Part shown: piece after piece, positions 1 through 64,000 of the stretch
Layout: each line of letters starts with the position of its first letter
Position numbering within the stretch: the stretch's first letter is position 1
DNA from: Tachypleus tridentatus
Lineage: Eukaryota; Arthropoda; Merostomata; Xiphosura; Limulidae
Assembly (NCBI RefSeq): GCF_004210375.1
Contig: NC_134825.1
Coordinates: 72,779,558 to 72,843,557 of the forward strand
Direction: 5' to 3'
DNA: 64,000 bases
Program-made: the position numbers and the translations under genes
The notes under the pieces: generated by a model
Told to the model about the DNA's origin: nothing
The model's database searches: none
Seen by the model: only the letters and a program-made list of their open reading frames with translations

Positions 1-706
1 AAAATTACTGTCATTCACTGTGTTTTTTATGTTTGATTTGAATTCAATAGCAAATGTCAAAAGCAAGCCAATTAGTCGCAATGCTAAATAACTTTATAAA
101 CTGTCTTTTTTTTTTCTACTTACGAATTTTTTTTAGGCGGGCGATGGATAAATAACTAATATTTATTCAAAGAAGACACGAATAAACATCTACTTTAAAC
201 GAAAGAAGAGTCTGATCTGCCATTACTGTAAAGATTCTTAAGACATATAGATGTTGAATTTTTCGTGTAATACATGTTCTTTATAATCAAAACGTTGTCA
301 TATAAAAATTAGGAAACACATTGTCCATGTTAAAACGAAACGAATACATTCATTTTATATTTTCACGGTGCATAAACACCATCCACCCAATCGATTCAAA
401 ACTATTCTCCTATCCATGTTAATAACAACAACAACAAAAATTATCTGAACATGAGTTGTCTAGAATAGGAACAGTATAAATCAATTGAAAACTTTCTTCT
501 TGGAAATGACTTGTTCTTGACCTGTCACAATCGGTGTTACAGTTGTGTTGTGGCCACAGCTTGGTGTTTCTCGTGGCAGTATATATTTATTATACTTTAA
601 AACTCAATTTCCTTGTAGCAATAAATCAACCTGTCAGGCCATTTAATACACTAGACGTTAAAACAACGAAATTTGTAAGAACTGAGCTATCGAACTTGAA
701 TGCGGC
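1..706 (-). other. Rho gene 3' UTR / downstream region
   Basis: AT-rich non-coding sequence after the Rho stop codon. On the minus strand AATAAA poly(A) signals are at 586-591 (about 116 nt past the stop) and 162-167. No other feature was seen. Confidence 0.5.
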
Positions 707-1237
707 TCATTTGAGAAAGCAACATAGTTTCTTCCACCAATTCTTTTTTCGATTCTTGGATTTAACTCTAAACATATGTCTGGTTTGCCAAGGGACATGT
801 AGAGTGTCTGAATATGCTAATTTCGAGAAAACAGACTTGTTTTTGGTACTAGTCCAACTTGTAGTCGTATTATCTGGTCTGATATTTTGAAGAGCAGTTA
901 AGATGGCCGTGTCGAACACTTCTTTGAGGTTTTTCTGGGTCAAGGAAGAACACTCGATGTACCCAACTGATCTCATCCAGTGGGACAGCTTACGGACTTC
1001 TTGTTCTGATACTGGTTGTTCCTGATAATGGGCGAGTTCGATCAACACCTTCACGTCTGTCCTCAAATCGCACTGTGTTCCTACCAGGAGGATAGGAGCG
1101 GTGGGACAGTGTCTTCTGATTTCTGGGAGCCATTTTTCTTTGATGTTGTAAAATGAGGTGGGACAAACTACACTAAAACATAATAGGAACACATCTGTGT
1201 TGAGATAGCAGAGGGGCCGAAGAGAGTCAAAGTCGTC
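707..1237 (-). CDS. RHOU: Rho GTPase coding exon 3 (C-terminal two thirds)
   Basis: The exon follows a polypyrimidine tract and CAG acceptor and starts [10 protein letters not shown]. It includes GTQCDLR, the Rho insert region (DVKVLIEL), [17 protein letters not shown], a basic linker and the terminal [10 protein letters not shown] before the stop. The linker between the GTPase fold and the tail is longer and more polar than in vertebrate RhoU. Confidence 0.92.
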   Translation of the reverse strand, partial: DDFDSLRPLCYLNTDVFLLCFSVVCPTSFYNIKEKWLPEIRRHCPTAPILLVGTQCDLRTDVKVLIELAHYQEQPVSEQEVRKLSHWMRSVGYIECSSLTQKNLKEVFDTAILTALQNIRPDNTTTSWTSTKNKSVFSKLAYSDTLHVPWQTRHMFRVKSKNRKKNWWKKLCCFLK

Positions 1238-4200
1238 CTGAAATAAAAAAAAAGGATTATATAGCCCGTGAAATAATGGTATCACTAGTAACCAGATTGA
1301 CAAATTGCTCGTGTTCAGCTGCTATTAAAAGAACTTAAGAATCCTCCCTGTAAGTAATAACAGCTAAGAAAAGTTTTAAAGTACTTATTAGGTAATTATG
1401 ATATGGTTATTTGGCAAACACAATTAGATACAGTACACACACTTTGAAACAACAATAAGTAAGATTATATTTATTGCACATAAAGGAACATCGCTGCAAA
1501 CAATGCCGTATATATTGTACATATTTTTACGAATTCTCAGTTGGAGATTACTGTTCTCCTCATGAGTTACAAGCGTATTGCCCAGAAACCCTCATCCCAA
1601 CACGAACTAAACCCAGCAGTCACCTGTAATTACTCAAACGTTCTATCATACACGTCACTAAAACCCAAATATACTCACTTATCCAAAAACACGACAAATC
1701 TAATCTAATCACATCTTTAAAGTGTTCCAGAATACCCATCCTGACTACAAATATTTTTCTCATAAGTATCATGTAGGCCAAAAAATATTCATTTGATCAT
1801 CCTCTATATACAACAACAACGTAAACCTAATCCTATTATCTTTCATCCAACATCCTCTCTATATTATTTTCAAACCTCTTTCTCACAGACTTCAAAGGAA
1901 AGCTAAATGTCCAGCTTGTTTTCTGTATATTTATTTTACACCCATGTAGCAAATCCTACTGCACCACATTGTAATCCCAACACATCCATCAACATATTCT
2001 ATCTCGTTCACATCAGTCACTTGTCATTCTTATGAACGAGAAAGAGAAGCAAAATAGTTTTTCTTTTAGATAGAATGAAATGGAATTTATTTTTATCAGT
2101 GAAACATAACTTGTATATACTTTCTTGCCAGTATGAGGCCTGAACCGATTTCATATAGTAATTACAATTACAATGAAATATAACAATGTTATTGAAAGTA
2201 TTGAGAAACTAGAGACAGTACTAATATCAAATGATAGACATCAAGACAGATTATATAATAATATGATATTATATAATAAATACAATGAACCTGAACAACA
2301 GACATGTAGTCATTTATAAGAAGAATGTTTCTTTGGTTCACAGAACTTGATGTTTGGAAAGAAGCACGAGGATCTGGATGTAGAAGTGATAAGGCTAAAC
2401 TAAAAGCTTGCGAAATGTGTTTACTTAGTTACGTATGTGTTTGATAAAAAAAAATGCTTGTTGTTCAATGCCAACCAGGTTTTGCTAAAAAAAAACACAA
2501 ATTACAATAGCAAGGAACGACGTGTATATATACCAATAAAACAATGTACAATTAATTGATCACAACAAGTTAACTACAAGGAACCACAATTCTGATGACA
2601 AAGAGTCATGTGGAACATACGTATAGGTGTTAAAAACAGATATGACTCAGGCTTGTATTTAATCTCTTTTGGCATAAACATATATCAACATCCGGTTTAG
2701 GGCTATAAATAACTGTCATGTATATAAAGTTATAAACACACACCGACAAACGGAAACAACACTTGTTTAGGTTTAAGCACCCAGATGTTCGTTTGTTCTT
2801 TCCTACCCATGAGTTACTTGCATGTTGATAATGCACATATGCACACTTGGGAAGTTGGCAAGTAAATGTTTGCAGCTGTCTTTCGTTATCTTCCTAGTGG
2901 TTAGTTTGTCAAACGATTAGAAGACAAGAGCTGTTGAAGAGTTTTCAGTGTACCATAGTAAGTGCAGTTTGAAACGTGTAGAGCTATTTATACAGACACA
3001 TAACAACACAACAATAATCTTCTCCCTGTGGCAAATCTATTTAAGTGACAAAAATAATGTACGGGAACTCAAACGTGTAGAACTACTCATTGTTATCGTG
3101 CCATTTCGTAACTGCGCAAGCAGTACTATGGCATAACATTATTTACTCATACGAACGTTAAAACATATTTAAATTAGCCAAAGTTTCCGTTTTAAAAAGA
3201 CGACCATTTCCCTAAAAGAACACGACAACAAAAAACAAACAAACAGAATTTTGAATTGTATCAGCAGAAATACTTCGTAAAACTACACAAAACAGCTATT
3301 TCAGAGGCTTAATATCAAGTAACAGTGTTTGTTAAAATTGAGGATTAACGGAAACAATATTTCTTTTATGTTCCTTGGAATTCACAAAAAGTAACAAAAT
3401 AGCTGTCTCAGAACAGTGAACAAACTAGAAGTGCTAATGCATCAAGAGCAACATTTAAACTGACAACATTTATATAAAATTTATTTATGAGAAAATATAT
3501 TATTTTTGAATATTTTTTCTTCTGTACATATACATTTTTCCTTAAAAAATAAACTACTACAAAGCAAGATAGGAGAGAAAATGACGAAATATTTCAGTCC
3601 TAGTTTCTTACTTATTTAAAACTTCCATTAATCTGTAAAACGACGAGAACACATTTGTCAACAGATGTTACTTGTATCGTAGAAATATAAAGAAACTCAG
3701 GCTACAGAATAACACTCAACGACATAGGAATATCGTTTGGTTTAGGCTTTAATGACAAATAGATTTTACAGGATTACATTTCGAGATAAAAACCTTCTAA
3801 AGGTTTCAGATAAACTATAATAGAAAAAAGACGTAATTCTAAACATTGAACATGTTTCGAAGTAATCTGTAGAACAAACTTGTTTTTAATCTAAACATAA
3901 TGACTAGTCTAGGAAAAAGTAATTATACACTTAACGTTCCACAGACCTATGTCATTATGTTCCCTATTCCAATAAGCTAATTTTGATAATAAAGTAGAGG
4001 AAGCAAATAATTATTCTTTATCATGTTAATGTTGTTAGACAACTTACTATTAACAGTTATGTATTAACAACAAATGTGATGAATAAACTAAAACTGACAA
4101 TAATTGCCTATTGTGAAAAAACAACAACAGACAAATAAAAAATGCAACGTTTCTTCCGCCTTTCGACTGAATAATTTAGAAACACTGCCCTCTACACTTG

Positions 4201-7200
4201 TATTTTTTTTTACAACAGGAAGCTGCTTAAACAATCTATCAAAGAACAAGTGTGACATATGTCAAAAATGACAAACATCAGCAATGTATACCTGTGCATA
4301 CTTTGCAGTTGTCATGAAACAAAACAAACATTCCTTCTAAATATGAATACGTTAATTAGATTCACGAGGAAGATACGAGGTATGTTAAAAAAATACGCGG
4401 ACTGTTTGAATTGCGCGGCTCCAATTGGTTCCAGGGGAATCCGCTTGGTGTCGCTAGGTTCGCACAGATCAGCTGATTGCGACGCTATTTCCCGATTGCA
4501 GATATCTTCATTTGTGTATTAGCTACGCGTTTTTAAGTGAAGTGCGATTTTTTCGTTTGGCGGATCTCAGAATGAATGACCTGAAGGAGCAACGAGTTGC
4601 TGTGAAATTTTGTGTTAAACTTGGAAAATCTGCGACTGAAACTTTTGCTATGCTTAACACGGCTTACGGTGATGTTGCTATGAAGCGTACGGCATGTTTC
4701 AAGTGGCATGAACGTTTTAAGGATTGTCGAGAGTCCATTGAAGATGATGAGCGTCCTGGACGTCCTTCCACGTCAACTGACGACCCACACGTTGACAAAA
4801 TCAACACCCTGGTGCGGGCAAATCGACGTCTGACTGTCAGGGAGCTTGCTGAAGGGTGTGGGATATCAGTTGGATCTTGTTACGAGATTTTGACCGAAAA
4901 ATTGAAGATGCACCGCGTTGCTGCGAAATTTGTGCCACGCAGAACTCGTGAGTTTTTGGCCAAACACTCGATCACTGTTCTTCCACACCCCCCTACTCAC
5001 CTGACCTTGCTCCTTGCGATTTTTTCTTGTTCCCCAAACTCAAAAGACCCTTGAAAGGAAGATTTGAGACGATTCCCGAGATTAAGGCAAATGCGACGAA
5101 GGAGCTGGAGGACATTACAAAAGAAGCGTACTAGGACTGTTTCAACAAGTGGAAACACCGTTGGGATAAGTGTGTGCGTTGGGGAGGAGAGTACTTTGAA
5201 GGGGTCCCAGACCTGTAACTTCTAAATAAAGTACATTTTGTTTTACGACGTCAGTCCGCGTATTTTTTGAACAGCCCTCGTATAAATTTTAAAAGAGTGT
5301 TGATAAAACAAAATAAAAGGAAATCCTCAATATCATAGTTATTGAAATTCTTTTCAGTAGGATTTGAGTAAATTAATCTCAGACCTTTTGGTTAGCTATA
5401 CTTATGGTCCCCAACAATACCAAATGTGGTGCGCATGTACACCAGATTCAATTTTATTTCTCCTAAAGATCTCTGACAGCCTAGCCTCAAATTAAAATTT
5501 GAAATACTCTTAGATAGAATTGGAATAGATCTACCTAGGGGACCTTGGGCTTAGGTCAGATAATCAACCTAAATGATTTGACCTTTTGTTTGTTTTTGAA
5601 TTTCACGCAAAGTTACACGAGGGCTATCTGCGCTAGCCGTTCCTAATTTAGCAGTGTGAGACTAGAGGGAAGGCAGTTAGTCATCACCACCCCCCGCCAA
5701 ACTTGGGCTACTCTTTTACCAACGAATAATGGGATTGACCGTCACATTATAACGTCCCCGCGACTGAAAGGGCGAACATGTTTGGCGTTACGGGAATGCA
5801 AACCCGCGACCCTCAGATTACAAGTCGGATTTGACTTCCTGAGTCCAAAAACAAAATTAGTTCTCAAATTTGTCAAGATATGACGGAGTGTTGAGAGAAC
5901 TAAAATTTGTACTCGGAAAACTCCAAAAGCCTTTCTATGAGATTCTGTGTAGGGGCTGAAAACATACTACCAGTAAGAACTGGGACGTTTTGAGCGACCC
6001 TAGTGGTTGTATTTTGTAGCAAGATATACCAGCACTCTTAGTTTAGAGTGATCGTAGATTTCAGGGAAGTTTTGGCTCTCTAGGACTAAAGACCTTTAAT
6101 TACGCTACAAGCTAATGACAAAAAATACCTAGGAAATTCATGACGTCATGTATGAACTGCGTCATAGTTCTAAGAACTAATGTAAAAGGGCTAAAACTAA
6201 CAATGCACGCTAGTAAATATTTGATAATTCGTAGAACCGAGAAATAAATTTAAAATTATAAAGAATCTGGCAAGGAGTACTTTCAAAGATTGATAAAAAT
6301 TTCAACACCATGTTCATTTCGTGTCCTTGTGAAATAATTAAATCATTCTACGTAATAGCTATAGGAGATGAATCTCAGAAGACTTTAAAAACTGTTAAAA
6401 AGTAATTACTAGATACCATAATACCTCAGAATTTAAGTTCAGACATCACAGAAGCTAAGTTTCTTTTTAAATGTAAATTGGTCATTTTGCATGCTTTTCT
6501 TAATTATCCTGATCAGGACAATACTGTTGGATAAAGGTGTAATGTTTATTATTATTATTTTCATCTCAAACTTTTAAACTAGCCGTAAGCTAATAGTATT
6601 TATTTAAATTAACAAAACTTATTTTTCTCTGCTTTATTATTTTGGGTAATTAAATTATAGGAATATACTTAACAATGTTATTTTGTAGCCTGCAAAGTGC
6701 ATAATATTTCAAGTGATTTATTGCATATGCACGCTTTACTGACGTCAAGAAGAACAAATTGGAGTGTTAAATGCCCATTACGTGACGTCATTATAGTGTC
6801 TACCGACTGAAAAGCAGCGCACTGTCGTATTGTGATTCGAGTGGTTGAAAGAGGTGATCTCTCCAAGCAGCTTTCTTCCCTCTTTGGGGAAAAACAAACA
6901 ATCATAAAATTAGTATTTTTTATTCAATTCTATATCGCTATTCTCTATAGCTCAAAAGTAACACGTAAATAAATTATTTAGTAGTCTCTGATGTAGCCCC
7001 CTAGCGGTAAGTTTATGGATTTAAAACATTGAATTCGTTTCGCTGCGGTGGACGCAGTGAAGAAAGTCTATTTCGTGGCTATCCAATTAAAAATGTTTGG
7101 TAACGTCCAATCATAGTTAGACAGTCGGGATCGAGGAATTTGTTTTCGTTGGTATCTGAGAAAACAAGACAGAGATTTGATTATCACAGGGTTCAGTGGC

Positions 7201-10200
7201 AGAATCTTGGTATAGTTCTTCGAATAGACGGCTGTTGTGAGCATATTTACAAATTCTAGTTATTTTTGTAAAATCTGCTTGTTCGTAATATCGAATGTGA
7301 ACTGTTACACGTACATTGAACACTTAAAAATATTCATATTCGGACTTTAATGGAAAACAACTATCAAGCAACTTATCTTTTTTTTGCAGTTGCTTTTCAT
7401 TTACTCTTATTTATTATAATTTTTGAATAAAAGTACATTTATTAAGAATGTTTGTTTGTTTAAAATTAAATACAAAAGCTACACAATGAGCTAACTGTGC
7501 CCTGTCCATCACGGGTATCGAAACCCGGTGATAACGATGCGAGTCCTCAAACAAACCGCTGGGGAGCTTATCAAGATTGTTTCGTATCTTTGCCCGATTG
7601 ACTTAGAGTGTGAGTTTGGGATTATTATAAATCTCTGAATCTAACATACTATTGCAAATAACAGTGATAATACCCAGTTCATAATTTAATGAATTTTAAT
7701 TAACATACGTTTTAATTTTCTATTATATTACCCCCCTCCAGTGGCTCAGTGGTATATCTGCGGACTTACAACGCTAAAAACCGGGTTTTGATACCCGTGG
7801 TGGGCAGAGCACAGATAGCCCATTGTGTAGCTTTGTGCTTAATCCAAAACAACATCTATTGTATTAATTCACGACCTTAACCATTTGTATTTAGATTGTT
7901 ATACAGAATTATCTTAATTTATAAATTACTTAATAAAATTATTTTAGTTGTTATAAATATGTACACATATTTTGTTTACTTTTATTAAGTTCCTAATAAA
8001 CTAACTGAAGTTATTTAAAAAAAGATGTTTCTTGAAGTTAACCAAAATAACTCAAACCACCAGATTTACACAAACAAAACGAATTTACTTAACTGAATTT
8101 GTTTGAGGTAGTTAACTTCATTTAATAAGTTTATTAAAGCATTCGACAGAGAAGCCAGTGCCCTGAAATAAAGAACAACAAAAAACGGAGAGTCAAGAAC
8201 CCAAACTGGAATTGTCCATATGAATAATTCATGTCAACTGTGTACAAGATATCTAAAAGCTATAGAAAACAAAAAAAAAAAAATATTAAGTTCAAATTCC
8301 CAGGAAAGAAGGGAATTTATGGAGCTCTTAAGATTCATTCACCGAGATACTGTTCCCGTGTATCAGACCCTTATATGATACTGAACAAACATCGTTCAGA
8401 TTATCGCTATATACTAGTTACATTTTTAACAAAACACTGACCCTAACAAAATACACAAGATGTTTTTCGATATATTTAAACATCAGACCCGAAATAATAT
8501 GGGGTTATTGGTACATGAAATGCGAGAATTAGTGCTTCTATGTCGACCAGAAATATAATACGCTACGATACACAGTCGAGAGAGATGTTACTATTGTAGG
8601 TAAATGACGTTCCAAGTGTCAACAAGTATTGAAAACAGGACAGCAGCTTCCAACGTTCATATGAATGGCAGCTATACTGAACGGATGCAGCACTTATAAC
8701 ATCGTATGCATTTCCGGTGGCCAGGGATTTGTATTTCCCGTCATGTCGCTTAAAGAATATTTTTTTTTATCAAGAAACCACGTAATAAACTGATGTTTAA
8801 ATATGTCAAGATACTTTATAAAACATCTCACATACACACAAACATTTATATAAACATAGCCATCTCAGTAACGTTCTACAGCTGGCATTTCAAACTTGTT
8901 TTGTATTAACACTAAAAGGGGTGATCTAAATCTTCATTTTGGTATAGTCAACTTCATATAACTTAAGATCGTTTTACATCATAACCTTTCCTTGAATTCC
9001 ACATTTTATGTGTAACCGTGTGATATTCTAAAATATTGTAGCTTGGAATACACAGCTTAATGTAAAATTTAGGACATTCGATAACACCGAGTTCTTCAGA
9101 AAGCCTTTTATTCATAAAATTACAAAAATATTATTTTTAATTTATTCTGAAAATCACCGTTTTCTATCTGTACGCTAGTTAACACGTTTAATAAAACCAT
9201 GATGTAATACTCAGAGAAGCACTTAGGACAAGATATATTTCCACAATGTTCGTTCACGACAAACCAGCCACAACCCATGAAAGATTTTCAAACAAGTAAT
9301 TTTTTGAGTAATTCAAGCGTAACTTTTCAAGCTTCTGTAATCGTGTAAAAAAAAAGTAACGTTCTGTTTTGAATTATTACGAAAACAGTAAAATGTATTT
9401 TTACAACTCAAAAGGTATCTTATGCTCAAAAAGGTAAAAGGATTTGTGTGTCAAATAAGAAGGGAAAACAAATAACCCAGATAAAGTGTAACGAATTTAT
9501 CACAGAATCAGAGATTAATTTCAAAATGGCGTAAAATAGGCCAATAAGATAGTATTACCAAAAACGAAAACAAGAAATTAGGAGAACAAAAGGAACCCTA
9601 ACAAGGGCTTCAGTTGTTTTTCACTTTGTTTAAGTCATGTCTAGTATATTTCATATTTTTACATTTCCACACAAATTTAGTTCATTTAATTACTTCTGTT
9701 CCGTAATATTTGTAAACTAAAACTAATTAAGTTTTTACGATTTGGATAATATGTAGAAACAAAGGCCAACAACTATTGTAATATCGTTTCATCTAATATA
9801 TCCGGTATCAGTTTAAATAACGAAACACTGAAATGTCCTGATAAAAGTGAATTTTATTGCAAAAATGTATCATACAATAACCGTTTCTATCACTTAAGTC
9901 TTAAGGATTTACACGATATACTTTTAGAAATTAAAAAGAGATTAGCACATTTATTACGACGTGACTAAATCTGTTTTAGTAAGTTGGTGAATTGCTAAGA
10001 TATGTAAGTCTTCAAGTAATACTTCATACAATATATCCAATTAGATATCGTACTGTTTATTTCTTGAACTACTAACTAATAAGAGCCCTTTCAATCGTTC
10101 CCATTTGAGGAAAATTAGTTTCTCGTAAACCAAGTAGCAAACAGGTAAACATTTCAAAGGTTTTCTCTAAAAGCGCACTTTTCAGTTTACCTAGGCAGAA

Positions 10201-13200
10201 CTCTTGTCTAGTTCTAAAATTATATATACAAGTTCTGCATACAAATAAAAATAGTTTTATAAAACTTACCACATTGGGCTATCTGTATAGTCCACCGAAG
10301 GGAATCGAACCCCTGATTTGAGCGTTATAAATCTGTAGACTTACCTCTGTACTAGCGGGAGACATAAAACTTTCCCCAAATATAAAATTTACAAAATGTT
10401 TCACCACTAACTACCTAGTTGATATTACTGAATTTCTCGCATAAGCAAGACTAAATAGATTGTTACATTTAAGACTGATCTTACTTATGAAAACATACAT
10501 GAGAATAGAAATCTTAATATCACGCAATTACAAATAGGTCTTCCTTTTACACCATTTGTATGTGTGGATAATGTGACCTTTAAAATGTTGATGATAGCGA
10601 CAGACGCTAATACAACTAATTATAAACATTTTTATTAACTTCATAACTCAAATAACTGAAGTAAGCCCGGCATGGCCAGGTGGTTAAAGCACTCAACTAG
10701 TAATTTGAGGATTGCTGGTTCGAATCCCCGTCACAAACATGCTGGCCCTTTCAACCATTGGAGAGCTATAATGTTAAGGTCAATCCCACTATTTGTTGGT
10801 AAAAGAGTAACCCAAGAGTTGGTGGTAAATGATGATGACTAGCTGCCTTCAAACTAGTCTTATACTGCTAAATTAGGGACGGTTAGCACACATAGCCCTC
10901 GTGTAGCTTTGCGCGAAATTCAAACCAAACAAGATAACTGAAGTACATTTTTAATATCTCACACAAATCGTAAGACTGGTAATTTAACTGTTACACCAAA
11001 AACATAGCACACATATTTTAAGCGGTACATAACGATCACAGAACATAATTGTTCTTACGTTCGAAGAAATAAACACCGACGTTACAAAAAAAAAAAAACA
11101 ACAACAAACGACAACCCAAGTTCTGCATTGAGCTCAGTAGAGACACGAGTTGTTTTTTTTTAGGCAATTATTTTAGCTTCCTCATACATTTAGGGAATTA
11201 CTGATATTAGTAATCAGTTTAGGCGATTTTTATGTTTAGTAGGAATTATTGGAAAAAGTATCCAAACGTTTGTGGAGATAATGAAAATACCACATTAAAT
11301 GAGCTCTTGTAAGAACGCTGAATGAATTTAATAATAATTTCATATCAGAGTAATCAGGTTTTATATTGAGACACCAGTGAAGGAGTTGATTCAGTAATCT
11401 TGCAGAACCACTTCTGGAACAACCAAGTCAGTGAACACCCTTACAAATTACCAAACTTAACAAGTTAGGCTCGTTGCTATATATATTTTCCGGTTTTTAA
11501 TACCACATCGTCGCTTGCCAAGAAATCGAAGAGCTTTTACTGTTGCTAGGTGGAGTTCACACGAGATTTATATCGTAATTTTGTTAGCGTTAAATAGCAA
11601 ATTTAAAAAACTACATATATATTCAAATGTGAAAATTGTGTCTGTATAAAATAGGATAAAATTGTATTTCTTGTATTTCAACAGAAAAGAAAAATACCAC
11701 AAAAATAATCTATTTTGAACATACTGTGAAAGCCAATATAACAAATAGCAGCAATATGATGTATCATATATATGATAATTTCCACCACAAGTTCATGTGT
11801 AAAACAGTCACATATATCACTAAAATATAACTCCAGCGAGTTTGAATTCAAATAATGTTTTGGAGATGCTCTAAATGCTATTAAAGTAAAATAACCCTCG
11901 TCTCTATCCCCAACAATAACACCTTGTTGTACGAGAAAAACTGACTGTTTGACGTGAAAAAACTGGTATGCATGACGTTTGCTAACATTATTTTTAGGAA
12001 TTTATCATGGAGATATTTTTTGTCTAGTTATTTTAATTTTGTCTTTGATATGCACACATTCGAATATTAAATTCGCATTACTACTTTTAGTTAAGAAAAC
12101 GTAACAAATTTAAGACAACAGAGGCTTATTACCTAGTACCTTGCTAGGATACAAAAAATTTTACTTCGTATTACTTCCAGTCCCAACGAACTGAGGCCAA
12201 AGTCGATACAAATTCTAGTGTGAACGACCTAGTGCTGTTTATATATATATAGAGACATACACGTGTATATGCTGCGTAACTTAGAGTGCTTGAAAAATGA
12301 ATATACTTCGAACATTCCGAAATGTGGTCCAGACACTAATAACCAGTTAGCATTATCGATCATTAAAACGTGCATTCCTATCTCTTCTTCAAGACACCAG
12401 AATCTTGACAACAAGGATGCCAACAAGCAACTAGTTATTAAATTTTTAAAATAAATTGTTCTCCCTGCAAAAAAGAATCACCATACAGTCTTTGTTCGTT
12501 ACTGCTGTGTTGACAAAGAAGCCGTCTGCTCTAAAGAAGAGGTTCCCAAACTGAAATCACGACCTACTGATTTGTTGTGCATTACCTTTCGGTGGGAGAT
12601 GGGGAAGAAGCAAGAAAAGACAAAATAAAACATAAACTTAGTTTTATTTCGAAACTATTTATGAAATAATTATCGTAAATGTTCGTTTTTCTTAAATCAA
12701 AAACAGGAAATTAAAGAACATTATTTGACGTTTCCAAACTTTCTAAACTGTAGTAAAACCAGGTGTCGCTTGCTGTATGTAACAAATTGCCTTCATTCAT
12801 AACAGCTGCAGCACTATTTTCACCAGTTTTACTCAGACTATACGCGCGTTCTGCAGTATATATCACCTGGTGTGTTGTAACCTTGTCAGCAGTCTTCTTA
12901 GCCAAAGGATTCCTCGCTAACCCTTATAAAGTTGTGGCTTCAATTACCTTTCTACGAAGCAAGATCGCAGCTGTTTGCATACATTCATATATTATACACC
13001 TGTGATTGTACTCAGCGTTATCTTATTACAGAAACAGTACTTCAATGACATGCAAGGTGCATATAGTTTAACGAACTTGCAAATAATATATGCCAGAAGT
13101 TAAACTGTTTAGAATTTCCATACACCTATTGTCATTTAGACACGAACTTCCAGAAAAAACTTGAACTCCTAAATATTTTCTAAACTAATCTTATACTAAC

Positions 13201-16200
13201 ATGATGCAACCTTGGACAGCATACGGTGACGAAACACACAGTACACTTTCATTACATATCCTGTTAGGCATGCTTCATAATACTGATCATTCTTCTGAAA
13301 ACTGTTCCAAACACACTGCCTTAATAGTAATTATGAAGGAGTTTACAGTGATAGGTAGGATTCACTATTCTATTCTCCCCTCATAGAGCTCTCCCCATTC
13401 CCCGAGGCCATAAATGTAATAAATAGGTATAATCGGTCTATGACAGTTTACATAGTATTACTACAGTCTGCCCGTAGTTGTTAAACTCACATTCAAAATC
13501 AAACTTTTAACAACTGCAGCTCAACAACGTCTTGAATAACATACGTTTCTGAAGTTTACTTAATAACACAAGTTAAAGCACATTCTCCAGTATTGTTTCA
13601 CGAGGTGCAATGAATAAATAAACACAATGAACTGTTCTACCACACTTCTTCCGCAACAATAATTTATCTTTTAAAAATCCTCAATTATAAATATTTTCTT
13701 GCACAAACTTCACAGTGTAAGTTGTCTAGTAAAACTTGATTTTTTCTTACATTGTTTTCTTTGTGGCATTTTAGTAATCTACCCTTAGAAACGAATACCA
13801 AGAGGTCTAACAATTTGTTTGTTTGTTTTTGAAATTTGCGCAAAGCTACACGAAGGCTATTTACGCTAACCGTCCTTAATTTTGCACTGAAAGACTGGAG
13901 GGAAGGCAGCTAGTCATCACCACCCACCGACAACTATTGGGCTACCCTTTTACCAACGAATAGTGGGATTGGTCGTCACTTTATAACGCCTCCACAGCTA
14001 AAAGAGTGAGAATATTTGGTGTGACGGGGATTCGAACCCGTGACCCTCAGATTACGAGTCGGGTGCCTTAACCATCTGATCATGCTGGGCTGGTTGTTAA
14101 TAGCTAAGCACCAAGTTATACAATGGGTTATCTATGCTCAGCTCACTACAGGTATCGAAATCCGGTTTCTAGCATTTTAAATTCGCATACTGGGGGAGAG
14201 CAGGACTAACAATAAAGTTTATATACATTATATAACTGTATACGTTTTCTCAAGATGTAAAGTAGGCTTATATTTAACTATGAAACACGTTGTTAAACTT
14301 ACACTTCACATTATTATACTGGATGACAAAAATATCAGCTATTGAAATGTTTATTACATAGCACAGACGTAGATATTTTTCCCGGTTGTACTAAAGATAT
14401 AGTATGTGCAAGTGTTTGATCACAGTATGGCGCGAGGTTAAGAATCAACGTATCACACTACACAGGAAGAAAACAAGCTGGATTGCTTACGTCGTGTTAA
14501 GTGTCTGATTTCATTCAGGTGTTATTATTACCAAGCTGATTCTATGGCATACCTATGTTTATTTCCTGAACTATTTTAAAAGGTTTGCAGACTAGGAGAA
14601 AATGTCCTAACCATATTTACATAATCAACACACATCACCAGCTAAATTCAACAAGTTGAAAATTCTGAAATTTCCGAAAATCCTTGACAATTTTATTTTG
14701 AACGTAAAACATTAATTTACTTAAAAGATATGAAACCTTTAATAAGATTCTTTCGACGAAACAGCTGAAACGAAATATATTGATATATTCTCGATATATT
14801 AATAAATTTTCTCTCTATATATAAGTTTATGTCATTATATTATTGGGATTCTTTTAATGCAAACTTCCTATAATTTTATGCATAAAAAATCAGATGAACA
14901 AAGAACACACTAAAAAAAAAATGAAAGGTGAAAATCAAACAAAGTTCTGAAGATGCAATATTTCCGTTCCTAAAATCGATGGTCAGTTGTATCTGACTTG
15001 ACTTCACGTGAGTGATAAAGTTTTGCCGCGTCTTTTTTACCTGCATACATCGCTAAATTTTCATAGGAATCGTTTGTCATACCTTTGTACAAGTTGCAAA
15101 AGTCTCAAATACGTCTGACAAGTAAATTAGTTATTGTAATAAGAAACTAGAAGAAGGATCATGAGCCACCCAACACGTCAAAGTGCCAAGTGTTCGGTTC
15201 TATGAGGTTTTTCTACATTTTTTGAAATGCTTGCTAGCTTCTAAAGCGACCACAAAAATATCTGCGAACGTCGTACTTCAACCTAAGTTTATTTTGTTTC
15301 TAATTTGACTGATATCCCGACAGGAACTGATGAATCAGTTATACTTACCACTACCTCATTCACATACTGCGATATGCTAATTACGCGAGTTTTTACCTAA
15401 GAAAACGCGTATTTTGAACTTGAATTTATAAAAAAAAAAAAAAAGGCTTATATGTATTTGAAAAATATGGTGACTGTCCTGTGCAAAAACTTAGTGTTTG
15501 TAACTACACTAGTTTTATCAATTTATACATGTAACAAACTATACGTACGTTTTCTAATTGAAAAAGAAAAGTATTATTTTGTTAGTTTTCACATAGATTA
15601 CACGTGTGAGTAATATCTATTTGTTGTAAATCCTAAGGTTGTGATTTACAGGTCCCATTTTGACTACCAGTAAATACCCACATTATATATTAAGCTTCTC
15701 CAATTGTTAACACGACCTGAAAATTAGGTACCAGGTTCCACATGACTACCGTGACCTCTACACGTTCTGTGTTCTTCTAATACTCAATAATGGAAAACAA
15801 TGCAAAAATATTATTTTTAAAAACAAACATCAACTACTATTAAGAGTTTGGGGAAAAGACAAAGATATGCTTTGGTTGTTTATTTTTAACACAGTTGTTA
15901 ATACATGATTTTTAATAGATCTAGAAGTACAAACAAAAGAAAACGTCACGAGTTTAAAGCATGATTTTACAGCAGTATATTTGATCAGAAAGCTGCAACA
16001 GATCATACACAGCGACCACTGTTACATATTCTTATACATGAACTAGGAGGTCGTTAACATGTAAAAGTCATAACAAAGGAGAAAAACGTAGAAGGATGGA
16101 GGGATTGAAGCCACAACCACTTGATAGGATAGTGAAACTCTTCAGATCTGTAAAATTGTGAAGTAAAGAATTCAGAGGAGATTGCCTTTGCAATTGTTCA

Positions 16201-19200
16201 ACATAAGTTATAGAGAAACTCTTCCAGGAAACCGTGATTTGTTAAGTAAAAGAGTTTAGCATAATATTTACATAAAGTTTTCATACTAAGTGCTCCACTT
16301 GTCACCTTTCAAAACCCATTCAAAGAGAGATGTTTTATCAGTCTAGGACTACAAAAATGTATAATTAAGAAATAATAAAGCAATTACATCAAGACAACTT
16401 ATTTCCAATAAAAAAAAAGATTAATTTTACAAATTTTAGAGACCGCAATAACGGTCGCAAGTTTACACTATTATTTGTCATGACAGTAAAATCTAATTGA
16501 AATTTGCAGATAAACATCTTCAGGCACATTTTAAGAACTGCCTGCTCTAAATAGAAGATAGTTTCAAAGTAGCTTATTCTACGAAAAACTAGGTTGTGAG
16601 TACTATGAGCAACTCTTGTGGAGGTCTGGGATTATCTGTCATTTACAAACATCTATTAGCTTAAAATAGACCACTGTTTTTAGTCTAACCATAAACTGAA
16701 CACGTGCACCATGAAATTTAAAGACTTGGAATTCTCGATACTTATTCATATCTTAAGAAAAGTATCAGCTGTGAAGAAACACACCTACTTATAGACAAAA
16801 ACTTGACGAATTAGGCTAAAGTTACAGTGGATGTTATTTATTAACTCTGCTGTGATAACTATCTTTTCAACATTTTAAACATTTTTATTTACTCAGTTTC
16901 ACGTATCGAGCAATCTTTATGAACTTATACATATGTAAGATGATTGAAACGAAGTTTTTAAAGGCATAATAACTTGTGATCTTTTAAAGCTAGTAACTTT
17001 TACCTTCAATAATTTAGCTATACAAAAATAGCTAAAATAGTAAGATTCTCGCTAAATTTCACTCATATTAAAATTTCTAGTTTATTATTGAAATACGTTT
17101 AACAGGTTATTTGTTTAAAAAATTCAAAATGCAACCATACCTACCAATTAGACGAAATTAAGGCTTCTACTTGGTTCCCCGTATAGTTATGACTAGTTAA
17201 AATACGAAAAGAAAATGCCTAGTATATTTATAACTTAAAATGTTTAGGCTAAAATAACTTAATACATTTCTGTTATTGCAGTATTAACTATATTTTATAC
17301 AATTAAAAATCGAACATACGTATTTTACAAAATTGAACGAGACACACAAAGACAGAAGTTTTAGTGTTCATTTAATCAGAACTTTTACAATGTTTTAAAC
17401 TTATTGGCTGAAACTTTCATGGATATTTTCCGCCATTTTTTGATGCATAACGAAAAATGTCAAGATATATTCGTAAAACTTTCAATCAACAAAAAATATT
17501 ATCGCACGATAGAAACAAAGTATCGATTTTATTGGAAATAAACAATGTTCTAGAGAAGGAATTTTTTTGTTCCCGTCAGTGAAAATAAACCTTGCTTAAG
17601 GTTTGGCTTAAAAGGTGTTGGCATAGATATTTTACTGTTGTTAACGTGGTTTTAATGTCAATGACACACTGTTTGGTTGTCATGGAAAAAGCAAAATCTG
17701 ATGTCCAGATATAACAATGGGCAGCTTTAATTCACCCACAACAAAATATATAATACTCTGAGACAAGACTTTTAATATTTGAGAACTATAATCTAGTTAT
17801 TCAAAACTTAGACCTTACATTGATCACTTCTCACATTACTACTACTAAGTTTTCACGTGCATCCCAATAGAAAGATCAATATAATCTTCCAGTTATTATT
17901 ATAATTCAAGATACTAAGAAAGACTTACAATAAATAGCTGATAAATTACACACAAAATAACCCGAGCACTTTGGAGTGTTCACCCTTCTTCTTCAGGATA
18001 CAAAAAAGATACTTTACTTTCCGAAAGCACTCGGTTTACCTGGTCTAATGTTTTTCACTTATTATAAATCTAAAAGGGCCTGGCGTTAACCATTCACCAA
18101 ACGTGGGATTGAGAAACGTTTTACCTGACCAGCAGTGTCACATAGCTGCAATCTGATTGGTTGATTGTCGACTGTCACCACCGCTAGAAAATACATAAGC
18201 AAATGTTAAAACACTAACACTTGATTAGAAAGCACGAAATTTCATATTAGTAACTGGAACTAAAAACAATTTAATGCATGTAGTAAAGTTCAAAATGTGC
18301 AACAAATTACTTAGTTATGTCACTATTTAATCGTTAAGTCAAATAAAAAAAAGATTAAATAATACAACAGAGTATTCTACGCCTATCATAACAGGAAACA
18401 AATCACACGAGCTGAAAAATCCTGACTTTCAAACGTGCTGATTAAAATACCCTCAACCTACTTCGTAGAAGCTGAGTTTGCAAATTATTATTTTTTGTAT
18501 ATATGCACCTACATACATACTGAAGTCTTTTGTTGCATATTTATTGTTAAGCGTAAAGCTACACATTGAACTAAACGTACTTTATCTACACGGGTATTGA
18601 AAAATCCGGTTTTTAGTGTTATAAACCTCCAGATTGCTGCTGAGACGCTGGTGGAAGAAGGGGGAAAGGTGGGGCGAATGGCAGACAGAAGTTGACGAAT
18701 TTGAATTAGTTATCCAAGAAGAAACAAAAGTTAAATAGAAACAACTAAATTTTATTTTATAACAACTTGATATCACAGTAGATGTGAAGATTTAAACACA
18801 ACTTTTAAAAATATGTTACTATTATTTATTTATTTTTAAACAAACATACGTGAAAATAACATTAGGTGTTAGTACTAAACAGTATTGTAGCCTACATCTA
18901 ACATCAAAATTTCAAACTTCTCTGTCGGACGTGTATCGGTTAAAAGAACAACAAAGACACACACAAGTAAACTAACTAATCGAAGATATTTTTCACGTCA
19001 TCAGATTTATCGAAGTTGTTTGTTTGCTTTTAGTAAAGCACAAACCTACACAGTGAGTCACAGCGTACCCGACATCCGTATCGAAACCTGGTTTCTAATG
19101 TTACAAATCCACTTACTTACCCTTCCACCACTGGGGTACCGCCCAAGTCTTTTTAATATACTCAATAAATTATAATGTGATTTAGCTTTCATTAGCGTTT

Positions 19201-19668
19201 GGTATAGCCAAAATTTACTTATCACAGGAGAGTAGTAGTGAGTAAAGGCGTTATTATCTAAATGAGAAATGAATAAACGCCATATTCTCCGAATAAGATG
19301 TGGGTAAACAGAGCGTGTGCCCTCAACTATAATACTGTTCTGTATCATAAATTGAAAAATAGATAAATACATACATATATATACAATATGACTGAGAAGC
19401 AACCTTAAAATGATACCAAACACTTACAATACACTATACAAACGAAGCTTAAATATATATATATAATATTTAACATACCAGAATAGTTGTCAAATGCCGT
19501 AGGAACATATTCTGTTGGATAGCCGTTAGTTGTATAGCTTACTATAAGACTCGTTTTGCCTACAGCTCCATCACCTACCAATACGCACTTTATCTTACTG
19601 ATATTATTTTCAGTTTTAGATTCGAATTCCGACACAGCTCTTGCCTCTTCTCGTATTAAAGGTGTCAT
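707..19668 (-). CDS. RHOU: RhoU/RhoV (Wrch/Chp)-type Rho GTPase, three exons
   Basis: Joining minus-strand exons 19668-19479, 18183-18125 and 1237-707 gives one frame of 259 aa with GT-AG introns and matching phases. Visible GTPase motifs are the P-loop GDGAVGKTS (residues 32-40), effector region [10 protein letters not shown] (54-63), DTAGQ (79-83), a TQCD base-recognition motif and ECSSLT. The TQxD form, the wording of switch I/II and a C-terminus ending [10 protein letters not shown] point to the RhoU/RhoV branch, whose members act in adhesion, polarity and actin control at membranes. Human RhoU is 258 aa by recall and ends in CCFV, a palmitoylated rather than prenylated tail. Here two residues follow the CCF. 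The N-terminus (about 27 aa before the GTPase fold) lacks the proline-rich extension of vertebrate RhoU. The ATG at 19668 is chosen because an in-frame TAA lies 9 codons upstream. RhoV is the main alternative name. Confidence 0.9.
4376..5280 (+). mobile_element. mariner (Tc1/mariner, D,D34D-type) element, internally deleted, 905 bp
   Basis: Terminal inverted repeats of about 30 bp (left CGAGGTATGTT...ATACGCGGACT, right complement CGAGGGCTGTT...ATACGCGGACT) are flanked by TA at 4374-4375 and 5281-5282, the usual mariner target duplication. The interior encodes the N-terminal paired-like helix-turn-helix half of a transposase from about 4574. It then jumps at AAKFVPR to the C-terminal part, where the last catalytic block [12 protein letters not shown] is split by a frameshift. 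The central region with the first two catalytic Asp residues is gone, so it cannot encode an active enzyme. Confidence 0.92.
4574..5217 (+). pseudogene. mariner transposase, deleted and frameshifted
   Basis: The frame begins [20 protein letters not shown] and keeps the DNA-binding domain, including ERPGRPSTS and the second helix-turn-helix ([13 protein letters not shown]). The family is about 345 aa; here roughly 150 central residues are missing after AAKFVPR. Downstream a run of C puts [16 protein letters not shown] out of frame. A TAG replaces a sense codon near 5132, and the frame still ends with [10 protein letters not shown] and GEYFEG as in intact mariners. Confidence 0.88.
5586..5840 (-). 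mobile_element. Long tRNA-derived SINE, minus orientation
   Basis: It has the family order seen elsewhere in the window, read on the minus strand: head with box B-like GGTCGCGGGTT, body with ATTCGTTGGTAAAAGAGTAG and GATGACTAACTGCC, and tail CTCGTGTAACTTTGCGTG. The tRNA-like head is diverged at its 5' end. Confidence 0.85.
6140..6790. promoter_or_regulatory. Cluster of three TGACGTCA sites in Rho intron 2
   Basis: Exact palindromic CRE/ATF sites occur at 6141-6148 (within the 10-bp palindrome ATGACGTCAT), 6740-6747 and 6783-6790. The last two are 35 bp apart in a slightly GC-richer patch. Whether they act as an enhancer is inference. Confidence 0.35.
7460..7566 (-). mobile_element. Short tRNA-derived SINE, minus
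   Basis: On the minus strand it reads as the short family: box B-like CCGGGTTTCGATACCCGTG followed by a tail containing the complement of AGCTACACAATG. The head is partly rearranged. Confidence 0.7.
7731..7851 (+). mobile_element. Short tRNA-derived SINE, plus (near-complete copy)
   Basis: This is the clearest copy of the short family: box A-like GTGGCTCAGTGGTATATC, then GCGGACTTACAACGCTAAAA, box B-like GGGTTTTGATACCCG, and tail ATAGCCCATTGTGTAGCTTT followed by GTGCTTAAT. It lies about 170 bp from an opposite-strand copy. Confidence 0.85.
10270..10362 (-). mobile_element. Short tRNA-derived SINE, minus
   Basis: Minus-strand copy with box B-like GGGTTCGATTCCC and the tail complement ATTGGGCTATCTGT. 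It is moderately diverged from the plus copy at 7.7 kb. Confidence 0.75.
10664..10933 (+). mobile_element. Long tRNA-derived SINE, plus, with 12-bp target duplication
   Basis: A full-length copy from GCCCGGCATGGCC through GTTCGAATCCCC (box B) to CTCGTGTAGCTTTGCGCGAA. It is flanked by exact 12-bp direct repeats ATAACTGAAGTA at 10652-10663 and 10934-10945, direct evidence of retroposition. Confidence 0.92.
12711..12905 (-). other. Unassigned coding-like patch
   Basis: A minus-strand stretch of 64 open codons ([20 protein letters not shown] and on) is richer in G+C than its surroundings, and the same frame continues upstream past one TAA. I recognise no family, it has no clear splice sites, and it lies inside the Rho intron. 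It could be a decayed exon or chance. Confidence 0.2.
13813..14090 (-). mobile_element. Long tRNA-derived SINE, minus
   Basis: Complete copy on the minus strand, ending at its 5' head with the complement of GCCCAGCATGATC and at its 3' side with a T-rich run that is the complement of an A-rich tail. It abuts a short-family SINE at 14.1 kb. Confidence 0.9.
14102..14198 (-). mobile_element. Short tRNA-derived SINE, minus
   Basis: Read on the minus strand it has box B-like CCGGATTTCGATACCTG and the tail complement CAATGGGTTATCTATGC. It sits directly beside the head of the long SINE, so the two families are in tandem, same orientation. Confidence 0.75.
18125..18183 (-). CDS. RHOU: Rho GTPase coding exon 2 (59 nt, switch II DTAGQ)
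   Basis: A 59-nt exon between a CTAG acceptor and a GTAA donor encodes AVVTVDNQ...LQLCDTAGQ, the strand pair leading into switch II. With the one base carried from exon 1 it makes exactly 20 codons. It was found by phase and family match, being too short to stand out as an open frame. Confidence 0.9.
18543..18652 (-). mobile_element. Short tRNA-derived SINE, minus (diverged)
   Basis: A copy in Rho intron 1 with a degenerate box B (complement of CGGGTATTGAAAAATCCGG) and tail complement AAAGCTACACATTGAAC. Confidence 0.65.
19027..19137 (-). mobile_element. Short tRNA-derived SINE, minus
   Basis: Second copy in Rho intron 1. On the plus strand it shows ACACAGTGAGTCACAGCG and CCGTATCGAAACCTGG, matching tail and box B of the short family. 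Confidence 0.7.
19479..19668 (-). CDS. RHOU: Rho GTPase coding exon 1 (P-loop, switch I)
   Basis: This exon carries the start Met, the acidic N-terminus, the P-loop and most of switch I. It ends one base into an Ala codon at a GTATGT donor. A TTG-initiated extension of seven codons upstream is open but stops at a TAA, so ATG at 19668 is the natural start. Confidence 0.9.
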
Positions 19669-20010
19669 TCTGTTCTTTAATGAAAACAAGTTTTAAAATC
19701 GGGTATCTAAGTAAACGTTAACTAAGTATTTCACTAAGTTAGTAACACAACAGCGAGCCAGCGTAGCATAACATTTACAATGGTTTAGAAGTGATAACGA
19801 CGCTGCATTTTGGACAGATACAATTAAAGTTTTACAGTAATGAAAATATTACAGGTGAATGGTTTTAAGCAAATTAAATTAATATCATAACTTCTATGAC
19901 ATCTCGTTAACATAAACTACCCTCATACAAAACACAAATCTAGAGAACAACAACCTACGAACACGGGACAAGAGAACACCTAATGCTTGCGCGCGCGACC
20001 TTAGCAACTG

Positions 20011-20070
20011 GTGCCGTGACGTCTAGTAACTGATTCTTGACGTCATACTTAATTCTAATTGGTTGAAGTC
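20011..20070 (-). promoter_or_regulatory. Candidate Rho gene promoter: CRE plus inverted CCAAT
   Basis: A GC-richer block about 350-400 bp upstream of the Rho ATG contains a perfect TGACGTCA at 20038-20045, a one-mismatch site TGACGTCT at 20017-20024 and ATTGG (CCAAT on the minus strand) at 20058-20062. A GCGCGCG run lies just below, near 19990. This spacing is typical of CREB/ATF plus NF-Y promoters. The assignment to the Rho gene is from position only. Confidence 0.45.
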
Positions 20071-20452
20071 TCGCAAGGCCAGCAATGCTATCAAGTAAAC
20101 ACAAAAACTTGTGGTTTAGGTGATGGGCTAGCTAACGTCAAATATTTTCATGCTTCTTTTATAACTAATGAAATTACTCTTATTATTTATGATAAAAATA
20201 TTTCTTTTTTCTAATAATTTGAAGGTGTAATAAACGTACGTCTTTTTTCATGAAAATAAAAGTAAGAAGGCAGTTAAATTTGTTATTAAAAACGATAGTG
20301 GAAAAGTTTTCTTGTGAAGTTTTCTCCCTCGTAAGTTAAATTTGTTCGATTTTAACTTACAAATCATCAGTGCTACAGTGCGCTGTAGAATTCGTTCTGT
20401 AACTCTACCTGTGATATCGACAAAGCGTAAAGCAGTTTGTGTTACAGCTTGT

Positions 20453-20724
20453 GGCCCGGCATGGCCTAGCGCGTTAAGGCGTGCGCTTCGTAATCTGAGG
20501 GTCGCGGGTTCGCGCCCGAGTCGCGCCAAACATGCTCGCCCTCCCAGCCGTGGGGGCGTTATAATGTGACGGTCAATCCCACTATTCGTTGGTAAAAGAG
20601 TAGCCCAAGAGTTGGCGGTGGGTGGTGATGACTAGCTGCCTTCCCTCTAGTCTTACACTGCTAAATTAGGGACGGCTAGAACAGATAGTCCTCGAGTAGC
20701 TTTGTGCGAAATTCCAAAACAAAG
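20453..20724 (+). mobile_element. Long tRNA-derived SINE, plus, with 12-bp target duplication
   Basis: Full-length, CpG-rich copy starting GGCCCGGCATGGCCTAGC. Exact 12-bp direct repeats GTTACAGCTTGT flank it at 20441-20452 and 20725-20736. Many intact CpGs suggest a young or unmethylated copy. Confidence 0.93.
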
Positions 20725-21081
20725 GTTACAGCTTGTAAACTGATATTTGGTATTCACAGCCAAATAGCACTTATACTACACATAGGCTTAACGATCAAAT
20801 ATTGATCGTTAAGATCCCAAGTTCGGCCATAGGAAACTCTAATTGAAAGATGTTTCACGAGTTGTAGGATAACCGGTTAACAGCACCAAACATCTCTTTC
20901 TTACTTTTATCGGAACAGCAAGATTGACTTTCCTAATTATAAAGTTCCCACAGCTGCACATGCAGAACCTTGAACCATCCGATGCTAATCATTAGGCCGC
21001 GCTTGTCCTTGTCAAGAATAGCTTTGCAGTTTATATTGAAGAATTTTCACATTGGCATTTTATTCCGAAATATAAGATAGG

Positions 21082-21359
21082 TTTGGTTTCCTATTTTTAA
21101 ATTTCGCACAAAGCTACACGAGGACTATCTGCGCTAACCGTTCCTAATTTAGCAGTGGAAGACTAGAGGGAAGGCAACTAGTCATCACTACCCACCGCCA
21201 ACTCTTGGGCTACTCTTTTACCAAAGAATAGTGGGATTGACCGTAACATTATAACGCCACCACGGCTGAAAGGGCGAACATGTTTGGTATGACGGGGATT
21301 CGAACCCGCAACCTTCAGATTACGAGTCGAGTGCCTTAACCCACCTGCCCATGCCGGGC
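21082..21359 (-). mobile_element. Long tRNA-derived SINE, minus
   Basis: Full copy read on the minus strand from GCCCGGCATGGGC to the tail CTCGTGTAGCTTTGTGCG. It lies about 350 bp from the plus copy at 20.5 kb, the two forming an inverted pair. Confidence 0.92.
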
Positions 21360-22041
21360 ATCTTACATTTTGACTTTCACCTTATGTAAAAATATTGTTA
21401 TTTTTTGGATGAAAGTGGTAGTCATATTATATAATGTGAACTGAAAGAAGTATCCCCAATCAGATGAGACCCACGAGGTGAGTTTTAATGGTAATTTGAA
21501 ACAGCACCAAACCACTGCGGAACTGTGAAAAGGAAGTATGAAGTAATTTCGGCATTTTTATTTGATAATTGAAAATAATAAACACACACTTTTTTAAAGA
21601 CGAAAAGCCTATTTCTTTCATATTTAATAACATTTGACCCTCTTCTGTCCCCTTTAACTCTTCGTTTATCTATTGATCCTCCCTCGAGTTAAACAAGAGC
21701 TTATCTTCATGGAAGCAACTTCTCATAAAACTATAATAATATACATATATCATTGCAGGGTATTGATTTAACTGTATTTCTTTAAAAGTGGTCTCTACAA
21801 TATTCCAATATCCGTACCTACCTCTATACACGTACACACATGAGTGCATCTTAAAAGTCTAAGTTTTTCTTTTTTTTTTAAGACCCAAGCTCTTCCATTA
21901 GACCCAATCACATAAACATCTTTACTTTATATAAACGTAAGATTAGCCATCTCTTTCTCTGATTCCAAATGTCTCTCTCATGCCATTTCGTGTCATTATA
22001 TTCTTAAAATTCGAAATAATTAAAATTGTTTCCTGTCTTAT

Positions 22042-22275
22042 AGGCACTCGACTAGTAATCCGAGGGTCGCAGTTTCGAATTCCCGTCACACTAAACATGC
22101 TCGCCCTTTCAGCCGTGGGGGCGTTATAATATTACAATCAATCCCACTATTCGTTGGTAAAAGAGTAGCCCAAGAGTTGACTAGCTGCCTTCCCTCTAAA
22201 CTTACACTGTTATATTAGGGACGGCTAGCGCAGATAGCCCTCGTGTACTTTTGCGCGAAATTTAAAACAAACCAA
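22042..22275 (+). mobile_element. Long tRNA-derived SINE, plus, 5'-truncated
   Basis: It starts inside the head at GGCACTCGACTAGTAATCCG, lacking the first ~20 bp, and a short internal stretch near 22180 (the GGCGGTGGGTGGTGATG block) is deleted. The tail is complete. Confidence 0.88.
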
Positions 22276-24117
22276 GGACAATGTAGGAATAACATAAGTC
22301 TCAAAAGATTAAATCTTGATATCTTAAATGAGCGGGTTGCTGTAGGGAGAGCAGAGTTCTTCTGTGGCAAATATGTCCCCACGTCACTGTGCTGGACAGA
22401 TCTTTGCCAAAAAAGGGAAAATGTAATCTCGATCTTTACCTATATTTGACCCTAGCTTTCTATTACATTTTCTTTTCAAATTTCCCTACCTCAAACAGTA
22501 AGCCATGTTTCATATATGATAAGCAAATACGAACTCGTTTTTTGATTCTTTTTCGTAACTACCCAATTTAAATTCAAAGTAACAAGCTACTGAATTCAGT
22601 TTAGAATTTCACAATAGTCAACTCTGACTTAAAACTCCTCCTCGTATATAATGGCACTCAAAATTCTACTTCATTAGGAATACTTTGAAAAGCGAATTAT
22701 TTAGCTTTTCAATCCTCCAAATATTTACAGACATCTAACAAATATATTTATTAATTTGACGCTGAATTTCATAAGAGCTTAAAATGTAAAATAAGTTGAA
22801 CTATCAGGAGTTATTTCATTTCACGTTTTCCATTAGTCTCAGTATATGCATGTGGTGAATATTTCAGGAAGAAAGATCAAGCAAAACTTACGACATTTGT
22901 GACACTTCATGACAGTTTACTGAAGAATTTCAGTATATACATACTAAACTAAATATTGCACAAAAACGATTTTATTTTTACTATTATTAAATTTATTTTA
23001 TTACTGTTGTTTAAATGTGTCAAAATACGTAAACATCATAGTTTTCAATGTATTATTAATGTAACTAGCCAATTTTTGAAATATGAAATAACTGTTCAAT
23101 GCTAATATGTAGCTTTGGTTGAAACATAATTTGTGTATCCTGCTTACAGTCTTATAAGAAGTTCAATTCGGTTATATTTGTCATTAAAAATAAAAGACAA
23201 GCTACGTGACACACTTGCCATCTAGTGGGAATAAGGTACAATCGGAGATAGTGCGTTTTTTAAAAAAAACATACGTATTAGACAATGGGAATAGAAAAGC
23301 AGTATAGATTCTCAATACGTATATATATATATATGGAGAGAATGAAGATATATGGGGAGGTTTTAAATACATTTTCTAAATATAAAATCACAACGATTCA
23401 CAATTTACATCGCTAGTATAATCCCTAAAGGTAAACGAACACAAATACATCGTAGTCTAATTCCACAACGTATTAATTTAAAAAACAACATTAAAATAGG
23501 TTTCGTTTTGGTTTAAATACCTTAGATTTTGATGAAGGTTAGTTTACATTGTTAGTTTTTAACTAAAATGAAAGAGATTAATGATCTATTAGAAACAAAA
23601 CCGACGCATTAAGAACCGAAAAGTAAGTTGATATTTGCATATCGGCTAATGTGATGTAAAGTTTACAAGCATCATTTGTATGGATTTTTGCGTATAATAA
23701 CATTTATATTCTGATTAACCTGCTCGCGTAACGTTTGTTTATTTCTCTCTCTTTTCAATTACGATTTGTGGTGAGAATAATTTAGAAATTAAAATATTTT
23801 AACTGAAGAAAGTTTGAACCTAGTACCCGATTGATATTTCTTCCATGTCGCTTTACTTTTGTTAGTTAGTGAGCTTTAAACTTTCTCTTCAACTAGAATT
23901 ATTATTATATTTATTAATAACTTTAATTTCGAAATGATCGCGTTGTGTTTTCCCCATGTTTAAAGACTATTCAAATAATAATAACAAATAAACAAATACA
24001 TATACTGTTATGCACAGTTTTAACATAAGTGTTCTGAATAATAAATCACAATGCTGTTTGTATGTCTGTTGCAATTTATATAAAGGTGATAAAGTAGCAT
24101 CAGAAACGCAGAGTAAT

Positions 24118-24890
24118 ATATGCATTTTCAGTGATGTCGAGAAAACCCACTTGTAGAGAAAGATATACATGTAAAAATGGCTCATTTGGGTTGAGAAAAT
24201 TTTTACGTAGAGGAATGAACAACGTTTCGACCTTCTTCGGTCATTGTCAGGTTCACAAAGAAAGAAAGAGGTAACTGACCGGAAGCTGACCACATGTTTG
24301 AAAGGGGTTGTGTAACTGAGCGTCGGAATGTAGAGGGCGTGCTTAGATATTTGAATATATAATTTTATCTTATTTATTTTATTATTATTATTTATTATAT
24401 TATTTCTAATATAGGTATAAAGGTGTTCATTTGTATTGGTTTATTTTGGGCTTGAGTTGTTGTATAAGTAAGGCTTCTTTAATTTTGCGTTTGTTTACGT
24501 GTGTTTCTTTATTTAGTATTTGAGTGTTTCCTATGGTTATGTTGTGTTTATTTGATTTGCAGTGTTCGAAAACGTGTGAAGGTGACTTTTTATGTTCTTT
24601 GAATCTGATTTCCATTTTTCTACTTGTTTCTCCAATATAGAAGTCGTGGCAGTTATCACATTGTATTTTATAAACAATGTTGGTGTGGTGTTTGTGTAGT
24701 TTTTACATAGTATAGACTTTAGTTTTGTGCCTGGTTTTTGAATAAATTTGGTATTGACTGGAATGTCATATTTTTTACTAGTTTTTGCCAAATGTTGGTT
24801 ATTTTTCTGTTGATGTCGGGAATATATGGTATGCAGCAGTATATGGTTTCCTGATTTTTTGATTCGTTAGATATACTTAATTTTGTTGGT
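24118..24890 (-). mobile_element. Penelope-like element 3' fragment (GIY-YIG endonuclease)
   Basis: Minus-strand remnant of a Penelope-like retroelement. The coding part runs from about 24880 down to the stop at 24427. It has the end of the reverse transcriptase region (IPYIPDINRKITNIW), then CDNC, FYIGETSR, RFKEHKK and a terminal KEALLIQQLKPKINQYK, the order of the GIY-YIG domain these elements carry. A frameshift near 24680 splits it. Below the stop comes an AT-rich 3' region and then a hammerhead-like segment. The reverse transcriptase body is absent, and a long SINE begins just beyond 24890. Confidence 0.85.
24215..24256 (-). ncRNA. Hammerhead-ribozyme-like motif in Penelope sequence (probably inactive)
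   Basis: On the minus strand the 42 nt read GTGAAC, CTGACAA, a hairpin TGACC/GAAGAA/GGTC, then GAAACGTT and GTTCAT. The outer hexamers pair fully (one G-U), and the CUGANGA...GAAA layout with a tiny ACGU third helix resembles the type I hammerheads reported in Penelope-like elements. Here the catalytic G of CUGANGA is A, and stem II has one extra U, so self-cleavage is unlikely. Confidence 0.45.
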
Positions 24891-24892
24891 TG

Positions 24893-25115
24893 GGGCCTGG
24901 CATGGCCTAGCGCGTTAAGGCGTGCGCTTCGTAATCTGAGGGTTGCGGGTTCGCGCCCGAGTCGCGCCAAACATGCTCGCCCTCCGAGCCGTGGGGGCGT
25001 TATAATGTTACGGTCAATCCCACTTTTCGTTGGTAAAAGAGTAGCCCAATAGTTGGCGGTGGATGGTGATGACTAGCTGCCTTCCCTCTAGTCTTACACT
25101 GCTAAATTAGGGACG
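24893..25115 (+). mobile_element. Long tRNA-derived SINE, plus, 3'-truncated
   Basis: Begins GGGCCTGGCATGGCCTAGCG and follows the family to CTAAATTAGGGACG, then stops abruptly and joins Penelope-type sequence (GTGAATCTGACGATGACC). The tail and target duplication are missing. Confidence 0.88.
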
Positions 25116-25117
25116 AT

Positions 25118-25190
25118 GTGAATCTGACGATGACCGAAAAAGAATTCTCAACGCAAACGAGCTGTTTTTACATATATATATGAATTTTAC
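25118..25190 (+). repeat. Penelope terminal-repeat fragment with hammerhead-like core
   Basis: It reads GTGAATCTGACGATGACCGA and then skips to AATTCTCAACGCAAACGAGC and TTTTTACATATATAT, segments of the minus-strand terminal sequence at 24.1-24.26 kb in plus orientation. The CUGACGA core keeps the G lost in the other copies, but the second half of the fold is deleted. Confidence 0.6.
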
Positions 25191-25290
25191 TGATATTTAG
25201 GTATTCACGCATATACGACTTTAAATACGAAACTCATAAGTGTAATCTTAACATAGGTACATTAAAAAGCTATTATAATATGAACACAAT

Positions 25291-25409
25291 GCCCCTAGTG
25301 GTACAGCGGCATGTCTGCGGACTTATACTGCTAGAAACCGGATTTCGATACCCGTGGCGAGCACAGCACAGATAGCCCTTTGTATAGCTTTGTGCATAAC
25401 AAACAAACT
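25291..25409 (+). mobile_element. Short tRNA-derived SINE, plus
   Basis: Near-complete copy: CCCCTAGTGGTACAGCGGC, GCGGACTTATACTGCTAGAA, GGATTTCGATACCCGTGG, tail GATAGCCCTTTGTATAGCTT. Confidence 0.85.
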
Positions 25410-26566
25410 GTCCACGAACCTAATTTCACCTATAAATGGATGCCGTGCAAAAGCGTGTGCAAAAACCTGTTTCTGAACTGTAAATTTAAATAACAACAAA
25501 GAAGGCAAAAATAGATTGGAAAGATTAACATGTTGACACGTTAGTTCGGCTCACTCAGGAGGTATTACTGAAAACGTACAGAAAAGAATTGTTACTTACA
25601 AAGATATTTGTTATTTAAATATTTATCATGCATGTTCTGCTTGGTATATAATTTATTGAACACGTGCCATTCTAGTACTCTGTTTGTGCCATATAAACGA
25701 AAGCAGAAATCTAACAGATCATCACAGGGCACCGCTTTCTCACTGTACCGTCAATGATCTTCCCTTAGGTTCATGTGGTATGCTTTTTACTGACCTTGAG
25801 TATGAGAAACAATATTCTTAGATCAGACAGGAAGCACTAAAAATATCGCAATAAATGCTGTTGCACAACTGTAGTTTATAGGATAAAATCTTATACAGCA
25901 AAGAGGCCATGAACTGTCGTAATACTTATCAAAGTATACCAGATACTTAAATACAACGTTATCATCACACTATGCTTGCAGATATTCACTAAAGTGTGGT
26001 ACTTTTCACCATTGAGGTTACTCTTGAAAATAGACTTATTTATTCCCACATCACAGATATTGCTAAATAATGATCTGCACTACAACTGTGGTTGCCGTAA
26101 TATGCAGGCATGTCATTTTTCTACGTGCCTTAATGATATAGGGATTTTTTTAAATATTCATTTATTTAATTTTATGGGATTTTAGCGTAAATACGTGGTA
26201 CAAAAAGTCGCTGAGGTTTTTCTTCTCTATTAACTTTGTTTTTCTGTTTTCTGTAGAAGATAATGTCTAGTCTACCTAAAGAGATAATGTAACAACACAA
26301 AGCATCTGGGTTTAAGAGACTAGTGACTGTAACATTCTTTGCTGGCTGAATCGATAATGTTTGCCTGCAACCAACCAATGTTGTGAGAGAATAAATTCAC
26401 AAGAAGATGTTGTACACTAGACAAATAAACTGAATTTGTCTTTTAAAATCAGCTGCACTTTTTTAGTTCAATTCTACTTGGTTTTCACTTTGACTACTTC
26501 AACAGAAATTCATCTTGGAAAATGGAAAATTGATGAGTTATTTGTTGATTCAGTGGACGCGATCGT

Positions 26567-26682
26567 CAGTGGCGTATTTTGGTAGGGGTTAGAGGGGGCT
26601 CAGAATCAGGGCCCACTAATAATTTTATTATATGTAAAATTACATGGGATGTAGGGCCCACACAACCTTAACTCCACCACTG
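26567..26682. mobile_element. Possible hAT-type mini-element (116 bp)
   Basis: The segment starts CAGTGGCGTA and ends CTCCACCACTG, so its ends are short inverted repeats of the CAGTGGYG type common in hAT elements. The 8 bp outside each end (GCGATCGT and TCTATTGT) agree at 5 positions, compatible with an old 8-bp duplication. No coding sequence. Confidence 0.45.
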
Positions 26683-27341
26683 TCTATTGTCTATTTATTT
26701 ACAATGGTATTCACACTTTTTTCATTGTGTCTAAATAAAGCTTGTTTTCACTCCTCGTCAAACATATTTATTCTGTTTATTTCTCACACAATTTGAAACT
26801 CAATCAAGTTATCAACAAAAGTAGTTTTCTTACTTCCGGACTAAATATTCTCGTATTAGCAAGTCTAACTATTTGAAAATACTATGGGTAGATAGAAAGG
26901 AAATATCATGGTACCTTGAAAGCAGAATTCATTGCAGAGTTTGTTTGTTTTCATTAATGTGTTTAATGGCCCTTGTTTGATCTCTTGTGTTGAAAATAGT
27001 TGAAAATTAATAAGGACAAGAAAAGTAAAACTCGAACACTAAAGTGTCCTATGAAAAAGTGTTAATTAGGATAATTAAAATTACTCTGCTGGTGTTTTTT
27101 TTTAGGCTGATTTGCTTCTAAGTATTTTGAAATAAATTCTCTTGTTCGACACGCACCCAGCGTTAACGATCATCCTTACTTCTCCAAATTAGTTCTTGTC
27201 CTTATTAATTTTATTTTTCGGAAAACACTTTTCAAATCTAATGCTTATTTCGGTTCTTAATGCTTTTCAGTAGGACATCAGCGACACTTGATACCACGAG
27301 TTAGCTAAATGGCATATTCGTAAAATGTTGTTATTGTTTTT

Positions 27342-27456
27342 AAATTAAGCACATAGCTACATAATGGGCTATCTGTGCTCTGCCCACCACGAGTATCGAA
27401 ACCTGGTTTTTAGCGTTGTAAGTCCACAGACATACGCTTGAGCTACTGGGGGGTGG
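27342..27456 (-). mobile_element. Short tRNA-derived SINE, minus, interrupted by a long SINE
   Basis: The minus-strand copy reads through the tail complement ACATAATGGGCTATCTGTGC and box B complement GAGTATCGAAACCTGG to CTTGAGCTACTGGGGGG, where a long-family SINE interrupts its head. About 10 bp of the short element resume after 27736. Confidence 0.88.
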
Positions 27457-27736
27457 TGGTGGCCGGCATGGCCAAACGTGTTAAAGCGTGCGACTCGTAA
27501 TCTGAGGGTCGCAGGTTCGCATTCCCGTCGCGCCAAACATGCTCGCTCTTTCAGCCGTGGAGGCGTTATAAAGTTACGGTCAATCCCACTATTCGTTGGT
27601 AAAAGAGTAGCCCAAGAGTTGGCGGTGGGTGGTGATGACTAGCTGCCTTCCCTCTAGTCTTCCACTGCTAAATTAGGGACGGCTAGCACAGATAGCCCTC
27701 GAGTAGCTTTGTGCGAAATTAAAAAACAAACAAAAA
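27454..27736 (+). mobile_element. Long tRNA-derived SINE, plus, inserted into the short SINE
   Basis: Full copy flanked by an exact 10-bp duplication TACTGGGGGG at 27444-27453 and 27737-27746. The duplicated sequence belongs to the short SINE, so this copy inserted later. Confidence 0.93.
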
Positions 27737-28027
27737 TACTGGGGGGCTGTCGTAAAATGAGAAATGAGTAATATATCCTTGACCACATCACGGCAGTGCT
27801 ACCTAAACAAAGCTCTGCTTAGTCGCACAACGCATTTATAAATCCTCTATTCTCCAGAAGTTTGTTTTTCTTTAACGCCAATAATTTCATATTGCTTTTT
27901 TGCAGCTTTAAATCTGAAAGCACCCGATATTTTATTTAACTGCTATTAGAAGACTATTATTATTGTCTATTCCTTTGCCGGTAGGTGGCGAGTAATTTCG
28001 CTGACTCTCACAATTATTTATATTGCG

Positions 28028-28035
28028 TATAAAAG
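28028..28035 (+). promoter_or_regulatory. TATA-like box upstream of the APMAP gene
   Basis: TATAAAAG lies about 1.28 kb before the first recognised APMAP start codon, in the last CpG-normal stretch before the CpG-poor gene body. A spliced 5' UTR ending at the 29295 acceptor would connect them. Position-based only. Confidence 0.2.
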
Positions 28036-29310
28036 GATAATGATGTGTTTATAGAGTTTAAATGTGTGGTCAATTGTTGAAATAGGATTTAATATTTGTA
28101 TGATCGTTTATATTGGTTAATGAAAACAATATATTTTATTCAATTTTGTTTTAAGTTTGTTTATAGTCTAACTGATAATTTTACGGGGGTATGAAACTAA
28201 AGGAAGAATAGAATGATCATACGTTTTAAAATCGATGCGGGAGGAAATAAGCAAAGTTTAGGGCGTTAACGATTAGTTGCCTTTTACGTTTTATTTGGAC
28301 CTCGATTTTTAAGAATGTAACGATAGAAGCTCATGCTTATTATTTACTTTAAGTTTTCTCGATAGAAGTTTTAGTGGTAATGCGAGTATCTTTTGGTTAA
28401 GGGCAGGCTCTATTAATTTAATAGCAAACGATTTTTAATTCAACGTGAAATTTTTCGGTGAAATAGAGAACGACATGGGAAAAAAAAAAAGAATGTTAGC
28501 TTGTGCTTACTCCAAGTTTTCATGCGTCATTATACATTTCAAAGAAAAATTCCACCTTAGAAATAGATCAAAAACAGTTTTTTTTTTTTAACACTTTTAT
28601 AGCAAAACGTATTTAAACTGTTTTAGTAACCTTTAGCGAGTATTTGTAATCTTTAAACTTGTTTGCTTCTGGTATGTCAAAAATACATTTACTTTTGTAG
28701 TACATAAATTGAACGTGTCTGTTTATTTGTGATTGTAGTGATATATACTTTTTAGATTTGTACCATAAAATACCTGAAGTTTTGTAATGATTAAAATAAA
28801 TAAGTTTGTATTAGCAATTTGGAAAACCGATTTCTTTGAATTTCATTGAGTGAAAAAAAAAGTTCATAAATACAAGAAGCTCACATTGATGTGTAGTTTC
28901 TTAAGCTGTTTATTTTATAGGAATAACTACCGTTTGGTAAATGAAATATAATAATTGAAAGACTAATACTATATGATTTCTTACAGAAGAATTCTGAGTG
29001 TGTCTATTCTTCAAGCTTGTATATTTAAAGATCAGTTAAACGTGTTTAAGCAGATCATATGTTGAAAACAAAATGTTAGGTCTTATGTCCAGTTTTGTTA
29101 TTGTTTGTGTTTAAAAGTAGTTTAATTAAAAAATTGTGATATTGAAAGTGTAAGTTATATGCTAGTAAAATGTAGTAAATTTGTGGATTTTAGAAAAATA
29201 AGTAAGAGTCTTGCTGTTTGTTCCAGTTGGTTTCTAGTAATAACCATATGCCCATTTTTCTGTATCAGCCCATAGATGTAGTTATTTTCTGCAGGCATAT
29301 TCTAATAAGT

Positions 29311-29417
29311 ATGGGAATTATATCTTTTGGACTCAAGTTCATCTTTGCCAATGTGCTGTTGATGTTATATATAGCCTATGGCCCAGGGCTTCTTGATATA
29401 CAGCCCATGAAATATAC
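29311..29417 (+). CDS. APMAP: APMAP exon 1: start and transmembrane helix
   Basis: Encodes MGIISFGLKFIFANVLLMLY and GPGLLDIQP, a signal-anchor followed by the short linker typical of the family. A good acceptor (TTTTCTGCAG) ends at 29295, 15 nt before the ATG, so a 5' UTR exon or an upstream coding exon may exist. Ends two bases into a Thr codon at GTAAGT. Confidence 0.8.
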
Positions 29418-31569
29418 GTAAGTATAGAGTCATATCCTGTTTAGTGCTTATAAAGGAATTAGCATCATTTGTATGGTTCAGACTTCCTTTTGTGTACTCT
29501 ATGAAAGAAAATAATAAACACACTTGCTCATACTTCGTGAAAAGAGGGAGGAAAGATACAGTTAACAAGTATTTATGGTAATATGCATACATGTAATGTT
29601 TTCTGATAGAAGATTTTGATCCTAAACTTTGGTTTATATTGATAGTATTAACAGAAAACAAGTTATTTATTAAATTATAATCTTTATGACTGCGAGGCTC
29701 AGACTTAAAAAAATGTTTCTAATATGTTTTTTAACTTTAAATCTATTTTATGTCCATTTTTCAATGTTTAATTACAATACTAGATGAATGAAGCTCAGAA
29801 AGAAACATCTTGAAATAAAATATATCGAAAATATATTTTGAAACATTGTTAATCAAATTAATTGTACTTGTCTCTTCAGTTCTAAGAATTTATTAAGAAA
29901 CAAATGAAGTACCGAAAATAATGAACATTGTATTTTGCAACCTATTTTTGATTGTAGAAAATCTAAACAAAATTATGGGTGCATTCAATTTAAACACAAA
30001 TATAACATCTTATGCAAACTTTACTTATTTAGAAATAAAATATAAGATAATGATTAATTTATAGAACTTAGTGTAATAGACTACATTAACAAGCAGTATA
30101 TAATTTCATCCATAATTTCCTAATAATTATTTAACATGTAACTGCTTATAGAAAATATTTTAACATTTTTTGATAGGAAAATTATGTTTAATTATGTAAT
30201 AACTTTATCTCTAGTTTTTATTATTTCAGTGTGGAATTACCAAAAAAGTTTGAAGGAGTTTTGAAACAAAATGATGCTTTAAATCAAGCAGAATTTCTTT
30301 ATCAAGGAAAAATTTCTGGACCTGAATCACTTGCAGTGTATAAAGGTAAAGAAGAGTTGTTTTTTAAATTTTATTATTATTTTGTGTTTGGGTTTATGAA
30401 CTATGTATAATTCTTATTGCAAATGATTGAGAGTATCAAGTAATATATAAATTTTTAAGTTCATAAATTCTGCTATAAATTGTTTTACTTCATTGGTAAT
30501 TGTAATATTAAATGGAAAATGTTCAATTGTTTCATTGCTCTCAGATACATTTTTTGTTAGCTTTAATTGTGTCTTTACCACTTTCTTTAACCACAGAAAG
30601 TAAGGTATCAGAATATTTAGAATGTACTTCTGAACCTAGGAAATATATATACTGGAACAACTGATGGAAGTATTGTCAAAATTTCCAAAGACAAACTATC
30701 TGTTGTGGCTAAAACTGGAAAAAACTGTGGTAAGTTGAAACATTAGGTTATTTTGTATCTGTTTCCATTAGATAGCGATTGAAAAGATACATATTGTATA
30801 ACACAGTAATAACTTGGAACCTTTATGATTTGATACTGAAAATATTAATAATGTAAAACAATTGTAGTCGATAATTTATGTAATTTTCTTATTGGGAAAT
30901 GTGAATATTTTCACAAGCTAGGTTATGGTAACCTTTAAGGTAAATGATAAATACTTAATGGTTAATAACATTTCAAAAGTAAATTTAATGCACCTTGAAG
31001 ACTAAATCATATTTTATTATTTGAACTAAGAGTTTGGTTGAGCACATTCACTGAAAGTATGTGATATTTTGAATTACCACAGCCCATGAGACAAAGTGGA
31101 AAATCACTAAACTATCACTCATGTTAATAGTACAAAGTGTGTCTGCAGCAGGTTGTTTTGACTTTATGACACACTACCATATGTTTTGACTAAATCTAAC
31201 TTTATAATAAAATAGTATAACTGATATAAATACTACTAGTTAGTTGAGTGACTATTTTTCAAGTTTGTTTCAAGTTTTCATTATGAAATTGGATATCTTA
31301 GTGTGTTCTACTTTTAAACATCAAAAATATATTTATGGAAGTCTCCAGGACATCTATGCTTTGATCCAGTGTGCTTACAGGCTTAAAAATATAAATTTGT
31401 TTTGGGTTTTTTGATCACTCCTATTTTATTGCTATTATCCTGAAAAAATACTTGAGAATTTTAAGTTGCTTTGTAAAACTTTATAGTACATGTTTGATAA
31501 TTACATAAATCTCAACAGTCATTACTTAATTTTGTCACCAGCATGGCATTAATGCATGTTCATTTTGAT

Positions 31570-31644
<75 letters not shown>

Positions 31645-34600
31645 ACAAACGGTAAAGACATGGTTTTAAAACAAGTAATGTGACAAAGTAGAATGAAGTG
31701 ACTTCCAAAGTTAATGTCCTGGATTATCTGTCTCTGCAAATTAGTGGAGAGGCTGGTCCTATAATTTTAAATCCTCTTCTAAAAATACTTTTGGTTGCTT
31801 CAATGTGTCCAGGAAGCTGGTGTCAGTGTACAGCGTGTGGTTTCTGGAAAGCTTATTAAGATATGTGGTTATTAGATTGACCTCAGTCTTCTGCAGAAAC
31901 TCTTGCTAAACGAGAAATTGTGGTGTTGAGCAGAAGTCTGTAATCATGGCTACCAGTTAGGAAAAAAAAAAAAAAGTAATTCTAAAGACATTATTCTAAT
32001 TAGGTACAATTTATGGTCTGTGTATGATTTTACTGTATAAAATTTTGTTTTTCATACACATGAAAGAGTTACCCTGGGAAAGCCCAATTTGTGGAAGACC
32101 TCTTGGGCTGAGATTTGATAAAAAAGGAAACCTGTATGTTGCTGATGCTTATTATGGGATTTTGATGGTCAACATCAACACAGGTTTGTGCAGCATTTTA
32201 CATTTTTTCTATTCTTGTTTTGTAATCTATAGAACTAAACATTTTGATAAGAACTTAAATCTGCCACGCTAAAGCATATTGCTCAAAACAGTAGTTCATT
32301 GTCATTTGAGAGCATTGTATTTTCCCATGATAAATGGTTAAAACCTATTTATACATATTATTTAAGTAAATGTAATATAAATTTTAAAAATTATTTAATC
32401 TCTATTTTTAAACTAATATCTATTATTAGTAGAACTACACCATCTGTATTATGAACTGTGTTTAAAGTTGTTTGAATCTTCTACAACTTTTCTTTATCAT
32501 TATCCTTAATAATCTAGCAAACAATTAAGAAGCCTGTATTTAAAGGTTTTAGTTTTAATGTTACAGCCATTTAACAATTAAAAGCATCAATTTAGGTGGA
32601 ACTGTTATTTTTACAAAATTATACGCAAATAATTTGTGAATGTATGTTAACAGTGGAGCATTAAAAACTGTGCAGTAACAACCTCTACATTAGTGTTCAG
32701 TTCAGTATAGAAAGCAATAACTCCTAAATGTAGCAATATATAACTATTCATTATACATATACTACTTCTTGAAATAAATGTGCATCAGTTAGATGACAGT
32801 TTTTAAGCTGCTAAACATTTTGCTTTTGTTGAATAGACATATTTTAAGATACTGTAAAATATAACATTTTTAAATGTAATTTTATATTTTTAGATAAGTT
32901 AGCTTTTAGATTTAGTGCGAAATTAATACAACTTTTTAAATGCTTCTCTCTCTCAATATATACATCACATAAATATTTTCTTTTTTCAGGACAACTATTA
33001 ACCTACTGAGAAATAATTTGTAATTAAATACTTTAAAATATCTAATTTATTGTACACATTACTTTGAACTAGTTACTACTTTATAACTGCTTTTTATTTC
33101 ATTAACATGTCTGAAGCTCTTTTGGGAAATTGTTTTAAAACAAGCTAAAAAAAATGGATTAATGAGGTCTGTAAAAATTTTCAGGTTTATTTTTCCATTT
33201 CTTTTCTCTTCTACTACATGAAAGAATGTTGTTCAGACTTTTGCTAAGAATGTAAAGTATGGCATTTCTGTTTTTATACGTCTGACATACTTAACAGTTA
33301 AATAATTAGCCTGTTATTAATACAGGGTGTCACAAAAAAATTTGTATACACACTTTGAATGATTATAAATACAATGTTTATTGAGATTTGTCTAGGTTTT
33401 ATAATCCACGTTTAAGAAGACAAGTTTAGAATTTTTGAGCTATCACAGATGTTTGAACTGATGACTGTTCTGATCAAGGCACTGCTGATAATGTGGACAG
33501 ATGGAATTGCAAACTTCATGAATCATTTAATTTGGTATTTAGGTGCATTCTCTTTTAATTGCTACTGGACTCATTGATTGTTTTAGGTTTTGTGCTATAC
33601 ACCTTATCTTTGATGTATCCACATAAAAAAAACAAAAACAAACAACAACAGAGGTGTGAGGTCTGAATGTGGGGGAAATCTTGTTTGGAAACTATGTATC
33701 CTCTGCAGATTTTGCCAGGTACCACTCATAAAATTCAACTCTCCAGTCAGGGTCATCTTCATTGAGGGCGTGGACTAATGCCTGAATAAAACTTTTCCAA
33801 TAAACGGGCTTCAACATATGGTGGACACTTAATTTTGCGATTCCTGTTTCATGGGCTATTTGCTGAACAGATTTTCTTAGAAATTCATGGAGACTTTCCA
33901 ACATCTCTGCTTCTTGTATGGGACTGGTGGATGACCACAGTCTTCCAGAATGCCCTTTATGGATGTCTTGAACAGTTCCATTTGTTTCAGAGTTATCTCT
34001 GATGCAAGTAATGGTGAGTCATGTTGGTGGATCTGTTTGAAACTCCCTTCTAAACCGTTTTTGCACATCAGTTACGTTCTTGCACTTCCAGTAACACTTT
34101 AAGTTAAATTTCCTTTTCTCAAAGCTTAGTCTTGCTTCTGCCATTACTTCACATCAGTTGCACCTGTAAAAAAAAGTTTGAGTGAGTTATGATTCAAAGT
34201 GTGTATACATTTTTTTAGGACACTCTCTACATACTGTGGAAATACTAAATTTATTTAGAATGTTTAAATAAATGGTTGTATTAAAATATAGAACCTTAAA
34301 AATTCTGTTGATAGTTTAATAATGAATGCTTTCTTGAAATGTTCTTAAAAGGACACAAGTTACTTTATAGAATTTTTACCATGAAAACTGTTCAAAGAAA
34401 GTTGTTTAGGAATTACATTTTAAGTTTTCTGTTTCATATTCTTTATACTGGCCCAAACAAGTATAGAATATAGTTTTACAGCCTTTAGGTTAGGCTTGAA
34501 ATAGTTTTCTGTTATTTAAGCTTGGGTGGTGCATTAGTTATTGTGTGTGTCTATGGATCTGAGGGTCCATGTTTCACATAATCAGTGATGATGAGAAAAC

Positions 34601-37600
34601 CCACTTATAGAGAAATATGTGTAGAAACCTGACAATGACCAAAGAAGGTTGAAACATTGTTCACTCTCCCACATAAAAAAAAAAAAATTCTCAACTCAAA
34701 CCAGCCATTTTTACACACATACATGGTTTACATACTTTTGTTGCAAAGGAAAAAAAAATCTGGTCTAGCAGTATGGCAGTTTGTGAATGGATTATGAGAA
34801 TGGTAGTCAAATCCTATTATTCAATCAGAAGCCAAACATTTTGTGGTGGATACTATTGACCAGCTGTTTCCCTTCTAGACTATCAGTTCAAAATTATGTA
34901 TAGCTAGTACAGATAAACCTTGTGTAGGTTTATGTGACTGTTCTATAATTGACTGAATGAATAATTGTTTATTAACATGTACACATGTAATTGTAACCAA
35001 AGGACGTAATTCAAACATGATTCTAGGATGGCATTGATACCAGTTATAAGAAATAGTGGAAGGTGATTTTGTTATTGTATGGTAAATATGTATAGATTAT
35101 GGTAAGGACATCCTCAAAACTGTTTAGTATAAGATATTTAGATTTGTAATTAATTTAATTTTATTACATGGAAATAATATTACTATTCTGTGTAAATAAG
35201 AAGAAAAATGGATCTTCTGTAATTATGTATAACTTAGCTTCTGATTAAGAAAGATTCATTATCTGTTTTTAAAATGATGGACATCAGGAGATCTATTAAT
35301 AAAATACAATATTAATTGTGTTTATAAAATGATCTAAAGCCTTTAGAAAAATTTCAATAAGCATACAGAAACATTCACAAGGTCAATACATTTTACTTGT
35401 AAATATTGTCTTTAAATGCTCTTGTATAAAGCTCGATGCTTAAAGTATTTGCTGTAATAATCAATTATGTTCATTTAATCAGTTAGTTCCTCAAATCTTG
35501 ATACCGAGAAGCAAAACTTAAGGAACATTTGGTGTGTGTGTGTTCTTTAACCAGAAAAATAAAATTGGTAGTGGTTGCTGCTTTCCCTCTATTTAGATAT
35601 CCTTAGTAGCTCTGTCATAAAATAGGGCTACCAGATTTGGATACAGTGGGAATCCAAATTCGGAGCCTTAAATCACAAACTTCACTCAAATTGCTGAAGC
35701 TAAACAAACTTAAAGTAAAACAAAAACTTGTATGGCTAAAGTTGGACAGGTAACAGAAAGCAAGTTCTGTAGCTCTGCACTTAACAAAGAAATATAGTAG
35801 CAAAGCTAAATAAACATAAGCAATGATAACCTTTACTGATTTAATGAAAAAATGATAAAGGCCCATTTTCTCTTTAATTTTCAGTTGCAGGAGGTTATTT
35901 TCCTGCTCATACAGTTGAGTTTGGGGGACTCTGCCTACTTCATAATATTAGCAACAGGATGTACGGATACTATTCCTACAGTTGATCCTCACACTACCCC
36001 TTCCTTAGATGCTGGTACCCAACAAGGAGGTTTTGGATGTAGTTGACTTAATGAGTATGGTCTGCCATGTCCCAGCCATTCTACACCATGGAATACACCC
36101 TCCTTTACCCACTTCTGTGGGATTTATTTATCTGATTGGGATCACTTTCCCAACTTATCCTCTCCCACTCTGATGTGCTCTCTTCCTTTTTTGATATGTT
36201 TATTCATACTATTTATGGCGAGGAGATACCTGTTTCAGAAGTGGTTCAGTACTTCACAGATTATCTGATCTGTTTCTCTCATATACAGAGGTATTTTTAG
36301 ATGCTTTGAGGGATAAATCTTTTTTTTTTTCCCTCTCACTGGTCTCTTTTCATCCTTTAAATGTGGGATTCTAGCTAATCTTGCAAGTGCCTTATTGGAA
36401 GTTATAATTTTCTTAAGCTCAGAGTATTTCAAGTGGGTACTTTCCTTTCCTTATATTTCCAGTTCTCCTCCCTACAATCTTCCAGTGCTTATCTCTTCTG
36501 CAAAACTGTGAAGTGATAGTTCTGTAGTGGCACGTAGTCACGTGTATCATGTGATGGTAGTGCTCCAATTTGAAGGAAAGATGACAATGATGATTTACAT
36601 GAGACGTGTTTAAATCTTTGATTCAAATAGGGGGGTACAAAAGGCTTTTGCTATGTGTTATAAAAAGGTTTGCATATAGAGGGCAGCACAAAATGGGAGA
36701 AGCTAATCTTTGGAGCAAAGAGAAATACATTTTCAGTTTAGGAAAGTTATGACTTTGGTATATCTGCATCTCTAAGTTTTGCATCTTTAACATGTTTAAA
36801 ATTTATTTTAACTTTTATAGAAAACTTCAAAAGTTTTATTACATATTTATGCACATGTTTCCCCAAAACAACAGAAATAAGGTGTGACTTTCTATATTTT
36901 ACAGGTTCTGTTGAAACACTTTTACCAATTTCTACTGAAGTGGAGGGTAAAACAGTAAAGTTTCCCGATGACCTAGATATAGATGAAGAACAAGAAATAA
37001 TTTACTTCTCTGATGGCAGTTATAAATGGCCCTTTAATAGAGTAGCTTATTTTTTATTTGAGTACAGCAATAGTGGTCGGTAAGGGAATACAATTTCACT
37101 ATATGTGGATAGTTAAAAGCAGGGTATAAAATAATGTAGTTGATATATGAAGAACCTTTTAATTTTGTATGTGTTTTAGTTAATATGTATTTTCAGTGAT
37201 AGGTTGTTTTTTTTACAGTGATCAACAAAATACTGAATTTTTAAAAGGAACTGTAAAATGTTGAACTTTAAAAAAACGTGTTTTGATCAATTAAATAGAA
37301 GTTCACTACGTGCAAGTGAAATTTTTTTGATTAGTAAATAAAACTTCCTGAAGAATTTACACATTAATAAATTTCTTTGGTATTTAATGTATAGTTGTCA
37401 AGGTATCATTTTTGTAAAACAGATCTTTTAAATCTGAAATTGTGCTTTCATAAGTTTAGAAATTGAGCTAGAAAACTTTATAGTGTATACATGCATATAG
37501 TAGTTTGTTATAACTTTAAACAATCCAATAAAAAAAATGCTGCCCTAATTGAAAAGATCCCAGGGTCCAAGGTTATAAAATGTACCCTAGGTTTTGGAGG

Positions 37601-40600
37601 TGCCTGCAGAAGTAGGACTTGCATTGCAGTAGGTATACACTGCCTGTCAGTCTTAACCTTCATTCTCCAGTCTAGCATAAGAAATAAGAGTAGTAATAGA
37701 TATAGAATTACAAATAGAAATTAGGAGAGCAACATATGGGTGCTCAAGCTCTCAACATCTTGCATCTGTATCACCCTTCACTATCCATGGAAAGGTGACT
37801 GCTCTCCCAAGTAAAAAAAAAAATTAATTGAAATAAAAATCATAAGGAAATAAGGTACTACCATTTGGGGGTAAGTAAGTTAGACTTGCCTCTTGAAGTT
37901 AACATTCTAGACCCCAGTATGCTAGAATGGCACTAATTGACAGCACAGAAAATCAACTATATCAGCATGAAGTGTCCCATCCAGCTATCCAAACAAACTG
38001 GTACAGCCCCTGCCACAACCCATTCACTAAGTCTACTGTGACTGTCATGTTCTGAACAAGCCTTTATATGTAGCAAGGTGTGCATCTGTATAAAGTAGTG
38101 CCAGGTTGTTAAATGACTTTATAACTAAAAATAATTAGAAATTTGAAGAAACATTTCTCTAATTTTTATTTATTTATATTTATTTAATACATTCTTATAT
38201 TTGTTAGAATTGTTTAATTTTATTTTAAAGTTTCTTTATTTTAAATCCATTAACTATTAACTTTTGTATCAGTATTTCAACATTAATGATAAAATATTGT
38301 AATACATTACAAATTTTACAATATCTGAATAATTGCAAAGTTATAATGCTTATAACTTGTACATATTTTTCTGTATTTGTTTTTTCTTGTAATTCCCATT
38401 TCTGTTTGTTACTTTATAATCAGATATTCTACCTTTGTTTTATTCTTTTATAAAAAAAATACTTAGTAAAGCTTTATCTTCAGTAACTTTCATATTTTAT
38501 TAATACTGCTTTGTAATTATAATGTTGCAATAAATTTTATATTTCGGAAATGTAGCTGTTTCTTGCTTACTTTCCAGATCTTCACTTATTTCTATCAGTT
38601 AATTAAACTTACCTTTTAATTATTATGTATGAACTTGTAAAGTAATTCCTCATGTCTTGACATCAAGTTTATATAAAAAGCCCAAGTGTATTATGTGGGG
38701 GTTCAGTACTACACTAAATAATCTAACTTTCAGTATGCTCAACTTCTTTTTTTTTTTTTTTTTCTTTCATTATCTTTTTCTATCTTTTATCCAGGAAATT
38801 GTTTTTATTCTATAGTCCTTTACCTGTATATAGGGACTTTTGAATTTTAAAGAGTTCTTTCTCTTAAAATATATGCTATCTCTATTTTGCTTATGACAGT
38901 GTTCTAGGTCAGAGCATTAATTTATTTGTGGTTTGTATGGTGCCTGTTTATGACATTTTCCTTTGAGCATATTTCTTTTAATACACATTATTTTTATCAG
39001 ATTTCTTTATTTTGTTTGGCTCATCCAGTGTTTTTTCCTTTTCTAGAGTGATATCTTTTAACCTTAAAACAAAAGAAACCAAAGTTGTTGCTGATGGCTT
39101 GTACTTTCCAAATGGAATTCAGCTTACCCATGATAAATCTGCATTACTAATTGCAGAATGGAGCAATCGAAGAATCTTGAAGTGAGTAGTGACGGAAGGT
39201 ACCTTTTGTGTGTTATTGTATAATTTGTTTAGTTTATGCTAAATGAAAAAAACAGTTGTAAAATGGCTTATTAAATATATTTATTACATAATATTTTTAT
39301 GTATTATAATGACTCAGTGGGAAAAAATAATTTTGTTTGGTGAAAAACATAAATTCTATAAATTATTGGAAGACTATGAGAATCAATGAGAAAGAAATTG
39401 TAAGGCAATTTTTTTTTTTTTTCCTGTGCAAAATTTAGAGACTGAAGCAAAACAAGGTAATCATTTTGTGTATCTTAGTAAAACAAGTACAGTAGTAAAA
39501 CAATTACAATGCTTATTATTTTATTTGTTAGGCTTCAAAATGGCCTGTTTTTATGCTGACACAAGTACACATTTGAACTTGTATACACTTCTCTACATGT
39601 AACATGTCTTAAATCTAAAAATGTGTACTTATTGGCCACATTATCAGGACCCTTACTAAATATTGCTTGGGCCAAGTTTTTGTTGTAAGATTTGCCATGA
39701 TAAAGACTTCACAATATGTTGGTAGGTGGTCTGTATTATACTGTAGTTTACTTAATATTTGCAGGAATTCTTTTGCAGTTTTACATTGAAACTTGTTTAA
39801 TTGGTTTCAACTTTTGCATAAAAATGAAATAGGAAATCTACCCACTTTCCATTATACATATTTAGAAAACTTTCCTTTATACATATTGAGAAAAAACGTT
39901 TTTAGAAATCATTCTAATTTTATAAGCAACATTTTCATACAATAAGCCTGCACAATCATGCTGTGCAACTGAAATAATGTGTTGGTAATCCACCTGTTGA
40001 AAGCAGTTAATTTGTCTGAGCATGTTGCAGCAGGTGCTGCAGGCACTTAACTGATTACACCTTACATCTCCTCATTGTCTGAGCATGTTGTAGCAGGTGC
40101 TGCAGGCACTTAACTGATTACACCTTACATCTCCTCATTGTCTGAGCATGTTGTAGCAGGTGCTGCAGGCACTTAACTGATTACACCTTACATCTCCTCA
40201 TTGTCTGAGCATGTTGTAGCAGGTGCTGCAGGCACTTAACTGATTACACCTACATCTCCTCATTGTCTGAGCATGTTGTAGCAGGTGCTGCAGGCACTTA
40301 ACTGATTACACCTTACATCTCCTCATTGTCTGAGCATGTTGTAGCAGGTGCTGCAGGCACTTAACTGATTACACGTTACATCTCCTCATTGTCTGAGCAT
40401 GTTGCAGCAGGTGCTGCAGGCACTTAACTGATTACACCTTACATCTCCTCATTGTGTTCTATTTTGAGAACAGTTACTCAAATGCTTTGATGGTATAAAG
40501 TCACTTACAAATTTTTTTTAGCAATATTGAGCAACAAACAGTCACAATAGCATTGTTTTCAGTGAAACAGATTTCCAATGATTGTCATTTATATATTTCC

Positions 40601-43600
40601 ATTGATTATTGTGTGTAAAAAGACTTTTTGTAATTAATATGTGTATGTCATTTACATAGTGCTGTGCTTCATGAAAGTACTAAAGAATAAATAGGATTTG
40701 TTTGTATACATCTGTTTGGGTTTCATTTATCATTCATAAAGGCTTTTTATTTTACTGGTTCTATGGCTTGTGGAAATGTATATACCTTGAAAATAGCAAA
40801 AGTTAGTTTGCAGTGTCCTGTTTGAAGCAATTTAGTTTAATGAAATATTTAGTTGATGTATGATTCTCTCTCGAGGAAAGGACAACCTTTGAATTGGCTT
40901 CGTGCATGTTGGATGGCTGTTGCTCCTGATATCCTTGCCACAATAATGTTATTGATAGTGGTGCTGCATGTATGACCATTGTTATACGTTTTAATCAATA
41001 TAGCTATTATATTTATACCCTGTAAATATATGGGAAGTCTGTAAATAATGGATTGGAAGGACTATTGAACTATAGTTGAATAGTGTATGGACTGGAATTT
41101 GTAACCATGCGAGTTTTATACATGAATGCCTGTGCAATGCATGTTGGCTAATATGTATACCTACAAATACAAGGGGAAAAAATTATTGCAAATTAAAAAG
41201 CTATTTACAACTGGCTACTGAACTTGATAAAAGTAGCCAGAGAATATGAGGATATAAGTGGACATATCACTTTATCACATAGCAGACTAAGCTGTCTCAA
41301 CTTAACAGGCAGAATCAAATTCTTACATTGCTGACTTCCCCCACCGTGTTTATTAGAATCTTGGTGTTTGAATAGAATTTCGGCTTCCATCATTAGTAAC
41401 GTTATAATTAGTGATACTTTCTTCCTAATACATGTTTGTTTCTTTGCGTGCGCGCACGCACGCACACACGATGACATACATGGGTAACTAGGTTATAGAG
41501 TGTATTCTAAAGGTTCATAAATTTTGTACCTAATAATAAAATAGGTACTGAAACATTATAAAGACCTGTTTTGCTCTGTTGAATGATGATAAAATTATAG
41601 TTACTGTTAGAACTATGTAGATGACAGGTCTGTTGAAGAAAGATGATGATGAATGAAAATAAAGTTTGGTTGTGGCTATTTGCCATTTTTTGACTTTGCA
41701 ATGCTAAAGAATTATACATGTACATTAGGGATAGAATGAATGTCAGGTAGCTTTTGATGACTTGTACCTGTATTGATTTTTTTTTCTCACTTGTATTAAA
41801 ATGATTAGGTGTGAACAGCCACTGTTATTTGCTAGGTGGTAAAATAAGCTTAAAAAACTATCATTAACAGTGTACAATGATGCATTCAGTAATATTACCT
41901 AAGCTGTTTTTTAAATATTTGCAGCCATCTTTGCTGTAGACTAGCAGAACAATATAAAAAGTTGAACAAATGGGTGTTCCCTTTCATGAATCACTGTGGT
42001 TAGTTCATGATGGTATTTACTTACTATTAGAAAATAAACCTAAAATTAAGTTTCAATCCACGGTCGTGAAATAATTACATGTTTGTATGGATAAAAGTTT
42101 TGACATTTTCACATGTTTCCTTCAGTCCAACTTTAATTGTCTTTTCTGTTGGTCAGTTGGTAGTGGTTGGCATAGTTTTTTAAATAAATTCTTCCTTTTG
42201 TATGCTGGACTAATCACCATATGACTGTTTGCATTTATAAGGTCTAAAGCAATTACCTTATCTATTAAATAAGTATTATTTTGTATATTCAGCTAAATGG
42301 ATTTTTCTGTTAATGTGTTCTTGAGGCAATTGTAATAAAGTATCTAGTCAATGTACAGGGTGTTCGGAAAGTCACTGTGCAGTTTTGTATGTTAATAAAT
42401 ATATGTGTAGTGACTTTCCGAACACCCTGTATAAGGTATATATTTTATCCTGCCTTTATTTTATTATCTAATTGAAGCACAGAAACCTGTAAGTATATAA
42501 TACAGGTTTAATAAAAGTAATGTGCGAGACAATTCTTGTAAATGAAATTAAAGGATTTTATTTTATTTTATATAAACCAATCTTGCATAAAAATGTACAG
42601 AAGAGTTAATAAAGGTTATGTTATTAATTCAAACGTATGCAGAAAAATACAATAGGAAAGTTACGATTTTAGGTTGCAGAAATCTGCAGATCAATGTACC
42701 ATAAAAAGCATTGCATACACCATAACTGAAGGTAGTAACACAACACATACCTATATGCATGTGTAAGGATGTTATTTATACACATTAGTTTTGTATGATT
42801 AAAAATAGCCATTTTTTTCTTTTATCACTCAGACTTCCCCCTGAAAGGTCTTAAAGAAAAACCAGAGATATTTTCTGATAAACTTCCAGGAGAACCTGAT
42901 AACATACGTCCAAGTTCCAGTGGTGGTTATTGGGTAGCTCTTACCTCAGGCCGTACTGCTTCATCACTGGGGAAACTTGACTACTTAGCTGAGTATCCTC
43001 TGATCAGAAAGATTATGGCCAGATTTTCTTTCCTCACATCCTCATGCTTTAACTACATTCTTCAGATTTGGCCTTCACCAGTGTTGAAGGATTTAGCATT
43101 TAAGGTATAAGCTTCATGGTTTAAATGAATTTCTAAATATTACTTATTTCAGGCCACAGCTATATGTATACATGTTTCAGTTGATTTAGATTTTAAAAAG
43201 GGGGTGAGCGAGCTTGTTCTTGCCAATATTAAAAATAGTACTATAGAACTTTCATATATTCATTAATTCCTGAACACTATTATAATAATAATAAACAGGT
43301 ATGTCCTTGCTGTCGTTTTTCTGTGATTTTAATTTTTGCTCTATCCACTATAAGTTAATTACATTGTATTATTCAATGTTAGTATTGTTATTCTATTAGG
43401 TAAATTCTTCCATTAATCTCTTATTTGTGTTAAGGAAATTGTTATAATTGAAAAAAACAAGGTTTATAGTTCTTGCTATGACAGGAAATGTTTACTGCTA
43501 CTGCTTAAAATTCTTTTAACAATTATTTTGCTAATTTCATATTACAAATATGTCAGCTGGTGTCTGTTTAGTCAGATTTAACCCATTTGCAACAAGTCAT

Positions 43601-46600
43601 GGGTCAAAGGCTGTCATTGAGTTTGTTGACTTGAATTCAAAATTTTATTGAAATAATTAATGAATTATGGCAATAAGATTGGAATCAAACTGTAGATTAT
43701 AATTCAAACTTTAATATTATATGAGTTAATTTCTTAATTTAAAAGTAAATATTAAGATAACACCCTAAATACAGAGTTTAGTGCATCGTGATATTTTGAA
43801 TTCAGCACTGTTTAAAATTAGATGTTTGTTATGTCAATATACTAATAAGTCCATAGTTTCTTTCAAATTAGGAACTCGAATTACTAATATTGACAAGCTA
43901 GAATATAAGAACCTCAAATCTTTTTATTTTTGAGACATGGCTTATGTGCTGAATCAAACAAAGTTCACCTCTTTTCATTTTTGAAAAGGGTCCCTTATAT
44001 ACTTACTTCAATATATGTAAATAATCAATGATCAGCTCAGAATGTTTCCCTAGTGGTTTTCTCAGCCACTTTAATTTGTGAAAGGCCACCACGTTCTTTC
44101 ACACCAAGAGTTCAAAAAGGTAAGTTGTGTCATTAGTCTACTCAAAGTTTCATATTTTGTTAAATGTAAATAGATCTTAGTTACTAAGCTTAATACATTA
44201 GTGTAATTCTGTGTATCAGTATAGTTATTTATGATTTTTTGGTTATTCAACAGTATATTATAAAAACCTAAAAAAATTTTGTTATCCTCTGTGTGTTAGG
44301 TTACCAAACCTTTTAAAATGTCCAGCAACGAGAGTTCAAAAATTGTAACTGGAAGAAAAAGTTAGCTTTACTTAATTTATTATTCTATATTTTAAGAAAA
44401 ATAAGTATAATTTATTTCTAAATAGTACTAATCTATATACATATATAATTTATAATAATTGAAATGTATATTACAAAATACCAGTCTGATAAAACACAGC
44501 CAAAACAGGGAAGACTAAAGGTCAGTTATAATATGAGTGCATGTGCCCCATGTTAATACAGTACGTAATGTTAGCTTGGCATGACTGGAATGTTAATGTA
44601 ATATATATATAATTTGTATTTTTGTGTTATAATATGTAATCATTTTAGCATGAAAAAAAGCATAATTTATATTTATTTCCTTTTTTTATGATGGTTACAA
44701 GGTTGGTCAAGTGACAGACCTCATATAGAGTATAAAAAGTAATATAAACTCTCACTGAAACAAACATTTGAAATGTATTTAGGTCTTAGAGATTATGCAA
44801 ATAATACTTGAAATGTTTGGGACAAAGAATAGTTTTCATACTCATAACATGAAATGAGTTTGCATTCAGACTAGTAAGGAAACAAGTATTTTCACAAACA
44901 AATCTTCAGTAAAAATATTCAGTTAGAAATCTACTTTTCCGTGTACCAAATGCTTGTAATATTTAATAAAAGTCTACCAAATTTTATGAAGATGCACATA
45001 ATTTACAAGTTAGTGCAAAGGTGTGTGTGTCATGTACATAAACATGCTGCATCAATTGAAAAGATCCCAGGGTATAATCTACAATGTGAGATTATATGTA
45101 CTAGAGGTTTTGGATGTGACTGTGGGATCAGGACCCACATTGTGATGGGGATCCACTGTCTACCAGTTTTAACCTCCAACTGCCAGTCTTCATAAGAAAG
45201 AGTAGCAATAGATATAGAATTAGAAAGAAATTACGAGAGCAATATGTGCATGTTCAACCCCACATCTCTATCACCCTTCACTGCCTGCAGACAGTTGTAG
45301 GAAGGTGACTGCTCTCCCAGCTAAAGAATTGAAATAAAAAAATAAAACAATTGTAAGGAAATAAGGTACTACCATTTGGAGGTAAGTAAGTTGAAAACTT
45401 ACCTCTTGATGTTAGTATTCCAGCCCCCAATATGGTAGAAAGGCACTACTTGACAGCACAGAAAATGAACTATACTGGTACGAAGGGAGTGTCCCGTCCA
45501 GTTGTTCAAACTAGCATTGTTCTCAACCACCATCCATTCACAAAGTCTACTGTGAGTAGACAAACAAGCCATTTTAGGCAGTGAGGTGTACATTTGCATA
45601 AAGTAGTGCTGAGTTGTTAAATGACCTTATCTTTAACTAAATAGTTATTAGAAATTTAAAGTAAAATTTCATTAATTTTTATTTCTTTATATTTATGTGA
45701 TACATTCTTGTATTTATTACAAAATAATCTAATTTTATTTAAAGTTTCTTAATTATATCCATTAACTATTAAATTTTGTATCATTATTTCAATATTACTG
45801 ATATAAAATATGTAATTTGTTAGAAATTTTACAATATCTGAATAACTGCAAAGTTATAATGCTTATAACAGAAGGATATGGTACATTACTATTAAGAGGA
45901 TAAACCATAAATTTGACAAGCATTTCCTTTTATTAAAAATATTTAAATTTGATATCTTTATGAATTTTAATTTCTAAATCTAAATAATGTATTTTTGTAT
46001 TAGATATTGAAGTACTTTCAGTATCTAATTCTGCTGGATAAAAGTGTTAAACATTATTTCAGGATTATTTATACAAATTAAATCAGTCATAAGTTAAGGT
46101 TAAAAATCTGGATTGGTGAAGTTTTCAATAGATATATTCTCATAATAGTAAAGATATATAAATTTACTATACAAGTAGAATAGTAAGCTCCCATTGGAAC
46201 TCCAATCATTGAAAAATATAATTTTACAACTACAGAAACTTCTTTTATGTTTTTGGAGCTAAATTGTCTTTCTTCAAGTTCTGTAAAAGGATAACAGAAC
46301 TTGTTTATTGATGAATTTAAAACAAAGATGAGATCTTTGGAGTTGTGCTGTACATGTTGAAATAAAATATTTACATTAAAAATAAAAAACATACATTTTT
46401 GATAATAAAAACTAATCACTATTTTAAAATAAGTGTGAACAAATAAATAATATTCAAACATTTTATTTTACCAAGTAAAATATTGAGTAATTTATTTAAT
46501 AATATAGCTTGTTGTTTGATAATGCTACACAACAAAGTTTTTGATTCTTGAACACTGGGTGTTCCTTATAAATTTTTGGCTGCTGATTACGAAAATTGCA

Positions 46601-47692
46601 TTCAAATTTGCCCATTATGTACTGCTTAATTGAAATATTCAGTTATACTGGGATATTGCTACAACGGAAAAACTATATCGGTGCAACTGGAATCTGTCAA
46701 TGCTTGCTGACTGCTGTTGAACACTGCAACATGATGCACCAGACATTGAATACAAATGAAATTCGGGAGCAAAACACTTTTAATTATGTTGAACTTAATA
46801 GTGTATTAGAAACATAAATGCAATTAAATACATTATTGCCAGTAAACAGTTAGCTGTCTATTTCTCAGAGTTCCCACATGATGAAGCAAAACCAAAACTA
46901 TGTCCATACCCACCAAGGTACCTGTCACAATCAGCAAAAAGCTTTTCACAAAAATTGTTGTACAGTGTAATTCATCTCATTGAATTAGAAATAAATCTAA
47001 GTTTAATTGGAGATAGCATTAAAAAAAAGGTAAATCTACATAAGAATTTTGTTTGGAATAGTTTATTATAAACTTCAATGAAATTATTAATTATTGTATC
47101 TTTGCTTTGGTTAACAAGTTTAAATGACTGTTTGCTATTGATTTCTCTTATCATAATTAATGCATAACTGTTTTACAAGTTACAACAATGTTACAGTTAG
47201 CCTTATCAGTGGAATCTATAAGATTGTTCTTGCAATTCTTGAAATTTATCAGTTACAAAATAAATCTGTGGTATTACTTGAATTTTATATGGGATAATTT
47301 TATTTGTTTATGTACATATAATTTCCATGTTAATTATTAAAATCTTTGTTTTAATCCATAAGGATATAAGGTTGGAGTATATACATAATTACTAAAGTTA
47401 GCATTCATGTCAGGTTGCAGTTTCTTCTGTAAAACTTATTTCTTGATACAACTTGTTTCTTTCACTACAACAGGCAGAACAGTTCACTATGTTTTTCCAG
47501 CTCGTTCCAAAATATGGACTGATACTAGAGTTGAGTTCCAATGGAGACATTATCCGTAGCATGCATTCTCCTGATGGAAGTGCACCATTTCTAAGTGAAG
47601 TTTTGGACCTATCCGACTCTCTATATGTAGGGTCTTTTATTAATCCTTTTCTTTTAAGAATGAAAATAAAAATGAATTCTATTTCTTCATAA
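29311..47692 (+). CDS. APMAP: APMAP-like (strictosidine synthase / hemomucin family) membrane protein, eight exons
   Basis: Coding exons are 29311-29417, 30230-30345, 30640-30729, 32067-32183, 36905-37079, 39047-39181, 42833-43104 and 47474-47692. The product is a type II membrane protein with one N-terminal helix (residues about 3-23) and a six-bladed propeller outside or in the lumen. The family includes APMAP, an arylesterase-like protein of vertebrate adipocytes, and insect hemomucin. Family blocks are GPESLAV, CGRPLGLRFDKKGNLYVADA, FPDDLDIDEEQEIIYFSDGS, FPNGIQLTHDKSALLIAEWS, PDNIRPSSSGGYWVAL and VPKYGLILELS...GSFINPFLLRM. All phases match except between 39181 and 42833, where the downstream frame is off by one. 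Without a correction the length is about 410 codons; human APMAP is 416 aa by recall. The gene is either intact with a base error or extra exon there, or a very recent pseudogene. Confidence 0.9.
30230..30345 (+). CDS. APMAP: APMAP exon 2: first propeller blade entry
   Basis: Encodes VELPKKFEGVLKQND, then AEFLYQGKISGPESLAVYK. GPES is a family hallmark. TTTCAG acceptor, GTAAAG donor. Confidence 0.9.
30640..30729 (+). CDS. APMAP: APMAP exon 3
   Basis: Encodes GNIYTGTTDGSIVKISKDK and ends at KNC; both edge codons are split and fit the neighbouring exons. Confidence 0.9.
31571..31641 (+). repeat. (CT)n(CA)n compound microsatellite
   Basis: About 25 bp of CT repeats run into about 46 bp of CA repeats, uninterrupted, in APMAP intron 3. 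Confidence 0.98.
32067..32183 (+). CDS. APMAP: APMAP exon 4: CGRPLGLRF / YVADAYYG
   Basis: Carries the most conserved family block, ending MVNINTG at a GTTTGT donor. The acceptor is TGAAAG, lacking a good pyrimidine tract, but the phase and homology support it. Confidence 0.88.
33323..34227 (-). mobile_element. Tc1/mariner-superfamily element (DUF4817-like transposase), internally deleted
   Basis: Inverted terminal repeats of about 45 bp with some mismatches (left CAGGGTGTCACAAAAAAA, right complement GAGAGTGTCCTAAAAAAA, both then TATACACACTTTGAAT) are flanked by TA at 33321-33322 and 34228-34229. A transposase N-terminal frame lies on the minus strand. The DDE catalytic region is missing, so the element is non-autonomous. 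Confidence 0.88.
33692..34144 (-). pseudogene. Transposase N-terminal half, one internal stop, C-terminal part deleted
   Basis: From ATG at 34144 the frame reads MAEARLSFEKRKF, CYWKCKNVTDVQKRFRREF, DPPT and a TGA. It continues with LTIT, GTVQDIHKGHSGR, SSTSP, LRKSVQQIAHETGIAKLSVH, ALVHALNEDDPDWRVEFYEW and LAKSAEDT. This is the two-helix-turn-helix DNA-binding arrangement of these elements. The stop sits where the family has Arg, consistent with CGA to TGA. After AEDT the catalytic domain is absent. Confidence 0.85.
34520..34945 (+). repeat. Decayed long SINE interrupted by Penelope terminal sequence
   Basis: ATCTGAGGGTC near 34557 matches the SINE head, and CCTATTATTCA...GGTGGATACTATTGACCAGC to AGTACAGATAAACCTTGTGT (34815-34925) matches its body and tail. 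Between them (about 34570-34735) is Penelope-type sequence: GAGAAAACCCACTTATAGAG, then CTGACAATGACC...AAGG and CTCAACTCAAACCAGCC. The CpGs of the SINE are all gone. Confidence 0.6.
36905..37079 (+). CDS. APMAP: APMAP exon 5: FPDDLDI / YFSDGSYKW
   Basis: Begins GSVETLLPISTEVEGKTVK and ends EYSNSGR. Aligns with the IEGKNMSFVNDL to TDSSSKW segment of vertebrate APMAP. Confidence 0.92.
37530..38356 (+). repeat. Long AT-rich repeat, copy 2 (right part only)
   Basis: In APMAP intron 5. It matches the right part of the 43.6-46.0 kb copy from AATTGAAAAGATCCCAGGGT through CACCCTTCACT and CAGCACAGAAAAT to TTACAATATCTGAATAA and GTTATAATGCTTATAAC, with many small differences. Confidence 0.85.
39047..39181 (+). 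CDS. APMAP: APMAP exon 6: FPNGIQL / AEWSNRRI
   Basis: Begins VISFNLKTKETKVVADGLYF and ends NRRILK, with the last codon split after AA at a GTGAGT donor. A TGA follows in frame, so no other donor can extend it. Confidence 0.9.
40014..40454 (+). repeat. 63-bp minisatellite, seven units
   Basis: Seven nearly identical units (GTCTGAGCATGTTG, YAGCAGGTGCTGCAGG, CACTTAACTGATTACACC, TTACATCTCCTCATT) in APMAP intron 6. One unit is a base shorter. The first and last units contain the inverted repeat TGCAGCA-GG-TGCTGCA; the middle ones have T in place of one C. Confidence 0.97.
41925..41998 (+). CDS. Candidate extra APMAP exon (74 nt) that would restore the frame
   Basis: Between TTTGCAG and a GTTAGT donor, 74 nt stay open in the phase set by exon 6 and hand over one base, exactly the phase needed by the exon at 42833. 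The encoded 25 residues (starting NHLCCRLAEQYKKL) match nothing I know in the family, and the full product would be 434 aa. It may be coincidence; see the alternative explanation in the findings. Confidence 0.25.
42356..42429. mobile_element. 74-bp palindromic mini-element with perfect 21-bp inverted ends, TA duplication
   Basis: CAGGGTGTTCGGAAAGTCAC(T) at the left is repeated exactly in inverted form at the right, separated by 32 bp, with TA on both sides (42354-42355 and 42430-42431). This is a Tc1/mariner-type MITE in APMAP intron 6, about 400 bp before exon 7. Confidence 0.9.
42833..43104 (+). CDS. APMAP: APMAP exon 7: PDNIRPSSSGGYW
   Basis: Encodes LKGLKEKPEIFSDKLPGEPD, then NIRPSSSGGYWVAL and a longer helical stretch than vertebrates have (PLIRKIMARF to LKDLAFK). 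Its 5' edge reads ACTTCCCCCTG after CACTCAG; the run of five C is where the frame problem lies. Confidence 0.85.
43578..46050 (+). mobile_element. TTAA-bounded, piggyBac-like non-coding element, copy 1 (about 2.5 kb)
   Basis: In APMAP intron 7. The left end reads TTAACCCATTTGCAACAAG; a possible right end is AAAGTGTTAA at 46041-46050. The left two thirds match the copy at 53.5-55.4 kb and the right third matches 37.5-38.4 kb. No long reading frame, so if it is piggyBac-related it is non-autonomous. The right boundary is uncertain. Confidence 0.5.
47474..47692 (+). CDS. APMAP: APMAP exon 8: C-terminal blade and stop
   Basis: Encodes AEQFTMFFQLVPKYGLILEL, SMHSPDGSAPF, LSDSLYVGSFINPFLLRMKI and a stop at 47690-47692. 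GSFxxPFL is the usual C-terminal family motif. Confidence 0.9.
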   Translation, partial: AEQFTMFFQLVPKYGLILELSSNGDIIRSMHSPDGSAPFLSEVLDLSDSLYVGSFINPFLLRMKIKMNSISS

Positions 47693-49568
47693 AAATTGGT
47701 AAGAACAAAAGTACATAACTAATATTTTATGGTATGTTTTGTAGGATTAAATTTAATATTTTTGATAATTTTTTGAACAATGATAAAATGAAGTATGTTT
47801 ACCTAATACTTTTATCTAACTAAACTATTCTTATGGTTATGAATTATGACTATGTATGGATGATTGCAATTATAAAAGTAACAAAGTGCTCTGTACAGAG
47901 GATGGGTAAATCTCATGACCATATTGAATTGTGGCTCACAATGATACAAACATTACTTCAACAATGGAATGTTATACCTTCAAGAATCTCTGTACCTGAT
48001 TCAGCTTACTTAGGACAATAAATGATATGTGGCCACTATTAAAGTTAATAGGTGTGACACAGGTCAGTGTTTTCATTGCTGATATGTCTAATTAGAGCAA
48101 GCCCTTGTACTAGAAACATTTTCCTGTCATGAACATAATTTTCAAGCTTGTTAAACTAATCTATGTGCTCACAAGGAAAGGCACATTTCAATTTTTATTA
48201 CACTACATTTCTTTTGGCATTATTTGTAGATCAATCTGTTTCTAAAATAGCACTAATTTCTTCTAATGCATACACTGCTACTATATCAAGAATGAAAATT
48301 AGTTTTTTGGTACAATGAATGATGGTCTTTATTAAATATTTTAGCTGACTACTTTGCTAACTTTCCATAAGAATTACTTTACTCTTAATGTTTGAGTGTA
48401 GTAATAACTTTGCAGAAGTCTTGGTAACTGTATCTTTAAAATCAAGGGATAATGTTTTTAGATATGGAGAAATTTGAGATACTATCTACAGTACTGTTTT
48501 TCAGTCCTTCATCAATAATGGAAGAGCTTTTATTCAGGGATTCTCAATTGAATTTTAGTATTCCTTATGAAACACGAAATTGATTTTGAAGCTTAACTAT
48601 ACCTCTATTTCTGATAGACTTGCTTCTATGTCTCAACATGAATTTCAAGTACCCTCTCAGTGTAAATGAAGTCAATTTTCCTTTTGATAATTTTAGAAAG
48701 AAATTTAAACTACAACTTCAGGAGCAATGAAATATGTTAGTTTAATGATAACTTACTCTATTCAAACTTGTATTTTGTGACTCATAAAAATAACATTTAA
48801 AACTGCCACTGAAACTTAAGCTCTTTTATATTTAAAATCTGATTTTGCTATAGGTGTTATACTTTGTTGAAAGAATCAGTAAGAGCCTCTTGTACTGGTC
48901 ACAAAATATTAAATGAAAGGTTACTTACTATAAAGTTATAGGAAAGAATTGTGATGTAGATATTATTAAAATATCCATTTACAACAACTGGTACGGGTAG
49001 CAGAACGAACATTATCACAGTTTTGTAATTATGCACATCACATTTGAAGTAATTAAACAGAGCCTGTCAACTCTGTTCAGGTGTTGTTATGCAACTACTT
49101 AGCTTGTGTAATAAATGTATAATTTCTAACTTTAACTTTGTAGTCAGTGTTAGTTTCTTGAAATAAATCAAACTATTCTGTTTTACAAAACACTGAAGAT
49201 TTTATTTAGTCAAACTCTTAAAATATGGATAATAATTAATCATCAAACTAAATACTCAGTTTAACGGTAAAATGTTTCAATACATAGTGCAGGAATAGTG
49301 AATGACACGTTTTATACACAGACATGATACCAACATATGAAAGTTACCTGATGAGCTAAAATATTAAAACTTTTCACACAAGATTTTCTAAAAAACATAA
49401 CTTACATCCCTTTTCTCAAAGTTGTCATAACACTGTACAAAATCAACATGATTATAACACATTTCTCTAACAACAAAGAAAACCTTTACCTGTGCTTTGG
49501 AATGATCCCAACCCTATGCCATGTATTTCCTATTTCCCTTGTCTAACTGCAAGGACTATGAAAAAGAC
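47693..49568. other. Region between two convergent genes
   Basis: Contains the 3' UTRs of the APMAP gene (AATAAA at 48017-48022, about 330 nt past the stop) and of the LRR gene (minus-strand AATAAA at 49201-49206, about 365 nt past the stop). Nothing else was recognised. Confidence 0.5.
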
Positions 49569-49931
49569 TCATCTGAATGCACTGCAGAATTCACTGAAAC
49601 GTTCTAATGGCACTCGAAAAACTGTGATGCGGGTCTTTGGAAACAGTTTACTTAATCGCTGTTCAAGTTCATTTAAGTGAACCATGACTGTACATTCAGG
49701 ATTAATGTCACCACTACCCTCTTCACTTTCTGAACAGGTGCAGTTCTCTTTGTGCCGTAACAAAGAAATCATTTTTATTTCCCGGTCATTATGTTCCTCC
49801 TCCTCCTCATTGTCTTCTGTCCGAGTCATTTCTTCCAAATCGGACTGTGATGACATCACTCCCCAACTAAATTTCTTCAGCTTTGTAAGTGATGAGACAG
49901 CTTTTAAAGTGTTTTGATTTACCTTAGGAGC
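49569..49931 (-). CDS. LRR gene last exon with acidic linker
   Basis: Starts APKVNQNTLKAVSSLTKLKK after TTACAG, contains the acidic stretch EDNEEEEE, a CTCSESEEGSGD segment and a final LFPKTRITVFRVPLERF region before the stop. Confidence 0.85.
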   Translation of the reverse strand, partial: APKVNQNTLKAVSSLTKLKKFSWGVMSSQSDLEEMTRTEDNEEEEEHNDREIKMISLLRHKENCTCSESEEGSGDINPECTVMVHLNELEQRLSKLFPKTRITVFRVPLERFSEFCSAFR

Positions 49932-52900
49932 CTGTAAGGATGAGTAAGACCCAACAGTAGATGAAGTCTGAGATTACAATATAAATTCACCACAGCTATA
50001 CATGATCATAATAAATGTATTTTTTTATAACACAACCCAAGAAAATATCATTGCAAGTAACAAAACTAATTTTGCCTACTAATTTGTAGTTTGCACAAAA
50101 TTGATAAATGCCATAGTCACTACAACCTCCAGGAAAGATCATATCATAAACATTTCACTAACTTATACAAGATTGTATGAGCTTCAATAATGTTTACTAT
50201 ACAGTGGAACAGGACTGTGCAAACACACGAAGGTAAATGTATAAAAGTTACAAAAAATAAATTTAATTAATTTAAAAAGTAGAGACAGAAAAAACACAAA
50301 ACCAGTACTCACCTGTCTGTAAGTGTCTGGCCACATAACCAGGCGACTAAGATGTTTCAACTTCTGTAACCCAGATCCAAGACTGGTTGGTATCACAAAA
50401 CACAGTAGTTGTAGTTCTTCCAACCTATATAACATGCAAAAAAAAATATAGCAATATCAGTACTTAATGGTGTGAAAGTTTGTTTTTTTCACTGGGATAC
50501 TGAGATGAAATATAATAAACTTTTGACTGCAAAAATATTTATTTTAACCATTTATTGTTTGTACATCAAAGTGTAATAAATAATGAATTTTAACATTCAT
50601 ATTTGCTTACTGTGTTAAATTTGAAATTGCATTCTGTAAGCTAGTATCGTGCAACTGGCCTCCTTTTTCAAGTCTTAGTTTCTTGAGTTGTTTCAGCTTT
50701 CCAAGAAGTGCATATGTCTGAAAAAGAAAGGTTTACATGCAAGTTCTTCTTGTAATTATAATGAGCACTCAAAGGGTTTTAAAGCTCCAAATTTTTCTCT
50801 AATATTGAAAGAAACAAACGTGTAATCTGTTTTGGTACATCATTGAAAACAGGGCACAAATAAATGTTTGTTTGTTTGTAATTTTGCTCGTGACTACAAA
50901 AAGACTATCTGCACTGTCAAAATGATGCACTTAGGCTTTCAATCTTGTTAAGCAAGGCACTATTTAATCACTTAAAACTAAGTTATTTACAATATAATTT
51001 TAAATTAGGAAGTGTTTTTATTTTAATATCCTTAATTTATTTAGATGCACCAGCAAAAGCATACTCATACAGTTAAGTTTGTTTCAGTACCACCATTGTT
51101 ACATCAAAAGGTCAAATGCTAACGTATTTAAGGAAACAAGTTGTGTGCACATAATATTAAAACATTATGCCACAATTATCCAGTTAGTTTTGTAAATAAA
51201 AATTAAAACTACACATTTAAATATTCAATCTTGTGGCATCTACGTGCATCAGGGTTACATACGATATATTTTATTTTTCTCTTATGGCTGCCATGGAATA
51301 TATATTGGTGTTTATCAAACTTATACTATCACTAGAAGCAGAGGTATGTGTTTATTAGCTGAATTCATGCAAGTTTGACAAATGGTCACGTAAGTCACTT
51401 TATTAAATATACAGGTTCTCCAGCTAAAAACACTTAAGATAAAGGGAATTCTAAAATTCAAAACAACATGAACAACTTTCTAATTACATTCCTTAGAGCA
51501 TTATTCTACTTCTTCCTAGTTTTAAATAAGTTTGGCAATGCCACACCTGAAGACTGAACAGTTTCCAATTAATTAAATGGGAGTTTTGAAATGCTTAGCT
51601 GGATTTGCTTAAACTTGAAACTGGAATAATTCTTATTTTTTCATACTGATAAAAGAATAAATATTATATTGTAAATGAAATATGCAAGAGATTGTTTTAC
51701 AAGTGCTAAAATATTTAAAGTTCATTTTAACAATCTGGACCATTTGGTATCTTTTTTCTATCTCTACACTAACATAGATTATAAATGTTTTATGAATCTT
51801 AAATGCAACACAAATAAGTGAAATACAGTTATCTCATTCTAAAGCTGCTGTTTCATACCAAGAATATCTCACAGTTAAGTTAGTAAATTAAAAGAACACA
51901 CAATGGTAAACAAATGTTCACTAGTTTTCATTTAAATAGAATTATTTATAGGGGTGTTCTTTAAAATGTTAAATATGTTAGAAACAATTACTTTACTTAA
52001 ATATTTCACATAAGATAGTGTCATAACATATCTGTCATGCTAACTAAGTATATTATGCACTGTTGTTAAATAGTGGAAACAAATCATTCAACATATACAC
52101 TGCCTTGTTAAACAGTGGAACAAATCATTCAACATATACACTTCCTTGCTAAACAGTGGAACAAATCATTCAACATATACACTTCCTTGCTAAACAGTGG
52201 AACAAATCATTCAACATATACACTTCCTTGCTAAACAGTGGAACAAATCATTCAACATATACACTTCCTTGCTAAACAGTGGAACAAATCATTCAACATA
52301 TAAACTTCCTTGTTAAACAGTGGAACAAATCATTCAACATATAAACTTCCTTGTTAAACAGTGGAACAAATCATTCAACACGTACACTTCCTTGTTAAAC
52401 AGTAGAACAAATCATTCAACATATACACTTCCTTGTTAAACAGTAAACAGTTAAACAGAACAAATCATTCAACATATACACTTCCTTGTTAAACAGTAAC
52501 ACAGTAGAACAAATCATTCAACATATACACTTCCTTGTTAAACAGTGGAACAAATCATTCAACACATACACTTCCTTGTTAAACAGTGGAACAAATCATT
52601 CAACACATACACTTCCTTGTTAAACAGTGGAACAAATCATTCAACACATACACTTCCTTGTTAAACAGTGGAACAAATCATTCAACACATACACTTCCTT
52701 GTTAAACAGTGGAACAAATCATTCAACACATACACTTCCTTGTTAAACAGTGGAACAAATCATTCAACATATACACTTCCTTGTTAAACAGTAGAACAAA
52801 TCATTCAACACATACACTTCCTTGTTAAACAGTGGAACAAATCATTCAACACATACACTTCCTTGTTAAACAGTGGAACAAATCATTCAACACATACACT

Positions 52901-55900
52901 TCCTTGTTAAACAGTGGAACAAATCATTCAACACATACACTTCCTTGTTAAACAGTGGAACAAATCATTCAACACGTACACTTCCTTGTTAAACAGTGGA
53001 ACAAATCATTCAACACGTTAAACAGTACACATTCAACGTTCATTCCTTGTTAAACAGTGGAACAAATCATTCAACATGTACACTTCCTTGTTAAACAGTG
53101 GAACAAATCATTCAACATGTACACTTCCTTGTTAAACAGTGGAACAAATCATTCAACATGTACACTTCCTTGTTAAACAGTGGAACAAATCATTCAACAT
53201 ATACACTTCCTTGTTAAACAGTGGAACAAATCATTCAACATGTACACTTCCTTGTTAAACAGTGGAACAAATCATTCAACATGTACACTTCCTTGTTAAA
53301 CAGTGGAACAAATCATTCAACATATACACTTCCTTGTTAAACAGTGGAACAAATCATTCAACGTATACACTTCCTTGTTAAACAGTGGAACAAATCATTC
53401 AACGTATACACTTCCTTGTTAAACAGTGGAACAAATCATTCAACATATACACTTCCACTGACAATATCTGACCAAATATTTTCTCAATTATATTACTTCA
53501 CACCAAAAAAACAGTTAACAACCAAAAAAACAGTTAACACTTTCACTACTCGTCACTGCATTTGTTAACTAGCATTTAAAATTTTACTGAACTACTGTTT
53601 TATGAATTTATGTCAACAAGTTTGAAATCAAACTGTAGATCATAATTCAAACTTTAATATTATATACAAGTTAATTTCTTAATTCAATATTAAAATAACA
53701 CATCTAAACATAGATTTTAGTGAGTCACATGGAATGTTGAATATAGCACTGTTTAAAATTAGATGTTTATGATGTCAAAATACAAAGTCTGTAGTTTCTT
53801 GCATTTTAATCTGTGAAAAGGCCACCACATTCTTTCACACCAAGAGTTAGAATTCAAGAAGGTAAGTTGTCTTTAGTTAAAATACTAAGTCTGTACCTAC
53901 GTACAAATTAGGAACTGAAAATACTAATATTATCAAGCTAGAATATAAAATAAGAACCTCATATCTTTTTATTTTGCTGAAGTATGGCTTATGTACTGAA
54001 TCAAACACGATGGCCCTCTTCACCTCCTTCCATTTTTTGAAAGGGAATCTTATATGCTCTTACTACAGTATATGACATGTGAATAGCCAATAAACAGCTA
54101 AGAGTGCAGTGCCATTGAAGTGGTTATCTCAGACATATTTTTTAATCCATGAAAAGACAACTATGTTCTTTTGATCCATGTTTTCAAGAAGATAGGTTGT
54201 ATCTTTATTCTGTTCAAAATTTCTTTTTTTTAAATCTAAATATATCTCAGTTATTTACTAAGTATACTAAATTATAATGTAATTCTATGGTATCAGTGTA
54301 GTTATTTATTATTTTTTTTTGTTACTCAACTGTGCATTTAAAACCTAGAAAAAAAAATAGTTTGACATTCATGTACAAAATTTTAAAAGGCTTAGCAACC
54401 TATGTCCAGCACCAACTGAGTACAAAGGTTATAGTGAGAAGAGATAATTGTTTGCTTGTTTATTTTTCTATATTTTAAGAAAAAATAAGCTTAGTAATTT
54501 ATTTCTAAATAGTAATAATCTATGTTTAATTTACAATAATAGTAATTGAAAAGTGACTATACACTGCAAAATAATGGTCCACTAATGCACAGCCATGACA
54601 GAAAAGACAAAATAAAGGTTAGTTTTATACTACTGGATACATGAATGCACATGTGCCACATCAATGCAAGTTATGGACTGTTAGCTACATATGACTGGAA
54701 GATCAGTGTAATAAATATACATAGTGTCATGAGACTTAAGCTACTCAGACCAAACATTTGTATTTTTGTGTTATAAAATGCAGTCATTCATACATGAAAA
54801 AAGCATAATTTATATTCATTTCCTCTTTTCTTTTGTTATGGTGGTTACAAGGTTAGTTGAGCAACAGAAAATAACAACAAATGTTCAAAATATATTTACA
54901 AGGTTTTAGATTATGCAAATAATACCTAAGATATCTGGGGCAAAGAATAATTTTTAACCATGACATGAAATCACTTTGCATGCACTCATAATTTAACAGA
55001 TTATTTTAACATACAAATATTTAGTAAATACATTTCATCAAAAATTCCAATTTTTTGTATACAAAATAATTGTAGTCTTTACTAAAAGTCTACCAAATTT
55101 TGTGAAGAAAAACATATTGTATCAAAAGATATAGTGTAAATACTTAATGTGTGCAAATGTACAAACACTTGTACATTATACCAAGCTGTTGCAAAAGGGT
55201 TAGAATGTTAAGTAGAATACTGAAGCACTTTGAAATGCCTTTCTGAAAATGTCTTACTTTCAAAGATAATTATTTAAAACACAATATCAGTTTTTTTTCT
55301 CTTTAGATCATGTTTTTAACTAATACACCTATCATTAATTGTCTGTCTGTTACAAAGGGTTAAGCCTACCTCTCTGGTCCAAGAAAAGCAGTTCCCAATT
55401 GCCAAAGATTCTAAGAGTGGAAGTTTTTCAATAAATTGAAATGATTCGCTTGGTACACCAACAAGAGTAGTAAGGTGCTGAAATAGAAATTACTTTCAAA
55501 TATGTATAAAACAAATTCCAGCAACATTAAAAATTAATTTATATATATAAAGAAGATATTTACATTTAAAGGAGAAATCATTTACAAAATTATTTTTCAT
55601 TCTCATTATTCTTTGATTTTTTTTCAAATACACAATACAACTATTCTATAGATCTGTCTGTGTATACAAGAAAAATCAGTTGATCCCACTTTTATAGACA
55701 ACAACTACTAACTACATTTTTGCCTTTTACGTTACAGGGACAGGTTGAGTTTTTGGGGTTACCCAGATTGATGTTCTATCCAATCACCCTTCTCCCAATT
55801 TTATTGTGATCTCATTTGTTCTGTGTAAATTGTATAAGTTCAGAGGCTTCCTGGCCAGATGGGTTTAATCATTTATCTAGTTTGTCTAATCCTCTTTGGG

Positions 55901-58589
55901 AAGTGAAATTTTCATATTTTTTTATGTCACCTCTCATGAAGTTCACCTTCTTGTAGTTTCTTTTGCATCTGGCTATCAATGTATCCTGGATGGAATTCTA
56001 CAGATGGGGATATGGATGATCCAAGACACTTGTATCTGATTTTTAACTAACATCACACTACTTTCTCTCCAGCCAATGGGGCTTTGTCTTTTTCTAATTA
56101 ACAATCTTCCCAAAGGCTCTAAGGAGATAAGCTGTTCACACAACACCAGAAAAAAGTAACAATGACAGTGAAAAAGAAGAAAGGGTTAGAGACACAGAAA
56201 CAAACTAAGTGGTTCATACACAGGATAACACAGTCTTCAACCCCATTTGGCCTTGCTTAGTAGCCACTGTTGAGACAAGATTTTCTGAAAACTGCTCCTA
56301 TGGTATCCATATATTTTACTTCTAAACTGTACTGGATTAAAAAATAAAAAAGGTGGGGTGGGGGCTAAATAACAAATGAACAGGACAACTTCTGATCACA
56401 ACTCATTCTCTCAGTGAGAAACCTTATGCAAATGAGATTATTACTGTTAAGTCCCTGCACTTCTCCTGTACTCTTCCCAATGCAAATTTCTTCATCTTAG
56501 CATCTTCTTGTGGGGGATTATCCTTAGAAGATTAAGTATGAAACAAGTCACCTGACCCTGCATATTCTTGTAAGTATTTCTCACCATACAGCTTGACATT
56601 TGACATATTTCTATAGCCAGAGTTAATTTTACATGGTCTACTGGATGAGCAGCCACCACATTTTGCCCATCTTTGTAAAACTTCAGTCATAAAACAAGAA
56701 GATAAAAAATATGAAGGGCTTTTTTTTTAATAGGATATTCCCTGCTTGAAACAGATGTGATCTTTCATTGAGTTATGTTCCTCTAGAAACTCCACAAAGT
56801 GTGAGATGCATTTCATGAACTTTCAATTTTTGTTACTATGTTCTAAGAAGAGAGTTTGTATTCTTTCTTTTTATACCCCCATCATCTTCTAGCTGTATAT
56901 ATTGTGTAGAGGCAAGTAAAAACTAAACTTAATCTTTTCTTTCCCTAAAAATATATTTCAGACAGATATCTCCACAGAACTACCCTTCCCACTTTCTTTG
57001 GATGCCTATTTGCCTCATGAAGAACAAGCTTTTAGTTTACACAAAGGTCTCAAAGGAAGTATTGTGTGAGCAGAATTTTCTACCTCTTTGCTAGTTGATG
57101 GGTAGATCAATGCTGATTTTATTAGACTAACACAATTCAGTGTTGTGTAGGGGTAAGAGTTCATTCAAAAACTTTGCACGTGTAAAATCTTTCTGATGCA
57201 AGCACTCTAGTAATAGAATTCTGAATTACTTTCCCAAGTGAGGAAAATGCTAACTATAGTAACAGTGTTATAAAATCAGATATCTCAGGTCTCTATAATA
57301 AAGCTCTCCCTTTTTCTTCTTTTTAAATGGCAATGATTTTATACTATTTTTCTTAGATCTACATAGCACACAAAAACATGACACAGTTTGAATTACTTGA
57401 AGGCAGGTGACCAAAATGAGACTTCTAATGTAATAAATAAGTATAAAAATTTTCAATTTGTGTCAGGAACGAAGGAAGCTCTACAACAAGGACTTTGATT
57501 TAAAAAAAAAAAAAAATCCCAGCTTTAGAAGATACAAAGACAAATATGTAGTTAGTTAAATGGTACAGTTTTTGACACCAACATAAAAGATTCACAGTTT
57601 GAGAACTATTTGAGCTTCTTTTTAAATGTATGTTGACAATAATTTTTAATACTTCAATATCCCAAATAACAGTTAAATTACAGGGACAAACTGGATTGTT
57701 TTTTCCCATTAATTATTCAAAACAAATACTGAAATAGGAACATTACAGATATAAATTTTACTATGTAGGTGAATTAGCCACTGAAGTGGGGGGGAAACGA
57801 GTTAACTCATGCTGATGTTGTTTGACCACTTCTGAAATGGGGAAGCAGTTTTATTTCATCTGAGTAAATATTTCTTTTTTAGAGCTATTCTATGTTTAAC
57901 AGATGTTTTGGTTATACAGCTATGTACTGGTAGTGTAACTTAGCAGTTTTTTTACTTCAGAAATAATAGCATCAAACAGACACCGTAGGTATACAACTGC
58001 ATCAATTGTAGCTAATGATAATTCCTTATCATCAGATTCTGAAATCAATGCCAAGCCTGAGTTTGATGTTGATAGTTTAGAAGGTGAAAATAGTCAAATT
58101 CAGAGTTAACTCATCTTCCCAGGAGAAATGCAACGTGTGGTAGCCAATTAACTGTATTAAATTTGACAGTATTTGATTAAAATAATTCCCCATTGAGTGA
58201 GAGTTTAACCACTGAGTATAACCCCAGTTAAGGGATTAAGGAAAGCATGGGAGATCAAAAGTCTTGAAATCTTAATGTTATTATATATCCTTGTAAAAAA
58301 ACATGGGATACTAGCTTGGAAAAAGAATTAATCCTCAAATGTTTTTAATACAGATGAAATTTATTAATTCATTAAATGTAAAGATGTTTACATACACAAA
58401 AATATAAATTACTACAATAAACTAGATTAACTTACCAGATGTCGAAGCATGGTAAGGTTTTCCAGAGACTGTAAACCCCCATTGGACATTAATGATGGCA
58501 GACGAAGTCCTCCTCCACCTCTTACCCAAAGATAGTTCAAATAGCTGAGTCTTCCAATTTTACTGAAGTCAACTTTACACAGTGTTGTC
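49569..58589 (-). CDS. Leucine-rich-repeat protein (F-box/LRR-like), C-terminal 280 residues, 5' end missing
   Basis: Five minus-strand exons, 58589-58436, 55477-55370, 50717-50611, 50424-50313 and 49931-49569, join in one frame with GT-AG introns and give 280 residues plus a stop. The product is a string of irregular LRRs (IGRLSYLNYLWV, LENLTMLRHLHL, IEKLPLLESLAI, LGKLKQLKKLRL, ISNLTQLEELQL, LQKLKHLSRLVM, VSSLTKLKKFSW). An acidic linker follows (EDNEEEEE) and then a compact tail with HLNELEQRLSKLFPK. Irregular LRRs of this kind are common in FBXL-type ubiquitin ligase adaptors, but no F-box is in the window, so the name is tentative. The first exon here begins with a split codon. I found no upstream exon up to 64 kb, so the 5' end may lie beyond it. 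Confidence 0.82.
50313..50424 (-). CDS. LRR gene exon (LEELQLLCFVIPTSL)
   Basis: Encodes LEELQLLCFVIPTSLGSG through MWPDTYRQ. Only 186 bp of intron separate it from the upstream exon. Confidence 0.85.
50611..50717 (-). CDS. LRR gene exon (LGKLKQLKKLRLEKG)
   Basis: Encodes TYALLGKLKQLKKLRLEKG through SLQNAISNLT and ends two bases into a Gln codon completed by the next exon. Confidence 0.85.
52072..53456 (+). repeat. 41-bp minisatellite, about 33 units
   Basis: The unit is ACAAATCATTCAAC, RYRTACACTTCCTTG, YTAAACAGTGGA. Variants at the RYRT position (ATAT, ACAT, ACGT, ATGT, GTAT) come in runs: TTGCT-type units at 52.14-52.28 kb, ACAT units at 52.55-52.96 kb and ATGT units at 53.07-53.29 kb. 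A few units carry insertions near 52.44, 52.49 and 53.01 kb. Confidence 0.98.
53534..55363 (+). mobile_element. TTAA-bounded, piggyBac-like non-coding element, copy 3 (1.8 kb)
   Basis: The left end reads TTAACACTTTCACTACTC, and the right end, reversed, TTAACCCTTTGTAACAGAC. Both resemble the left end of copy 1 (TTAACCCATTTGCAACAAG). The interior matches copy 1, e.g. CAAACTGTAGAT, TTTCACACCAAGAGTT, AAAAGTCTACCAAATTTT. No transposase frame is visible. The right TTAA is 6-10 nt inside the donor side of an LRR-gene intron. Confidence 0.6.
55370..55477 (-). CDS. LRR gene exon (36 codons)
   Basis: Phase 0 at both ends; encodes HLTTLVGVPSESFQFIEKLP through FSWTRE. Its donor (GTAGGCTTAACCC) is followed at +7 by the TTAA boundary of a mobile element. 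Confidence 0.85.
55478..58435 (-). other. LRR gene intron (3.0 kb)
   Basis: A GC-richer stretch at 55.72-56.75 kb with no frame or recognised motif may be an old repeat. An open plus-strand segment at 57.96-58.11 kb is listed separately. Confidence 0.5.
57963..58109 (+). other. Unassigned coding-like segment
   Basis: After an acceptor-like TTACTTCAG at 57960, 48 plus-strand codons read ASNRHRRYTTASIVANDNSL and SSDSEINAKPEFDVDSLEG to a TAA. The acidic, serine-rich composition looks protein-like. It lies antisense in an LRR-gene intron and belongs to no gene I can assemble. It may be a transposase N-terminal remnant or chance. Confidence 0.25.
58436..58589 (-). CDS. LRR gene, first exon in window
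   Basis: After TTTTCAG the frame reads TTLCKVDFSKIGRLSYLNYL, then a glycine-rich turn WVRGGGGLRLP, and ends at RHL before GTAAGT. Confidence 0.82.
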
Positions 58590-60036
58590 CTGAAAATATT
58601 AGCAATGAAAAGTAATATTAAATGAAAACAGATTAAAGTATCATTTAATATCTACTTCATCTTGTGAACCATATCAATGTCATGTTTATGATGAAACAAA
58701 TTAAAACCATTTACAATCATTCCTCGTTTGCAAAATTTAAATTTACTGCTTTGTTTATGGTTTAGGGAATGTTACTATAGTAGAATAACCTTAAATTCTA
58801 CCAACTGAGTTTTCCAGTAGGGTACACTTTGTTATTTTAAATTTGAAATGTAATTTATAGAACTGAAAAACATTTTATCAGATTTTGTTTTTTAATTTTA
58901 ATCTTGTTATTTTACTAAAAATAAAATTTTATAGATTTTAATAGAAATGTTGTATTAAACAATATGATCACAACATGGTAGGCATGGAAACGTAATAAAA
59001 TAATATGCTAAGTACGTATTATTTTAAATTTGTGACAATCTAGATTAAACCTTTTATTATTAGTTGGATAGTTATACTACGTTTCATTGTACAGAGATAT
59101 AAACCAACTGAGAATACAGAAAAGGCAAGCGAAGTTTAAAAAAAAACTACTGAAACAATAGCATGGAAAAGCTTGCAAAGTTAAAGTTCATCCCTAAATG
59201 TTTATGGCCTTAAGGAGAATAATTCTTAGTCTTCTGATAGTGTTTTATCCTAAAAATAAAACAAAACTAAAAATTCATAATAATTAAAAAAAAATATTGC
59301 AAGTGTGAAAACTAGTTTAATTTTAGAAAAAATATATATTCTTTGATTTAAAATATTATGGTTTGCAGTTCAAATCTAAAGAATATTTAAATCAAATAAA
59401 AGTTTGTAGGACAAAAACACAAAATACAATTAGTAAAAAAGGAATTTGACATATTTAACAATTTTTTTAACACTTCAGATCTTACTGTAACATTTATAAC
59501 CTTTCAATTCTGAAAGTGTTTGAAGATTCTTGTTAAATAATCTACAACACTGGGAGTCTGGAAATTGAATCAATTATCTATGAGCAGAGATTATGTAGAG
59601 GAGTGTCATGAAAAATAATCACCATTAAGATTAATTCAATTAATGCCATAAACATCAACTGATCAAACTCAGAGCTTCTGATAATTCCAATTATCCAGCA
59701 ATTGTAATACTGACAAAATTTCTCATCACTATGTTTAATTAACTCCAACCATGTAACTACTATGTAGTCATCTATACTATAATACTATGTATCAAAATTT
59801 TTACCTTTTCTGGGCAAAAAATGTTATTTCCCAATTGTTTATGCCTAAAGTAAATGGTAAATTCAAATTTACCCATTTTTCAGAACATTCTTGGTAGAAT
59901 CAGTGCTGAGTAGCAATTTTCTCAAACTTACAAGAATTTCAAAAACCTTTAGGAATTTTCTAGAACTGTCCATAGTAATACATATTTAGTTTTAGCTGCC
60001 TAAGTGAACACATAGACCTATCTGATTTTATCAGAG
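58590..60036. other. AT-rich non-coding stretch
   Basis: Presumably intron or 5' flank of the LRR gene. I looked for another LRR exon on the minus strand and saw none. Confidence 0.5.
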
Positions 60037-60909
60037 ATGCCATCAAGAAGCTGCAAGCATTCTCCAGATGGATTCTGTTATGTATGTGGCCAATTTATCA
60101 AGACAAGAGCAAAAGAAAGTACTCTGTAACAGCAACTGCTTAAATGTGTGGAGCCTACTAGACATATTTTGGCATACCTGTTGCAGATCAAGACAAACCC
60201 TGGACACCTCATTTTACCTGCGAGCACTGCAAAAAAACTCTAGAAGGTAAGATGGACAAATTTTAAGATTTTATATTATACAAATTTTAGACCTTTTAAA
60301 ATTTAAATATCTTTTAAATTATTTTATTTCTTTTTATTTCCAATAGTACAGAAAAAATCACAAAATATTTTGCATGAACCTCTTACACATCAGTTGTGGA
60401 TGAAATAAATTTATTCTTCATAATAACAATTTTACTTTGCTCTTTTGCAGGATGGTACAGTGGGGAAAAGAGAGCCATGAAGTTTGCTATTCCAAGAATT
60501 TGGCATGAACCTATTGACCACTCAAGCAATTGCTACTTCAGCATGGGGGACCCTTTCAAACGTCGGGCTGGCAAGAATGCATCTGCTACCATGTATCCAG
60601 ACCTTCCATCATCCATCACCCCAGTGCCACACTGCCCTGAGCTCTCTGTACCCACTCCACCAGAGAAAAAGCAGCCATCCTCGGAAAGAGCATCAAATCT
60701 AAAGAGGAGGTAGATGTTGAAGATCCAGATTACAATTTCAGAGGTGCAGCTAGTGAGAGAAACCTATATTACTCCAACCAAAGAGACCTCAATGACTTGA
60801 TCAGAGATCTTGGTCTAACAAAGTTGAATGCTGAGATTGTATTTTGGGGCTGATACGTGAAAGTGATTTACGTTACAGTTGCAAATCTCAAAACACTATT
60901 CACGTCTAA
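60037..60909 (+). pseudogene. Internally deleted, intron-bearing copy of a multicopy gene family of unknown function
   Basis: Exon-like part 1 (60037-60246) starts MPSRSCKHSPDGFCYVCGQF and, after a 2-bp shift and two stop codons, ends TPHFTCEHCKKTLE. An intron with GTAAGA donor and TTTGCAG acceptor follows (60247-60450). Part 2 starts GWYSGEKRAMKFAIPRIW and reaches SSERASN; a 1-nt shift near 60700 continues it as EDPDYNFRGAASERN and DLIRDLGLTKLNAEI. It then jumps to GLIRESDLRYSCKS and a stop at 60907-60909, which by recall is the C-terminal end of this family. Several hundred residues are therefore missing. Cys pairs (YVCG, FTCEHC) suggest a zinc-binding N-terminal domain; a usual CYFC appears as CYFS. 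Such proteins are annotated as uncharacterised in many invertebrates. Confidence 0.75.
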
Positions 60910-61652
60910 AATTTTTGTATAACTTTAGTATAAATACATGTAAATCTTGATTCATATGTTGTTTTATTCGGATCTTATGTAAATGAAAATGTGCAAATTT
61001 GCCTGTTTTTACATAGAAAAATAGGTTAATTTCTAAATTTCATTATCCAGGTCACAAAAGCAAAGTTTGAAGGGAATAATGACTATTTTCTATACTTTTA
61101 CAGCATAAAATTAAGGAATAACACATACAAACCAGGAAGAAAATTTGTGTTGCATATGTAATATTTAATATAATTTCTTCAAACTTTTACAAGGTTTTAG
61201 TAAACGTTTCAAATGTTTTGTTTACAAATTGAGATATCTTATTTAAGCATTTTTACTAAAGATTTGTCTTTGAATTAACAAAATACTAACTCAGTCATTC
61301 TGAGTGCTAAGTGATTTTCATTTTAAGAATAAAAACAATTTTTGTTCATCTTATAATTTTTATATTTCATTTGCATAACCTCTAGAACCTTCTAAATGAA
61401 TAATACTTCTTTCAGTAAAGCTCCACATTTTTCCATAATACTAGGTGTTGCAAAATCATTAGTGTAAGGTAAAATGTATTTAGTTACTTCAAATACACAA
61501 TTAAAACACAAAATGTTCACACACACACTGATTAATGTTACAACTTACAAAAAAAAAATAACCAATTAAAGTCAGGGTTTCCAGTTATTAGTGTTCTCAA
61601 TTAGTCCAACCACTGAAGTAATAAATAATTTGCCATTATGCTTGTTTTTTTG

Positions 61653-61740
61653 TTCAGTAGAAAGCTATATAATGGACCATCTGTGCTCTACCTGCAGCAG
61701 GTATATAAGCCTGACTGCAAGTGTTAAGTTTTTCCATATT
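61653..61740 (-). mobile_element. Short tRNA-derived SINE, minus, decayed
   Basis: AGCTATATAATGGACCATCT and GTGCTCTACCTGCAGCAGG match the tail-to-box B part of the short family, with CpG sites changed to TG or CA. Confidence 0.6.
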
Positions 61741-62434
61741 GAGAAAGACCACCATATACCTGTTTTTTTTCTTCAGTGATGTAATAATCAATTAAGAAGT
61801 CCACTAATTAATCAGATAATTTTAACAAATGCCCATTTCTAATGAAGTTGCAGTTGTGTAAGATATAACACAGTACACCTTAGAATAAGTAGGATAACAT
61901 ATACAACTGAGAACTACAGTTACTAATATATGTATATGCTCCTATTTTATATTAAATGTATTTGTCAACTTTATGCAGGAAAAAGTGCAATAATATTTTC
62001 TTATCCAAATCCATTTGTCAACTAGTAATTTCATGGAACAGAGCTGTGGCTTTCAAGTAATTAGATCTTTGAAGCCTGGTGTTCAGTGTTATGCCACCCT
62101 TGACTTCACATTAATAAAAATTAATAATTTATAAATAAAATTTACAAAATCTAAACCAGACATTTCAAACACAAGGTGTGATAATTTTTGAAACCTTTTG
62201 CAATAAAATCATTATATAACAGTTTACTGTGCTACTAGGCATGCTTCATGTAACTTTGACCTGAAAGTAACCTAAGTTTTCATACATATACCATATTAGG
62301 AATAATGACATGTGCTAGGCCATTTTGTTAAACTAGTAGAAAAAAATAATCTAAAGTATTAAACCTAATATAAATAGTGTATATTTGACCCCATTTTATA
62401 CAAAAAATTATCTGTCTTCTTTCTACTAATTTAG

Positions 62435-62522
62435 GGAACATGTTCAGAGAGATGCAACATCTTTCACTGTTGACGAAAGGGAAAATATGAAACTAGCATT
62501 GATTGATGACCTTGAGTTATGA
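62435..62522 (+). other. Possible small terminal exon
   Basis: After a pyrimidine-rich acceptor (TCTTCTTTCTACTAATTTAG) the plus strand reads EHVQRDATSFTVDERENMKL and ALIDDLEL, then TGA. No upstream exon was found and no family is recognised. Confidence 0.22.
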
Positions 62523-63439
62523 ACCTTGGAGCAATTTTTGTAAAGAGAAAATTTATTACTGAAAACTTTTTCAGTAAAATAAACAAGCACAAGTGACTGG
62601 ACACACTGAGTTAATTTATTAGCCTTCTTTGACTTAAAACTAATAAAATATCCTAAATTAATGATAAAAAGAAGACCAACTTGACTTCCATGCTTAACAA
62701 GGCATACCGAAACATCCCAAGAAAGTTTCATGGCAAGTAGATAGTAAGAAAGGAAATATCAGGTTTCAGATGATAAATACACAATTTTGCAAACTTTACA
62801 AATTTAAAAATTATAAAAATATTCATAATTGAATTTCACAGTTTTTAACATCACCAGCTTCTAAAATTAACTCTTTTCAATCTATGTGAACTAAAAGTTT
62901 TCAATTTGCAGCTTATATTTATTTACTGACAAGATGCACCTGTATGAGCAGGAAGTTTAACAATTTCCATCATCTAAATGGTATTTCTAACAGGATACAA
63001 ACTATCAATAAGGCATAGCAGTTTCCATTTTTTAAAATAATTTCATCCAAAACAAATGTTAATAAAATTGACATCAAAAGAAAAAATTTATAACATCAAC
63101 ATTTTAGCTGTAATTTTATTTTGGAAGAAATGTGTGGGTATGCTACATAATAAGTTTTTTGAAATTTGATGTGATTTTTTACACACGAGTTGCAGGTTCA
63201 AAAATATGTGTATTACAAAATTAGTAAATGATATTCAGAACAAAACCAATCAATCACAACAATAACAGATGCAGTACATATGACAGTATTTATGTATGTA
63301 ATCAAAACCCCTGTGCCACCCATTGAATGAAACCACAAACAAAAATCCATAAAAATTTTACAGAGTATTCAAGATTTAGACAATTAGAGAAATAACTAGT
63401 GTATGTGTAATAACCATCTCTTTATAATAATAAAAGGGC

Positions 63440-64000
63440 ATATCTGTGTGTGTGTGACCACCATAACTCCTAGAAGAAGGAACCTAGAAACATGAAATTT
63501 TCCACACTGACTAAGTGGACCTGAGTATTTTTACTTACCCACACACGTGTGCACATCTCTTTGTGAGATAAGCAAGTGAAAACCACATACAAAAAAATAT
63601 ATGACTGCAATAGCTCAAAGAGCAAACAACCTAGAAACCTGAAATTCTGCACCCAAGCTAAGTGGGACCTTAGTGTACACATCTGGGTATTATTTATCTA
63701 TGTGCATCTTTTAATGTGGCAAGCTACCAAAACCAAAAAACAAACACACACACAAAGAATTGGTTCCTTATATTACAAATAGAAATCACAAATCAAACAC
63801 ATGCACATGTCTGTGTGTGTGACCACCATAGCTCCAAGAAGAAAGACCCTAGAAACCTGACATTTTACACCCATACTAAGTGGGCCTTAAGCATTTGCAC
63901 CTGGGTATTATTACTCATCTACACCTAAATATTCTTAATTATTCATATGTACATACATATGAACATCTTTTCAATGAGGCAAACTAGTAAAAAAAACCAC
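63440..64000 (+). repeat. Diverged repeat cluster, three units
   Basis: The block GACCACCATARCTCCNAGAA, CCTAGAAACMTGAMATT, CTAAGTGGRCC, CATCTNTTNANTGNG appears around 63456, 63603 and 63818, spaced 147 and 218 bp apart by the CCTAGAAAC motif. The last unit runs to the window edge, so the array probably continues. Confidence 0.75.

Follow-up and report, generated by a model that had tools for sequence, protein, structure and literature searches.

At the left of the 64-kb window, the whole stretch of DNA analysed here, lies a gene for a RHOU-type Rho GTPase (positions 710–19,668, minus strand), with coding exons placed by reading near 19.5–19.67 kb, at 18.1–18.2 kb and at 710–1,246. Its product matches Pfam Ras at 2.8e-45, and the best PDB match is 2q3h (Ras homolog gene family member U) with an E-value of 5.5e-87. 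Head to head with this gene, with the two start codons ∼9.6 kb apart, is an APMAP gene on the plus strand. Its coding exon 1 (29,311–29,417), assigned by reading the translation, has a start codon, a hydrophobic stretch and a GTAAGT donor at 29,418, and continues in phase into exon 2 (30,230). The rest of the gene extends from 30,230 to 47,692 and ends in a stop codon at 47,690–47,692; the middle exons, most of whose ends are approximate, are at 30,230–30,345, 30,645–30,736, 32,066–32,183, 36,905–37,082, 39,048–39,181 and 42,833–43,030, and the join of exons 6 and 7 is provisional. The model of exons 1 to 6 matches the strictosidine-synthase-like Pfam families Str_synth (3.4e-23) and SSL_N (1.1e-12), and exon 7 and the last exon, each scanned alone, gave no Pfam match. 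A second right-hand gene lies tail to tail with APMAP at a distance of 1.9 kb, on the minus strand at approximately 49,569–58,600, and was recognized by reading from leucine-rich-looking open stretches near 58.4, 55.3, 50.3 and 49.6–50.0 kb. One of these stretches has a sub-threshold Pfam match (E 0.041) and no PDB match at E 1, and the last exon has no Pfam match. A tRNA scan and an Rfam scan at the gathering threshold returned no match.

Between RHOU and APMAP the frequency of CpG changes in a step, which the analysis confirms as real. To the left (1–28,800) there are 755 CpG at an observed/expected ratio (O/E) of 0.908, and to the right (29,201–64,000) there are 137 at an O/E of 0.169, a drop of approximately five-fold inside a few hundred bases. 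In a likelihood scan of the 64 kb that accounts for local base content, one change point fits best at 29,042, with a log-likelihood ratio (LLR) of 226, a two-log-unit interval of 28,638–29,177 and a four-log-unit interval of 28,472–29,962; binary segmentation of the window yields no second change point above an LLR of 8. When 500-bp blocks were permuted, none of 20,000 shuffles reached the observed LLR of 229, the largest shuffled value being 53. The two-log-unit interval begins ∼670 bp and ends ∼130 bp before the APMAP start codon (29,311). It separates a CpG-keeping domain (1–28,637, O/E ∼0.9 with local dips) containing RHOU and its upstream flank from a CpG-depleted domain (29,178–64,000, O/E ∼0.17) that extends to the end of the window. 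With SINE, mariner and GIY-YIG stretches masked the left O/E of ∼0.91 becomes 0.867, and with tandem arrays masked the right O/E becomes 0.173. The seven CpG counts made by hand in the earlier note (20, 19, 18, 3, 0, 3 and 5) are all exact on recount, and its placement of the change within a few hundred bases near 28.8 kb agrees with the change point and interval reported here. The profile of CpG O/E and TpG/CpA likewise contains the step, with CpG falling and TpG/CpA rising across it.

The low state was said in the earlier note to cover both right-hand genes with their introns, repeats and intervening gap, and the Rho gene to keep its CpG; both statements hold. On the right, O/E is 0.12–0.35 throughout: 0.21 in APMAP exons and 0.19 in its introns, 0.35 in the exons of the second gene and 0.13 elsewhere in it, and 0.12 in the gap between the convergent genes (47,693–49,568), where there are 5 CpG in 1,876 bp. 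The corresponding values for RHOU are 0.75 in exons and 0.84 in introns, exon ends being approximate in all three genes, and the flank from RHOU to the step has an O/E of 0.94 with repeats masked. The left side is not uniform. Its deepest dip, at 26,001–27,000, has an O/E of 0.47, with 13 CpG where the left mean would predict 25.4 (uncorrected P 0.005); other dips are found at 1,001–3,000 and 16,001–17,000 (0.56–0.61) and at 10,001–11,000 and 13,001–14,000 (near 0.68). The segment 28,001–28,714 lies slightly above the left mean (20 CpG vs 12.6, uncorrected P 0.03), and the low side has 5 CpG vs 3.1 in its first kilobase (P 0.21). Neither a CpG peak at 28.0–28.7 kb nor a graded onset of the low state is claimed.

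A SINE-like repeat, tRNA-like by reading, occurs on both sides of the step. Long copies on the left lie on the plus strand at 10,634–10,945, 20,430–20,740, 22,042–22,289, 24,866–25,177 and 27,441–27,745, and on the minus strand at 5,573–5,830, 13,804–14,117 and 21,071–21,388. The density is uneven, with eight long copies within 22 kb (5,573–27,745) vs one clear partial copy, and one weak match, in the 35 kb on the right. This SINE may resemble those of horseshoe crabs, and both it and some of the transposon peptides may resemble arthropod sequences. A 39-letter core pattern of the SINE, with one ambiguous position, had no match in the viral_contigs or genome_contigs collections, whose answers may omit near records. 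The first repeat scan, which found the SINE on the left only, raised the possibility of a cross-species chimera. Searches of higher sensitivity then detected decayed copies on the right as well, and this candidate was rejected. Together the eight long copies keep 99 of 146 family CpGs, ranging from 6/19 to 15/18 per copy, with low retention in the 10.6-kb copy (6/19) and the 13.8-kb copy (12/20). The partial copy on the right (34,810–34,937, plus strand) keeps none of six, four having become TG and two TA. In the left copies transitions affect CpG bases and other C/G bases at the same rate (33/286, 0.115, vs 102/900, 0.113), and in the right copy they affect 8 of 13 CpG bases vs 10 of 54 others, a small sample from one copy. 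This rate comparison leaves aside three short tail matches on the left at 7,807, 27,324 and 25,321 (1/13 family CpGs kept), taken, without proof, to be another subfamily, and the weak match on the right at 50,863 (0/4).

Repeat families within the low side carry the same signature of decay. Diverged interspersed pairs are found there at 43,843–45,000 and 53,883–55,116 (68% identical) and at 37,533–38,356 and 45,040–45,869 (76%), and a left-right search at E 1e-3 found no relatives of either pair on the left. The low side also has two tandem arrays, at 52,063–53,456 (41-bp unit, ∼33 copies) and 40,012–40,455 (63-bp unit, ∼7 copies). In eight alignments of right-hand repeat pairs TG is opposite CA 22 times, and each of the seven other double-transition classes occurs 0–6 times; in 45 alignments of left-hand pairs the corresponding counts are 7 and 2–25. 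The Fisher value for right vs left is 2.7e-9, which is overstated in that aligned pairs share ancestry. An ancestral CpG that decays on different strands in the two copies gives a TG:CA mismatch. Seven alignments cross the step (E ≤1e-3), and in them 11 distinct right-hand positions lie opposite a left-hand CpG: none is CG, seven are TG, and CA, TA, CT and CC occur once each, so that 9 of the 11 are transition products. The right-hand stretches of these alignments have no CpG. The comparison draws on a single SINE copy and a second repeat, both within 34.6–34.94 kb, and the right-hand sample is small. The second repeat, at 24,081–24,300 on the left, has its right-hand relative at 34,575–34,721 in two opposite-strand pieces, in which the left-hand CpGs are mostly TG or CA. 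Left-left alignments also differ at CpG, with 298 CG:CG vs 199 CG:TG/CA pairs. In this small right-hand sample the SINE and the second repeat agree that the CpG state of a repeat follows that of its domain.

Depression of right-hand CpG by composition alone, through a difference in G+C content or selection and with no methylation involved, is scarcely credible. The G+C content of the right side is indeed slightly lower (0.305 vs 0.34 on the left, and 32% for the window as a whole), but O/E already corrects for base content. Among the ten symmetrised dinucleotides, the log2 change across the step is −2.39 for CpG and +0.22 for TpG/CpA, and the remaining eight shift by at most 0.14; GpC is constant at 1.03 on both sides, and the O/E of TpG+CpA rises from 1.09 on the left to 1.30 on the right (1.26 with tandem arrays masked). 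A fall confined almost wholly to CpG, together with the rise of TpG/CpA, indicates a CpG-specific transition rather than a difference in base composition, and the TG:CA mismatches and the decay of the shared repeats require such a transition.

A misjoin in the assembly near 28.8 kb, linking loci of different CpG history that belong either to one genome or to two species, is unlikely, although it has the larger share of what probability the alternatives retain. It would account for a single sharp change and for a SINE that is dense on the left and sparse on the right, and no coding exon was found to span the step, as a join within one genome would allow. At least two repeat families are nevertheless common to both sides and CpG-decayed on the right, the non-CpG dinucleotide profiles of the two sides are near-identical, the window is without any N, and a random join would need to land no more than ∼700 bp from the start codon of a gene. 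Together these observations argue against an origin from two species; for a join inside one genome, the shared repeats, the matching composition and the position at a gene start go only as far as making it unlikely. Methylation aimed at repeats, with the right side a repeat-rich methylated block in which the genes are bystanders, is more improbable still. Although the right side does have tandem arrays (40.0–40.5 and 52.1–53.5 kb) and diverged interspersed pairs, the left has more recognisable SINE copies and is undepleted, CpG on the right is about as scarce in exons as in introns, and no listed repeat covers 28,638–29,177, just beyond which a gene starts.

We consider it highly probable that the step is instead a fossil, the edge of a domain of gene-body methylation that covers the two convergent genes in the germline. 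CpG would be methylated in germ cells by DNA methyltransferases over the APMAP transcription unit and the gene convergent with it, and the enzymes would probably be guided by elongation-linked chromatin. Elongation-linked marks are the usual proposal for the guidance of gene-body methylation. Among such marks H3K36me3 is described as typical of methylated gene bodies (PMC11292947). Deamination of methylated C to T over generations would then have led to the loss of CpG on the right, while the promoter side of APMAP and RHOU would have remained unmethylated and so retained theirs. The earlier note had read the right-hand genes as methylated in the germline, the Rho gene as not, and the edge as lying near the APMAP promoter. 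The sequence evidence supports this reading, because the change is CpG-specific with a gain of TpG/CpA, TG:CA mismatches abound on the right, shared repeats have decayed there only, exons and introns are similarly low, and the start codon is just inside the low side; judged by that start codon, the edge would lie near the promoter. More tentatively, and with less than even confidence, the edge may have kept to within a few hundred bases of the 5′ end of APMAP throughout the lifetime of the diverged right-hand repeats. In that case the sequence would record a germline chromatin boundary of long standing, with a methylated pair of convergent genes on one side and an unmethylated signalling gene on the other.

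The locus is best explained as a clear instance of mosaic methylation, of a kind already known in invertebrates, including Ciona, a spider and a horseshoe crab. For sperm of Ciona intestinalis, the published account describes sharp boundaries between methylated and unmethylated domains, a dip in methylation ahead of transcription starts, and 157 gene pairs arranged tail to tail, separated by more than 500 bp, each pair sharing one uninterrupted methylated domain (PMC3827831). The present locus resembles that description in its sharp edge, its depleted transcription units with a putative promoter side that keeps CpG, the intronic repeats that share the state of their gene, and a single domain spanning genes placed tail to tail. 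In Ciona the evidence is from CAP-seq and bisulfite sequencing, whereas here the domain is read from CpG decay; and the Ciona edge is described as unrelated to the first methionine, whereas here, in a single case, it lies 130–670 bp before the start codon. For Limulus polyphemus the genome report gives a bimodal local CpG content, with ∼30% of sequences depleted and TpG/CpA anticorrelated with CpG, at a G+C content of 33.3%, and its authors suggest germline methylation of part of the genome (PMC4066314). The G+C content of our window would fit a Limulus-like genome. The Limulus result is a genome-wide statistic on short scaffolds, whereas the edge described here is at the level of the gene. 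In the spider Stegodyphus dumicola, bisulfite sequencing is reported to show about equal methylation of exons and introns, and transposable elements within genes adopt the state of the gene (PMC6409797); exons and introns are alike and repeats follow their domain here as well, as judged from CpG decay. A survey of arthropods reports that methylation tends to fall on genes that are conserved and evenly expressed, and that in the majority of species it is higher in exons than in introns (PMC7343188). In contrast to that majority, APMAP exons and introns have similar O/E, which counts against the proposed explanation. Although the underlying biology is established, it appears that one raw stretch of sequence can reveal a germline methylation domain together with its boundary, with repeats on either side serving as an internal control and without bisulfite data, and this could be of use in species that have no methylomes.

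Two further traces of mobile elements lie on the CpG-keeping side. The open frame at 4,458–5,051 is a mariner relic, in which a scan of the residues encoded by 4,458–4,937 gave a match above the cut-off to Pfam HTH_48, the helix-turn-helix of Mos1-type transposases. The open frame at 24,430–24,702 is GIY-YIG-like, scores just under the Pfam cut-off, and is perhaps derived from a retroelement.
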